Shown in pieces: positions 1-64,000 of a stretch of DNA of 64,000 bases (positions are counted from its first letter, which is position 1; each line of letters opens with the position of its first letter). A program made the position numbers and the translations under genes. The notes under the pieces are model-generated. The model worked only from the letters and a program-made list of their open reading frames with translations. It ran no database searches and was not told the origin of the DNA. The DNA is from Ophiocordyceps camponoti-saundersi (nom. inval.) (taxonomy: Eukaryota; Ascomycota; Sordariomycetes; Hypocreales; Ophiocordycipitaceae), in contig PDHQ01000014.1 of NCBI GenBank assembly GCA_003339415.1, positions 303,811-367,810 of the forward strand, given 5' to 3'.

Positions 1-1065
1 ATTTAAAATAAGTAGCTATACTTATTTACTCTCTATCTTATATACCGGATCCGGACTTATATATCCGCGATTAACCTTATTAATTATAACTTAGGCGTTA
101 TTTTAAATTACTATTATTTCTTTATTATTAGACCGATTTTCTTTAAAATCGCTATATATACTCGTTTTATTACTCCTTAATCGCTATCGCGATTATTTTC
201 TTATCGGTTAAACGATACCCTTATCCTAAGATAATCTCCTTTATTGTTTATTTTAATCGGGGAGATTACCTTAAAATATTATAAACCTATATTCGCGATA
301 TCTTTATTTTCTCTACGAACTTTTCCTTTTTAATATTTTTAACTTATCCGTTACTCTCTTTATTATTAAGGTAATATAATAAATTTATTAAAATATATAA
401 AAAGATAAAAAGTTAATAATACCCGAAGGTACTACTAACGAGATTAAACTAAGGAAAACCCCTAGCTAGGTAATTTAGCTAGTTTATTATAATAAGGGGG
501 CCCTTAATCCCCTTATTATAGCTACTAGCTAAGCTACCTAACTAAGGGCCTCCCTTATATAATAGTTCCCGAAAGTATATACTAAGGAGGTATTAAAAAT
601 CGAACCCGGCCTTATTAAGGGCTCGGCTATAAAAATAACCGCTTAACCGTTATCTAATATTTTCTAAGCTAAATAAACTAACTTATATACTTTACCGCTA
701 ATTAACCCTTAACTCTTTCCTTAATTATCGCGAGAAACCCTAATTATATTTTCTAGAAGGTAGGCATTACTTACCTAGTATAGAAGGCGGTATACGTAAC
801 GCCTACGGGGGTATATTAGAGGGCTAAAATAAGAGTAAGTTAGGCGTATATTTTTATTATCTTTTAAGGCATATAGTTATTATAGTAACGGCTCCGTAAC
901 CTAGGAAACGGAATTCCTATTAGGAAAAGGGCTATATCCGGGGTAATATATAGGATATAGGAATAAAGGCTTATTTATAAGGGTATCACGGTATAAGAGG
1001 CAGATACGGATAGTCTTTATTATATATATAAAGATAACGATATTTCCCTCTATTTTAGGAGGGTA
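1..1065. repeat. RIP-saturated AT-rich repeat relic
   Basis: I count only about six CpA or TpG dinucleotides in the first 1,080 bases, while TpA is everywhere and CpG persists (ccgg, gcg, acgt). Ordinary CpA/TpG density resumes sharply from about 1066. Loss of CpA on both strands is the signature of repeat-induced point mutation, so this was probably a transposon or other duplicated DNA. No reading frame survives, so the element type cannot be told. The relic continues past the left edge of the window. Confidence 0.85.
455..553. repeat. imperfect inverted repeat inside the RIP relic
   Basis: Bases 488-499 pair perfectly with 509-520 (TATAATAAGGGG against its complement) around an 8-9 base loop. 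The pairing continues imperfectly outwards, so that about 43 bases on each side (roughly 457-499 and 509-552) are recognisably inverted copies, including a shared TTAGCTAG core. It could be the centre of a palindromic element or two head-to-head terminal repeats. Mutation by RIP obscures the origin. Confidence 0.5.
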
Positions 1066-2476
1066 AGCATATTAATTAATGCAATTTGCACGCCTCCTCC
1101 TAGTCTGACAATATGCCTCCCTTCATCTTATCATATCGAGTCTTACTGTATTAGCATCACCCGAGTTAGTCTCTAGGAAAGCTTTTAATAGTAGAATGCT
1201 GTGATCCTCCTCGAGATTTCCATTACGTTTTGAGCTTAAGCCTATTATCACCTTGGGCGCGGGAGAAGGAAGCAAGAGCAGAAAAGGTTTCACATACATA
1301 CGTCGCCACTCTCTGTATTTATGAGTATAAACATACATATAGCGATCTCGATCTTGATTTTGCCGTCTTGGCTTTCGATCATCTGCCGTGACCAACTGTA
1401 TTGAAGTTTGAGGATTGAGTTCTGGCTGATCTTTTGCTACGAAGAAGAAGGGATGGTTTTCCGTCATGGTTCCTGAGATCCAAGTTGATATACATAGGTA
1501 TGTATGTATGTACATATGTATATCCCTACGTACATACGTATCATGTATGCGTATAAGCCGTCTCTGATTCCCAGCTGTGGTCTTGTTGCTTGTTGCTGAT
1601 AAATAAATATATCTTGATAGATGAAGCGGCTGAACTTGAAGTTTAACCTATTTATGCACACCTATGCATACATGTACATACATACATACCATATACCCCA
1701 GGGGAGTCTCGAAAGCGTTGTGAACAGCTTCTTCTTCTTGTTCTTCTTCAAGAGCTAAAGAGCGAGACTCGACCTCATCAGGCTTTCGGTTTGGAGCTTT
1801 AAATTTAGACAGGATTAAAAGGGTTTGAGACCCTTTCTAGTACGGCAATAAGTGGCCCAGGTTGAATCCCTTTGGGAAGGGCACGCGGTTCTATCTACAT
1901 AAACGGCATTGGTTGAGAGGGCGCTGTTGAGCCTGTTCAGAGGGCTTCGAGGAAGGCCGCTTTACATATGTAGGTCCCTTATAGCGTCTTGTCTCCCTCA
2001 CATGCCTTATTAGGCGAAGACGGTTCAGATTCGTTCGCAACCCTATGCCATTATGTATGCTTCTTAGTCGACCGGGGAAGATACTCGCAGCCTTTAACAT
2101 TAAAGCTGGAGCGTCGGTAGCTATCCTTGGCGGCCAACTATAAATCATCATGCTCATTTCAAAGCCGAGCGATGTAACATGATACAAGGCATGGAATGGT
2201 TCGTGAGGGTTATTCCAAGGGCTCGTACGACATATCCCTCACAGGTAGTTCTCTACATTGGTTCCATCATTTCATCCTGGCGAGTCATTGCCATTGACAG
2301 CTCAAAGGCTTTCGCGGCAATAGACAAACATACATATGTATATATGTAGAAGCAAAACCCTTTTTCGAGGTTCGATCAAAGTCCAACATCTCCAAACACC
2401 ATTCAACTATACACAAAACCCCCTTTCCTGGTCAACTGCCCTGTCTCTACGTAGTTGGATGCTCGTCCCTTCCTCA
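1066..2476. other. intergenic, no supported gene
   Basis: Normal base composition returns after the RIP relic. Several short open frames exist on the minus strand (for example 1123-1515 and 1891-2187) but none shows a recognisable domain, signal peptide or splice structure. A run of GTATGTATGTAC-like microsatellite lies near 1497-1520. I see no RNA gene. Confidence 0.5.
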
Positions 2477-3838
2477 ATGTCGAGGGGCCGCAACTCCATG
2501 GCTCTGGCCAACGCCCTATGCCTGCTGTCGTTGCTTTCCGGCATCGTCAACGCAGAGACACACCATGAAAAGGTCGACACTTCCATCAGCGGCGGCGAGG
2601 CTCAACTCCCCGTCAACTGGACCTGGACAGAAGAGACCCAGCCAGAACTCTGCAGCTCGATAGACCATCTCTATGTCCAGATGAAGTTGTCTTTGCACAT
2701 AGGAGCAGGAACCTATGATACTGTGACGGCCGACTTCTTCGATGGCATACCGACTCCCGAACAAGCTAAAGCGATACGCGTCATCTCGAGGGGCCCATCT
2801 GCGGGCGCCAGTGAGTGGCAAAACATTAACATGACGGCCATGTTTGGCACGGATACGGTGGAGTTGAAGGAACTCAAGAAGCTGTCAATCTCGGCGTATA
2901 CGACGGATGGGAACGAGCCGGACTGGTTTCTGGCGACGGGTACGTTTCCAACCTGCTCATAGTCAACTTTTTACTGCTTGTTTTTTCTCAGGATGAACTT
3001 CTCGCTAACTCATCTCGATAAAAAAAAACACTCAGGCATCAAGGCATGGGCTCGTTGTCACAAGTCAAAGCTTTGGATCGAGATGAACAAGTTCGCCGAC
3101 GCAGGACAGATATCACTACAGCGAGGCGTAGGCCCTCCCTTCCCAGGAAGACCCAACGTCGTCTGGCAAGGCCGTTTCACTCCAAAGGACTGGACCCCGA
3201 GAGTTCAATGCAGCCATTTCGATCAACTTCGCCTCCGCCTTGCCCTGGGGGAAACGTTCACCGCCGGGTCGAACAACGACATCTATGCCCTGATTGGCGA
3301 TGAACATGTCCTCATCGCTCATCAACCTTCGAGATCTAAAGTTCATTACGTCGCAGTCGACCTGAATAAAGCTTTCGGAACGGAGCACGTGCCGTTGGCC
3401 GACATAGATCTCGTGTCCCTCCGCCTCGAAGGCGTTCACAATGACGATGCGGTGCTCAACTGTAAGTTCAGTGGTTTTGTCCAGTCTGCCCGGATTCAAG
3501 ACTTACTCTAACCTTTTCTCCTCCTCCGATATAGCACTGACCCTTTACGGGAAGTGCGCCGGTAGTAAAGTTGTGACTCATGCTTTTTATGAATACGGGG
3601 GCTGGTTCTACAAGGGTCATCCATGGGATATCGAACTGACGCCAAGGTCGTGGAAGCTATATGATCCCGACCGGGTGAATTCCTCGTTGTAAGTCAGCTC
3701 TCAGATATATATAAGAAGAATGACAATGCCAACGTGTGCCTTTACTTTAGAAACGAGCAAAGCTATGCAACGGGGAAAGGGACTGGGCCGCGGAGCAAAG
3801 CGGGACCGGGTCGCTTCATAGCCAACTCCGGCTTGTAA
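2477..3838 (+). CDS. secreted protein with two related beta-sandwich-like repeats
   Basis: The spliced model has exons 2477-2939, 3036-3461, 3535-3688 and 3751-3838 (GT-AG introns, all in phase), about 376 residues. The start at 2477 gives a basic n-region and a hydrophobic stretch ending in VNA, a convincing signal peptide; ATGs at 2459 and 2498 are alternatives. Two copies of a similar pattern are visible. Each has a hydrophobic strand, then (T/H)xxAGxxDxxxA, then an acidic stretch; the second continues into a strand followed by VDLNKAFG. The arrangement recalls PLAT/LH2-like or lectin-like beta sandwiches, but I cannot assign a family. The last GTAAGT could be a further donor, adding an exon at about 3888-3943. 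Function unknown; secretion and hostile or adhesive roles are inference only. Confidence 0.6.
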
Positions 3839-4719
3839 GTTGTAGCACAGATGGAACAATGAAGTCGTGTTGATTCATTGGAGCCAGCTCGACTCACTAT
3901 GCGGAGCGGGAGAGTGTGTATTTAAAAAGGAAGGCTTCCTAGTAGACATTCTACACATGTGGTGGAACTAATACAATGACTCCATAATACCATTGCCAGA
4001 TGCCTGTAAAAGCAGTCTATACCCACACCGTTATCAGATCTCTCTCTGACTACCGTAACCCGAGTGTAACGCTGTTTCGGGTTACCTGCAGCATCATCCG
4101 GGGTTAAATCCCGCGTAGCTATATCACGTGATAGAACTAGCCGGCGATCTCCGGCCGAGCCGAGCCGCCCGCAGCCCCACACATCCACCGGGCCACTTCC
4201 GGGCTGAAGAGCACGTGACTATGAGAAAACATCTTGGCGGAAACGACACGCATTGTCCGGACTTGGACAAGGCTCGAGATGTGAAGAGAAAGTTGTATTT
4301 CACCGTCATTATCCTCCTCTGTCTTGACCATGTATTCTTAGGTAGTTAGGTAGGCAGCTATATACCTTGGCTTCAGAGCTGTTCATCCGCGTTCAACTCC
4401 CAACCAAGCAAAAAGACAGACATGATGAAACATCCAGCAACCGACGACTCAGCCGAAAAGGAAAAGGACCCCCTTTCCCGTCTTCCGTTGTCGACTAGCT
4501 GCCGCTTGGTTCTCGAGCCCGATGCCCGAATCCGGCGCAGACCTGGTCCACAGACGCCGCCCAAACCCTGCGACAAGTGTCCCGATACTTCGGCATGGCT
4601 CGGGAGACTAGCCGCAGCGGCCTATGGACTCCAAGCCTGTTGAAGGGGCTGAGATTTCCGCCTCTGCCCTTTGATATCGTCGTTTTGTCTGGAGGAGGAG
4701 GGGGCTTTTTCAGCTGGTA
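3839..4719. other. intergenic, no supported gene
   Basis: The short open frames here overlap one another on both strands and have no recognisable content. No repeats or RNA genes were seen. Confidence 0.5.
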
Positions 4720-5685
4720 ATGATCATGCTTTGCAACTTTCCTCTTCGATTGACGAAAGATGCTACCACGGCTGGGGATAAGAGTTCAAGGTCTTCTCAG
4801 CCTGTCTCTCAGGAGATCTCGTCGGATTCGAGCGCGGGATCTTCTCCCTGGTCCGTCGTTGCCGTACCGGAACGGAGTCGGCTTCTGAGCCAGCTTACAG
4901 ACGATGTGCGATCTTCGTTCTTTGCTGAGTCGCAACTCGTCCTCTTGACCTTTTGCACCGGTCTTCAAGGTAAGAAGAAAGGCAAGGGGGAAATAGCAGA
5001 GAGAGAAAACAACAGCGCGGAAAAAGCTGACGCGAACAAACTGAGCGAAGATGTCACCACCTTTCTGGACTACCATTGCTTCGCCTCCAACCAAACAGGC
5101 AACACAGTCTTTCTCTGCATCGCCCTCATCATCTCCAAACTCGACAGCGAGACCTTCGTCACAGCCAACATCGGCATGTCTCTCGGCGTCTTCCTGGGCG
5201 CCGGCTGGCTGACAGGGCAGCTAAGCCACGAATTCGGTCCGCGGAAGCGCTGGTGGCTTGTCTGGTGCAACCTTTTACAGACGGCCTTTGTCTTCGCCGT
5301 CGCCGGTCTACAGTATCGGTACGGCCGCGTAGATCGCGGTCCTGTTGCTCTCGGCTCCATTGCTTTGCTTGCCTTCGCTGCTGGGAGCCAGGTTGTTCAG
5401 TCTCGGAGCCTGCGTATGACGGAGATTAGCACCGCTATGGCTACGGCTGCATGGGTCGATCTGGTTATTGATCCGAAGCTGTTTGCCTTGCATAATCGGT
5501 CGAGGAATCGTCGTGTTGCCTTTCTCATCTCTTTGGCCGTCGGGTCTCTCGTCGGCGCCGTGGTTTATAGGCAGGTTGGCTCGGCTGCTGCCATGGTCGT
5601 TTCTGGGGCCGGCAAGCTGCTCGTCACCGTGCTCTTCTTGTTTTCGCCGGCTGAGAACAAGCGACGGACGGAAGTTGAGGTGTAG
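4720..5685 (+). CDS. DUF1275 (YoaK-type) integral membrane protein
   Basis: Exons 4720-4969 and 5051-5685; the 81-base intron happens to be open in frame, but removing it joins LQ to DVTTF and restores the family's conserved segment, giving about 294 residues. The core holds the DUF1275 hallmark near residues 85-105: an acidic/aromatic stretch followed by FASNQTGN, then about six hydrophobic segments. The family is widespread in bacteria and fungi and is thought to be transport-related, with no firmly known substrate. It lies tail to tail with the MFS transporter at 5944. The first ATG is used; the N-terminal 75 residues are polar and poorly conserved in type, so the true start could lie slightly downstream. 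Confidence 0.75.
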   Translation: MIMLCNFPLRLTKDATTAGDKSSRSSQPVSQEISSDSSAGSSPWSVVAVPERSRLLSQLTDDVRSSFFAESQLVLLTFCTGLQGKKKGKGEIAERENNSAEKADANKLSEDVTTFLDYHCFASNQTGNTVFLCIALIISKLDSETFVTANIGMSLGVFLGAGWLTGQLSHEFGPRKRWWLVWCNLLQTAFVFAVAGLQYRYGRVDRGPVALGSIALLAFAAGSQVVQSRSLRMTEISTAMATAAWVDLVIDPKLFALHNRSRNRRVAFLISLAVGSLVGAVVYRQVGSAAAMVVSGAGKLLVTVLFLFSPAENKRRTEVEV

Positions 5686-5943
5686 AAAGAGGGAGTTGCT
5701 TCTAAGCGAAGGACAGGGGGGGAAAGAGACTACATTGTCTCACACTTGTAACGCCGCCGATCAGAGTAAAAAGGATTCAAGGAAGAAGGGTTCAGTGTAA
5801 ATAGCGGTGTAGTTTCAAGCATCATACACACTTCAACTGCCAGTTTCAGCGCCGATTAGACTACAATTATATCCAGCATGCTCATTACAAAACAACCGCT
5901 TCGTCATCTCATCCAAGACATGCCGTAAGTCAAGGGTCATCCT

Positions 5944-7359
5944 TCAACCTGTAGATCCTACAACTGCTTCCTCTGTCTCGTCGACGTCACCTTCTTGATG
6001 CTGCTTCTGCTCACCCTCGGTCTTGTAGTTGAGAAAGGAAGCCAAGATGCTCAAGTCGTATACAGCCTTTAGGATGCCAGCCATAGAGAAGACGATCCAG
6101 ACGAGATGATTCTCGACAAAAACACCAGTAATGATGGGCCCCATACTCGAAACACCCGTCTTAACCACGTTGATGACGCCCATGAACGCCGTCCTCTCTT
6201 CCGGACGCAGAATATCTGCCAGAAAGGAGCTGCGCGGAGCAGCGTCCATGTATTGGGAACTGGCCCGAATGACAAGCAAGGTGATGGCTAAAGGTCGCGA
6301 GTCGGGGATGCCGAGGAAGGCCAGGGCAACGGCGGACGGGAGATGGCAGTAGACCATGGTCTTGACGTTTCCAAAACGACGAGCCAGGCTGGCGGCCACG
6401 AGGATGGAGACGGTCCCGAGGATGGAAATGGCGAAGAATAGAGAGCCGAGGTGTCCGGCCGGCATTGCGAACTTTCGTTTGAAGTAATCGGCCGTCCACG
6501 ACAGCGTAGCTAAGCTGGTGGCGAAGGCGTCGAGCCCGAAGAGCAGCGAGAGCGTGATGCAGAGACGACGGCGATCCGGGCTGAAGCGAGGTAGGAGGGA
6601 TGTCTTCTTCTTCGTCTTCCGCAAAAGGGGAGTATCCTCTTCGTCTGACACGACGGAAGCATCGTCGTGAACTTCGCATTCACTGCTCAGAGACAAGGTC
6701 ATGAGCAGCATGGTGAAGCCGACAGCAGCATAGAGGAAGAAGACGACGCGGTAAGCATCGCTCCGGTCCCAATGCTCTCGCATCTCAGCCGCGCTGACCA
6801 GCCAGCCACTAACGACCATACCCAGAGCAATACCAACGGTGCCAATCAAGTTATACCAGGCAAAGACATCGGCGCGGTCGTCGGCGGGCGTAAGCTGCGA
6901 GAGAGTCGACTCCTCGATAGCGCGAAAGGGTCCAATCTCATTGCCACAGGGACTGATGATACCGATGGTAGCGGCAGCAAGCAGAAGCCAAAAGTTGGCC
7001 GAGAGACCGAACATGATACCGCTGATACCCATGAGAAGAGAGCCAACGGTCAGCATCCTTCGACGACCTAACCCATCGGTCACGAGGCTGAGACCAAGAC
7101 TGATGACGACGTCGCCCACCAGCGTCAAGGCCATAAACAGCCCAATCCTACTATCGGAGATGCCGAGCGACGAGAGGTAGGAGACGAGGATGAGCGACGA
7201 GCCGCCATAGGCGAACATGCGGACGAAGCGTTGTAGGATTAACAGCTTCGTGTCGAGCGAGGATCGGAAGACGACGGTGAGGCCGAGCTCGCGGAAGAGG
7301 TGCTTTAGGAGGTGGATCGCGGGCCGGGCCGCCGTCTCGTCGGCTTGTTTACCGGACAT
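5944..7359 (-). CDS. major facilitator superfamily transporter
   Basis: Single-exon gene of 471 residues with about 12 hydrophobic segments in two halves separated by a polar central loop (near residues 225-255, rich in acidic and basic residues). The cytoplasmic motif A between segments 2 and 3 is present as DGLGRRR. This places it in the proton-driven MFS, in the fungal group of drug/solute permeases. Substrate cannot be told from the sequence. It sits about 0.9 kb beyond the 3' end of the diiron oxidase gene, on the same strand, so export of the product of the neighbouring cluster is a reasonable inference. Fully intronless, like that oxidase. Confidence 0.85.
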   Translation of the reverse strand: MSGKQADETAARPAIHLLKHLFRELGLTVVFRSSLDTKLLILQRFVRMFAYGGSSLILVSYLSSLGISDSRIGLFMALTLVGDVVISLGLSLVTDGLGRRRMLTVGSLLMGISGIMFGLSANFWLLLAAATIGIISPCGNEIGPFRAIEESTLSQLTPADDRADVFAWYNLIGTVGIALGMVVSGWLVSAAEMREHWDRSDAYRVVFFLYAAVGFTMLLMTLSLSSECEVHDDASVVSDEEDTPLLRKTKKKTSLLPRFSPDRRRLCITLSLLFGLDAFATSLATLSWTADYFKRKFAMPAGHLGSLFFAISILGTVSILVAASLARRFGNVKTMVYCHLPSAVALAFLGIPDSRPLAITLLVIRASSQYMDAAPRSSFLADILRPEERTAFMGVINVVKTGVSSMGPIITGVFVENHLVWIVFSMAGILKAVYDLSILASFLNYKTEGEQKQHQEGDVDETEEAVVGSTG

Positions 7360-8256
7360 GATTTCCGATGCATGAGAGTGAGAGGGAAGAGAAGGAAGAG
7401 AGTCAGAGATGAAGACAGAGAAGAGTATCGAGACCAGACGCCCTTAGGGAGCCATCCTTGTTGGAAGTCCCTTTCCCACCCCCCTTGTCCCCTGACCATA
7501 CACGTTCAAACATAATCCATACCGTCCTCGTATTTCCTTTTTTCTGAAGCCAAGCCGTGACGCTCTTTAGTCTGCCAATTGTAAGACGAGGGCATTGTTT
7601 CTGGTACCATGGCCAATCTGCAAAGACCATGTAGGCCGGAGGATTAAGCCGGAAGAAATGTCTCACTTTCACCTTGCTTTTGTTTCGTTTCTTGAGACAG
7701 GCTCATTTCCATCCTGTCGAGCTAGATGGGAGAGAGGAGGTAGGTAGGAGTGTAGTAGGGATAGATGCGTGTATCTTGATAGAGAAAGAGTACGGATTAT
7801 ACGGATAGACTTGAGCATCGTGATGGATCCGTAAAGGGAGACGTGCATAGTAGATTCACTGGCATAACATGACCCTTTTTATATCCGTTCCGTAAGTCTA
7901 AGCAAGAGTCTCTTCAGGGGCCTCACACCAATACATACTACATATCCGTACATCCTCACCCTCTAGGGCCCCTACTAGACCTCCGTAGACAGGCCACACA
8001 CATCCAAGTCTAACCCTTCCTCGCCCCGGCCTTGATGACACTAGCCATGTACGATTGGCTACCTCGTATCTGCATCCTTCCATCCTGTCCTACTACTCGA
8101 GAGCTTCCCAGAGCTTCTCACCGGTCTGTCACGTGGCTAGGTATGACTTCAACGTTGCCATCCCCCATGTACGGATACTCTCCTGATCCATTCGATAACC
8201 GGGTATAAAGAGCCTCAAACAAAAGAGATAGTCCGTCTATTTCCCGTCATTCTCTC
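7360..8256. other. intergenic between transporter and oxidase genes
   Basis: It contains the presumptive promoter of the minus-strand MFS gene and the 3' flank of the minus-strand oxidase gene. No supported coding region or repeat was seen. Confidence 0.5.
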
Positions 8257-10374
8257 TCAAAAGCATCGCTCAATCTCTCTTCGGCCGATGGCGTGACCCG
8301 TCCAAAACTCTCTGTACGCTTGCGTCTCCTCCTGGAGCCCAGCAACGCATACCGTCAGGTTTTCCTCCTCTCTCTCAGCGATGAGGCCCAAAGATGACCG
8401 GGACGATGGTGATAGCACATCCGACGAGGCCAACGAGTGGTGAAGCTGTACGAATGCCTGAGCTATACCCAACAGCAGCCATTGATACTGCTCTGGTCGC
8501 ATCGCCGCGGCAAGCATCGTCTCTGCGAAGGGCGATGGCCACCGTTCAAGCACCTGGTCCAAACCCTCTAGCGGAGGGGATAGCTGTTCTGTTCTGGAGA
8601 GAATCTCGAGCCCCACGTCTACGAGGTCGAGATGGTCTTCTCGCCTCATCTCATCCATGCCGGCCACCCCTGATGGCTCGGGGAGAAAGCCGTACTGAGC
8701 TCTCAGGAAGCGGACGATGGCGCAGCCGGTCATGTTGGCCACCCTCCACGGAACACATACAAACGACTCGAGAAGGCACATGTGTGAGAACCAGAGGGGA
8801 AGCAGCTTGTTAGCTTGCAGCCTTGAGGTGTCGATGACCAGTTGCTTCATGTCCGACGACGGTTCTAAAGAAAACCTAAAGTCGAACGAGGCTGGCATAA
8901 AGACTGGATAGTCGAAGGCTAGCCTCGGACATGCCGGTGTTGACTCGCTGACGTCGGTCCTGCCGGTGAAAGCCGTGAAAGTCTCGGCGCTCGGAGACAC
9001 CAGGCCGTCGATCCAGTCCCGGAGCACGGCCACCTCGCGATCAGTGAAGGCGCCAAACATGGAGCCGCCCCAAGAGAGCTGGTGAACGAGACGGCTCCGT
9101 CCGCTATTCCCCTTGTACACCCACGGCTTCGTATTTCCCAGACATCGCAAGAAATCCATCTGCCAGTCCGGCCGAGAGAAGGCGCAGGGGTCAAGCCAGG
9201 AGCTCAGCGACCGGCCGCCGAAACTCATGGGGCAATTCTCGTGGATTCGGTTGGCGGCCGCGGCCTTGGCCTCGAAGATGGTGAGAACATCGGCTACCAG
9301 GGGCGAGCTGGTCGGCGCGCTCATGTCCGATGGTAAGTTCTTGGACAGGACGAAGCCGGCTTGTACTCGCCTCCACGCCTGTTGCGCCGCCGCGGCTCCC
9401 TCGCCGTCTTGGACGCTGCGTAGATAGTCTGTGACGATCTGGCTCGCCATGGCAGTATGGCCTGAATCGACGTTGTCGATGGTGACGTGTAGGGTGAAGT
9501 AATAGGGGTCGAAGCCGACCTCTCGCAACTCCTTGGCCGTCACGAGCGTCTCCAACGTCAACATCTCAAAGTGCAAGTTGAATCCTAGGATTTCAGGAAG
9601 GAATTGATGCGGGAACAGAGAGACGAGGAGCTGGGCTACTGCCGATCGCCAAACACGAGCGTCGTCCATGCCCGGATGCTTGATGAAGTCGATGGAATCA
9701 GGCGCGGCCACAGGTGCAGCCACGAGCTTCAGGAGCTCGACGTATACATGGACATGATTCCTAGCCAGGTCTCCATCGCCAAGTTCCTCAGAGAGAATCT
9801 GCCATGCAGCTCTGGTGATGTGCCGATCGGCAAAGCGCGTCGTCGCCTTGTGCACGTGTCCGAGCCAGGCCCCGTCAACCAGCTTGACAGGGGCCATACG
9901 AACGAGCCAACGACGGGCATCGTCTGCCGTCCGGAACAGCTCTCGCGGCCGACCTGCCTTGCGACGGACGAGATACTGGTGCCAACCATTCGTCACCGCG
10001 TTCAGCTCAGCCCGGATGAAGTCCCCGAGGGCGGAGGCGGAGAAGTGCTCCAGCGAGAGGATGCTGCTCGGTTTCCGTTCCGACTGCAGGGCTTCTGAGA
10101 GGAAGGATAGGAGCATGGACTTGGCCTGGGGGAGTAAGTCGTCTGCATGGTCTTCGAGGTGATGCAGCTTGAAGTAGAGCTCTTTATACGGCTGGCATTC
10201 CCCCTCTCGATCCGTGGTTGACGATGATTTCGGATCCTTCTTCCGAGATGCCCCCTTTGCTCCCTCGGTATCGGTCCGGGAGCGGCAAGCCTGCTTTCTG
10301 CCTTGCTTCGTCTTTACCAAGATGGCACAAGCCAAGCAGATAAGGAGGAACCATAAGCCATGTCCTAGATCCAT
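8257..10374 (-). CDS. membrane-anchored haem-oxygenase-like diiron oxidase (HDO)
   Basis: Single-exon gene, 705 residues. Residues 7-21 form a hydrophobic anchor followed by a basic, polar linker to about residue 60, suggesting a signal-anchored enzyme. The central part (about 150-330) matches the iron-containing redox enzyme family (Haem_oxygenas_2, PF14518). It has the EELGDG segment with E196/E197 and H207, an acidic helix with E270 and E275, and the late FTLHVTIDxxxxGH segment with H296, D300 and H306. Known HDOs (SznF, UndA, BesC) use such Glu/His/Asp ligands for a two-iron site and perform N-oxygenation or oxidative C-C cleavage on amino-acid or fatty-acid substrates. The C-terminal ~350 residues include a GGSMFGAFT...DWI segment also found, to my knowledge, in bacterial relatives. 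It is divergent from the synthetase paralogue at 10989 with a 614-base shared upstream region. The exact ligand set was assigned by eye. Confidence 0.75.
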   Translation of the reverse strand: MDLGHGLWFLLICLACAILVKTKQGRKQACRSRTDTEGAKGASRKKDPKSSSTTDREGECQPYKELYFKLHHLEDHADDLLPQAKSMLLSFLSEALQSERKPSSILSLEHFSASALGDFIRAELNAVTNGWHQYLVRRKAGRPRELFRTADDARRWLVRMAPVKLVDGAWLGHVHKATTRFADRHITRAAWQILSEELGDGDLARNHVHVYVELLKLVAAPVAAPDSIDFIKHPGMDDARVWRSAVAQLLVSLFPHQFLPEILGFNLHFEMLTLETLVTAKELREVGFDPYYFTLHVTIDNVDSGHTAMASQIVTDYLRSVQDGEGAAAAQQAWRRVQAGFVLSKNLPSDMSAPTSSPLVADVLTIFEAKAAAANRIHENCPMSFGGRSLSSWLDPCAFSRPDWQMDFLRCLGNTKPWVYKGNSGRSRLVHQLSWGGSMFGAFTDREVAVLRDWIDGLVSPSAETFTAFTGRTDVSESTPACPRLAFDYPVFMPASFDFRFSLEPSSDMKQLVIDTSRLQANKLLPLWFSHMCLLESFVCVPWRVANMTGCAIVRFLRAQYGFLPEPSGVAGMDEMRREDHLDLVDVGLEILSRTEQLSPPLEGLDQVLERWPSPFAETMLAAAMRPEQYQWLLLGIAQAFVQLHHSLASSDVLSPSSRSSLGLIAEREEENLTVCVAGLQEETQAYREFWTGHAIGRREIERCF

Positions 10375-10988
10375 GGTGAATATCGAGAAGCCGATTTGTA
10401 AACACGGTGACTTGTCCTCCCCTGAACTGCCGCACGGAGATTAACTACGACGAAGACATCCAACTAGAAAACCCCCCGGCCCTTGCCATGCCCTCGCAAG
10501 GTTATCCTCTCGATCACGAGGCATTCGTATTTCCCCTAGACTCTATCGATCTAGCCACGCAGAGCAAGGAGGAGGTCTGATTCGAGCCAGACGCCCAACA
10601 TTCGCCACGCTGCGTTAGTCTCTTTCATGTCCTGCATGGCATACAAGTCTTTACCGGGATAGGTAAATGGATACCGAGGGGGGAAAAGGGGGTGCGGCAC
10701 GGACACGACCGACGGCCGAGGCAGTGCAGCTTGCAGCCGGAAATAGCGTTCGTAGGATGATGGGACAGAAGGAATCAAGGCAGTTGGGATGCAGCTGGGG
10801 AGTCCACTATAATGCAGAATGAAGTTGGGGATCAAGAGGAGCCGGTCTTTACGGATCACTTCATCACTCGGAGACCCGCATAGACGGAGAGATGAGATGA
10901 CGGCATATATAAGAGTCGAGATATCGTCGTACTGATCTTCAAACCTTGATATGAAAAGCAATCACGACGAAATCTCACTCTGAAAACC
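10375..10988. promoter_or_regulatory. bidirectional promoter of the oxidase and the synthetase paralogue
   Basis: This 614-base region separates the two divergent start codons. A TATATAAG box at 10906-10913 lies 76 bases before the plus-strand ATG. GC-rich stretches near 10675-10735 may hold activator sites, but I could not identify a specific operator. The short open frame on the minus strand here (10551-10961) has no recognisable content. Confidence 0.55.
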
Positions 10989-11170
10989 ATGGACTCTTCT
11001 CTCGGAGCTGAGGAACGATACTCGCTCATCACTCGTCGTCTCGAACTCCAGAACGGATGGGCCAGTCAGAAGCTCACCTCGCTCGTCAACCAGGGCAAAC
11101 CCATCAAATACCTCTGGTGTAAGCGAAGATGGCGTCCATTCAATTCGTCCGTCTCCATCCGCTGAAGTCT

Positions 11171-11224
<54 letters not shown>

Positions 11225-12650
11225 ACACCCACCACCCCCAACCCCCACACTGCCCACAGCCACTCCCCCGCACCACNNNNNNNNNNCCGACAACCCCGCC
11301 ACACCCTCCCTGCGTGACCCGACTGTCGCCCCGCCCTCCTTCCCCCCCCCCCCCCCTCCGGCCTCCCCCCCCCCCCCCCCCCCCCCTTTTGACAGCCACG
11401 ACGCCGACCGGAAAGCGTAAGCCAGAAACATACCCGTAGCAAGGGGGTAACAGTCTCGGTAACGACTCTATTCAGCTCATCTGGGCTACTTGATCCCCCT
11501 CATCAAGTTTGCCGACTTCATCCGAGCGGGCGGAGAGGTAACAACGTCTTTTGTCTTCCCCCCCCCCCCCCCCCAAAATATCCTCTTCCCTCTTCACACC
11601 CCTTCTTTCATCTTCCCGACGTTTGCCGTCAATGGCCGTGTTAAGGGTAGGGGGAAAACAAAATAGGTGACGATCGAATTCCTTGACACATACGGCCTCC
11701 TGATCAACTACAGGTTCCCATGGAACCAGGTTTGCCACCGCTCCAGGTACTACCGATGGCTGATCTTGGCCGCCCTCGAGGCCGTCGGAGTGCCCATGTC
11801 CCGGATGACCCTAGTGGACGCCTCTTCGTATCAGGGGACGTCCGAGTTCATGTTGGACTTTTGGAAGTTGTGCACTTTGTGCTCGCAGCAGGATGTGCGA
11901 GATACGGGCGCCGAGGTGGGCTCGTCTACGATGCTTAGCCCTTTGCTCACCCCGTTGCTACAGGAGTTGGCAGATGAGTATCTAGGCATCGATGTCGAGT
12001 TTGGAGGTTTAGATCAGGTACGTTGAACCCAGCCGTCTTGGCCTCATCAAGACGTGGGATAACTGGATAACTGACATACATGCCTTGTCAACCACAAGCG
12101 AGGCATCTTCAACCTGGGAGAACAGTTCCTCCCGGAGCTGGGATACGAGAAGCGCGTCCACGTCATGAACCAGATGCTACCGAGCCTGACGGGTGGCAAG
12201 ATGTCGTCGTCGCATGCAGACCACACCAAGCTAACGCTCCTCGACGACGAGTCCGCCATCAACCGCAAGGTGGCAGGCGCCTCGTGCCCGGCGGGGACGG
12301 TCGAGGGGAACGGAACGCTACCCATCGTCGAGCACATCCTGATGCCCATCAGCGAGCTGCGAGTTCGGGATGGAGGCAGAAGTCCCATGGCAGCTCAAGA
12401 AGCGACAGACGGGACGCTGTTCAGCGTTCACGGCCCTGTTTCCGACCCTGCTTCTCGACGCGACTACTGCAAGTACGAAGACCTGCAGCGGGATTACCTG
12501 GGGGGGATAATCGAGCCCGAGTCGCTCAAGGTGGCAGTGGCAAGAGCCGTCAATCAGGTTCTGGCCCCGATTCGCGACGCCTATGCTGGGAATGAGGCCT
12601 GGAGGGAAGCTGACCGAATGGGCTATCCCGAAGACTGGCCCGCTGCCTGA
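10989..12650 (+). CDS. tyrosyl-tRNA synthetase paralogue with altered amino-acid pocket
   Basis: Exons 10989-11118, 11396-11416 (21 bases), 11476-11537, 11667-12017 and 12099-12650 splice to 371 residues, the length of a eukaryotic TyrRS core. Class I signatures are intact: PTGKPHLGY (HIGH motif, 52-55) and GGKMSSS (222-226). The C-terminal anticodon-binding domain is also recognisable, ending in a YPE segment. By eye alignment to human TyrRS the tyrosine-binding residues Y39, Y166 and D173 are replaced by L42, T166 and A173, while Q170 and Q188 remain. The 'ADLHA' loop is LDTYG. Y39 and D173 recognise the tyrosine hydroxyl, so this is probably not the housekeeping enzyme. It may activate another amino acid, or be a resistance copy. 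Intron 1 contains poly-C runs and a 10-N gap, but the flanking exons join cleanly. Confidence 0.85.
11172..11386. other. assembly gap with flanking poly-C runs
   Basis: A run of 53 C (11172-11224) is followed by C/A-rich low complexity, 10 N at 11277-11286, then C runs at 11342-11356 and 11365-11386. The N block marks a scaffolding gap of unknown true size. Pure homopolymers this long next to a gap are typical of dark-cycle poly-G reads being assembled. The block falls inside intron 1 of the synthetase paralogue, so the protein is not affected. Confidence 0.85.
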
Positions 12651-12933
12651 CGTGGGTGTGGGATCCTTGCAGGACAGAGAGCAGCGTAGGGTTGTATCGT
12701 TCAGATATGCAGGCTGTAATGATCGTACGAATATATATACATTCATTCATGTGTGCGCGTATGTCGTTGCGACGGTGCATAAGCCGATGCTCTATGCCGA
12801 GGGTCCGAAGCGTAGAGAAACGACAAGTTGGCGGATGAGAGATGGTTTCGTCATGTTATGTTATCTGACAGTCGACGGCCCCTTTATCCTTCTGAATGCA
12901 AGAACTTCATCTCTCTTAACGTTCTTCACAAGT

Positions 12934-13895
12934 ATGACTCAAGCTCAGCAACTCCCGAACGCGTCCTCAGTGACGACGGTGAACCTCGGCCGGCTGGCGG
13001 CCCGAGACGATGGCGAGATGGAAAAGCTGCGTAAAGCGGCCTCTTATCCCGGCTACTTCTACCTCGATCTTGGGGACGTGGCCGAGCAGACGCGAAGGAT
13101 CTACGCTGTGGCCGATCGCTACTTTGACCAGCCGGCTGAGGTCAAGATGAGAGACGCGCGAGAGGGACAGCCGGCGTCGAGCGACAGAGGGTATGCATAT
13201 ACATGTTTTGAGGACCATGGAGACAACAACTGACAGGGTTGTGATGGCAACTCATAGCTTCAAGTCTTGCGTGACGGACGAGTCCTTCGAGGTGAGTGAC
13301 ACGGAACAGCCAGACGATGACAGTCTCTAAAGAACTGGCTGTTCGATAGATGTCAACCGACGAGATGCGCCAGGGAACGCTTCATCTACCCGCAGCTATA
13401 TCAGAGCAAGAGGCAGCCGTAAACAGCTTCCACGAGCGGTGCCACTCGGCAACGATGGTCGTGCTGGAGCGACTAGCCGACGCGTTGAGCATGCCACTAA
13501 CACAGCATCACGACGGCGACGCAGAGCAGACGAGCGAGAGCGGGCTAAAGCTCATCGCCGAGCCGGCTGTGGCCCGGGCAGCGGACGTAGTGGAGAACAA
13601 GCACCGAGACAGCGGGACGCTGACGATGCTCTTCTACGACGCCTGGAGCCTTCACATCTGCCTGTCGGGCGAGGGCGAGGAGACGCAGCGGTGGACGTTT
13701 GTGCCGCCTCCGCCGGATGGCTGCGCTCTTGTTCACGGGGCTTCGACTCTCTGTCGTATGACGGACGGCAAGCTGTGTGCTCCGCTGCATCGGGTGACGC
13801 AGCCGGGGGACGGCGCGGCGAAGCGCTTCTTCCTGTCGTATTTCCTGCGGCCGGACCATCGGATGAGCCTCGCTGGGCCAGTTTGTGCCGCTTGA
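12934..13895 (+). CDS. 2-oxoglutarate/Fe(II)-dependent oxygenase (IPNS-like)
   Basis: Exons 12934-13190, 13258-13291 and 13350-13895 give 278 residues. The N-terminal part carries a short DIOX_N-like region with an YPGYFYL segment. The double-stranded beta-helix core supplies H182 and D184 (HRD) and H244 (APLHRV), the Fe(II) facial triad. R256 occupies the 2-oxoglutarate arginine position, but the usual RxS is RFF here. The protein is shorter than the ~330-350 residues usual for this fungal group. Such enzymes hydroxylate, desaturate or cyclise small molecules. The start codon is about 280 bases beyond the synthetase stop on the same strand, making a cluster tailoring role likely. Substrate unknown. 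Confidence 0.75.
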
Positions 13896-14132
13896 TGTAT
13901 GTGTGTATGTACTTGTGTGTATGCAGGCTTCATCGTGATGAGGTGCATGTATGCATGTTCGTTGGCACGAGGGGGGGAAAGGAAGGGGGTGTTCCGGGCC
14001 GTCGCCGTATATAATCGGCTCATCGCCGCCTATGTCTGACGTGGCCCGGATCGTCGCCGTCGCAGCGGCACGGCAAACGCGCTTGTTGAAGTCTGTGGTG
14101 GGCATCAGAGGTAACAGCAAAGGCTCAGCAGC

Positions 14133-15175
14133 ATGGAGGAGGCAGACACGTCCCTCCGTCCTCCCTTGCTCGTTCTAGGCCTCAGCCGAACCGGCGGCAC
14201 CTGTAAGACAAAAGCTATCCACGGCGTAAGAGAAAGAGATCGGTCTGCTGACTGGCTGAGCCACGACGCAGCACTGTCGCGAGCCCTCGGTCTGCTAGGA
14301 TATGAACGTCTATACGACCTGGACGACATTGCCAATGGCGAGCCCGAGCAGGCCGACTTCTGGCTGCGGGCCGTGCGCCGGAAGCTGGACGGCGAAGAGG
14401 GCTTTGACCGGACTGAGATCGAGGCGCTGTTGAAGGGTTACGACGTATGTGAGTCGCTATCAAGAGCAGACAAGAAGACTGAGACGTGTAAAGGGAGTGC
14501 GCAACGTGCCGGGAGCTGCCTTTGCCGCGGAGCTTATACGATGCTTCCCCGAGAGCAAGGTGATTCTACCGACACGCGATCCGGACTCGTGGCACGCGTA
14601 CGTCGGAGAAGAAAACACAAGCCATGTCCGAATGAATACAGGCATGTCCGAATATATACAGACACGACTGACGAACGAGAGCGGACAGATCATGCCTGAA
14701 AACAGTCCACCGACGCGCCTATGACCCGATCCTCCAAGCCCTGTCTCTATTCGACAGCGGAACGCGCACATACATGACGCTTCTCCAAGGCCTACAGCAG
14801 ACACTCTACGGCGGCGACTTCAACCACCGAGGCAAAGCCGCCTTATCCGAGCACGAAGCCCTTCTCCGAGAGCGAGTCCCTGCGCCGCAGCTGCTCGAGT
14901 ACCGCGTCACCGAAGGATGGAAGCCTCTATGCGCCTTCCTGGGCCGCCACCAACCACCCGCCGACTTCCCGCGCAGCAACGACGGCGATGCTTTCTGGCG
15001 CGCTTGTCGGGAGAGAGACGCGCGGGTTGCGAGGAAGAGGGTTGGGGAGGCGTTGCCCGTTTTGGTTGTGCTTGTTGGTGTTGTGGCTTGGGCGATGGGA
15101 AGTGGTGGCTTTGCTTTGATGGTGGTGGTGGTGGTGATGGGGATGGCGGTTGGTGCCTTTTCACGTGTTTCTTGA
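14133..15175 (+). CDS. Sulfotransfer_4 family P-loop protein with C-terminal anchor
   Basis: Exons 14133-14202, 14272-14444, 14494-14597 and 14689-15175 splice to 277 residues. The start contains the nucleotide/PAPS-type loop LGLSRTGGTSLSRAL (residues 15-29), and exon 3 holds the VILPTRDPDSW segment that follows the conserved PGAAFAAEL. Exon 4 restores SCLKTVHRR after the tryptophan motif, which is how the acceptor was chosen. The C-terminus ends in a hydrophobic stretch of about 25 residues, a membrane anchor also seen in fungal relatives. These proteins (PF17784) are abundant in fungal clusters, and true sulfotransferase activity is proven for few. It lies 237 bases after the oxygenase gene on the same strand. 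The canonical first-loop proline is serine here. Confidence 0.75.
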
Positions 15176-15825
15176 GCTTCGTCGAGACGGGACACGTTGT
15201 TTATATATTGATTGACGGCTCCTGATTCATATGGACTTGCATATGTATGTACTTGCATTATACCGGTATAATTGCCGTCTAACAAGCCGATCTGAAGTTG
15301 AGCAGTCAAATATGACATAACCTGATCATCTCTGTGCGGACGTCTGGATACTGGGTTGACTTGACGTGAGACTCGTGCCCGGTTTACTGAGCTGTAATGG
15401 CGCTGGGTACCTATATATAACCAAGTAATGCCTTGTTCTAGCACATACGGCCATACCTACTAGGAAACACGGGATCCCGTCCGCTCTCCCCTAGTTAAAC
15501 TGGTAAGGGGCAGATTAGTAGTTGGGTCGGTGACGACCAGCGAACACCGGCTGCTGTATGTTTTTTTCCTCGTCTCTAGGAGACTTTCTTTTTGCAGTTG
15601 TATTCGTATCAGCTCTTGCAATGAGTTCAGCTTCAGCTTCGAGGCTAGGAAGTACGAGATGGAAGACGAAAGGATTACTTGTGTACGGATTAGAGAGAGA
15701 TACTTATAGAAACATATGTAGTTACTTCATCACGAATTGAGGCGGCTGGAGGGATAGTCTCTATCTTATGGCAGCATACTTAGAACAGTTAATGTTAATA
15801 ACCCATGCAAGCCTGTGATTTGCTA
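15176..15825. other. intergenic between the two cluster-like regions
   Basis: It separates the convergent sulfotransferase-type and P450 genes. No coding or RNA gene is supported. Confidence 0.5.
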
Positions 15826-17514
15826 TTATCCGAGTAACGTATCAAAACCATCCCGTATCTTACTCGAATCGCCTTCGTCTTCAAAGTCTTTGACGCCGTC
15901 ACCCCTGACGAGTCGCAACATCTCTTCGCTCCGCGGAACAATCTCACAAGGAAAATCGACCACATGCCCTAGAGCTCCGGGCCGGACCTTGAACTCGGCG
16001 TCGAGCGCCACACCAAACCGATCAACCGCCTTGTTAATGTTGAAAGTGGCGAGCATCTGGGCAACGACTAGAAAGACGTTTGTATCGGCCACGTAACGTC
16101 CGGGGCATTTTCTCCTTCCGAAGCCGAATGCAACAGCTTTCGGATCTGGCTCGTTTCTCGGCTCTCGATATCGCTCGGGGTCGAAGCGTGAGGGCTCGGC
16201 GTATATGTCGGGATCGTGCGATAACCACCATAGCGAAGCGAATACGATGGCTCCCTTTGGGATATCATATTTGTCGTACGAGATATCCTCACAAGTCGTG
16301 TGGGCGAATCCCAGCGGCGTGGCTGGGGACATGCGTAGCGTCTCTTTGACGATGCCTTCGATGTACGGCAGCCTCCCTCTGTCCTTTACTTGTGGTAGCC
16401 GATCTGGGCCTATCACCGTGTCGATTTCCACCTGTGCCTTGCGCTGTACGTCGGGGAACATGACCATGGCCCAGACAAAGGTCTTCAGAGTGATTACCGT
16501 GGTAGCCGTGCCGCCGAGGAACATCATAGCAGCCGTATACTTGATGTCATGCTCGTTTTCACCGCTCAGACTAGACGGGCCGGAGTCGCCGCTCAAGTCT
16601 TGAACAGACTTGGATACATAGCAAGGTCGATACGTTCCCGCATCCATTTGTCGCCGAGTAAATAGGTACGGTATATCTGCGACTGCCCGGTTGACCTCTC
16701 GCCACTTCTTTGCCGTGTCCTTGAATCCGGCGCCTGGAAATCCAGCTGGTAGGTATTTGAGGGCCGGAACAGCGTCAACCATCCAGGCGAGTGGAACTGC
16801 GGCCAGTGCCATGTTGTTGGACACGCGCTCCATCAAGTCTATCAGCGGATCGTTGTTGTTCATTCCGATAGAATAGCCGTAGATTAGTCTTAGGAGGGTA
16901 GATCCGGCAGTTCTGAGGGGTGAAAGCGAAGTCAGTTACCGTATAAACCCTCACTCGTAGCAGCAGACTTTCTCCATAGAGAGCATAAGGAAGGAAACTC
17001 ACGCTCGCAAACACTCAGTGAGAGCCGTTGGCTGATTCATCAGTCGTAGTAGCAACCGTCGCACCTCCACAGCCTGAATCTCATCGAACTGAGTGCGCGA
17101 AGACGTCGTACAAAGCTGCTGTTCAAGAAGGCGACGACGACGCCGACAGCCATGGTCATACCGACTTGATACGAAATCGTCGAAACGGCAGAGCGTAAAG
17201 GCGAATTCCATCCTCGGTCTGTCTGAAGACTTGATCGAGTGCTTCTCAAGCAGCTGGAAAGCTATCTGCTTATCGTGGACGGCGACGATGGTCTGGCCCA
17301 TGATTGTGATGGAGGTTATTGGTCCATAGAGGGTTCTGTGTTTCAGCCAGTGCTGGAATTCGGGGATTCCTTTTGGTGGGAGGTCTTTGATGTTTCCTAT
17401 TATTGGCCACGGTTTGGGGCCGGGGGGCAGAAGGAGTTTCTTTCGGGTGCGGTACTGATGGATGGAGTATAGCAGTGCCAGGAGGCCGAGGGCTGTCAGT
17501 GTTAGGCTGGTCAT
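15826..17514 (-). CDS. cytochrome P450 monooxygenase
   Basis: Exons 17514-17003 and 16912-15826 on the minus strand give 532 residues. The N-terminus is a membrane anchor followed by the proline-rich hinge LLPPGPKPWPIIGN. Further motifs are the I-helix FLGGTATTV, the K-helix ETLR (ExxR), FDPERY (PERF region) and the haem-binding loop FGFGRRKCPGR with the axial cysteine. In the I-helix the usual acidic residue before the threonines is alanine, as in a subset of fungal P450s. The sequence style matches the O-methylsterigmatocystin oxidoreductase-like group. It lies on the same strand as the DxDD cyclase gene 0.7 kb away, so oxidation of the terpene product is likely. Exact CYP family not assigned. 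Confidence 0.9.
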
Positions 17515-18230
17515 GCTAGGTTGGCAGTGAGCGATTGCATCAGTTAGGTAGCAAGATGATGTAGATGGAATATGGGAGGTTCGAAAGACTCTTGTATGTA
17601 TTTCCTTGACTGAGAGATACGAATTACGTCGTTGAGACCAATCGAGTGGTCTATGTAGGTCTAGTTCAAGGTACGGATAAAAGGCCTGCATCTCGCTTCT
17701 CCCACCTTGATCGTACCCTCCGGATCCCCCTCCGGATCCCCCCTCCGGATAGTATGTACAAGACGGTGACTTGCCTGGACAAGGGACATGGCTTAAAACG
17801 CGCTAACCATGGTAATCCTTGCGATCCGTACAACGCATACATTGCTAGTAGGTCAATACTCATTGGGTAGTGGAAACTCCCAGTCAATCGAGGAGGCAGG
17901 CAGGTAGGTAGGCCAGTAAGCAGGCCGCGCAGCATCTAGTCAGTCAGGCCATGTGCAGAGGGGAAGTCAGCCAGTAGGTAGATCGGTCAGGATGGCAGGC
18001 AGGCGGGCTTAGGCAGTCAAGGACATGCGTTGATCGTCCAAGTCATTCTGTTCCGTCCAGGCCATGGTCTGAAGCGAATCTCAACGTTGCCAGGCGAACT
18101 GGTATAACGGGGGCCAACTTACCTACTCTTTATTCAACACCTACCTGCCAAGAAGGTTTACTCTATCGTAGATGCAACGGACTCATTCAGTCGTGCCTGT
18201 CCCTCGACTGCTGCACTCATCATGCGTGCC
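17515..18230. promoter_or_regulatory. P450 upstream region with a triple CTCCGGAT repeat
   Basis: Three copies of CTCCGGAT lie at 17718-17725, 17730-17737 and 17743-17750, about 205-235 bases before the minus-strand P450 start. The spacing is 12-13 bases with C-rich spacers. The CGG core resembles sites of fungal Zn2Cys6 regulators, but no such regulator gene lies in the window. Farther on (17890-18010) is a GCAGG/TAGG-rich degenerate repeat. Confidence 0.45.
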
Positions 18231-19376
18231 TCAGCACTTGGCAATACTCGTCACGACTTCACGCTCCATTCTCCCTATAGCACTCAAAGCAAAAGCCGTA
18301 GAATAGGATTCCGAACCTCCATAAGCACCGGACTTATTCCATTTATAAACAACACCAACCGGGAAAGATCCATCCGACTGCTGTAGATCTAGAAGCGCGT
18401 TGAATATCGTCACGCACCACATCACGACCTGAGACGACTTTTCCGAAACAGAAGGAGAGTTGAGTCTGAGGTTGAGAGCGGTTAAAAGGAGAGCAGAAAG
18501 GTTCAACGCCTCGGACGGGCTTGGCTCGCTGTGGGCCATTTCTTCAAGTTCGGAGACGACGATGCCTTCGAATTGATGGCCGAGCAGTTCACGGGCGTGA
18601 TGACTTTGCGCGAGAAGTCGGCTGAGGAAGAAATAGACGACGAAGCGGTTAATGTAATACGACATGTAGGGCAGCGTCGTATCTCCGATTCGATGCCGTC
18701 TCAGGGCATCGAGAGAGGTGCGGATGAGCTCGAGCGAGGGTCGTACTTCCGGCTGTGTTTCCAATCCCGCAGCTGACAGCAGCGTCAAGAAGTTGATCAG
18801 ACAGCCGAGGCATACTTTCGGTACGTGAAGGTATCGCTCATGCACGATTTTCCGCCCAGGTTCGACTGGAAGCCAAGTGGCGAAGACGCCTTCTGAGGTG
18901 AGCATGACGGAGCGCAGCGCCATCTGAGCCTGAGAGCGTAACTCCTCGAGCTCCAGGTCCCCGGTCCAGAAGAGAGCCAGCAGGGGACAGCTGGTATCGT
19001 CGATATCGTCCGGGAACAGATCAACTCCGACGTCGTCTTCAAAGATGAAGAAGTTCCAGTTACCGTTCGGACGTCGACTGGATAAAAGGACGTTTTTCAG
19101 CGCGGCGAGCACTTCGATGCCTATGCCTTCGTCTCGGACCAGCGGAAGCAACACGGCGGAGTCGTACGATGTCGGGACGTGGTTGACGATTGGCGCTGAG
19201 GTTCCGGGGATATGCGCCTGTGCTGTGAATCCGTACTTGGCGGAGCATTGCATGCTGAGGAAGCGGAGTGAGGATCGACGGATCTGTGCTATCTTGCCTA
19301 GGCTGAAGCTGAAGTCTTCGTAGTGTGCCTTGAAGATGGGGAAGCTCTCTCTCATGAAGACTTCGTATGGATACAT
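18231..19376 (-). CDS. stand-alone DxDD terpene cyclase-like protein (class II type)
   Basis: Single-exon gene, 381 residues. The sequence PDDIDDTS at 122-129 contains a DxDD motif (D124, D126, D127) in the context of class II terpene cyclases, where the central aspartate protonates a double bond or epoxide. QW-like repeats are visible as RPNGNW just before the motif and QQSDGSF near the C-terminus, typical of alpha/alpha-barrel prenyltransferase/squalene-cyclase domains. It is shorter than a full beta-gamma class II diterpene cyclase (~500 residues), so it may be a reduced or divergent form, or lack an unrecognised 5' exon. It is divergently paired with the class I synthase at 20105. No isoprenoid diphosphate synthase was seen nearby. 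Confidence 0.65.
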   Translation of the reverse strand: MYPYEVFMRESFPIFKAHYEDFSFSLGKIAQIRRSSLRFLSMQCSAKYGFTAQAHIPGTSAPIVNHVPTSYDSAVLLPLVRDEGIGIEVLAALKNVLLSSRRPNGNWNFFIFEDDVGVDLFPDDIDDTSCPLLALFWTGDLELEELRSQAQMALRSVMLTSEGVFATWLPVEPGRKIVHERYLHVPKVCLGCLINFLTLLSAAGLETQPEVRPSLELIRTSLDALRRHRIGDTTLPYMSYYINRFVVYFFLSRLLAQSHHARELLGHQFEGIVVSELEEMAHSEPSPSEALNLSALLLTALNLRLNSPSVSEKSSQVVMWCVTIFNALLDLQQSDGSFPVGVVYKWNKSGAYGGSESYSTAFALSAIGRMEREVVTSIAKC

Positions 19377-20104
19377 TTTGATGCTGCTTATTGTGACTGG
19401 ACTGGGGACATGCTTTTCTTTCTAGCGAGTTGATGGATCAGTCTCATGGATCATACGAAGACGTGTGTGAGTTGGTGATGTATGTGCTCTTCTTACTGCG
19501 CTACTCCGTACATATAAGTCAAAGATGCGGGACGGCCGCATTAGCTACTAGCTAGGTAGCTACGTGAAAACGATTGCCGGATCGAATAGGTCCGAGACAT
19601 ACATCCGGCAGCCACTCCGGCAGCCCCTCCGGAAGCTCCTCCGGCACCGGCAGCTACTCCGGCGGCTACTAGTAGCTTACCTACCTACCTATCTACACCG
19701 ACAGTTCTGCAGCGTCCCTCTTTCACCACTCATCTTCATCATCACTCATTGTACCCGTAGCCTGTCGTAGGGACTAAGCTCGTGTTCCTACGCTCTCGTC
19801 GCGAAAGAGCCTAACATGGATTCTTTCCTTCAACGTCATCTTGCTCTAGCTTGTGCACACATATCAGCATACGCATACACGGAGCGTGGTAGTATGTAGG
19901 GAGTATGCCAGCATTCATACCTACCACACCTTGGTACCCTAAATATCCTTTCAAGTTGAAGTTGCTGCCGCACCCAAACATGTATGTATGGCTCAACTAA
20001 CCTAGTAATGACGTCTCGATCCCAAGAGTTCATCGCTACCCGAGGCCAAGAAGTGCGCATAGCCATCTCTACCTCAAATTCTTTCAATTCAATGCCAAAC
20101 CATC
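19377..20104. promoter_or_regulatory. bidirectional promoter of the class II-like and class I terpene genes
   Basis: The two terpene genes diverge from this 728-base region. It contains CTCCGG at 19615-19620, 19627-19632, 19639-19644 and 19657-19662 (spacing 12, 12, 18) plus ATCCGG at 19603-19608. The same hexamer is repeated before the P450 gene, which suggests shared control. The stretch also reads like a Pro/Ala repeat in one frame, so origin as a coding fragment cannot be excluded. Confidence 0.5.
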
Positions 20105-21022
20105 ATGGCATCCAAGATTGATCCTCAAGTCTTTTCATCGTGGCGTTGTCACAAGCCCACGATACATCCAGATGTCGAAAGATTAAGAGAGGAAGCCACC
20201 GAATATTGGAACATATGGAGAGACGACATGTTTAAGCTGGAGGATGGAGATCCCGATTACGTCGCCTCAGGCTTGGTCGCTGCCTACCTTTGTCCCGGAG
20301 CCGAGTACGAAAGAGCAAAAGCATACGTCTTCTTCAACATATTCTGGGGTGTTTTCGACGACGTGCTGGACTCTGTAAACGATTCAGCAGCTGCCAGATA
20401 CCTCACCGAAACCGCCATCGGCATCGTCGACGGTCTGGACACGGATGACAGAAGGTTTCTACCCTTTGTCGACCTTTGGAATTCATCATTCTGGGACGGA
20501 CACAGCCGCAATGCCTTTCGAGAAGCAACTCGCAAGTACCTCGAAAACGCTCAGAAACTAGTCGAGCTGGAAACAGAACAGCGCATCCTCTCCGTTCCAG
20601 ACTACCTTTCTCTACGACAATGGGACGTGGCGATCGAGCAGGCTTTCTGCATGCTGCTATACGTCTATGAGAAGGACGAATGCCTACAGCAGTTCGACCG
20701 CTTTGCCGCCTTCTTCAGCGCCGCTGGAAAGTATTTCGCCTTTCTATTCGACTTGCTCGGTTTCAAGGGGAAAAGACGTCAGGTTAAGAAGTTCACCAAT
20801 GTCGTGGAGATTCTGAAGAGGCGAGAGCAGTGCGGTTACGATCAGGCTGTCGACTTGGTTGTTCAGCAGCTGTTGGTTTACAAAGATGATGTTAGGCACG
20901 AGCTTGGTGAGTTGCAGTTCGAGGTTCCGGAAGCGGCGGAACTCTTCGAGTGCGCCATTGGCGGTATCTTTCTCTGGCTTGATTCGGTGAAGAAGAAACG
21001 TTATGCGCAATGCAGAGAATGA
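20105..21022 (+). CDS. class I terpene synthase with degenerate NSE motif
   Basis: Single-exon gene of 305 residues, the size of a fungal alpha-domain terpene synthase. The metal-binding DDVLD (85-89) follows WGVF, and R171 in YLSLRQW sits about 45 residues before the second metal site, as the pyrophosphate sensor does. The C-terminal RY pair is R299-Y300. The second site should read NDxxSxxKE but reads FDLLGFKGK (215-223), so the Asn, Ser and Glu/Asp metal ligands appear to be Phe, Gly and Lys. This would cripple one Mg2+ site, hinting at altered chemistry or dependence on its class II partner. Product cannot be predicted. Confidence 0.75.
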   Translation: MASKIDPQVFSSWRCHKPTIHPDVERLREEATEYWNIWRDDMFKLEDGDPDYVASGLVAAYLCPGAEYERAKAYVFFNIFWGVFDDVLDSVNDSAAARYLTETAIGIVDGLDTDDRRFLPFVDLWNSSFWDGHSRNAFREATRKYLENAQKLVELETEQRILSVPDYLSLRQWDVAIEQAFCMLLYVYEKDECLQQFDRFAAFFSAAGKYFAFLFDLLGFKGKRRQVKKFTNVVEILKRREQCGYDQAVDLVVQQLLVYKDDVRHELGELQFEVPEAAELFECAIGGIFLWLDSVKKKRYAQCRE

Positions 21023-21842
21023 GACTTGTATCTGTCTGTTCCGAGGGGAGCAACCTACTACTCTTATGTCGCTTTTCTTAACAACTGCCGACTTTACATA
21101 GTAAGGGGCACTTATTCCTTCTCCGCTGCCGGACTTGGCTATTCTATCTCCTCCTTTCTATAGCTACTCCTATCTAGCTGATCCATGACTCAACCTCTCA
21201 TTCTGACTTGCGTACAGATACGCTGTGCAGAGAGTTGCGTTTGCTCCGGCATACATACCCTGCGGCCTGCCTGCACGGTCTACGGATACACCACATTAGA
21301 TTTCACCGGAGTTTTCCCTACATCATCACAGGTCAGTCAATCCATGCAGCTGTCAACCTACGAACCTGCTCGGCAGCTGTCAAACGACCAAAGTTGTCAG
21401 AAAACACAGCTCAGGGCATATATGGCTGAATAAGCCCGAATGATAGTACCAATGAGGTACCTCAGTTTTTGGTGCAATAGTGAATGTCTCGTGCATTCCG
21501 ACAAAAGTAGCCGTCAACCTAACCTAACCTTGGCAGCTGCTATGAGTCAGAGCCTAGTTGACAGCTGGGAGTGAAGTAAGTAGGTATAAAGAGGACTGTT
21601 CTTTCCCTTTTCCTAACCTCTCTCCTTCCTAACCTCTCTCCTTCCTAACCTCTCTCCTTCCTAACCTCTCTCCTTCCTAACCTCTCTCCTTCCTAACCTC
21701 TCTCCTTCCTAACCTCTCTCCTTCCTAACCTCTCTCCTTCCTAACCTCTATCCCATCCTCGTCACCCCCTTTTCACCATCTCTACCTAGGTACCTACCCA
21801 TCTCCCCCACACTCTTCAAACAATCGCCAATTATCACCAGCA
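21023..21842. other. intergenic with tandem repeat
   Basis: It holds the 3' flank of the terpene synthase and the promoter/5' leader of the next gene, including the 16-base tandem repeat listed separately. No gene is supported. Confidence 0.5.
21611..21750 (+). repeat. 16-base tandem repeat CCTAACCTCTCTCCTT, nine copies
   Basis: The unit recurs at exact 16-base steps: CTAACC begins at 21613, 21629, 21645, 21661, 21677, 21693, 21709, 21725 and 21741. The copies are identical until the last, which reads CTCTATCC. The array is pyrimidine-only apart from the AA of CTAAC and ends about 93 bases before the ATG at 21843. It is not the telomere hexamer. CTAAC is the fungal intron branch motif, so the array resembles a string of branch site/polypyrimidine modules. 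Confidence 0.95.
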
Positions 21843-23117
21843 ATGTCCGTCTTCTCACCTCTAGACGAGGAAAACCTTGTTGCTTCAGGGCTACTCTCCC
21901 CCGGCAGCTCTTCCGGCCTGCGTCGCCTTCACAAGAGACGGCTGCATCGTTGGAGCGATGAGGATGACAGGCATCTCCCCCTGACGCCAATTTGGGAGAC
22001 GTCGTCAAATCCGAAGGATTTTGTCGATATCCCCGCCGTCATGGCATCAAAGTCGACGCTAGAGTACCTCGGCTTTGAAGAGAAAATCGCTGCTACTCTG
22101 TGGGAAGAATGGATGGCCTGGTCACCGCAGCCCGGAGCCGCTTACGTCGGGGAGATGACCTTCCTTAACATCGCGACTGACGCGATTGACATTGGGAAGA
22201 TGGAGCACGACACTTGCGACGAAGACGACGCGGTCTGGCACCGTTACATGGACCTCTGCGGTCTCCGCCCCGAGTTAAAAGAAGCGATCATGGATCCCGA
22301 ATTTCGTCACATTCGCTTGACCGAATCGTGCAACCACTGGGTGAGGGACACGGTAGTGATGCGATATGAAGATCTCGCCAGCGTCCAGAAAGCGTCAAGG
22401 GAAAGAGAAAAGGAGCTCGTCAGAAACCAGTCGCGTCCTCAGGGAGGATCTACAATGGCTACTACGCAAACGACAAACGAGCCAGGTACATGGCAGAACA
22501 GCGCGCTACGAGCCGTTGAGCGCAGTGAAGCACCAGGAACGATCAATTTGTTCAAGGGCATCAGCAAAACCAGGATTGAGGGGCTGCTTGATCAAACTGG
22601 CGAACTCGGCCGCCATGGAGGCCCGGTAACATTGCCCGGGGGCGACTTCAACGCCCAACGGCTCGCCATCTACTTTGTCGTCGACCGCGACATCGCGTTG
22701 TACTATGCCAAGTACGCCCGCCGCCGAAAGATCTGCACCTCGGTGGCCATCGTCCAAATCACCATCCCAAACTCCTCGAAACAGAATCTCGAGGACGCCG
22801 AGGTGTTGAGGACTTATTGGCCAAGCGCTGAGTGGAAGGAATTGGTCTTTCATTGTCGCCAACAGTTGCCCCAGACGGGAGCTCTATCAAAATTCAAGCA
22901 TGCGAAATTAATCATCGGCACGGTAGCAAAAAAGCCCAACATGGCTTACATGGCCATGTCAAGCCCGGACGAAATCACGCATGCCCACGTTCTGAAGAAC
23001 AGTCAAGGAAGAGACGCCCTGCAGTACGCCTTTAACGGTGACGCGGGCATCGATCATTTCAGGGATCACGCAGCGGCGAGCATTCAAGTGTTCCCATTGG
23101 ACGAGATTTCGGATTGA
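21843..23117 (+). CDS. hypothetical protein with ADP-ribosyltransferase-like C-terminal half
   Basis: Single-exon gene, 424 residues, no signal peptide. The first ~210 residues are polar and unrecognised. The second half begins with a strand and turn (NLFKGISKTRIEGLL), then a Gly-rich acidic loop and YFVVDRDIALYYAKYA. This order, a short strand with K/R, a loop, then an aromatic-acidic helix, resembles ADP-ribosyltransferase-like folds found in many fungal proteins of unknown role. The catalytic residues cannot be assigned with confidence. The family appears broadly in ascomycetes to my knowledge. It is likely intracellular. Function unknown. Confidence 0.6.
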   Translation: MSVFSPLDEENLVASGLLSPGSSSGLRRLHKRRLHRWSDEDDRHLPLTPIWETSSNPKDFVDIPAVMASKSTLEYLGFEEKIAATLWEEWMAWSPQPGAAYVGEMTFLNIATDAIDIGKMEHDTCDEDDAVWHRYMDLCGLRPELKEAIMDPEFRHIRLTESCNHWVRDTVVMRYEDLASVQKASREREKELVRNQSRPQGGSTMATTQTTNEPGTWQNSALRAVERSEAPGTINLFKGISKTRIEGLLDQTGELGRHGGPVTLPGGDFNAQRLAIYFVVDRDIALYYAKYARRRKICTSVAIVQITIPNSSKQNLEDAEVLRTYWPSAEWKELVFHCRQQLPQTGALSKFKHAKLIIGTVAKKPNMAYMAMSSPDEITHAHVLKNSQGRDALQYAFNGDAGIDHFRDHAAASIQVFPLDEISD

Positions 23118-23794
23118 GGGCCAAGCTGGAGGAGGCTTGCCAAAGAAAAGGGGATGGGTCAACCTAGTCGGGTGACCAGTTGCTATTAGCTGCCCATAGG
23201 GGCATTTTTCACGCCATAGGAGGGAAATCAAATCATCTTCAACGACAACTATGTACGGATGCTCCGTTAGACTCGGTGCTCTGCCTCTCTGTCAGGATTC
23301 ACGTGACCCCACGGAGCCGTCTTCTTCTCCTCCACTCTCGCTCTCTATGCTCAGCTCTCCTCTTACTTTGGCTTCTTACGGTGCTCCTTTGCCATCGGCA
23401 GATGCTCATCATACTCTCCCCATCTTTTTCTCAGAGGGCCACTATTTTCCACACTCCTTTGCATAGACTCTTCAGCAAGAGAACAAACCGGCATACTGAC
23501 TGCCTACCTTAGTAGGTATCCCTCGGGCCTTAAGGGTCCTTTCTATGCCGGAAGTTGCCAAGCCAGGAGTTGGCGAGCTACGGAAACAGTGGAAGAAGAC
23601 AAGTCCCCAAGGCCTCTGGGACTGAGTCACGTAACGAGACCACGTGGTGCTCACATTGCTCACTCAATTATATCCTCTTCAGTAGGTACCTGGATATCTA
23701 GTCTAACATGAGGGCTTCATCTATGATGCCTTGACAACTCCCACTCCTCTTTGTCGCTCCCAGTATTCCTCGAAAAAAACAGTGTCAACACGAC
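23118..23794. other. intergenic, no supported gene
   Basis: Convergent gene ends flank this stretch. Short open frames on both strands lack recognisable content. Confidence 0.5.
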
Positions 23795-24685
23795 TTAGCC
23801 ATATGTCCCAGCGGGTCGGGAAGACCGCGTCTGTACCGAGCGTCTAATCATCGTCGTTCCCGGAACAGGGCGGAAAAACCGACGCGGGTTAGCAGGCTGA
23901 GTCCAATTCGGGCGACAGAATTCGTTGCAATCGTGCTGGCTGAAGAAGGAGCTGATGCCATGGGGGCCGAGATCCGTCACGCCGTACTCGCGGTTCCGAG
24001 ACAGGATGACGGGGTCGGAGAGGACCACCGCGTGCCGGTAGATGCCGCCCTGAAGATCGCACAAGACGTAGTTGCCGCCCGACAGGTGGTAGCTGAAATG
24101 GCTCAGGGCCTGCATGACCTCCCCCCACGCCTCCGAATCGTCGTTCCAGCCGGTGTTGCTGTTGAATTTCTGGTAATTATGGATAAAGGGCTCGCAGAGA
24201 GCTCTTTGACCCGCCCTGTCGTCATCACTGTCGTCATCACTGTCGTCGTCGAATCGCCATACTCCGGGCACGTTGAACTTGACAGTCTTGTTAACAATGT
24301 TCATCTGATTGAAGACGTTGACGATCTCCAACGCCTTATCGACGGCCTTGATATCGAGAGTGAAGTAATCGTCGGAAAAGACTGCGCCCGTCTTAAACCA
24401 CTTGAGGACACATGCTTGGCCTCGGCGAAGACCTGAAGTGTACTCTGCCTTGGCTACCCATCGGAAAGAACCCTGAGCAAAGGGATTTTCAAGGTCGTAA
24501 AGGTCGAACTCGGCGCGATTGGAGTTGTTATATCTCCCACTGTTCGACTGCGTGACGGACTGGGCGTCGGAGTGGTGGCCGTGAACGCAGCTCACGCATC
24601 GTGACAGACCATCGCCCTTATCCCATTGGTTTGCCGTGAAGGAGGTGCGAGGGAGGAAGCGGTTGCAATCAGCACAGGTCCGCAT
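23795..24685 (-). CDS. Stc1-like zinc finger fused to an alpha-kinase domain
   Basis: The frame is open from 24739; the ATG at 24685 is preferred because it places CADC (C4, C7) at the very N-terminus. The finger continues to CVSC (C30, C33) in the pattern of Stc1-type modules, which in fission yeast link RNAi to chromatin. Residues ~70-270 resemble the atypical alpha-kinase (MHCK/eEF2K) catalytic domain: VLKWFKTG for the ATP-binding lysine, CEPFIHNYQKF, the ALSHFSYHLSGG helix, VLCDLQGG, LSDPVI, and the C-terminal zinc-site segment HDCNEFC. It has an Asp/Ser run (DDDSDDDSDDD). The model is about 296 residues. The substrate and whether the finger binds RNA, DNA or protein are unknown. Confidence 0.75.
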   Translation of the reverse strand: MRTCADCNRFLPRTSFTANQWDKGDGLSRCVSCVHGHHSDAQSVTQSNSGRYNNSNRAEFDLYDLENPFAQGSFRWVAKAEYTSGLRRGQACVLKWFKTGAVFSDDYFTLDIKAVDKALEIVNVFNQMNIVNKTVKFNVPGVWRFDDDSDDDSDDDRAGQRALCEPFIHNYQKFNSNTGWNDDSEAWGEVMQALSHFSYHLSGGNYVLCDLQGGIYRHAVVLSDPVILSRNREYGVTDLGPHGISSFFSQHDCNEFCRPNWTQPANPRRFFRPVPGTTMIRRSVQTRSSRPAGTYG

Positions 24686-25711
24686 AGCGGCTCTGTGAGC
24701 ACTAAGATGCGTTGTATGTATATGCCAAAGCTTGAGCACAGAGAGTATGTCTGTCTGTCAAGCCTGACAAGGGAGACACCCAGTCGTGCTTAAGGATGAT
24801 GATCTGTGTAGAAAAGGTGGAAGGGGGAAGGGGGAAGGGGGAGTGCCAGTTAGTATGCCCCGTGCCGTACCAGTCGTGCCTTCCGTTGCAGGCCCTGATC
24901 TTGTCTGCCCACCAAGCGACAAGGCGAAGACTCAGAAGTCGATGCTTATTTAAAACCTGAAATGAAAATCGGGAAATGAAGAAAAAAATTTCATCGTGGT
25001 GTATGAAACCTTGCGTCTAGAGTTTTGGTGGCTGCGGCAAACGCCTTCATAGGGGGGGGGGGGGGCGTCTGTTGGACTGGCGTGTATCACCTTCCTACCT
25101 ACCGGGATATGGCGTGAGGGCGCTACGGAAACGCCATGAGAGCTCTGACAGGTTCCGGTTAATCAGCTCGGGAGATGGCTTGAAATCCAACAACAGGGAT
25201 AGATGGTATGCAGCAAATCTGCCACCCCGGATATTGGCGCCGCCTGCAAGCGAACAAACATGTCATATCATGGGAAAACGCAGCAGGGGTTCTGCCATCT
25301 CGCTAAAGGATATCCATATGTACAAGAGTTTCATATTACTAGGGCCATGACCTGCGAGTTTAGACGAGGGCCGGGATGGGCTTCGTCTAACGATGCCACC
25401 TCCTTATTACTGATATCATACATGTAGCCATTACCGGGCCGTCAATGACCTTTGTAGGCTTATTGCTCAGTTTTCCGTCTCATCCAGCTTCTCTCGGTAA
25501 AGAAAATGACGATTACCATCACCAAGGTTGTTGCTGTAGCGTCAACAACGTCATCTATAAGGGAATGATGTTGATAACAACTTGTTGTGATCTCATTCGA
25601 GAAACGACAAGAAAAAAGACATTCATCATCACGGCTAGGCAAGACGTATATCTACCTAGACAATCTCACTCTCATCCATATCATCGTCATATACCTAGGT
25701 AGGTAGACAAC
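24686..25711. other. intergenic, no supported gene
   Basis: It contains a GAAGGGGG microsatellite (24818-24842) and a 14-base G run (25052-25065). Short plus-strand frames (25072-25702) have no recognisable content. Confidence 0.5.
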
Positions 25712-27914
25712 TCAGTAGTAGATCTTCGGGTTACCTCCCAGGTACATAATCACATCCGGCCAACGACTGCGATGCTTGTGTCTAAACACCCTTTCTTCCA
25801 GCCTCCGCTTCGCCTCCAATCTCTCCGCTTTCTCCTTGTCCGCTTTTTCCTTTTCGCCATCCTTCTCAATCTCATTGGTATCATGATCAAGAGGTCGTAG
25901 CTCTTCGCCGTCCTGCCGTCCGCCGTCCTTCTCCGCCTCAGCGCAGGCCTTCTCCTTTACCATGATGCACATATCACGAGTCTCCTGGCTCAATTTCCTC
26001 GGCTGCGCATCCTTTCCCAAGTCCGGCTCCGAATACTGATCAAATATGTCGTTATCGTCATCATCGTGCGTCCATCGTCTCATCTTAACGGCACTGATCC
26101 GATGCCCGGCCCTCGGCTCCGGTGACCGCTTGTGAGGCTTATGGAACGAAGAGGACGAGGCGCTGAAGACGAGAGCGCAGAGTATGGAGAGGGGGACGAC
26201 CGGGGTTTGGCCTGGAAACTCTCTTTGAAGAGCTTTGTCGATCTGGCCAAGCTCGCTCTCGGTCATATGATCTAGAGCCTTGATCAAGTTTTCACCGTGA
26301 CTGCACTGGTTGTTATTACTGTCGTCGTTGGCGTTCTTGGACTTGCATGACCGGCCCTTGGCGCTGCCGGACCGACAGAGTATGCGATCACCCTCAAGGC
26401 CGCACTCCGGAATTTGATGCTGCTGCGAAATATCCACTGCCTTGCGCAGGAGGCAGCAGTCGTCTTTCTGGTGTTGTTGTCTCGAGGTTGCTTCGACTTT
26501 TTTATCAGCACTAGAAGAAATGGTAGGGAGGGATATCGTCGTTACCATTTGCCAGTGATCGTAACTCGTCATCATGCATAATCGTCTGCCAGCATGCTTC
26601 ATCATCATTGGCAACCGACGACTTATTTGACTTGAGCCAGACGGGGAGTTTTGCTAATACGTTTGTCAGAGACTTCCTTTTCTCTCTTCTTTTGGTTAAA
26701 GTAATCTCATACCGCATGTTTCTTTCGAAGAGGCAGGCTTCGAAGCATCGGACTTGGCAGCTGGATCCTGGCATTTCTTCAACTCCTCTGCCAGCTCCTC
26801 ACAATAATCCTCTTCATTCCGTCTGAACTCGGTCCGCGGTGGTCGAGGAGGAGGATCCTGTTGGTCAGTTTGACAATGTCGACTGCGTATATATTCGCGA
26901 AGGCCGATTATACAGTCGTCTCGGCCTGCAAGCCCTGCGTATAAACGCATCCGCACGTCGGCATCGAGATTGGCGCCTCGCCAGTCGGCTTCTCTGGTCG
27001 CTCTGCTGCTTAGGCTCTCAACTGCGAAAGGTATCTCTCATCAGTTTCTCTGCTGAATTCAACAGGATGATAGGGGCTATGCCTGTCTTACGCTGTGGAG
27101 GGTCACGCAGAGGAAAGTCCCGTTCTGGATCGGTTAGATTCCAGTGATACAATTCCCGGAGTTGATTACGTTGGTCGTTGTTCATCTGCCTGTTCTGAGG
27201 GGTGAGGAGCTCGTCCATGAAGCGTCGACTGCTCTGGCGTGGTCTTTGCCTTGTCAAATCGGATTCGCGCACGGAGCTCCCTTGCCAGATGGCGAAGTGG
27301 CCGAAAGTATCCCACCCAGGGTTGAAGGTATCGTTGAGAAAAGTCCAAGTGTAAGCGCCCTCCGGCTCATAAAGTGATGCCCGTATGTGTCGTAGAGAAC
27401 CAGGAGGGAAATAGGTATAGGCGCGTATCTGTGAAGAGAGGACTCCTCCTATGGGAAGATATGAAACTGTACCTGACGGCTGCTCAGGATCGGATTCATC
27501 ACAGGTGGCTACAATATAGTTGTTATGGTTCGGAAACATGGAAGGCGAAGAAGATATCATGTAACCCCACGAGCCCTGGTCGTCCAGCGGTTGATCGCTC
27601 AAGACCCGCTCATGAAGGGGGTAGGAATATTCCAAGCCCCTATACTCATGACCGTATTCGCTCCTGGCGGTGGAAGAACTGATGTGAAGCAATGAGGCTA
27701 TCGGCCTTATTCCGCCCTCGCTGAGGATCCGAGACGGCGCGAAGTTGCGGCCGTGGAGGACGAGGTATAGATACCGACTGGGCCGCGAATCCACGAAATC
27801 GATTCTTAAATCTTGCGGTTGCTCTCCCCTGTTGGCTGCTCTGACTGCAGCTGGCAAGAGGAGCAGCCAAGCTGCAAGGAATAGGAGAAGGGGGGTGGTT
27901 CGACGGCTGGCCAT
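25712..27914 (-). CDS. large secreted protein, weakly heat-labile-enterotoxin-like
   Basis: The exons (minus strand) 27914-27092, 27021-26713, 26653-26546 and 26496-25712 stay in phase throughout and give about 674 residues. The N-terminus is a strong signal peptide ending at VRA. The next ~120 residues hold a strand-turn-helix with the pattern YLxLxxxxxxPSRILSEGGIRP, which recalls the start of fungal enterotoxin A-chain-like ADP-ribosyltransferases. The strand arginine usual in active members is not evident. The middle has YTWTF, NPGWD and a basic linker; the second exon is Cys/Glu-containing. The C-terminal ~100 residues are a Lys/Glu-rich, probably coiled segment. It is described here only; toxicity is not shown. 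Splice choices for exons 3 and 4 are by frame fit. Confidence 0.5.
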
Positions 27915-28775
27915 GGCAGTAACGAGTGACTGAGAGGGGGAATTAATGAGAGAGAGAGGTGTGTGTCGTAGAGAAAACTCGACGATTGTGGAGGATGTAT
28001 GCATACAGATGTATGTATGTATGTATGCATGTAGGTAGGTAGGCAGGCAGGCAGCTGCTGTAGATGGGACAGGCAGGCATCTTTGCCCATGCAGGGATCA
28101 TCTTGGCATTGCCATCAAACTATCAACAGCAACGTGGGGAAGAGTAGAGTAGTGCAGGCTGTCTTGGCCGCCATGGTAGTTAGTGCATGAACATCCATAC
28201 ATACGAGCCAATATAAGGAAAAGGGACCGAAGGGAGGGCAATCTCTTGCCATCTGAAAACCTGAAGCTTGAGATCGGAAATTTCCCTCGCCGTCAATCTA
28301 TCTGCGTACATATGAGGCTTATAAGTAGGAAGGCCTTACTTCGACATCCCCGGAGCCATCGAACCGGCGAACCCCTGTTTTTTTTGTGAGGAGCACCTAT
28401 CCGTACATCATGCAATGAATACAGTGGCTGTCCTTCTATGAGCGTATGTGAATTCAAGATGCCCAAATTTCAAATCACAACTAGCTCAGCATGAACCCGG
28501 TTCATCACAAGACCGGGGCGCGGGACTGGGGTTGTAGACACGGCCCCACCCGGATCCGTGACTCGGCGGCCCGACACCGCGTATTACATACATACTACAC
28601 AGAATGGGATGAGCTGACGGCGCTTGATGGTTGATACATCCGCTTCCTGGCATATCCCTTTCTCGCGAGTCATTAAGCGGCATCTAGGCTTTTACGGCAG
28701 ATTCGACCCAACACGTTCCACCATATCGAGCCTTGACCCGATCATCTAGGTAAGCAAGCAGATATCGACTCATTT
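27915..28775. other. intergenic with microsatellite
   Basis: A (GTAT)n-(GTAG)n-(GCAG)n stretch lies at about 28009-28054, just upstream of the secreted protein gene. The rest has no supported gene. Confidence 0.6.
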
Positions 28776-29147
28776 CTAGACGGCAAAGCCGATGCCGCAC
28801 TCTGTGCAAGTGCACTTCCCGTTACCACAATCCCAAAGGCCCAAACCACGCCTCCTGACACATTCTCCGTAATTGTAAGCCAAACACCTCTTCTCGGTGG
28901 TAGCGAGACCGTGAGCCGTGCAGATGCACAGGTTGCATCCATCAGCGCAAAGCCCGGATCCGCCAGAATAGACTCGCTGGCATTTGCTCTCGCTATAGTC
29001 TCCGCAGAGGCTGCGAGAGAGGGCGAATGTTCGGCCGGAATGCTGGATGCATTTGTTGCAGGATCCGTAACTGGCGGGACAGGGGAATGGCGAGCAGGAG
29101 AGGGCTTGGGTTGCCGTTGCAGCGAGGAGGACGAGTGACTTGATCAT
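28776..29147 (-). CDS. small secreted cysteine-rich protein (16 Cys)
   Basis: Single-exon gene of 123 residues. The first 17 residues form a signal peptide, and the mature part begins with SCSPFPC. Sixteen cysteines are spread over ~105 mature residues, an even number consistent with eight disulphides. CxxC-like pairs occur (NKC, CADGC, CNLCIC, CTCTEC). No known family is recognised; the size, secretion and cysteine density are those of fungal effector-like or defence-type proteins. Host role is inference. Confidence 0.75.
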   Translation of the reverse strand: MIKSLVLLAATATQALSCSPFPCPASYGSCNKCIQHSGRTFALSRSLCGDYSESKCQRVYSGGSGLCADGCNLCICTAHGLATTEKRCLAYNYGECVRRRGLGLWDCGNGKCTCTECGIGFAV

Positions 29148-30096
29148 GATGAAGATGGGTGGTAGAGGAGCGTATGAAGATTCTCTGAGTTGCTTGAGGG
29201 ATAGATGGGTGAGGTATGTATGTTGTAGATGGATGGGGAGGAGGAGGAGGAAAGGGATGGGATTTAGAAAAAGGAGGGAATCGTCTCTCCTTTATATACT
29301 ATTGTCCATAACAGACCTCTTGATATGCATGCATGTATGTATGTATGTATGTAGGTAGGTAGGTAGGTAGGTAGATAGGTAGATAGGGAGGGTTTTGTGC
29401 CACGAGCTTCCCATACATATAGGGGCGATCTTGCAGTGCGTGCTATAGTAGTCAATCTTAGCAGATGCTTATTATCGTGACACAAGCGAGGCGCAGGTCA
29501 TCACAAACGTATGTACGTACATACATACATGCATACCGTGGATGTTGATCTGCCAAGGGACGGGGGCGCAGGGAGGGCGCCTTGAAGCTTATGTATTATA
29601 GCTAATCGTAGCTGGCAGGGCGGAGGTCTACATATGTAGGTGCACATGCCTCGTGTCTGACCGACGGTCCACATTGTATGTATGTATGTATGTATGTATG
29701 TATGAATGTATGTATAGCAGAGTGGCTTTCTTCTCGTCAGCTTACTACATACATATATATATGCCGATACACTGCAAAGATCAGGTGATGGAGGAGGAGG
29801 AGGAGGAGGAGGAGGAGGGTCTTGTCTACCTATGTACATATGTATGTAGTAGAGGATGGGTTAGGACAGGATCATTACACTGTATGACGGGATACGAGAG
29901 ACGGAAGAGAGGACTGGCTACCCCGACGAGACTCCGAGTTGCATTATATGTATATGTATACCACCTATAGTAAGGTCTGTAGGTAGGTAGGTAGGCGGGT
30001 AGGTAGGTATGTAGGTGGGTGGCATCATGATATCGCTCGATTGTCCCAGTTGAGCAGATCCATGAGTCGGAAACCCCCCCCTTTCAGAAGAGACCT
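29148..30096. other. intergenic with dense microsatellites
   Basis: Tetranucleotide arrays lie at about 29331-29390 ((ATGT)n then (AGGT)n), 29675-29715 ((ATGT)n) and 29975-30022 ((AGGT)n), with a GGAGGA run at 29788-29818. Short frames across them are repeat-encoded. No gene is supported. Confidence 0.7.
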
Positions 30097-30549
30097 TTAG
30101 AAAATAGCCTTCTGAGAAAACGGCTTGATGACAGAGACGTGATTGGGAATAACAACCCGTCCATCGACAACCTCAGCATCCTGATACCCAAAGTATCCGA
30201 TGACCATCCTGCTCTGGTCCAACACGCCAATGACGCTAAAGGCGTTGTCGACGCCGTGCGTCCCATCCCACGAGGACTCGAGCCGGTAGACGCCGCAAAA
30301 GGTAGGTCCGCCGTGGGACTGGGACGCGGGTCTTCCAGCCTGCGACTTGGTCGTGTGCTCGCACGGCGTCTTGATTCCGGAGCCGTTGTCGATCTCGAAA
30401 TTCCAGGTGCAGGCGCTGTTGTCCTGGACGCACTTGCGCGTCACCTTGTTCAGGGACCAGGTTTCGTCTGCTTTCTTGACCACGGCGGCGGCGGAGGCGA
30501 GGGGGAGAAAGGCCGCGAGGGCGGTTGTCAGCGCCTTTGTGAGATGCAT
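30097..30549 (-). CDS. small secreted protein, 4 Cys
   Basis: Single-exon gene of 151 residues. The ATG at 30549 starts a signal peptide ending near ASA, followed by VVKKADE, which looks like a Kex2-type processing site. The mature part has the pattern RKCVQDNSACTWNFEIDNG, then TPCEH and TFCGVY: four cysteines. The fold and role are unknown, but the WxFxIDNG...C arrangement is common in fungal secreted proteins of unassigned function. An upstream in-frame extension exists but is low complexity and would bury the signal peptide. Confidence 0.7.
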   Translation of the reverse strand: MHLTKALTTALAAFLPLASAAAVVKKADETWSLNKVTRKCVQDNSACTWNFEIDNGSGIKTPCEHTTKSQAGRPASQSHGGPTFCGVYRLESSWDGTHGVDNAFSVIGVLDQSRMVIGYFGYQDAEVVDGRVVIPNHVSVIKPFSQKAIF

Positions 30550-31162
30550 CCTTGAGGGAGAGTGTGTGTGTTGACGAGGAGAGGGAGATGGTTGGATGGC
30601 TCTGTGGGTGTGAGAGTTGTGGTGAGGTGTCGAAAAGAGAGAGAGAGAGAGGATGCTTAAAGGAAGAGACGAGTTTTTACCTGCTGCTCCAGCCAAAGGG
30701 GGACGGACTCGGCAATTTATAGTCGAGAGACTTGATGGTAGCTGTACTCGTGGTGCTCGTCGTCAAGCTTGGGACGTCAACGTTACGGTTCGTATTAAGC
30801 CGAGCTGCATATTCGTCGTTGCGTCGATGCCTGCCATCGCATTGCCTTTCAGAGTGTACGATCAGTGCACTGATGCTACCCCCCCTCAATATGTAGGTAA
30901 GCTGCATGGCTCGTCGTCATGGCATACGAGTCCGAGCATCTCGATATTGTCTGTTGCGAGGAGGAACGACAACCTTTTTTTTTTCTTTCCCTCCTCTCCA
31001 ACTTCAGCTTCACTTCTACCGTGGATGACGATGTTGCAAAGACGGTCTGAGAGAAAGTCCCTTCAAGCTTCGGACCTGGATCCAACCTCTCAAAGCTATT
31101 GTTTCTCGACGTCAACTACGAAACCAAAGATGGCGATTAAATCATTGAATCTATTCACTCGA
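30550..31162. other. intergenic, no supported gene
   Basis: Promoter of the small secreted protein gene and 3' flank of the kinase gene. No coding region is supported. Confidence 0.5.
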
Positions 31163-32675
31163 TCAAGGTGAATGCCTACATGTCTTCAACCCTCTCTGAT
31201 ATGCTGGCAAAGCCCACCTCGTCATCCATTTCGATTCAAGCACCTCTTGCATATCAGGTCTTTCACTCGGCCTCCAAGCAAGCATCCACTTCAGAAGCTC
31301 AAACAACGCATCCCACTCGTCCTGAGCCATCGTTTCCATCTTCATGGCCCGTCGTGAGTCTTGCACCCACTGCTCGAACCGTCGATCCCATGACCAGATG
31401 TCAGACGCGTTGCTCAGAGGCATGCCCGCTTCGTCGTACCACTTTGGCCTCTCCTGCCACTTTTCCCACCACTCCGATGGCATCAGACCTTGCAGTTCTA
31501 CCTGCTGCGCTGTGATCTCGTCCTGCGGAGCGAGGAAACCGTCGATGAGGGACCTATGAGCGAGGAGCTCGAAGATGACACAGCCTAGACTCCAAATATC
31601 AGAGGAATAGCTGAGAGGCGTTGTCGGTTCAAAGAATGCCTCGGGCGGGCGGAGTACGATGGGCGTATATGATTCGAATCGAGACTTGTCGCTTGGGCGA
31701 AAAGCAACTCCAAAGTCGCTCAGCATCATCTTGGCGTCGTCTAGCGTCATGTCGATGCTTGGTACGGCCCAGCACATCGGAAGCACCGCGTAAGGAGGAA
31801 CTCCGGGGTCTGTTGCTGCTGCACCGGTGTCGAGACGAACTATCCGCTCCTTTTCTGGCTCTCCGTAACGTTCGTACAGCTGCTCTATGGAAAGCGAATT
31901 GAGGCATGAGGGCATCTGTAAAAGGAGGTTGCCGAGATGAAGGTCTTGAGCACGAGGTTAGCTAGCTAGGCATGTAGTCGTCGTCTGAGGTAAATGGATG
32001 CTCACCTCCATGAGCATAGCCCGCAGCATGGACGAGGGATACGGCAATGGCCAGTTGCCCAGCAAGAGATCTGGCAACGTCAAGCTGGAACAAGGCCCTA
32101 CCGGATGCCTCCTTTGCGTCTCGCAAGCTGCATCGTGCCGGAAGGGTGACGAGACACGTATGAGTGCCATTGGGCCCTCGGACTTGGAAGCGATCAAGAA
32201 CGATGGGAAGTAGTGACGGCTCGTCTCCTCCAGCGCTGCAGCTTGGCGTGCTCTGTGTGATCTTGGAGAGAATACCAGGCTCGCGGCTATCTGCGTCTGC
32301 GGTGTTGAGCTTGATGGCGACATATTTCGTCGTCTTCTCGTCCACGGCGAGCCAGACGGTAGAAAATGAGCCGTGCCCGAGTTTATGCACTACGAGATAC
32401 CGCTTGTTGAGTCGATCGTTGATACGAACTGGATGATAGCCGCCCTGTCTGTAGTCGCTGAGATCTTCTACTCCATGGATATACCCGTACTCGACTGACG
32501 TGGTGGTTGTTGTGTGATGCCACTGGATAGAGCTGGCTTGTTTGCGCGGTTGACGGATCAAGCTGAACAGGGGAGAGCCTACGATTGTCGTGCGTGATGA
32601 GATATACCGTAGAGACAATCGAAGACTCATTTTCTGTACATGAGAGTGTCCTGATGTCATATCAACGACGGTCAT
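31163..32675 (-). CDS. SRPK-type serine/threonine protein kinase
   Basis: Exons 32675-32006 and 31944-31163 give up to 483 residues; an ATG at 32630 is an alternative start. After a basic, possibly organelle-targeting leader, the conserved kinase start reads EDLSDYRQGGYHPVRI followed by the glycine loop LGHGSFSTVWLA and the VAIKL lysine. The splice junction rebuilds the catalytic loop HGDLHLGN, with the catalytic Asp. LSDFGVA (DFG) and LRPPEAFF (APE) follow. SRPK enzymes phosphorylate SR-type proteins, and fungal genomes carry many expanded, divergent copies of unclear role. The HRD histidine-arginine is HG here. No split by a long spacer is apparent. Confidence 0.85.
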
Positions 32676-33001
32676 TTTCTTCGTTGACCGGGGGAAGACG
32701 ACCTTGACCAGGGTTGCATCAAGATGAAGGCCTCACAACCGCTGCGCACTTGTACCGACTAGACACCTGATACATGCATAACAATGAGGAATTCGACTGA
32801 GTCTTGAAGAGGCCTATCAGGGCTGTTCATTCGGTCCATTCTATGTACAGACTCTACAGATACCCGCGATTCATCTCGTCTTCCACAGATCTGCAGTCAT
32901 GTCCGTGTCACGTGTCACAGAACTACAGATACCATCTAACCAACTGACAACCTCCCAAATCCTCGATCCATCGACAAGCCGTCAGTCATTCACGATACAC
33001 G
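32676..33001. promoter_or_regulatory. bidirectional promoter, kinase and N-acetyltransferase
   Basis: Divergent genes flank 326 bases; no specific site was recognised. Confidence 0.4.
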
Positions 33002-34112
33002 ATGCAGGCCTTCAGAGATCCTCACGATCCCCAGCCCTCGGCATACTCAGCAGAGCAGGTGTCAGCTTGGCTCCGGCACATCCACCTACCCAAGCGCTAT
33101 GCTGGCTGCCTGGACGAGCCGACGACGTTCCCCAAGACGCCCGATGCGCTGCGGACGCTGTTCCGGGCGCAAATCACCAGCTTCCCATACGAGAACCTGT
33201 CGGTCCACTACTCGCGTACGCATCTTGTCGATATCCGGCCCCAGGTCCTCTATGATAAGATGATGGGCCCTGCCGCCAACGGTCGTGGCGGCTACTGCAT
33301 GGAGCTCAGCATCTTCTTCCATCATATGCTGCGCGGGCTCGGCTTCTTCGTCTACATGACTGGCGTCCGCAACCGCACGCGAACCGACGGCGTGCCCGGC
33401 GGCGACTATCAAGGATGGTAAGGCCCAAAATGAGCAAAGCAGCGTTGCGCTTGGTAGGCGAGAAGTAATGAGATTGCAACCAAATTAACAGACAACGTCA
33501 AAGAAAAGGACGCACATCAACAACATCATCCACCTCCCCTGCGGCTCCAAGTTCAGCGCCGACGTCGCTTTCGGCGGCGACGGTCCAACCTTACCCCTCG
33601 CCATGGACGGCGCCGCCACGTCCATGCGCAATCTAGGCTCCCAACAAGTACGGCTCGTCCACGACGTCATCCCCAAGCAACGACTACGGGAGCCGAGTCT
33701 ATGGGTATACCAGTACCGGAACGGCGCGGACCTAGAATGGAACTCCTTCTACAGCTTCGTCGAGATGGAGTTCTTTCAAGAGGATTTCGAAGTGCAGAAT
33801 TGGTGGACGGCGGCGAAAACGCTTCATCGTTGGACCGTCCTTGTCGTTCGCTTCCTGCGCAGTGGGGAGCCTTTGCGCTTCCCTCGCGGAGACGACTGGC
33901 TGGTCCAAGACGCTGATGATGTTGATGTCGTTGGTAAGGTCATGCTGGTCGATGATGTCGTCAAGGTTAATATGGGCGGTAAGACGGAGGTTGTGCATCG
34001 CTTCGATACCGAGCATGATCGACGAAAGGCCTTTTGGGATTATTTTGGTATTCGCATGTCTCAGGATGAGGCTGACTTGATTCGGGGTTGGGACATGGCT
34101 CTGAAGACTTGA
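33002..34112 (+). CDS. arylamine N-acetyltransferase
   Basis: Exons 33002-33417 and 33509-34112 give 339 residues. The acceptor was chosen because it rebuilds GWTHINN. The Cys-His-Asp triad is visible: RGGYCMEL (catalytic Cys), THINNIIHL (His) and ADVAFGG (Asp). The enzyme transfers acetyl or other acyl groups from CoA to arylamines and hydrazines. In Fusarium-type fungi such enzymes detoxify benzoxazolinone/aminophenol compounds and are part of accessory gene clusters. Here it lies in an accessory region between a kinase and Atg33, with no sign of its own cluster. Malonyl- versus acetyl-CoA preference cannot be told. Confidence 0.9.
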
Positions 34113-34652
34113 GAGAGGGGATCGATGGCGATTCATTGGTTCTTCGGTGTTATTTCTATGTGTAGTTCTGCATTACGGCCTTTTCCGCGCAACTCATCGT
34201 TCTGTCGTTTGACACCACCCATTGGGCATCTCGAATACTGCTACTTTATCCATCTCTCATACTTTCGGACAACTATAGCAAGCTTCATCATCTTGCCTCG
34301 ATTCTGCTTCAAATTCCCCGCTTACCAGTCTTGAAAGTTGACTTACAGTTTACACGAAACAGTTTGTTGATGCTCCAGAGCAAGGACTCGAGTATTGATT
34401 GCGCTTGTAGTTCCCGAGACCGGTCCTCGTTTTTCAGCCGGTTCAAAGGAGCACGGTCAACATCTCGCAACGGCCAGAATTTACGTATATGATATATCAT
34501 ATAACAGAAGCCGACCATTCCATCTCGTCTCTACAGACCCTCAAATGCAAGTCCAAGCGCATCATCTCCCTCATCAACGTCCTCAAATTCACCATCTCAT
34601 ACATAATATACCCGCCAATTCCTACAACCCGGTAGGACGACGGTCTTCCCAC
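34113..34652. other. intergenic, no supported gene
   Basis: Tail-to-tail gene ends (N-acetyltransferase plus strand, Atg33 minus strand). A frame at 34395-35036 runs antisense to Atg33 and is not supported. Confidence 0.5.
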
Positions 34653-35352
34653 TCAGTTTTCCGCCAACCACCACAGCTCGTCATGCGCACCGTCTCCCCA
34701 GATTCCGACGACAGCCAAGAAAAACCCACAGGCGGCCAGACCGGTCCTCGCCAAGTAGCCACGAGTGAGGGTTTCGACCTCGGCGCGAACCTCCTCGCCG
34801 TTCAAATCCTCGACCTCCTCCTCGCTCGTGCCTTCGCTGTGGGCGTCGCCGAGAACCTCGTAGCTGGAGTCCATCTTGCCGCGGCGAGACGACTTCTTGA
34901 CGCCGTGGTGGCGGACGGCAGTGGGGTACATACCGGACATGGTGAGCAGACGGGGCGCCGCTGCGGAGAGGGCGGCGAGCACGGACGTGTACAGGAGGTA
35001 CGGGTGGCGTGTGCCGCGCGGAGAGCAGACGAATGAGAGGAAGAGCGGCGCCGAGGCGAGCGTCGTCAAGGTGAGGATGTGTTTGCGCAGACCTGTCTGC
35101 AGCGACGAGACGGCTTGGAAGGCCGAGTTGGATGACGGTAGGTTCAAGAGGCCCGGAAGCATAACGGTCGATACGTTATAGGACACGCCCTGAAACGATG
35201 CGAAGGGAGATCCCTCATGGTCAGATTTCTTTCTCTCTTCCCCTTTCTCTCTCTCTCTCTTCAAGATAGATGACACTTACCGTCAGAAGTCCGAGCGACA
35301 CGGTGCCGACGAACTTGAGGAGCGAAATGGTACCATCGCCGGTGGGTGCCAT
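34653..35352 (-). CDS. ATG33: mitophagy protein Atg33
   Basis: Exons 35352-35281 and 35189-34653 give 202 residues, close to the ~200 usual for the family. The 24-codon first exon (ending LGLLT) joins GVSYNVSTVMLP, a conserved start. There are about four hydrophobic segments, with a long acidic loop (near 135-165) before the last one. Atg33 is a mitochondrial outer-membrane protein needed for mitophagy in yeast; in filamentous fungi its role is inferred from that. The intron has an extended (CTCT)n tract. Confidence 0.8.
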
Positions 35353-36388
35353 AGCCACAGCTACCGAGGTCGGAGCGGACGGTGGTGATGGTGGGGGGAG
35401 GGGCAAACTTCAACAATCCTCCGTCCAAGATATCACAGAGAAGTGAGTATTTTCTTGGAAATAACAAGTCAAAGACAGGTGAGTTCTTCAGTAGTCAGAA
35501 AGGGGAAGTTTAAGCGTTGCTTGGTGATGGTAGAGCGTCGACGGCGTGAGCCGGAGGTGCCTTGACAAGTCACGTTGTTGGTGGTGTGAGTCGTGACGTC
35601 TGATGAGGCTCTGCTGCCCAAATGTGGGGGGGTCGATGATGTAAGCTCATCACGTGCATCTGCATTCTTATCCCACGATGCGGTTTTTTCACGTCTACGG
35701 CTGCTTTTTCAACCTCTTCTTCCTCCTCCTCTTCACCGTCATAAATCCACCATCGTCCCTCGCCTGCCTGTTCCCAGTCCTGGAATGCAACCGGATATCA
35801 CTTATGCACCTTCTGTGAGTCTATCGCGCAAGTCTCTTCGTCACCGCTCCCTTCCCCTTTTACACGTCTCGCATGATGATTCGTCTTGTTTGCTACAGCC
35901 CTACAATATATATACAGGAAGAGCCGTCTTAGACGCCCCCAAGCTTGCCCTCGACTATGTCCCTACCGCGAGTCGATCCCGTCGCCCCATTACCTGGTGA
36001 ATGCATCGTCATGTGCAACGCAGTCTGGGACGATGCGGATCCTCGCGCGCCGGTCTGTGAGGGCGGGCAGGGGGAGTGATGCTTATAATTGGGTTTCTGA
36101 CTTCGAGATCGTTCCCTTGCCTTTGGCTTGTCTGGTGATGGAGGCTTGAACGGAGTGCTAACGAGAAATCACAGAGACTGCAGATTTCCATACTCCCCCC
36201 CCCCCCTCATACCCGCCGAGTTGCTTCATCTCACGATCCGATCAGCTCTCAGGCTGAATATATCACCATTCAAAAGCCCTAAGCAACATTTTTTAAGCAC
36301 ATGCTCTAGTCTAGCAAAAACGCGCCTCTTCCAGCTCCTCGCACACATTGTAGCTAGTAGTCCACTTATCAAGTTATCATTGATGCTC
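35353..36388. other. intergenic between Atg33 and Mph1, possible short spliced ORF
   Basis: The region is divergent from neither gene (both read minus). A short spliced reading (ATG at 35783, donor GTGAGT after codon 10, acceptor near 35898) and a 40-codon frame from 35957 have good splice-like signals and a branch motif (GCTAAC) near 36157. The encoded peptides match no family I know, so they are not called as genes. Confidence 0.4.
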
Positions 36389-39300
36389 TCACTCGTCACT
36401 GTCGCTGTCCAACAGCCGCCGCTGCCGACGTCTTCGAGCTTCCCTTCTTGCGTCGGAATCATCCGTCAGCTTTTCTCCGCAAGCGTCTCGCTCAGCTGGT
36501 CTTTTCGTGCCGCTGGTCAGTGTTGTTAGGTCGGGAAACACCTCGCTCTCTTGGCTTGGAGAAAATCGTGTCGGAACGTAAAAGGGCCTCCTTTCTCGGC
36601 TCTTGGGTGTGCTTTGAGTCGCCATCGGCGTGGGTTGCGTGTGCCCATCAGGACCATGAAACACATCATCGTCCTCTACAACAAAGTCCTGTAGGTCTGC
36701 CCCGTCATCGGAGCCGTTCGTCTCGGCGAGGTCGCTCTCTCGCTCACAGTTATCTCCCACCTCGTCACTGTTGATGCCTCTTGCCTGCGCGCGTTTCCCG
36801 GATTGTCGTCGCCGGCGCTTGGTCAACCCGAATTCTTCTTCTGAGCTGTCATGTTGGAATTGCGGCGACGAGTCGACTTGAGAAACTGGTCTCTTCCGCT
36901 TAACTCCATTTCCCTTGGTTGATGCTGCCGCCGCCGCCCGACGCCTCTTCCCAGCAGTCCGTCCGGGGAGATCGTGGCCTTCTTCCTCTCCGTCAGAACG
37001 TACAAAAGACCTAACAGGAATATCGCGGTAGTTGCTCGTGTCCACGTCTCGACAGTTCCTCACCAGCTCATCGGGCGACAAGCCCATCTTGCCCAAAGCC
37101 GCGACGCATCGCTTCGTGTGGACGCCGTGCTTCACCTTCCCAACCGGCTGTAGTCGCCTCTGCAGCCGCGGATGCGCCACCAGGCTGGGCATATCCGTCT
37201 CCTCAACCACACTATGGTTGAAGGGTAGATCACGGTACGACCGGTTGAGCTCCTGTGTGTCTTTAGGCGTGAGAGTCACGCTCTCCAGGCTGGGCAAATC
37301 GACGACATGCTCCAGCTCCGGGTCCCGCCGTGGTCTTGCCGGGCCTGCCTTGGATGCCTTCGTCATGAATTGCGACACTGGCCGGAAGCCCGTCTCGACG
37401 CCGTCCGGCATGTGGAATTTCTTAGGTGGCATCTTCTTCCCCTGTGGTGCGCGCCGTTTCCTGGGCTCCGGCAGCGAGTGATCCTGCGTGTTTTCCACGG
37501 GAATGTCGACATGCCGCTTGTCCACCTCGGGGCGGATGTCTCGTGGGACGATGCGCGTCGAGATGTCGAAGCGGAAATTGAACCGCTTGCCCTCGCAGAT
37601 GAGCTGCTGCATCTTCTCGTAGCTGTCCTTGGACTTGGCGAACTGGTCTTCCTCCTTTCCTCTCATCAGGAGAAGAAGGATGTTGCCTGCGCGTTTCCGG
37701 CCGGTTCGTCCCATGCGCTGTAGCATCCGGATGGGGGACGCCGACGCGTCGTAGCAGATGATCAGGTCGACCTGCCCGATATCTAAGCCCTCCTCACCGA
37801 TAGATGTGGCGACGAGAACATTAAAGTCGCCCTTCTTGAACTTGTCGATGGTCTGTATCTGCTGTGCCTGCTTCATGCCCTCCCCACGCTTGCCGTCGGC
37901 CTGCCCAACAAAGACACTAGCTTTGATGAGCGGCCGGTGCTTGTTTAGCATGCGCACAATGTTCTCCGCCGAATCGCGATACTCGCTGAAGACGATGACG
38001 CGCGTCGCCGAGTCTTGTCCCTTGTCCATGAAGTGATTCAGGATGCGATCCGCCAACGCCGTCAGCTTCGGATGGTCGACAAAGTCATCCTTCTTCAGCC
38101 ATGTCGAGATCTTGCTCATCATTTCCTGAAATTTAGGATGCTCGATAAGCTGTCGTCGATGCTTTGGGCCCTTACCTCCCTTTTCTTCCAGCTCGTTGCG
38201 GAAGTCGACGAGATTGTCGTAAAAGGGTTTGATTCCGTGAAAATTAAGGAGCTTTATGGAGTGGGAAACGCTGGTCAGTACGCTGAAGATGGCCCTCATC
38301 ATGAACTGCACACCCTGATTGGCGTTGCGACCTCGCGCGGCAAACCACTCGCGCTGGGCCTGCATCAGGCCATACGTTGTCAGCGCCATGGGATTGCGGC
38401 CGTAGTATATGTTTTGAGCTCCCAGCTTATCCACAAGAGGCTTCAGCGCAGCTGTAAAAAGCTCGCTCACCAGGATCATCTCATCCGAAGGATCGAGCAC
38501 CAAGGGATCGACGTTCCGTTGATGAACATACTGCTGGATGTCGATGGATTCCTCGGTACGAATCTCGCAGTGTGATATGCCCAGGTTATCGATGATCTCT
38601 TGCACCGTCTCAATCTTGGAGCCCGGCGTTGCCGTCAGAGCCAAGACGCGGAAGCTGTTGGAGAAGCGGCGGATGAACTTGACCGCTTTTGCGTACGCAT
38701 ACTCCCCCACGGCTCGATGAGCCTCGTCGACTACCATGAGCGAGATGCTCTTGGGGTCTGCGTAGCCATGTGAAAGGTCATTGAGGAGCGTCTGTGGCGT
38801 CATGAAGAAGACTCGCTTGTTTTTCCACTCGTCCACACGTAGTGGCGGTGGGATGTTACCCGTTAGCAGCGTAGTTTCCGAGCGTGGGATGCCCACGATG
38901 TTGTAGCAGGCATCGATCTGCTGCGCCACGAGCGGCTTCGTCGGCGCGACGAAAACTATCTTGGCTGACTTGGTCCATCGGTAAAAGTTGAGCATGACAG
39001 TGGCTGCAATGAAGGTTTTTCCCAACCCTGTGGGTAACGCCACGAGCGTGTTGTTGAATAAGCTATTCTTCACAATGCTGTACTGGTAATCTCTTATTAC
39101 ACCCAAATTCGTGGGATACACCCAAGTCTTCATAGCTGCATGATCCAGTTCATGGTGGCTTGGCTCCTCTGGAGGGATATCTACCCTGGCGATCCGCCTA
39201 CTCGTCGACGAGGATGGCTGCTCATGTTCCTGAGACATCTCAGAACCCCAAAGGGTAGTCTGCCGGTAGTGGGAAGAGCCGGAGCGCTCGAAACTTCTTC

Positions 39301-39577
39301 CCGCGGCGGGATGATTGGCATATTGAGTCCCAGAAGCCGCGCCTCTGTGAGATTGATTAGGGGTTGAAGGGGACGTAAAGACACTGGATGTCACGTCTTG
39401 TAACTCCAACGCCGAGCCAGATATGGCAGGTTGCTGGAAGGATGATTTCCCGAGATCTTTTGGCGTAGATCCCTGCAACAGAGGTGAAGGGCCACTTTGT
39501 CCCACGCAGGACGGGACCTGTTCGAGGGCAGTAAGCAGATCCTCGTCGGCCAAATCATCGTCAAAGTCCTCATCCAT
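36389..39577 (-). CDS. MPH1: ATP-dependent DNA helicase Mph1 (FANCM family)
   Basis: Single-exon gene of 1,062 residues, typical for filamentous fungi. The first ~150 residues are acidic and disordered; a short RQTTLWG motif lies near 105-111. Helicase domain 1 has LPTGLGKT (Walker A, 181-188) and VVDEAH (DEAH, 282-287), and ALTATPGS follows. Domain 2 carries the FSEYRDSA and [13 protein letters not shown] segments and the [10 protein letters not shown] arginine-finger motif. The C-terminal 300 residues are basic/acidic and rich in Ser/Asp, ending in acidic repeats. Mph1 unwinds D-loops and remodels stalled forks in homologous recombination and replication-fork repair. Single exon and complete; nothing broken. 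Confidence 0.95.
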
Positions 39578-40628
39578 AGCCCAAAGGACTAGTCTGGGAC
39601 GGAACCGTAGGCTCCTTTTCTTGTGAGCTCAATTATGATTCGACCCCGAATCCATGTAAGGCTTGGCGACGCGTTCATGAAGTGAATCACCGTCTACGCG
39701 ATGAGGCGAGACGCGAGGTTGATTGAACTGTCACGTGATGTACAGTTCAAGGTGCCTTGGCCGTGAGTGTGTGAGATGGATGCGAAATCTTCAGTGCACT
39801 TATGTAACGAGTAGATGAAGGCGTCTTCTAGAATTTCTCGTCTCTTTGCTACACGTTCAATAAGGTCAATCCTCTGAAAGGGCTGAAGATGCCCACCTAC
39901 ATTGCATGTACGATGCGTTGTTGAGTGGTCTGTATGTAGCCTCAAGGGCGTAGCCTTGTAGACGCTGCTTACGCAAGCATGCTTACCTCATCTTTACACT
40001 CTTCCCGCTAACGTCACTTATGGCCGATGCCCACCAAACCGAGTCTTGTGGACTCATTTTCTTCCCTCTCCAACGTCGTCATAAACTCTTCTCAACCACG
40101 CAGAACCACCACTCGTTCGCAGAGACGCCCACGCAACGACACTACCTATAGCGCATCTCAGGCAGGCCTTCGTCAGCGCCTGCACCGGTGCGAGGGCCCT
40201 GCTCCAGCGACGTTGTCGACGGCTCGTCGTTTGTTGCCGCCCACAAACCTCAAGCCACCGAAGCCTAAGGACGTTGGCCTTCCTGATTCGATCGCTACGC
40301 GTCTCGACTCTCCCGCTCGGCTGAGCCGACGTTGGCTTCAAGCCGAGCTGATTTTGGCCTCTTGCCCAACACCTGCGATCGATCCGCTCACCACGCCACA
40401 TCACATAAGTTTCTGCACGAACGACAGCCAAGCAGCTGCCGTCGAGCCATCCACCACGCAGACACGTCCGTCCAGGGAAACCAGCGAGCCTGCCATCGTT
40501 TTCCTCACCTCGCCATCTCACATATTCTCTGGCCAGGATCCCACACAGATCACGCTGCGCAGTTTTCGAACTGTCGACTTTTAACCTAGAGTTTTCGCGT
40601 CCGCCGGCCAAGGCAACTCTACGTCAAC
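39578..40628. promoter_or_regulatory. divergent promoter region, Mph1 and Mex67
   Basis: About 1.05 kb separates the two starts. A plus-strand open frame (40027-40584) with an antisense partner has the compositional bias of a long 5' leader and no recognisable domain, so I do not call it. Coding of a small upstream protein is possible but unsupported. Confidence 0.5.
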
Positions 40629-42796
40629 ATGGCGCCACGCTCAGTTAGGTCTAGCCGAGAATCTCGGGACTCTCCCTACCGCATCAGAGGCATGTCAGGG
40701 GACGGCATCACCAAGCGGCGGGCTCTCGCACGAGTTGATGTCGACGGCGACCTAGACATGGATGGATCAAATAAGCGACTCGAAAAAGCAATGTCAACTG
40801 GACCCAACGGATCAAGACGATCCACACGCTCTGTAACCTACGAAGTACCACGCAACTCGCGAGGTCTCTCGAGAAGGCCTCACACGATGCTGAGGCGCCA
40901 GAGGGGCGGCGCGTCGTCCACCACCACTCGCTTTCCGGAGCATGTCCAAAGAGGTCGGGGCAGATTGGTGTTTCTTCGCGTCCGCGGTCTTAAGCAGAGT
41001 AAGGCAGCAACGAATGAAGACGGAGGGTTGGAAGACTTGGTTGGCTTCTTGGAAAGAAAAGCATCCGCCTTTGTTACAGGGCGAAAAGTCATGATAAAGA
41101 AGGTGAGTCCTAACTTGATGGAGGTTCCAGAATGTCAACACAGCCGCCTATATCCTCAATGATCTGCTCGTCTACCTGTGATAGACAGCGCTCGGCCTGG
41201 CACCTCCTTCCTTACTCAGTCCATCATTCGGCTGCATGCTGACGGGCGGCAGTCCCATTCGGCCGGCGACTACGTATTCGTCGGCGCCAGCAAGGAAGAC
41301 GCGGAGGAGATTCACAAACTAAACACCTTCACCTTCGCCGGTGTCAAGCTGGAGATTGTTGAATCGGACGACCGTCTCCAGTTCGAGAGCAAAGCGACGG
41401 AGTCACCAGAGACACAGGAACTTCGGGCAAAGCTGCAGGCCATCTTGAGCCAGCGGTACCAGGGCGACAACAAGTTGCTCAAGCTGGACAATCTCCCAAA
41501 CGACCCAGAGCTTGTGCAGCTCGGCATGTTCGAGAATCGAGAGAGGGCCCAGAAGACGTTTCAAGGTCTCATGGCTATCTGCGATAGTCTCTTCAAGACG
41601 GCTACGGAAAAGAGAGAGGCAATCGAAAGTATCAGCATCACCAACAACGGCATCGACGACATTTCCCAGGTCGAGTCCCTCGCTATGACCTTTCCGCAGC
41701 TGAAGAATCTTGACATGAGCGACAATGCCATCAAGGATACGAAGGCGTTGGAGCGGTGGAAAGGCAAGCTGAGGCAGCTGGAGACCGTCTACACCAAGGG
41801 AAATCCGTTGGAGGTTCTGGAAGGCAACTATCAAGCGACACTGCTGGAGTGGTTCCCTAAGCTGCAGATCATCAACGGCATACAAGTCAGGAGTGCCGAA
41901 CAGATCGAGCAGCTAGCGGCGGCATCCCGGCCGCAACCGATACCCCAAAGTGGACCAGACTTCCGCGACGTTAACGGCATCGGCGAGAATTTCCTTGTCG
42001 AGTTCTTCGCGGCCTACGACAAGGACCGGCAAGAACTGGCCTCCCGGTTTTACGACGAAGACAGCAAGTTCTCATTTGCCGTGGATACGCGATCGGTGCG
42101 AGATTCGAAGATGCCGGCGGCGATCCCATGGTCGGCGTACATCAAGCTGTCTAGAAATATGACGAGGATCACGACGGTTCACGGTAGGATACAGCGCCTA
42201 TTCAAGGGCGTCAGCGTCATCAAGGATGTTTGGCAAGGCCTTCCCTTGACGAATCACCCCAACATAAAGGAGGACCTCAGCAAGTATATACTGGACTGCC
42301 AACCGCTTTCCGGTCTCGCGGACCCCAACGGGCAGACGCGGACGAACGTGGATGGCCTCATCATTTCGGTGCACGGCGAGTTCGAGGAGCTCGACCGCAA
42401 TAGTGGACAACAAGGCCGACGCAGCTTCTCGCGGACATTTGTCCTTGGGCCCGGCAAGGTTGGCAACGGGCCTATCCGGGTGGTGAGCGACTTGCTCTCA
42501 TTGAGAAATTACAACACGCTCCCCGACGTGTTTGCGCAATCTCAGACTACGGCCCCGACAGCGAACGATCAGCACCAGGCCATGATCGTCGAGTTGTCGA
42601 GACAGACTGGCATGGTGGGAGAGTATTCTGAGATGTGTCTCTCTCAGGTGGACTGGCAGTTTGAAAAGGCCATCGCCGCATTTCACGAAAGAAAGGTAAG
42701 AGCCGCTTCAATTCGTCATAAGGTGACGTTTTCACTGACGCAAGTGAACAGGCACAACTTCCCGCCGAGGCATTTGCATCAGTGACCCAGGGTTGA
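40629..42796 (+). CDS. MEX67: mRNA export receptor Mex67
   Basis: Exons 40629-41102, 41253-42695 and 42752-42796 splice to 653 residues. The N-terminal ~140 residues are basic. An RNA-recognition-like part is followed by leucine-rich repeats (ISITNNGIDDI, LKNLDMSDNAI, LRQLETVYTKGNPL). An NTF2-like domain begins near NFLVEFFAAYDKDRQELA and binds Mtr2 in known family members. The C-terminal UBA/TAP-C part holds VDWQFEKAIAAFHERK, and the third mini-exon adds AQLPAEAFAS. The receptor carries mRNA through nuclear pores. The exon 1 to 2 junction (GRKVMIKK to SHSAGDYVFV) was set from family layout. Confidence 0.9.
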
Positions 42797-45700
42797 GGGA
42801 TTTGGAATTAGGGGGTAAATGGTATACTTCTCGTCTTTCATTTTGCTTTCTTCAGCGGAAATTGAGGCGGAAAGGCTGAAGATCGAGGCAAGGGGGGTTT
42901 ACTTTTTGTTTGCCCGTGTTGATGAACGGGGCAAGTTCAGGGGAGTGAGGAGAGGAAGCATTGGCAGAAGCGATGATGGCAACGGAGGGAGACGGCCAGA
43001 GCTTAGATATGTCTAAGCAGAAACCTGGGTTCACGGTCATAGGCTATTGCAGCCCATGATTTCAGCGCAGAAAATCAAAGCGACCGATCAGCGAGACTAG
43101 AGGTAATGAAAGTGATTGCATGATGTGTAATTGGCGATGGGGGTGGGTAGGAGGGGTGAGGCTGTAGATGGTGAATGGACCAATCGGCCAACGTAGTTGC
43201 TCTCGTAACGTAGGCCGGCGCTTCGCGGTGATTTGCGCGGGCAAACTTGTGAGTGTGTGTGTTACGGCGCGAAGATTTGATTCACGAGAGGGATGGAAAG
43301 GGCATAATAATATGAGTCGGGATCAGGGAAGACGAGGGGTTGGAAGGGAGCACGAGCCGGGGGGTTGGGTGAGAGAGGGAGGAGGAGGAGGAGGTCAAGG
43401 GGGGGGGGCCAGGCGGGGATAAAAGAGGGATGGATGGTAGAGGGAGAGAAACGCATGAAGGAGAAAGAAAAGAGGATGGGCTTTTCTATGAATCTGGCTT
43501 CTATTGCTGTTGCAGACTATGGGTCTGTGTATGTATGTATAAGCGGGTAGGGATGTATGTTGTAAGGTAGGGAGGGAGAGAAGGGGAGGGGAGGGGAGGG
43601 ATAGCTGGCCGGGCAGTGTCTATTCTGGGAGCAGCATGATGAGGATGATGGGGATGATGATGATGATGATGACGGATATGTACAGTATCCGTAGGTAAAA
43701 GAGAGGCTGGAGAGACGAACGCACGTGCCAAGATCTTGCCTCCCTGTTTTCTATTGTTTCAGAGAATGCCATGCTTTTGACAAGCTTAGTATGATTGCGC
43801 ACGTTTCAGGCGTTTAAGCATCTGAGCGCAGGGGATCGTCTCTGGTTCAACTACGTAAGCGGCGGGCCTTTTACTAAGACAAAGATCTTGACCGTGGGTG
43901 GGGGGGGAGAGAGAGATTGAGGAGAGTACTGGGAGGAGGGTGGCGAGTTCATTTCCCATAGCGGCGCATCGTAATTAATCACGACGGCGATGAAACGGTG
44001 AATGACGTCTTTTAGGCTGATGACGGATAGGGACGGGAAGACGATGAGGGAAACCGAGGGCTTTGAAAGGCGATTGGCTGTGTGCTCAGTTGCTATGTAT
44101 CAGACTATCAGTCAAGTCGCCTTTTCGCCCTGGAGACAGACAGAGCTGGCTGCCGAAATCGTTCGACTGGCCGTACCGAGAGGGAGGATATGCGACTAAG
44201 GTGTGTTTATTGCCCCCCCCCCCCCCCTTTTTTTCTTCCTTGCACAAATGTATGGATGTGCGTGCATATTTGTGCGCATGCGGCATACATTGTACACAGG
44301 AGGCAGACATGTGCATACCCCCGGCCCCCCGGGCACGCTCCGTACATGTGCATGCATCCGTTGTACCGTACGTGCATTCAAACGGGAGCAGAGCGGATGC
44401 AGGTCGCACATGGCGGCTGCATGCAACATGGGAGGCGGCGGAAGAAGGTCACCGGGAGCAGCCACAGCATGCTGCACGAATATGTGGTACGAAAACCGCA
44501 TACGGATGCAGCCTGCACAGGCATGTAGGTATGTAGTATGTAGTATGGACAAGTGGTATGTGCCTGACTGTTAGACATGTACGAATAGGGTAGAAGGTAT
44601 TCTAGGCGCTCTGGCAAGCCCGGAAGCAGCTCATGTATGTACTCCCATACTGATGATATACAACACAGCTCACACCACGATCCAGAGCTGGTGAATGCTG
44701 CTATGCATGGCGTCGGGTTCGGCGTCGTGCTGCGCTCGACATTAAAAGGATGATGGTTTACTCCAGGGTAGGCTGAGTCTCATGTACCTTGCCTGCAGCC
44801 GGCCCACCCTGTGTACCTCGGGTGCAGGGCTCTTTTGTTAAGGGCTCCTCCCGCCCCTTTTCTCATCACAGCCCGGCCCTGGCCCCGCAGCTGCAGAGGA
44901 ACAGGCACAGGAACGGCGCATGCATGCGGTACCTTGTATGCTGAGTATGTACCGGTACCCGGCATTTACCTGTAGTATGTATTTCCATGCATGTTTTGCA
45001 TGGCGGACTAAAACTGGCTGCGTGCCTCTCTCACTCTCTGTGTTCTCTCTCTATCTCGTGTCTTTCTCCGCTCACAACACCCCTTTCTTTGCTTTGGCGA
45101 TTGCATTATTATCGAGTAGAAATGCATACATGCATACCTGTTCGTAAACACACAATACCCTACTGCCTATGTATGGATTAGAGATAGAGAAGAAAGAGAG
45201 AGAAAAGAAATCAATAGGGAGGAAGAGCATAATGCACATACATACATAGGTAGGTACATACATACATACAGCATGTACACACACGCTCGGGAAACCAGTC
45301 GACCCTGACGTTCAAGGGCCGGATAGCGGTCGGCCATACGGATTAAACGAGAAGGGAAAGAAAAAAAGGCCCCTTCCAAGGCCGCATGCGAATTCGAGCC
45401 CTGCCTCCTACGGCCCTACCTGTAAACTACCTCTACCTATCCTTACAGCAGACGGCTCTGTGTTTGCAGTTCTGCTCCCCTGTATTTTGTGTCAGGTCTT
45501 CGCCGGTACGGACGCTAAGGCAAGGCACGAATAGTGCACTCCTAGCGGGCATTGCAGGCCACCTACAGGCTGCAGGGGATGGCCCCTGTCGAAAACGTAG
45601 TGTACAGGTACATCTGTACAAACAAGCATGGCTCGGCTCGGGCTCGCCAAACAACACCCTTCTTCTTCTTCCTTCCCCCCTATTGCGGGAAAGCCGTTCC

Positions 45701-46776
45701 TCCATGTATGTACACGCATATCGGCAGTCGCCTGTCTCCGCCACCTCTCCCCCGCCATTGGTCGCGGTACGGTGACCATCCCTTGGAGTAACTCGCGATA
45801 AAGAGATACATCCAAGGTTGCTTAGATCGGCAGCCCCCATCTTTCTAGCCTGCTTTTTTTTCCTTCTTCCCCCTTCCCTTCTCTCTGCTGCTACCTCAGC
45901 CAAAGTCATCTCCTCCACGCACAAGGCCTGCTAACCCTCGTCACCTCCCTGCTTCCCCCTTTCGACCATTCTCTCTACGGCGCTCTGACGCCTTTGCCGA
46001 CGACGATTCTCTCTCTCTCCTCTCTCTCTCTTTTCTCCTTTCCACCTTCACTCTCTCTTCCTTCCTCTTCATCCTCCTGTGGAGGCTCCGCGCGCACACG
46101 ATATTCTCCGTCTAGTACGGACGAGACAAAGTTGTGCGTGTGTTTGTTGTTATTGTTTATTGTTGTTATTCTACCGAACCAAACCACCACCCACCACCAC
46201 CCTCCTCTCCCCCCCCCTCCTCAAACGTAATCGACGCCACGACGACTCGACGATTACCTTGCGCTTCTTTATTCGCGGCAGATTCATTTCTACATACTAC
46301 ATTCAATTATACGTCTCGATTTCGACTCGCTCGCCTGATCGTCGTCCGATCTGTCGCACGATTGGAAAATCACCCGCAGTCCAATCATTCCCCCCCCTTC
46401 CTGACACGACGAGTCTTTATTCTAGATCCGACGAGAGTCTTGTTTTCTCTCCCTTCGTTTTCTTCTGACTTTACTTTCCTTCACCGACCGACGTGAAATC
46501 TGCCATCTGTTTCTTGGCCTTGGCTCAATTCGACTTAATCGCGCGCGCGCAAGGAACCGTTCGATATCCCTCTCTTCGATACGTGCCACGTCGCCGCACA
46601 ACTACCGACGTCTTCTTCTCTCACCTCTCGCCGCTTTGCTGGCCAATTGCTTTCTTTTTTTTTTCTCCGTCATCGTCATGTCATGACCAGCCGAGCGCCA
46701 TCGTCTGTGTCCGTTTGGTCTTGGCATACTCTCCACTAAATCCTCTTTCGTCCCTACTCTGGGTCAGGTTGCAGAC
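42797..46776. other. long intergenic stretch, about 4 kb, no supported gene
   Basis: The stretch is rich in simple sequence: a GGAGG run near 43380-43400, GATGATG at 43641-43672, a 15-base C run at 44213-44227, TGCA-rich sequence at 44240-44530, and CATACATA arrays at 45237-45275. From ~45900 to 46776 it is strongly C/T-rich with little coding sign, which looks like the long promoter and 5' leader of the Kelch gene. Many overlapping short frames exist but none has a domain. No tRNA-like fold was recognised. Confidence 0.55.
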
Positions 46777-48897
46777 ATGACCGTCCCAGAACCTCCCGCT
46801 GCATTGGACGATGCATGCTTTGCCATACACAACGGCACCCTCTTCTCCTACTCATCCCAAGGCTTCTTTTCTTTAATACTCGACAAGGGACAAGCATGGC
46901 GGACACTGGATACTGGTGTCAAGGTCCAGGGCGCGCCCTGTCTGGGCACGAATCCCGTCGACGCCAGTCAGGCTGGCTTTTTCGTCATCGGCGGACATTC
47001 GGAATCTGGCGATTACCCAGGCTTGCAAAAGTACACATACGCGACCGGTAAATGGACCACCATCAAGCTCACCGACGACGTGACCAAGGAGCGACTCGGC
47101 CACGCCGTCACGTACATCGCCTCCGAAGACGCCATTCTCATGTACGCCGGTCATCAGGATGGTAACACCGGACTCTCATCCCAAACCTTTGCCATCAGGG
47201 CATCCGAACCCTTCTCAGTTCGCGGATACGAATCCATGGCTCCGCCGGCCGACTCGCCCTTTCTATTCCCCTGGTCCGCCGACGACGCGGCCATGATCAC
47301 AGGAGGAAACAGTCTGCTTGACAATCGCCCTTGGCTGTGGAATCCCTCCAGAGGCTGGCGAGGCTGGGACGCGACGGTGGCTGCTCCTTTCAAGGTGACG
47401 TCGCTAACGCGGCTAGCTCTCGTCAACGGCGACGACGGTTCCAAATTCGTCTACGCCTTTGACTTCAGCCAGTCTCCCGTCGCCGTTAGTGCGATGCCTC
47501 TGCAGGACGCCAACGGTAATCCGCCTCGTAGCCCGCCCCCTGGCGCGGGCGGGGAAACGGCCGCTTCCGTGTTGAGACGCGACCTGGCCTTTGACAGCCT
47601 ACCAGAGTACAATGCCAGCCTCGCGCCGGCAGGCCAGAAACGTCTCCCCGCCATGGCCTACGGCCCGGACGGTACAGTCGTATTCTCGGGAAGCAGCAAG
47701 GATGGCGCGCTGCTCATGTTCAACGGCAAGAAGAACAGCTGGGTCGACGCCGCGGCCGTTTTGGATGATGGTAAACAGAAGATTATGCGGCCGACAAGAA
47801 CGTCTCCGACAGATGGCTCATCCACGCCTTCCAGCACAAGCAACGCGGAAGCATCGTCGACGTCGGCAGCGAGCGAGGGCAACAGGTCCGGGCCCAGTCC
47901 CAATGCCCTGCTGGGCATCACCCTAGGCTGCATCTTGGGCTTCATGGCTCTGCTTGGTATCATCTTATTCGTCCTCCGACGGCGCCAGAGGCTCCGACGC
48001 CGTCCCGCGGCCGCTGGCGATTCGGACGAGAAGGACTCGGAGGCTGTTTCGCCAAGCATGATGCCTTCCAAGGCTCATTTCCGCGGGCACTACCCGCAGG
48101 CTTCACACGAGTCTTACTCCTCAATGGCCATCCTGATGGGTCGGGTCGGCAAGGACAGGGGCCTGACGCGCAAGACGAGTCACGAGACCAACCGCAGCTC
48201 GGTCAGCTCGATGCACAAGAAGCTGAAGAGCACCATCAGCAAGCCGATCCCGCAGCCGACGGCGTATCCGGTGCTGGCGGAGCCGCCCGACGACGACAAA
48301 CCGACGCTGGTACCCAAGCTGGCGGAGCCGCGTCCGATAACGCGGAACGGTCCGGCCGAGGCGCCAAACGACACGACGCGGAGGAGCTCCGGGTGGAACC
48401 GCTACTGGTCCGGAGGCAGTGCGCTTCAGATCCTCGGACTGGGGCCGACGCAGAGAAACACGTCGACATCGGAGCGGAGCTCGCATTACTCGGATGGCGG
48501 CAACCGGGTCAGGCAGGACTCGGCGACGGTACCAGCGCTGACTATGGAAGGGCATGCCGAAGTCAGCAAGGTGGCGGTCGGCAACCCGGCGGTATCCCGG
48601 TTTGCGCCGGCGGCAGAGGGCATGACTGGCAAGATCGTGCGGCCGGCTTCGGTGGCATCTTCCGGCTACACGAGCGGGGTCCCGGAGAGCGTCATTGACG
48701 GCTGGGACTCGGCGGAAGCGGGGAAAGGCTGGGCGGCAGGTCGGGGGACGGGAGCCGGCGGCGGGCACGGCTCGAGCTACTACGCGGCGGCCGGGCGGGT
48801 GCCCCCGTCAGGGGTGAGCAATCAACCGCAACTGGCGACGGCGGCGACGTCGACGGACATGAGTTGGCTGAACCTGGGAGATCAATCCCGGGTGTGA
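46777..48897 (+). CDS. Kelch-like ectodomain membrane protein
   Basis: The main open frame encodes 706 residues. Residues 1-330 contain Kelch/galactose-oxidase-like blades (GFFVIGGHSESGDYPGLQKY, TYIASEDAILMYAGHQDG, AVVFSGSSKDGALL-like patterns). A Ser/Thr-rich linker precedes a transmembrane helix at about 377-400 (LLGITLGCILGFMALLGIILFVL) with a RRRQRLRRR stop-transfer. The remaining ~300 residues form a disordered cytoplasmic tail. Related fungal proteins usually begin with a signal peptide ending AQ before VPEPP; here no ATG with such a peptide is contiguous, so a 5' exon is probably missing from this model. A signal-like stretch lies near 46493-46555 in another frame but starts with GTG. 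Cell-surface sensing is a guess. Confidence 0.75.
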   Translation: MTVPEPPAALDDACFAIHNGTLFSYSSQGFFSLILDKGQAWRTLDTGVKVQGAPCLGTNPVDASQAGFFVIGGHSESGDYPGLQKYTYATGKWTTIKLTDDVTKERLGHAVTYIASEDAILMYAGHQDGNTGLSSQTFAIRASEPFSVRGYESMAPPADSPFLFPWSADDAAMITGGNSLLDNRPWLWNPSRGWRGWDATVAAPFKVTSLTRLALVNGDDGSKFVYAFDFSQSPVAVSAMPLQDANGNPPRSPPPGAGGETAASVLRRDLAFDSLPEYNASLAPAGQKRLPAMAYGPDGTVVFSGSSKDGALLMFNGKKNSWVDAAAVLDDGKQKIMRPTRTSPTDGSSTPSSTSNAEASSTSAASEGNRSGPSPNALLGITLGCILGFMALLGIILFVLRRRQRLRRRPAAAGDSDEKDSEAVSPSMMPSKAHFRGHYPQASHESYSSMAILMGRVGKDRGLTRKTSHETNRSSVSSMHKKLKSTISKPIPQPTAYPVLAEPPDDDKPTLVPKLAEPRPITRNGPAEAPNDTTRRSSGWNRYWSGGSALQILGLGPTQRNTSTSERSSHYSDGGNRVRQDSATVPALTMEGHAEVSKVAVGNPAVSRFAPAAEGMTGKIVRPASVASSGYTSGVPESVIDGWDSAEAGKGWAAGRGTGAGGGHGSSYYAAAGRVPPSGVSNQPQLATAATSTDMSWLNLGDQSRV

Positions 48898-50453
48898 ATT
48901 GACGACGACGACACACTCCTTGTTTTTCTTGGTTGTTTCCATTCGAGATGGCCCAGCAGGCGGCACAATACCCAATTGATGATTGTCTTTGGTGGAAGAA
49001 AGGAGAAAAGCGAGGCATGAGCGAGAGAGTCAGAGTGAGTGAGAGAGAGAGAGGTCACGTTGGACATGTATGTGTGTGTATGTGTGCGTGCGTGCGTGCG
49101 TGTATGTATGTATGTATATGCGTATGTTTGTATGCATGCATGTATGTATGTATGTATGTATGTGTGTGTGGGTGAGGGTGTGAGTGTCGGTGGGTGGAAG
49201 GTAGATGAATGGGCGGAAGTGCGTTTTATTCAACTTGCCCTCTATTGTATGTATGTATGCAGGTATGTCTGTACGTATGGATACAGCCGTGGAGTTAATG
49301 GAGGGATCATTACGGACGGGAAAATAAAGGAAATAGGAGGTTTGGTGGAGGATAGAAGCGGGCTTGCCAGGATACGACTTGTGGCTGGTTGTGAGAGGGG
49401 GGAAAGAAAGAGGTTGAGGAGTTTCTGATGGGGAGCAGGTCTGATATGTATGTACATATGTAGATATCTAGGCAAGGGAGAGAGAGGGCGGGAGAGAGAG
49501 ACGGAGAGAGAGCTGCTGAGTCGAGTCGAGTCGAGTCGAGTCAGTCAGTCAATAGCATCATCCGTCTGTACAATGTGTACTACAACATGAGTATGTGCTA
49601 CGTAGTATGAATATTCGTACATGAATGAAGCTGATGGATGGTCCAATCGGTCGGCGGCCGAAGGAGGAGGCGTGTCTGGCCGTGAGGCGAGCCGGGCTTG
49701 CCTGGTCGGGGGTTGCCGGCATGAATGACATTTTGTGTTTATTTCATTTCATGCAGGGCTTTTTTCTTTCTCTCTCTCTCTCTCCCTCTCTCTGCCTGTT
49801 TGGCCGTGGTTACCCCGCTAGCTCGATTGTGTCCCGCCTTGAAAGTCGGCTTGATATGCGTGTTTTTCTTCTTCTTCTACTGCTTCTACTACTGCTTCTA
49901 CTGCTCACTCTCGGGCCCTTTACGGATACTATAATTTTCTCACCAACGTTGGTAGATAGATAGGTACCTACCTAGGTAAGGGTCAGTAGGTAGGTAGGTA
50001 GTAAGTTGGTAGGCAGTTAGTTAAGTTGTTAACTCGGTAGATTTTATAGGCGACAGAGAGAGATGGTAAGAAAAAAAAAAGGAAACCTGTTCCTTCTCCC
50101 TCCTCCTTCTCTCTTATCCTTTATCGAGTGTGTGGGGGGGCGGGGGAGAAAGTCACGAACAAACCACCCTCTGCGCCCCCCCCATCTCTCTGCGATTCTT
50201 TCTCTCTTTCTCTCTCTCTCTCTCTCGTCCACTTACTCTCTCCTCTTCATCCCTTCCGAAAACCTTCAACCAAATTAAATCGAAAAACAAAAACAACGAC
50301 AGAGGCGATCCGATATAACCCCGAGAAAACAAGAAAAAGAGCACAAGGAAATAAACCCGACAGAGAGAGAGAGAGAGAGAAAGAGCCACCACCACCACCA
50401 CCCCTCCTCTCTTCCACCCCGCCCAAAAACCACCCTTCCTCCCCCCTCGTGTC
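48898..50453. other. intergenic with microsatellites and C/T-rich leader
   Basis: (GTGC)n/(GTAT)n arrays lie at about 49070-49166, GAGTC repeats at 49520-49550, (AGGT)n near 49985-50005, and a (TTC)n/(TAC)n stretch at 49868-49905. The last ~400 bases before the bHLH gene are C/T- then A-rich, like a 5' leader. No gene is supported. Confidence 0.6.
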
Positions 50454-51344
50454 ATGATCACCATGATGCCGACGACCGCAGACAAAGACGAAGACGATAG
50501 ACCGCTTATGCTGGACGTCAACTGTGCGCTGCTGTCGAATTTCGCCGACGAAAACGCTTGGCTTCCGCAACATGACGACTTTACCGGCCTTCTGTACCCT
50601 GCCGGTCTTGGTCATCTTTCGTCTCCGCAGACGGTCTACGACCCTGTACGTGTGCCTGTTTCTCTCTCTCTTATTTCGGCTTCTATTTGTTTTCCAAAGT
50701 AGGAGAACGGAGAAGACGAGAAGTAAAGGGGAGGGAGGAAAGGGGAAAAAAAAACCAGAAAGGGAAAGAAATGCTGACTACCATGTTCCTCTTCATCATG
50801 GGGGAGGTAGATGGCCTTTACTCCGCTCGTGTCACCGGCCGTGATGCCGATGGAGGCCCATTTCGGCATGGAATACGCCATGGCCTTGAATCCCGGCGCT
50901 TGCTTCAGCCCGCTGACTTCGCCGGCTCTCCATGCGCAGCCAGAGGCGGTCGCGTCGTCGTTTGTCGACTTGGACATGGATCTGGACCTCGTCGGCGCCA
51001 AGAGGTCGTCGACGGCCGCGAGGCGCACCGGCGTCAAGGCTAGGCGCAAGCCCAGCTCGCCCATAGCCAAACCTCAGCGGAGGCGGGCGGGACCCGGTTC
51101 GGCCTTGGTGTCGCAGACTCTATCCGAGGTCGTTGACGAGCCCATGACGGCGACGACGGCGACAACGACGGCGACAACGACGATTACGACGATAGACGAC
51201 TGCGTCTCGCCGCCTGAAAACATGCCTCCGCCTCCGTTACCGAAGCGGCCCTTCAGCAAGTCCCCGTCCTTGTACGTGCCGTCGTCATCTTCGCCGACAT
51301 CGTCGTCAACATCGCCGTCAACGTCGTCATCTTCGTCGTCATCT

Positions 51345-51378
<34 letters not shown>

Positions 51379-52115
51379 GCCTCGGCTCGGTATCGACGCA
51401 CCCAGCAACGCCCGCCTCGTTGATGAAATCAGACACCATCATCGAATCTCTTCCGCAGCTGCCCGAGCCGTCGTCATCGTTGACGCCGCCCTTGTCGCTG
51501 CCCTCACCTGCCGAGGTGGGCCGAAGCCCGCAGCTGCGGCCAGGCTCGTCGGGAAAGAGAACGACGCCTCTGCGGGCCGGTAGGACAAACTCGGTCCACG
51601 CCTCGTCACCCGCCCTGCTGCCTAAAATATCGCCCAACATCAAGCCCGGTACGCCGGCCGATGACGCGGCTTCGCGGCTGCTCATGTCCAAGTCCAACTA
51701 TCAGAACATCCTCGAGGGCAACACTGTCCCAGGCGTTTCCTACCCTAGCGAGCTCTCGACCAACTTGACATCCAAGCGCACGTCACACAAGCTTGCCGAG
51801 CAAGGGAGGCGGAACCGCATCAACTCGGCGCTGCACGTCCTGGCAGATTTGGTCGACGCCTCCAACCAGCAGCAGCCGCAACAACCATCGTTTGACACAG
51901 CTGACGAGACCGAGGGGAGGCAGCAGACGCGCGCGGCCAACGACAACAACAACAACAATAACAACAACAGTAATAACAACGGGAACAATAAGAGTAAAGC
52001 CGACGTGGTGGAAATGGCCATCGATCACATCAAGAAGCTGCATGAGGAAAACGACGGGCTTAAGAAGCAGGTGCGGGAGCTCAAGCATCAGATGGAGGGA
52101 CTGAAGAGCGCATGA
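50454..52115 (+). CDS. bHLH transcription factor, Pho4/NUC-1 type
   Basis: Exons 50454-50645 and 50811-52115 give 498 residues. Exon 1 is an acidic, hydrophobic activation-type segment. A serine run (about 31 Ser within 40 residues) and Thr and Asn runs fill the middle. The C-terminal basic helix-loop-helix has the SNYQNILEGN lead-in, then TSHKLAEQGRRNRIN (basic, with H, E and R for E-box contact), a loop carrying the 10-Asn run, and a second helix ADVVEMAIDHIKKL. The lead-in sequence is diagnostic of the Neurospora NUC-1/Pho4 family that drives phosphate-starvation genes. The loop is unusually long through (AAC)n expansion. A paralogue of the same family cannot be excluded. Confidence 0.85.
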
Positions 52116-52322
52116 TGACGAGACATTTGTTCTCAAGGTGCATTGATTGGAATTGGAAAATGCCATATTTTGTTTCTTTCTGACTGTCTTCTTTCTTTCC
52201 ACCTCCGGCGCCAGGATTTGGCATGATATGGGAGGTGGGTGTCTGGCAAGGCAGGTAGACGAAAGGGCAGCGCAGTGTAGTTAGGTAGGTAGGTACAACT
52301 AGAGAGAAATACCCCTTTGATG

Positions 52323-52729
52323 TCACGAAGACGATGGCAAGACGTCGACGTCGAGATGCTCCATGACGTCGAGGACAAGTTTGACGTTGTCGAGAAAGGA
52401 GTTGACCGCGACGCGCAGCATGCGATTGGTGGTGGCGCAATAGTCGACGAGCAAGACGGCGTCGTCGACGGAGAGGCGACGGCTGACGAGGGGGGAGAGT
52501 TCGGCATCGACTCTGAGGGCACCGAAAGCCGTTTCTGCTAATCGGACGGAGGGAAGCGGGATGCGGAGGGATCTAGCAAGGCGTCCGTCCCCACCGCCCC
52601 CTTGGATTTTAGTGGCGTCGGGGATGGGGGGAGGAGGAGGATGAGAAGGAGGAGGAGGAGGAGGGTGGGCGCAGTGTAAACGTACAAGGAGCAGGGGAAG
52701 CGAGCTTTGTCGATTTCGTCTTTGGTCAT
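52323..52729 (-). CDS. PCC1: KEOPS complex subunit Pcc1
   Basis: A small two-exon gene: 52729-52686 and 52572-52323 (minus strand), 97 residues. Exon 1 (MTKDEIDKARFPCSL) joins SLRIPLPSVRLAETAFG, which matches the conserved beginning of Pcc1. The family hallmark near the end is also present: an acidic-hydrophobic segment, then ATTNRMLRVAVNSFLDNVKLV. Pcc1 is the dimerisation subunit of the KEOPS complex, which makes N6-threonylcarbamoyl-adenosine at tRNA position 37. The length matches the usual 85-105 residues. It lies tail to tail with the bHLH gene, 207 bases apart. Confidence 0.85.
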
Positions 52730-53727
52730 GGTCGGGTCCCGGGGGGATGTGTCAGTTGGTAAGGCAAGGTAAAGCCTCCAGCAAGGTAGGTAAGGTATGT
52801 ATGTATGCGTGCTTTGCGTGCGTGACTGGCTGAGAGGACGACGGTGGAAGTTGGAGGAATGCTGATGAGGTCAGGCTCTGTCTCTCTCTCTTTCTCTCTA
52901 TCGCGGCGCTCTCCTTCTTCTTTTTTTAGAGTCCCTTGTTTTCTTTTGTTTCGCGCCGACGATCGGATAGGTTAGGGGATTGTTTGCTGGTCTTCTTATC
53001 CTGGTCTTGGTGTGTCTCGACCCAAGGCAAGCAGGCAGGCAAATGAATGGAAAGCAAAGAAAACTCTCTTCTTCGGGGAGCAACAGGAGTAGTGTGTTGT
53101 TTGTTATAGGGTAGGTGGGTGGGTAAGTAGACGTGCATGCGTGTGTGTGACAGCCTGTGTGACCGCCCCAAGGTACATGCCGTTGCCCCGGACAACAAGG
53201 GCCCTGGTGGGGGACCCACAACAGCTGACGTTTCTGTGCCAGACTTAGAGGAAGAATAACAGCAACAGCCTTACAAAAACACAGGGAACCGAAGCGCCGG
53301 TTTCTTTCACCTCCTCTTCCTGTCTCCTCCTCCCCCCCCCCCCTTTCCTTCACCCTCTTACACGGACATCTCCCCCCCCTCCCTCCCCGAATTCTTCTTC
53401 ACAGAGTCGCTCGACTGGACAGCCAACAGAAGCAGCATCGCATCCTTTGTTGAATATTTTTCGGCCCGTTGTGTCTGTTGAATCTCTCTGTCCCTGCGAG
53501 TGAAGCGCGCGCGCGCAACACATTGTCGTCATCTCTGTTCACTCTCCCCACCTCTCCTCTCTATTTCTCTCGGCTGCTGCATAGCTCGGATCGCCTTTTC
53601 TTTTGCTTCTCTCCTCTCAAGGCGCGCGAGAGGGCGATAAACAAAAATAGCTGTTAGAAAGAGGGAGAGAGACGAGAAAAAAAAAAGGACGAGAGGAAAG
53701 AGGGAAAACATAGACAGAGAGAGCGTC
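52730..53727. other. divergent promoter region, Pcc1 and Cdc14
   Basis: About 1 kb with C/T-rich tracts and CTCTCTCT runs near the Cdc14 start. Short minus-strand frames are unsupported. Confidence 0.5.
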
Positions 53728-53973
53728 ATGGCTCCCTCTGGCCGGCACTCAATGGGCCAGGTCATCGAGTACATCCCAGGTGAGTGAAAAGGGTCTGCTG
53801 GAGAGAGAAAAAAACTTAGTTTGGTCGCTAACGTCGTCGCTTGAATCCCAGATCGACTCTACCTTGCATCTTACGTCCATCCGCCTACGCGCGATACGCC
53901 CTTCCCGGGAAGCGAACCTTTGTCGTCCAAGAAGAGAGGTGGTGGTGGACGGTCAGCTACGGCGACGGCGACA

Positions 53974-54004
<31 letters not shown>

Positions 54005-55606
54005 CCTGCTATTTCACCGTCGACGACACGCTGCTGTACAACGCCTTTCATCATGACTTTGGCCCGCTTCATATCGGTCATCTGTACCGCTTTGCCATCC
54101 GGTTCCATGACCTTCTCGGCGCAAAGGAGAATAAAGATCGGCCTGTCGTCTTTTGGAGTGCGACGGACCCGCGCAGTGAGTTCGGTCCCTGAAACAACCC
54201 TCGATTTTTTTTGCTTCTTCTTCTTCTTCTTCTTCTTCTTCTTCTCCCCAAATTCTTGATAGACATTACTGAACACGGGCTTGTCCTTTATAGGCCGGGC
54301 CAACGCCGCATGTATGCTCGCTTGCTACATGGTCCTCATCCAGAGTTGGCCTCCTCACCTGGCCTTGGCGCCCATCGCTCAGGTCGACCCCCCCCTGATG
54401 CCCTTCCGCGACGCGGGCTACAGCCAGGCAGACTACGGCATCAGCGTCCAGGACGTCGTCTACGGCGTCTGGAGGGCCAAGGAGGAGCGCTGCTGCGACC
54501 TGGACAACTTTGATCTCGACACGTACGAGCGCTTCGAACGGGTCGAGCACGGCGATTTCAACTGGATCACGCCGCACTTTGTGGCCTTTGCCTCTCCCCA
54601 GCACGACGACGACGACGAAACGTCGAGCCTCCCGCAGCCGTTCCGCAACGTGCTCCAGCACTTTTCCGAGCGCGACGTCGGTCTCGTCGTCCGTCTCAAC
54701 TCGCCCCTCTACTCGGCCCGTCACTTTGAGGCTCGCGGCATGCAACACCTAGACATGATCTTCGACGACGGCACCTGCCCTCCGATGACGACGGTCCGGC
54801 GCTTCATCCGACTCGCCCACGACACCATCGTCGGAAAGGGAAAGGCCATCGCCGTCCACTGCAAGGCCGGTCTCGGCCGTACGGGATGTCTGATCGGCGC
54901 ATACCTCATCTACCGCCACGGCTTCACCGCCAACGAGGCCATTTCCTTTATGCGCTTCATGAGGCCCGGCATGGTGGTCGGGCCCCAGCAGCACTGGCTT
55001 CACCTTCACCAGGGCACCTTTCGCGAGTGGTGGGTGGAGGAGCGGGTCGAGCGTCGGCTGAGGCGCGAGCTCGCCGCCAACAACGGCAGCGGCAGCAACG
55101 CCATCGGCAACGGACTCCCCAGCACGCCCGTCCGGCCCCTGCTCCAGAAGCGGAACACGCCGGCCCGGACGCCGCTGAGCGAGGTCGACAGGGCCAACAA
55201 CGTGCAGGACGACTGCCTCCCGGCCCCGACGCCGGGCCAGCCGCGCAAGGGCCCCGCCCGGTGCGTCTCCTCTTCCGAGGCGGTCGTCATCGTCGACGAG
55301 AGCGAATCCCGATCGGACGACGACAGGGACGAGCTTCATCACCTCCGCGCCGTACGGAACCACGTCCGGCGCGCGTCTCCCTCTTCCTCCTCCGCCGTCG
55401 TCGCCGCCGCCGCCGCCGCCGCCGGCGTCACATCTTCCTCCTCCTCTTCGTCGTCGACCTCGGCGGCGGCGGCAACGACGTCGCCTTCTCGTCGGGCTTC
55501 GGCCCAGGTGGTAGTGGTGGACAACGACGCCTCGCGCGACGTGGAGAACGTCGGTGCCGCGGCGTTACGAGCCGTCGTGGCGAAACATCATGGTTATGCT
55601 CATAAC

Positions 55607-55638
<32 letters not shown>

Positions 55639-55759
55639 CGATGCTTCTTCCGCCGCTGTCGTGGCCAAGGTCAGACGTCGTCCTGAGTCTCCTCTGAGGG
55701 GCGTGAGGAAGGTTAGTGGGAGGGTGGGATCCGTTCAGAGGAAGGTTTCGGGTTCTTAG
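53728..55759 (+). CDS. CDC14: dual-specificity phosphatase Cdc14
   Basis: Exons 53728-53779, 53852-54175 and 54294-55759 give 613 residues. The N-terminal half has the RLYLASY start of the family, interrupted by a polythreonine run encoded by (ACG)n. The catalytic loop HCKAGLGRTG lies near residue 315 (Cys nucleophile and Arg). The downstream RPGMVVGPQQHWL segment is typical. Cdc14 reverses CDK phosphorylation at mitotic exit and in septation. The C-terminal ~200 residues are disordered with Ala, Ser and a 12-His-type run ((CAT)n). In the core the T-run and insertion are unusual but the frame is intact. Confidence 0.95.
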
Positions 55760-56258
55760 GATTTTTGTTGTCCTTTTTTTTTTTCCGGATCCTTTCTCGA
55801 GGAATGTTTTTTTTTTCTTTCCCCCTTTTTGACGAAAAACTATTGATGATGGTGTTTTCTATCTTCATCATCCCCCTCCCCCCTTTTCTCCCCCATCCCT
55901 TTCTAACGATGATGATGGTTTTTTTTCCTCTCAACCTTTACATCTTTCCATGGCATGCGTTTTTTTTTTTGCACACATGAGGCGTTTTTCTTCTCTCTTC
56001 CCTTTTTTTTTTCACCGGTTCTTTTCTTTTTTTGCTTTATGACTCTGAATGCATGTATGTTTTTTTTACGGTGCGAGAAAGCGGGTTGGCGATAAGGGCG
56101 ACGAGAAGAGAAGAGAAGAGGGTTTTTTTATAAGGCTTATGCGTTGTTTTTTTTTTCATGGTTGAGAGCGCGGGCGTATCGGGTTGGGGAATTGAGGCTG
56201 GGGATGGGGATGGGGATGGGCAAGTGGAAGTTGATGGATATGGCATGTCATGATGATG

Positions 56259-56289
<31 letters not shown>

Positions 56290-56899
56290 CGTCTCTTCAT
56301 AAATATATGCATGATTTTCAAGTAAAAGAAAAAGAAGACTAGGACGAAGCACAAGCTGTTGTTGTTGTTGAGTCTAAGCTTGGTTGCTGCAGTGACGGAT
56401 GGGATGGGATGGTCTCATGGACGACGACGCTGTCAAGTAACAACCGTATCTACATACCTAGGTCACAATCGTAAAGGAATTGGCAAACTGCTTCTTTCTT
56501 CTTCTTCTTCTTCTTCTTCTTCAAGTCTGGCTCCCTCCGTCAAATCACGCACGTATCGACGCTCTCTTTCAAGACACGAACGAGCCCCCCCCGTCTCAAC
56601 GCGCAACCGCACCCCTTTCTGTCAAGTCGCCGACCTACGTACAGCGTTTGCGAAACCTGGTATTCTCCGCCCCTTTTACTTCCTCCTCTCCTCATGCCAT
56701 TCGAGACGTCTCCCTTCTTCTAGCACACACACACACACAGAGCGTGACACAGCACGCACACGCAAGCACACACAATCCCTCTCCCTCCCTCTCCCCCTTC
56801 CCCCCAACCCCCTCTCTCACATCACAACCCGGCGCCGCGTTTCGTGACGGACGTGTTCCCTAGAGACGCTTGTGATGCGAATTGAATTCGTCACCCGCG
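55760..56899. other. intergenic, convergent 3' flanks
   Basis: T-rich and C/T-rich low complexity between Cdc14 and Surf4, with (GATGGG)n at 56198-56219 and (CT)n at 56258-56290. No gene is supported. Confidence 0.6.
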
Positions 56900-58042
<1,143 letters not shown>

Positions 58043-59877
58043 GATGGTGGTGGGGAAGCTTGCAGCGATCGAGAAAGAGTATCGACGAAGGCCTTTTTTT
58101 TTTGTTCGTCTTCGGAGGTTGAGAGGATTCAGATGAGGCTGAAAAAGGTAGTAGATGTTGTTATTATTGCTCTCGGGGGGGATTTTTTGCTTTGTTGTTT
58201 ATGTTTTTCTTTTGGAGGTTTCCCCTCTCTCCCTTGTTTTGTGTCGCGGCCGAGACGGAAACCTGCGTCTGAGGAAGAAGTAGAAGAGGTGGAGGTGGAG
58301 GAGGAGGAGGAGGAGGAGGAGGAGGGGGAGGGGGAGGAGGAGGAGAAGAAGGAGAAGCAGGCTCGGCAGGAGAGAGTGGGAGAGGGAGAGACGAAAAGGA
58401 GAAGAAGGAATTGGGCGTAGAGAGGTTGAAAGAGAGGGAGAGATAGAGAGAGAGAGAGAGAGAAGAGAGAGAGAGAAGAGAAGGCAGGCAGAAGGAAAAA
58501 AGAGGTGGAAAGAAAGCCGAGTTTGTCGTCATTCGATGACTTCAGTGTGTACCCTCTACACTAACCTACAACTGTGTCCTTTCGACACGTCCCCGTGATT
58601 CTGCATGCCGCCCACTTTTTCTCTCTTCCAACCACTAGCCTCCTCAGCCCTCTAGTATGTAGGTATGTATTCCCCTATTGGGGGTGGTGGGCTTTTGCCT
58701 TGGAGAATGAATACTCTTGGATATAGAGGTACTTTCTGAACCCGATTTTTTTTTTTTACTATTGATTTACCAAGGTATTTCTCATAATTGCCGACAGTGA
58801 ACGCCTGAGCTCGTGGGCAGCCCCGTATGTGCGTTGCCCTACCTCAGCATGTGCGGCGGATACCTAGGCCCGAGGTAGCCCGTGGCCTGTGGCCTGCGGA
58901 GGCTGTACCTGACAGACGGACAGATAGACAGACAGGCTGGTCCGTCCTACCAACCCTAGCGAGACAAGGCGTGGCTGCGAAACTGCGCCACTCGCTCTCG
59001 AGGTGCCTCCCAGTTCCGTCCACCTCTCCTACGGATAGATTCTACGTCCGTACACACGAACGTATGAGTACACATGTAAGTGCCGGGCAGTATCTGCCAC
59101 GAGGAATTGCTCATATCATACATACTACATATACATATATGTATCCGTACATACCACATGCTTCTCACCATCAGCCTTCCCATCATGCCCTTGACACTCC
59201 TTTTAGCCACTTCTCTGGCACTCGACAGTGATAGTTTCAACGTTCAGCACTCCTCACTTCCCCCCCGCCCTCTCGTGCCCCGTCACGGAATTCACGACCC
59301 TCTTACATACGGATACACGCCCCCTTTTTCTTTCTAATTGTCCGGTTTATGCTATGCACGTGTCTCTCTCTCTCTCTGTCTCTCTCTTTTACCCGCCTTA
59401 TTGAGGACCATCTATCCGATTATCTACATAGTTTACGATCCATCTTAGACCTTTCCGTTGTCCGGTAATCTTTTTTCCCGTGATGCCATTACCGTTAGAG
59501 CTTACATACTTGTACATACATAGTAGGTAGAGGCACACACACACACACCTTCTGTGCGTCCAAGACTCTCCACCGTCTTGCCTCGGTCCCGAATCATTCC
59601 CCTGAATGGCCCGAGAGTCGTTAGGCTATCCTTTAGTCGAGTCTCGTCGCGCCTCAAGCCAGAGACATCCGTGTATTTTGTTTTTGTTTTTCTTTTTACT
59701 CTGCACAGATGCAGGTATCAGCCGCGTTCGAAGGGGGGCGGAGAACGCATGCTTCCCAAGTCACGATGCCCCAAGTCGCCATGCCCCAAGTCGCGATGCC
59801 TCCTCTCTCTCATACATATGCGTCTTCCTTGGATTCTTTCATGTATGTATGTCTGTGTGTATGTACACGTATTGACA
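58043..59877. other. intergenic, low complexity
   Basis: The first 450 bases hold (GGA)n/(GAG)n tracts (58285-58345) and (GA)n (58430-58490), likely part of the Surf4 promoter. Between 58700 and 59870 there are C/T-rich tracts and many short frames; one (59554-60354) is antisense to the glycosylase gene. No gene is supported. Confidence 0.5.
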
Positions 59878-61302
59878 TCACATCACCCTCAGCCCTCCCG
59901 TCTCGTCATACTCTACCCTGCCCTCGTCCACGGCCCGCCGCATCTCCTCCCGAAGCACCCGCCGCTCGCCCGTCGCCGGGTCCCACTCCCATCCTTCGCG
60001 CATCCACATCCACCGCAGGTAAGCCCGCAGCTCCTTATCCGCCGGCATGACCCTCATCCACTCCGGCTGGAACTCGGCCTCCCGCCCTTTGCCGTTCCAG
60101 TCTTCGGCCCGCCCGAGGAGCACGTCGCGGCAAAATATGCGCCAGCTATCCAGCGCGTATCTGCCTTGAGTCATGTGACCAATCTCCCACGCCTCATCGT
60201 CTTCAGAGTCGGCATCGCACCTCTCCAGCGAGGGCGCCACGTCCCGCTTCTCGTAATTTCTGACTCGGAATCGACACTCCGGCCGCGGTGGCTGGTCCAC
60301 AAAGGCTCTCGCGTACTTCTGTATCATGGCCACCCGCACCACCACCAGACCTAGATGACGAATCATGTCCGAAAGCTGTTCCGCGTTGGCCGCATCGCAT
60401 AAATGTTGCGCCGTGGGGAACCGCTCCCTGACACCACGCAAGGCGGGAATGGCCAACCTTCCGCTGGTTTTGATTAGAAAAGTGACTGCGATGAGCAGCC
60501 AGAACGGATCGCCTGCCATTTCCTCCTGGACGATACCGAAGCGCGGACTCGACAGAGGCGGGAAGCGGACGCAAGACACTGTCCCTGGTGGAGGCCGCTT
60601 GCGTGGGCCTTTGTCTCCCTGGCTCGAGAAGTAAGGGGACGACGTCGAGCGATGAGGCCACGAGGCTGTTGACCAATCACTAGCATGGGCAAGGCGCTCA
60701 TTGCTGGCGGGAGCAAGGCGCTCATTGCTGGCGAGACAGGCCGAGGTTACGCCATCTTGATATAACGGCCATTTCCATTCATCGGTTCGGGACTGACAAG
60801 AGTCTGAGACGTGGCACGTGTGCCTTGTCAAGATGTCGGCCGAAGCCGACGCATCGAGCCAGTAGTGGGAGGAAGCGGCACCGCCAGAACGCCATCTCTT
60901 CTTGGATTGACCTTCAAAAAGGTCATCCAAAGTATCGCCTGCGCAGAATAAAGAGGCGGCGTCCCGCTCCAGCTTCTTGCATAGGTCGATCAACCGATCC
61001 GTCTCCCCCCAAGCATCTCCCGTTGGCGACGCCACGCTGCCGCCCAGGCCAAACAGGGCGAGCCACACATAGCTGAGGTCGTCTTGACCCTCGAGTGCGA
61101 GCGCATCATACGGGCGCGACCGCCGAGCCGCTCTGGCGCATTCGATAAGGGCGTTCCAATCCTCAGCGCCGGCCAACAGACTCTGATGTTGGAGCCTCTC
61201 CGTCTCGTGTCGGGGGGTGGCGCGGGACTTGATGACGTCGTGCAAAAAGTCACGGGATTCTTCTTCTACGTCGAAGAAGAAGAGGACGTCCGAGCCCGCC
61301 AT
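59878..61302 (-). CDS. HhH-GPD DNA glycosylase-like protein, MBD4 type
   Basis: Single-exon gene of 474 residues. The first ~255 residues are unlike any domain I know and contain the tandem ASNERLA repeat (three copies). From about residue 258 the MBD4-type glycosylase fold is recognisable: IVQEEMAGDPFWLLIAVTFL, the helix-hairpin-helix-like LSDMIRHLGL, then GRYALDSWRIFC with the catalytic Asp (MBD4: YGNDSYRIFC). It continues as EWMRVMPADKELRAYLRWMW, which follows the MBD4 end pattern. MBD4 removes T or U opposite G, the product of 5-methylcytosine deamination. No methyl-CpG-binding domain is visible. A role in repairing methylation- or RIP-linked mismatches would be inference. Confidence 0.75.
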   Translation of the reverse strand: MAGSDVLFFFDVEEESRDFLHDVIKSRATPRHETERLQHQSLLAGAEDWNALIECARAARRSRPYDALALEGQDDLSYVWLALFGLGGSVASPTGDAWGETDRLIDLCKKLERDAASLFCAGDTLDDLFEGQSKKRWRSGGAASSHYWLDASASADILTRHTCHVSDSCQSRTDEWKWPLYQDGVTSACLASNERLAPASNERLAHASDWSTASWPHRSTSSPYFSSQGDKGPRKRPPPGTVSCVRFPPLSSPRFGIVQEEMAGDPFWLLIAVTFLIKTSGRLAIPALRGVRERFPTAQHLCDAANAEQLSDMIRHLGLVVVRVAMIQKYARAFVDQPPRPECRFRVRNYEKRDVAPSLERCDADSEDDEAWEIGHMTQGRYALDSWRIFCRDVLLGRAEDWNGKGREAEFQPEWMRVMPADKELRAYLRWMWMREGWEWDPATGERRVLREEMRRAVDEGRVEYDETGGLRVM

Positions 61303-62146
61303 TGCTCGTGGTCAATCACCAACCGGATGGCTTGCGTTCAAGTGCCGTCGGCTCATGATGAACAGCTTGCTTGAGGGACGTCGGCGACTCCGTTTCACGG
61401 CCGTTGGTCCATTCACAACGTAAAGCTTCTTTTCTTTCATCACGCGAAAAGGGTTGCCGGTTGAAGTAAGAAAAAAAAAGGTGGCTCAGCACGGTGACGC
61501 TGATTACCTCATCCGGCTTTGCGCGCTGCGTTCCACACGGTTCGAGGTGTCACTGCCGTACTGTGACTTGACAGCACACGATGGGACATGGGCTAGGCCA
61601 TATCGGAACCCGAGCGCTACGCTGTTTGCTCGTGCTGCGGCAATGATAGCATGGGAACCCAATAAAGAGACAGGCGACGTATGTACATACATTAACTTGA
61701 CGCGAACTTCCCTCTTCTCTCTGGTTGTGTGTCGATGCAAAAGAGCCTTCCCAACAAGTTTGCGCTACCTTCCATGGGCTCCTAGCTGCCTTCTAGATCA
61801 CGTGTATGCTTCAGTACCTACATTAGTAGTCGGTTGCCGATTGAACTCAGCCAAAAGGCCAGTCGCACACATCAGAAGAAACACTGTGTCCAGTCCCCAT
61901 TCAGAGCGATCACGTGGCACGGACCCATTTCCCTCCCCCCTTCATCTGACGCTTTTCGCCCTCCCTCTCTCTCTCTCTTCCTCCTCCTCTGGCCTTCTGC
62001 AAATACATCAACCTCGACCCTCGCCCCGCATCCCATCCTTTCCCCTCTCTTCCTCCCTTCTCCCACCAGCCTCTCGCCTTACTTCGCCTCGCCTCGCCTC
62101 GCCTAGCATCGCTCCCGAATTTTTCGTTTTCGTCATCACTCAAGAG
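61303..62146. promoter_or_regulatory. divergent promoter region
   Basis: About 0.84 kb between the glycosylase (minus) and SF3b14 (plus) starts, with C/T-rich sequence and TCGCC repeats (62086-62103) just before the plus-strand ATG. Confidence 0.5.
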
Positions 62147-62740
62147 ATGAGTGGTCGCGGCGGCAAACTCGCCCCCGAAGTCAACAGGTGAGTCATGGTA
62201 CCGCGCAATATCGCGCCCCCCCCCCCCCCTCTCGACATAATCGCATCGAACTCGAACTGATGTCTCTCGACAGAGCTCTGTTCGTCAAGAACCTGAGGTA
62301 GCATCTCTTTCCCCGAGTCACTCCTTCTTTGCTCTAATGCTCGTCTGTAGCTACAACGTCACCCCCGAGGAACTCTTCGACCTCTTTGGAAAATTCGGCC
62401 CGATCCGGTAGGTTCCCTTCGCTGTTGTCGTTCCTCCATCTGCTGACGCGTGTTTGCAGCCAAGTTCGCCAGGGCATTTCCAACACGACCAAGGGAACTG
62501 CCTTTGTCGTCTACGAAGATGTAATGGATGCCAAGCAAGCCTGCGACAAGCTCAACGGCTTCAACTTTCAGAACCGCTACCTCGTTGGTGCGTCGTCTTC
62601 CCGGCCCACGATGCTCCTTCATCGCTGACTTGGTCGTAGTTCTATATCATCAACCAGAGAAGATGATCCGCTCCAAAGAGGATCTGGAGGCTCGCCGAGA
62701 GTCATTAGCGCAGCTCAAGAAGCAGCACGGCATCGATTGA
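62147..62740 (+). CDS. SF3b 14 kDa subunit (p14/SF3B6-like)
   Basis: Five exons: 62147-62187, 62274-62297 (24 bases), 62351-62407, 62460-62587 and 62640-62740, giving 116 residues against ~125 in animals. The single RNA-recognition motif is present: ALFVKNLSYNVT (RNP2), [11 protein letters not shown] (RNP1), and the NRYLVVLYH strand. p14 sits in the U2 snRNP and contacts the branch-site adenosine. The short exons and in-frame junctions were fitted to the family layout. Most homologues end in a basic helix, here [14 protein letters not shown]. Confidence 0.9.
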
Positions 62741-63957
62741 CAATCCGACCGGCCTGCGGACAGCCTGCCAACTTCCTCGTTTGCAGGCCGGTCTCCCAAG
62801 CCACGCAAGGCTTCTTCGCTGAATTGCAAGACGATTCTACGAAACGGCACGTCGGCGACCGACAACAAGGTCGCCAGCAAGCATGCTACGACGCGCACTG
62901 TTCGCTTCATTGACGATGTCCCTGCGGCTCTGTCCGTGTGCGCTTGACGACTTCTTTTTTTCTCATAATCCAAGAGTACTATTTCGTTCCTCTCACCTCC
63001 GGAAACTTGATGAAAGCGCACACTGTTGGTCACGACAAACCACCGAGGGTAGCATGATGGGTTGATGAGGTATTTTTTCAGGCCTCGCCAGCAAGTTCTG
63101 GCTTGGTGGAGGGATACTTGAGCTTCATTCCTTTTGGTTCTTCCTCCCTCTCACCTTTTTCCTTATTCGTCATGTAACGTTTTCCCTAAGTTATAGACTG
63201 GTCTCGCCTTGCGATCCGCTGGGGTTCGAGATGGTCGTCTCCTCAACAGAGACAGTCCTATTGACAATAACGACATGTTATTAGAACCTGTTCTTTCATT
63301 GTAGTCTCCGATCGCTGCCGTAAAGACCCGTGAAGTCAACTTGTGAGTCACTTGACGAGAGATGGACGCATGCACGACACAAGGATGCAACGCTCGCGGT
63401 TCGGCTATAGAGTGCCAAGACAAGCACAGGTCAGATGTATGTATGTATGTATGTAAGATGAGGGACGGGACGATGAAGTGGGTAAACAGGTAGGGTAGGT
63501 AATAAGGTATGTATGTGAACGTGCCGTCTGCTTACCCGTAAGGCAAAGCAGGGGGGGTGTGAGCTCCTCGGGCGTGTAGGGCTGAGGACGAAGCTTTGCC
63601 AACCACGATGGCCTCACGCTGGTCGACGAGGGGCCAAACCCCCTGTTTACCACCCCCCCTGTCCAAAGCGGATCCTTCACGCCTATTGTCAGACGGTGAT
63701 ACTCTGACTTGACGAGAGCAGTCTACGATACTGTCACTGTGAGAAACAGGCTACACCGTTAAGAAGTTGTCATTGTCGAGATTGGCTCGCTTCCTCCTAT
63801 CCTTACCAGACATCTAGCCAGACAACTTCCATCTACCAGCTAAATCACCTCCGGGCCCTCTAAGCGCCAGCAAGCTTACCAAAACTGGCCGCCGTTGTTG
63901 ATCCTCGAGCGCTGCCTGACAAAGGTAACGCCTTCGAGCAATGTCATGACTGCCTAT

Positions 63958-63958
<1 letters not shown>
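62741..63958. other. intergenic to the right end, no supported gene
   Basis: Only repeat-coded or short frames occur (for example 63163-63680, minus strand). A (GTAT)n array lies at about 63434-63454. I cannot support a gene, and the region may be the flank of one beyond the edge. Confidence 0.5.

Positions 63959-64000
<42 letters not shown>
63959..64000. repeat. poly-C run to the window edge (42 C)
   Basis: An unbroken C run, not a telomere repeat. Its type matches the runs at 11172-11386, so it is likely an artefact or an assembly end. Confidence 0.8.

What the first reader, a model, noticed from the sequence alone, without database searches (positions are those of the whole stretch)
10989..12650. 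Tyrosyl-tRNA synthetase paralogue with three rebuilt tyrosine-pocket residues
Seen: intact HLGY and KMSSS, full catalytic plus anticodon-binding length, but L42, T166 and A173 where human TyrRS has Y39, Y166 and D173. Known: Y39 and D173 contact the tyrosine hydroxyl, and laboratory redesign of TyrRS to non-natural amino acids changes the same two positions (Y32 and D158 in the Methanocaldococcus enzyme). Inference: this natural copy activates something other than tyrosine, such as a hydrophobic or O-modified aromatic amino acid.
Basis: partly seen in the sequence, partly recalled or inferred. Interest (0 to 1): 0.92.

Follow-up and report, generated by a model that had tools for sequence, protein, structure and literature searches.

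The report
Repurposed fungal tyrosyl-tRNA synthetase, biosynthetic cluster
An ant-infecting fungus carries, besides its normal tyrosyl-tRNA synthetase, a second copy whose amino-acid pocket has been rebuilt; relatives of this altered copy occur in other fungi, often beside the same oxygenase genes, so it probably activates a different building block for a small molecule rather than tyrosine for protein synthesis.

Summary
A five-exon, 371-aa TyrRS-like gene lies at 10989-12650, with HLGY and KMSSS intact and L42/T166/A173 on human Y39/Y166/D173. The genome (Ophiocordyceps camponoti-saundersi) has a separate, normal cytosolic TyrRS on another contig. The copy belongs to a family: 20 of the 120 listed homologues share its signature, and window plus 14 of them form one clade (100/99) against 28 reference TyrRSs. 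Of 11 tyrosine-shell columns invariant in 21 reference TyrRSs, 7 are lost in the family, against 9 of 62 elsewhere. Conserved lysines near the active site are lost too (K190 to G in 20 of 20 rows), while the ATP motifs stay. All 15 proteins scored fall below both NCBIfam TyrRS cut-offs; all 8 controls pass. In the window the gene sits between a haem-oxygenase-like diiron oxygenase (closest folds: N-oxygenases RohS, HrmI, SznF) and a 2-oxoglutarate oxygenase; 11 of 20 relatives can be linked to one or both. Best reading: a TyrRS-derived adenylate-forming ligase in a small biosynthetic pathway, not charging tyrosine and possibly tRNA-independent, as bacterial MetRS-like PyrN is. Substrate and product are unknown.

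The parts
10989..12650 (+). TyrRS-like gene, five exons (10989-11118, 11396-11416, 11476-11537, 11667-12017, 12099-12650), 371 aa
   Evidence: Splicing; 90% full-length match to P0001; PDB TyrRS matches; AlphaFold2 model of P0001, pLDDT 92.3, best Foldseek match yeast TyrRS 2dlc
11396..11416 (+). mini-exon carrying most of the TTPTGK stretch just before the HLGY motif
   Evidence: ag/gt borders; needed for the frame and matched by relatives
11119..11395 (+). intron 1 with long C runs and a 10-base N gap
   Evidence: Read; 10 N in the whole window
12186..12212 (+). region coding the LTGGKMSSS signature (approximate ends)
   Evidence: Sequence, alignment
8257..10374 (-). haem-oxygenase-like diiron oxygenase (PF14518), 705 aa, predicted N-terminal helix 3-29; divergent from the TyrRS-like gene, 614 bases apart
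12934..13895 (+). 2OG-Fe(II) oxygenase, three exons (12934-13190, 13258-13291, 13350-13895), 278 aa, 283 bases downstream
   Evidence: Spliced protein identical to P0241, CP533_2287; PF14226 and PF03171 pieces
14133..15190 (+). Sulfotransfer_4 gene, multi-exon, not modelled; end approximate; possible further member of the cluster
   Evidence: PF17784 E 4.2e-07 on 14133-14699; P0268 of Purpureocillium carries PF17784 together with similarity to the 2OG protein
5944..7359 (-). MFS transporter; membership in the cluster not tested
   Evidence: PF07690 E 1.7e-32

Best explanation
A TyrRS-derived, class Ic adenylate-forming enzyme recruited into a small, conserved fungal biosynthetic pathway. It uses ATP to activate an amino acid (or related acid) other than tyrosine in a rebuilt pocket and passes the acyl group to a pathway partner rather than supplying Tyr-tRNA(Tyr). 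The divergent diiron oxygenase next door probably oxidises a nitrogen of an amino acid or amine, and the 2OG oxygenase acts before or after the ligation. Shown here: gene, residue changes, kept ATP motifs, one family, shared contigs. Inferred: non-tyrosine substrate (about 0.9), biosynthetic role (about 0.8), no tRNA (about 0.6), N-oxygenase role of the neighbour (about 0.6).
For: Tyrosine-shell columns lost preferentially, 7 of 11 against 9 of 62; ATP motif residues kept (H49 in every row with a residue; K222, M223, S224, S226, Q170, D187, R189 in 20 of 20); K190 to G in 20 of 20, K154 lost in 20 of 20, residues 155-157 deleted; one clade 100/99; 15 of 15 below and 8 of 8 controls above both NCBIfam TyrRS cut-offs; a separate normal TyrRS in the genome; partners linked for 11 of 20 relatives; partner HDOs concentrated in one part of the HDO tree, 15 of 16; HDO fold closest to N-oxygenases; precedent of tRNA-independent MetRS-like PyrN beside a Lys N-hydroxylase (PMC8664883 passages).
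Against: The anticodon-binding C-terminal domain is retained, which a tRNA-independent ligase would not need. R189 is kept in 20 of 20. No substrate, product or activity is known. The HDO has no Foldseek match at E below 0.001 and a shared fold does not show nitrogen oxidation. P0025 keeps D173 and carries a GNAT domain instead.
Confidence: 0.68

Rival explanations
1. tRNA-dependent version: the enzyme still charges a tRNA, but with an amino acid other than tyrosine, and the aminoacyl-tRNA feeds the pathway or, less likely, translation.
For: C-terminal domain and R189 retained; aminoacyl-tRNA-using pathways are known (PMC12945691 and PMC2922099 passages).
Against: K190, K154 and residues 155-157, invariant or nearly so in 21 references, are lost in 20 of 20 rows; no tRNA gene in the window by ARAGORN with bacterial settings, which may miss intron-bearing tRNAs.
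Confidence: 0.18
2. Self-resistance copy: a drug-insensitive TyrRS protecting the fungus from a TyrRS inhibitor made by the cluster.
For: Duplicated synthetases in clusters can be resistance targets; Lys-tRNA synthetase for cladosporin is listed in PMC10320164 (passages).
Against: A resistance copy must still bind tyrosine and charge tRNA(Tyr), but both contact sets are rebuilt and the scores fall below TyrRS cut-offs.
Confidence: 0.06
3. Pseudoenzyme with a structural or regulatory role.
For: 16 of 73 invariant columns lost; one of them, G41, is a site where a human mutant is inactive (PMC5094542 passages).
Against: ATP-motif residues are kept across the family, which a dead enzyme would not need.
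Confidence: 0.05
4. Ordinary TyrRS that has drifted but still charges tyrosine.
For: Source annotations call several of these proteins tyrosine--tRNA ligase.
Against: Y39, Y166 and D173 are all gone although all 21 references keep them, changes are shared across fungal classes, and a normal TyrRS is present.
Confidence: 0.03

Closest known systems
Eukaryotic cytosolic tyrosyl-tRNA synthetase (yeast 2DLC, human 1N3L)
   Same: Fold, length, HIGH and KMSKS-type motifs, C-terminal domain; best sequence and structure matches
   Different: Seven of 11 invariant tyrosine-shell residues, K190, K154 and residues 155-157 changed; below TyrRS equivalog cut-offs
Bacterial MetRS-like enzymes of N-N bond pathways (PyrN, Spb40; PMC2922099, PMC8664883)
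   Same: A class I synthetase paralogue beside a nitrogen-oxidising enzyme and a second metal enzyme; PyrN works without tRNA (passages)
   Different: Derived from MetRS, not TyrRS; bacterial; partner is a Lys/Orn N-hydroxylase and a cupin, not a diiron oxygenase and a 2OG oxygenase. Whether the fungal enzyme ligates an N-hydroxy compound is untested
Engineered M. jannaschii TyrRS variants for unnatural amino acids
   Same: Positions 32 and 158 (human 39 and 173) are changed there too (PMC11723616 passages); many such variants among the Foldseek hits
   Different: Natural and shared by diverse fungi; also changes 41, 72, 74, 77 and 166 and basic residues near the active site
Cyclodipeptide synthases
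   Same: Class Ic synthetase-like fold turned to small-molecule synthesis (PMC12945691 and PMC2922099 passages)
   Different: Here the ATP motifs and the C-terminal domain are intact and the protein is a close TyrRS relative
HDO N-oxygenases RohS, HrmI, SznF
   Same: Fold of the neighbouring PF14518 protein over about residues 55-354
   Different: 12-14% identity, about 350 extra C-terminal residues, predicted N-terminal membrane-type helix

Membership tests
Tyrosine--tRNA ligase | Score above curated TyrRS equivalog cut-offs NF006330 (220) and TIGR00234 (113.8) | tested here: not met
   Window 144.1 and 62.6; 15 of 15 family proteins below both; 8 of 8 controls above both. The models are built for bacterial and archaeal naming, but the fungal and other eukaryotic controls pass
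Tyrosine--tRNA ligase | Tyrosine-contact residues Y39, Y166, D173 | tested here: not met
   L, T, A in the window; 21 of 21 references have Y, Y, D
Tyrosine--tRNA ligase | HIGH and KMSKS-type motifs | tested here: met
   HLGY 52-55 and KMSSS 222-226
Tyrosine--tRNA ligase | Conserved basic residues beside the active site (K147, K154, K190) | tested here: not met
   Window D150, S157, G190. That these residues bind tRNA is recalled, from no call
Tyrosine--tRNA ligase | Anticodon-reading Asp (human D308) | tested here: inconclusive
   Window S330, but the own housekeeping TyrRS has L there
Tyrosine--tRNA ligase | Charges tRNA(Tyr) with tyrosine | not testable with these tools
   Needs an assay
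Self-resistance target copy | Retains the housekeeping function of the target | tested here: inconclusive
   Substrate contacts lost, which argues against it; activity not measured
MetRS-like N-N bond pathway (PyrN type) | MetRS-derived catalytic domain | tested here: not met
   TyrRS-type: Pfam PF00579 places and TyrRS best hits
MetRS-like N-N bond pathway (PyrN type) | Adjacent N-hydroxylase | tested here: inconclusive
   A diiron oxygenase whose fold is closest to N-oxygenases is adjacent; its reaction is unknown
MetRS-like N-N bond pathway (PyrN type) | tRNA-independent ligation | not testable with these tools
   Needs an assay
Cyclodipeptide synthase | Loss of ATP motifs (recalled; partly in PMC2922099 passages) | tested here: not met
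   HIGH and KMSSS are intact
HDO (PF14518), neighbour | PF14518 above its cut-off | tested here: met
   118.7 bits against 28.9

The most novel reading that the evidence does not exclude
A fungal, TyrRS-derived, tRNA-independent ligase that joins an activated amino acid to an N-hydroxylated amino acid or amine made by the neighbouring diiron N-oxygenase, the 2OG oxygenase completing an N-N, N-O-acyl or hydroxamate product: a eukaryotic, independently evolved counterpart of the bacterial MetRS-like and Lys N-hydroxylase pathway.
Probability: 0.22. Interest if true: 0.9.

Novelty: new variant of a known kind. Interest (0 to 1): 0.72.

Why it matters
It would be a natural redesign of the TyrRS pocket, the pocket that laboratories redesign for genetic code expansion, with about 20 diverse sequences to learn from. 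It would also mark a type of fungal biosynthetic cluster that can be read as a housekeeping or resistance gene, since source annotations call several of these proteins tyrosine--tRNA ligase. My searches of the open-licence paper library did not list a description of it; that library lacks most subscription journals.

Tried and rejected
Loss of the anticodon-reading Asp (human D308) as a sign of tRNA independence: dropped, because the own housekeeping TyrRS has L there. Net charge: the family is somewhat more acidic but overlaps the references; not used. Recent duplicate of the own TyrRS: not supported, 39.5% identity to C77, and a clade of family plus C77 plus yeast is rejected (AU p 0.002). 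In the tree the family and 18 mostly basidiomycete TyrRSs (17 named, P0018 unnamed) lie on one side of a branch against yeast, C77, human and seven others (100/99); only C77 and yeast stand for ascomycete housekeeping TyrRS and C77 has a long branch, so a basidiomycete origin is a lead only. Sequence relatives of the HDO in the PDB: none at E up to 1; the profile search gave three matches at E 0.049 to 1.4, of which one (9pfw, E 0.25) is an iron-containing redox enzyme. Acceptor-stem contacts of M. jannaschii TyrRS: no passage found, and the search listed no paper with them, so their role is recalled. Resistance-mining paper PMC6517689: the searched words (tRNA synthetase, tRNA ligase, tyrosyl, alliaceus) do not occur. 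HDO review PMC13108848: no fungal HDO in the passages searched. The ant-fungus genome paper PMC5624889: no 'tRNA synthetase' in its main text.

Rows dropped: P0012, P0014, P0015, P0016 and P0019 (fragments or doubtful gene models) were left out of the tree, and P0052 out of the 20-row alignment. The HDO tree used 73 of 120 listed proteins, FastTree only. Lists are capped: 120 of 144 TyrRS hits, 120 of 1543 HDO hits, about 8000 candidates scored in each; all 60 2OG hits were listed.

Full report
WHAT IS THERE. The window is G000:C55:303811-367810 of a 45.7 Mb assembly. The spliced 2OG oxygenase at 12934-13895 is 100% identical to CP533_2287 of Ophiocordyceps camponoti-saundersi, on a contig of 367,810 bases, the length of C55, so the source is that ant-infecting fungus. 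The TyrRS-like gene has five exons and 371 codons. Intron 1 holds long C runs and a 10-base N gap. No annotated TyrRS-like protein of this species is among the 120 listed hits, perhaps because of that intron. The orthologue of O. polyrhachis-furcata matches at 90% over its full length.

In an alignment of 20 family rows (window plus 19), 14 cytosolic TyrRSs and 7 other TyrRSs, L42, T166 and A173 sit on human Y39, Y166 and D173. All 21 references have Y, Y and D. The family keeps Y39 in 0 of 15 rows with a residue, Y166 in 0 of 20 (T in 18, S and C once each) and D173 in 1 of 20. The genome has a normal cytosolic TyrRS on C77, and one match each for the window gene and for PF14518.

MORE THAN THREE RESIDUES. 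PMC11723616 (passages) lists 14 residues within 5 A of the tyrosine position in an M. jannaschii TyrRS variant. By spacing I map them to human 39-43, 72, 74, 77, 152, 166, 170, 173, 188 and 191. Of 73 columns invariant in all 21 references, 16 are lost in the family (residue kept in at most 15% of rows, my threshold): 7 of 11 in the shell, 9 of 62 elsewhere, Fisher p=0.0014. L72 becomes E or D in 11 of 18 rows with a residue, and H77 becomes Y in 18 of 18. Three human neuropathy alleles, G41R, D81I and 153-156delVKQV, lie on sites changed here. For G41R and the deletion, the text of PMC5094542 says that amino acids are no longer activated, while its table gives G41R '-' and the deletion '+' for aminoacylation, against '+++' for E196K; D81I was not determined (passages). 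One family member, P0002, keeps G41 and one, P0017, keeps D81. What stays: H49 and Y52 in every row with a residue, and K222, M223, S224, S226, Q170, Q188, D187 and R189 in 20 of 20.

tRNA. K190 is G in 20 of 20 family rows, and in 0 of the other 100 listed hits. K154 is lost in 20 of 20, residues 155-157 are deleted, and K147 is D or E in 15 of 20. Recalled, from no call: equivalent M. jannaschii residues (Arg132, Lys175) contact the acceptor stem. The C-terminal domain and R189 remain, so tRNA independence is a lean and not a result.

ONE FAMILY. In a tree of 43 proteins the 15 family rows form one side of a branch against 28 references, support 100/99. Fifteen of 15 family proteins scored, the window's included, lie below both NCBIfam tyrosine--tRNA ligase cut-offs; 8 of 8 controls lie above. 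The AlphaFold2 model of P0001 (pLDDT 92.3) matches yeast TyrRS 2dlc best. Family members come from Ophiocordyceps, Purpureocillium, Hirsutella, Aspergillus, Paecilomyces, Arthroderma, Phlyctema and the lichen genera Endocarpon and Lasallia, plus unnamed metagenomes.

COMPANY. In the window a PF14518 diiron oxygenase (HDO) is divergent, 614 bases away, and a 2OG oxygenase follows 283 bases downstream. Twenty of the 120 listed hits carry the signature (P0001-P0017, P0019, P0025, P0052). Strongest: O. unilateralis XA68_17342, 17343, 17344 (2OG, TyrRS-like, HDO), P. variotii DTO027B5_5297 and 5298, and contigs of 15.6 to 240 kb. Weak: P0005 and P0006, which rest only on contigs of 13 and 6 Mb. Nine of 20 have no listed partner, and Endocarpon's genes lie on contigs of different length. 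Seven further contig lengths are shared by an HDO and a 2OG without a listed TyrRS-like protein (132553, 3723072, 13641, 29282, 8373, 5567, 50895). Of 16 HDOs sharing a contig length with a TyrRS-like or 2OG protein, 15 fall in one 31-row part of the HDO tree and 1 (Lasallia) in the other 42 rows. A sulfotransferase gene follows in the window; Purpureocillium P0268 combines that domain with 2OG similarity in one gene model.

HOW IT MAY WORK. Bacterial MetRS paralogues cluster with a Lys N6-hydroxylase and a cupin (PMC2922099, outline and passages). In PyrN the MetRS-like domain joins glutamate to N6-hydroxylysine without tRNA, and the cupin then makes an N-N bond (PMC8664883 passages). A fungal TyrRS paralogue beside a likely N-oxygenase and a second iron oxygenase suggests that similar logic arose independently. 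Shown: anatomy, residue changes, linkage. Inferred: substrate not tyrosine (about 0.9), biosynthetic role (about 0.8), no tRNA (about 0.6), N-hydroxy acceptor (about 0.2).

LIMITS. The paper searches listed no description of this cluster, in a library that lacks most subscription journals.

Noticed in passing
window 15826-21022: A P450 gene (15826-17691, -; PF00067) and a terpene synthase-like gene (20105-21022, +; PF19086) lie beside the trio; 18231-19376 (-) has no Pfam hit but looks terpene-cyclase-like by eye. They may be a second cluster.
   Followed up: partly
window 1-2000: GC falls to 36% against 50-60% in the rest of the window, an AT-rich stretch bordering the gene-rich part.
   Followed up: no
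window 23795-24739: Alpha-kinase domain on the minus strand (PF02816, E 7.2e-52).
   Followed up: no
window 27018-28004: Open frame of a probably secreted protein without a Pfam hit; by eye its start recalls the enterotoxin-like proteins reported in ant-infecting Ophiocordyceps (recalled; PMC5624889 names enterotoxins in its title).
   Followed up: no
P0025 (Phlyctema vagabunda): The most divergent family member keeps D173 and is annotated as a 610-aa fusion with a GNAT domain (PF13302), possibly a transferase partner or a gene-model error.
   Followed up: no
human TyrRS positions 41, 81, 153-156: Sites of three human CMT alleles coincide with columns changed in this natural family, so the family could inform what those sites do.
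   Followed up: partly
TyrRS tree: The family lies with 18 mostly basidiomycete TyrRSs rather than with yeast and the own housekeeping copy; an old lateral transfer or an old paralogue, with thin ascomycete sampling.
   Followed up: partly
window 8257-10374: The HDO has a predicted N-terminal helix (3-29) that reads like a membrane anchor and about 350 C-terminal residues beyond the HDO fold.
   Followed up: no
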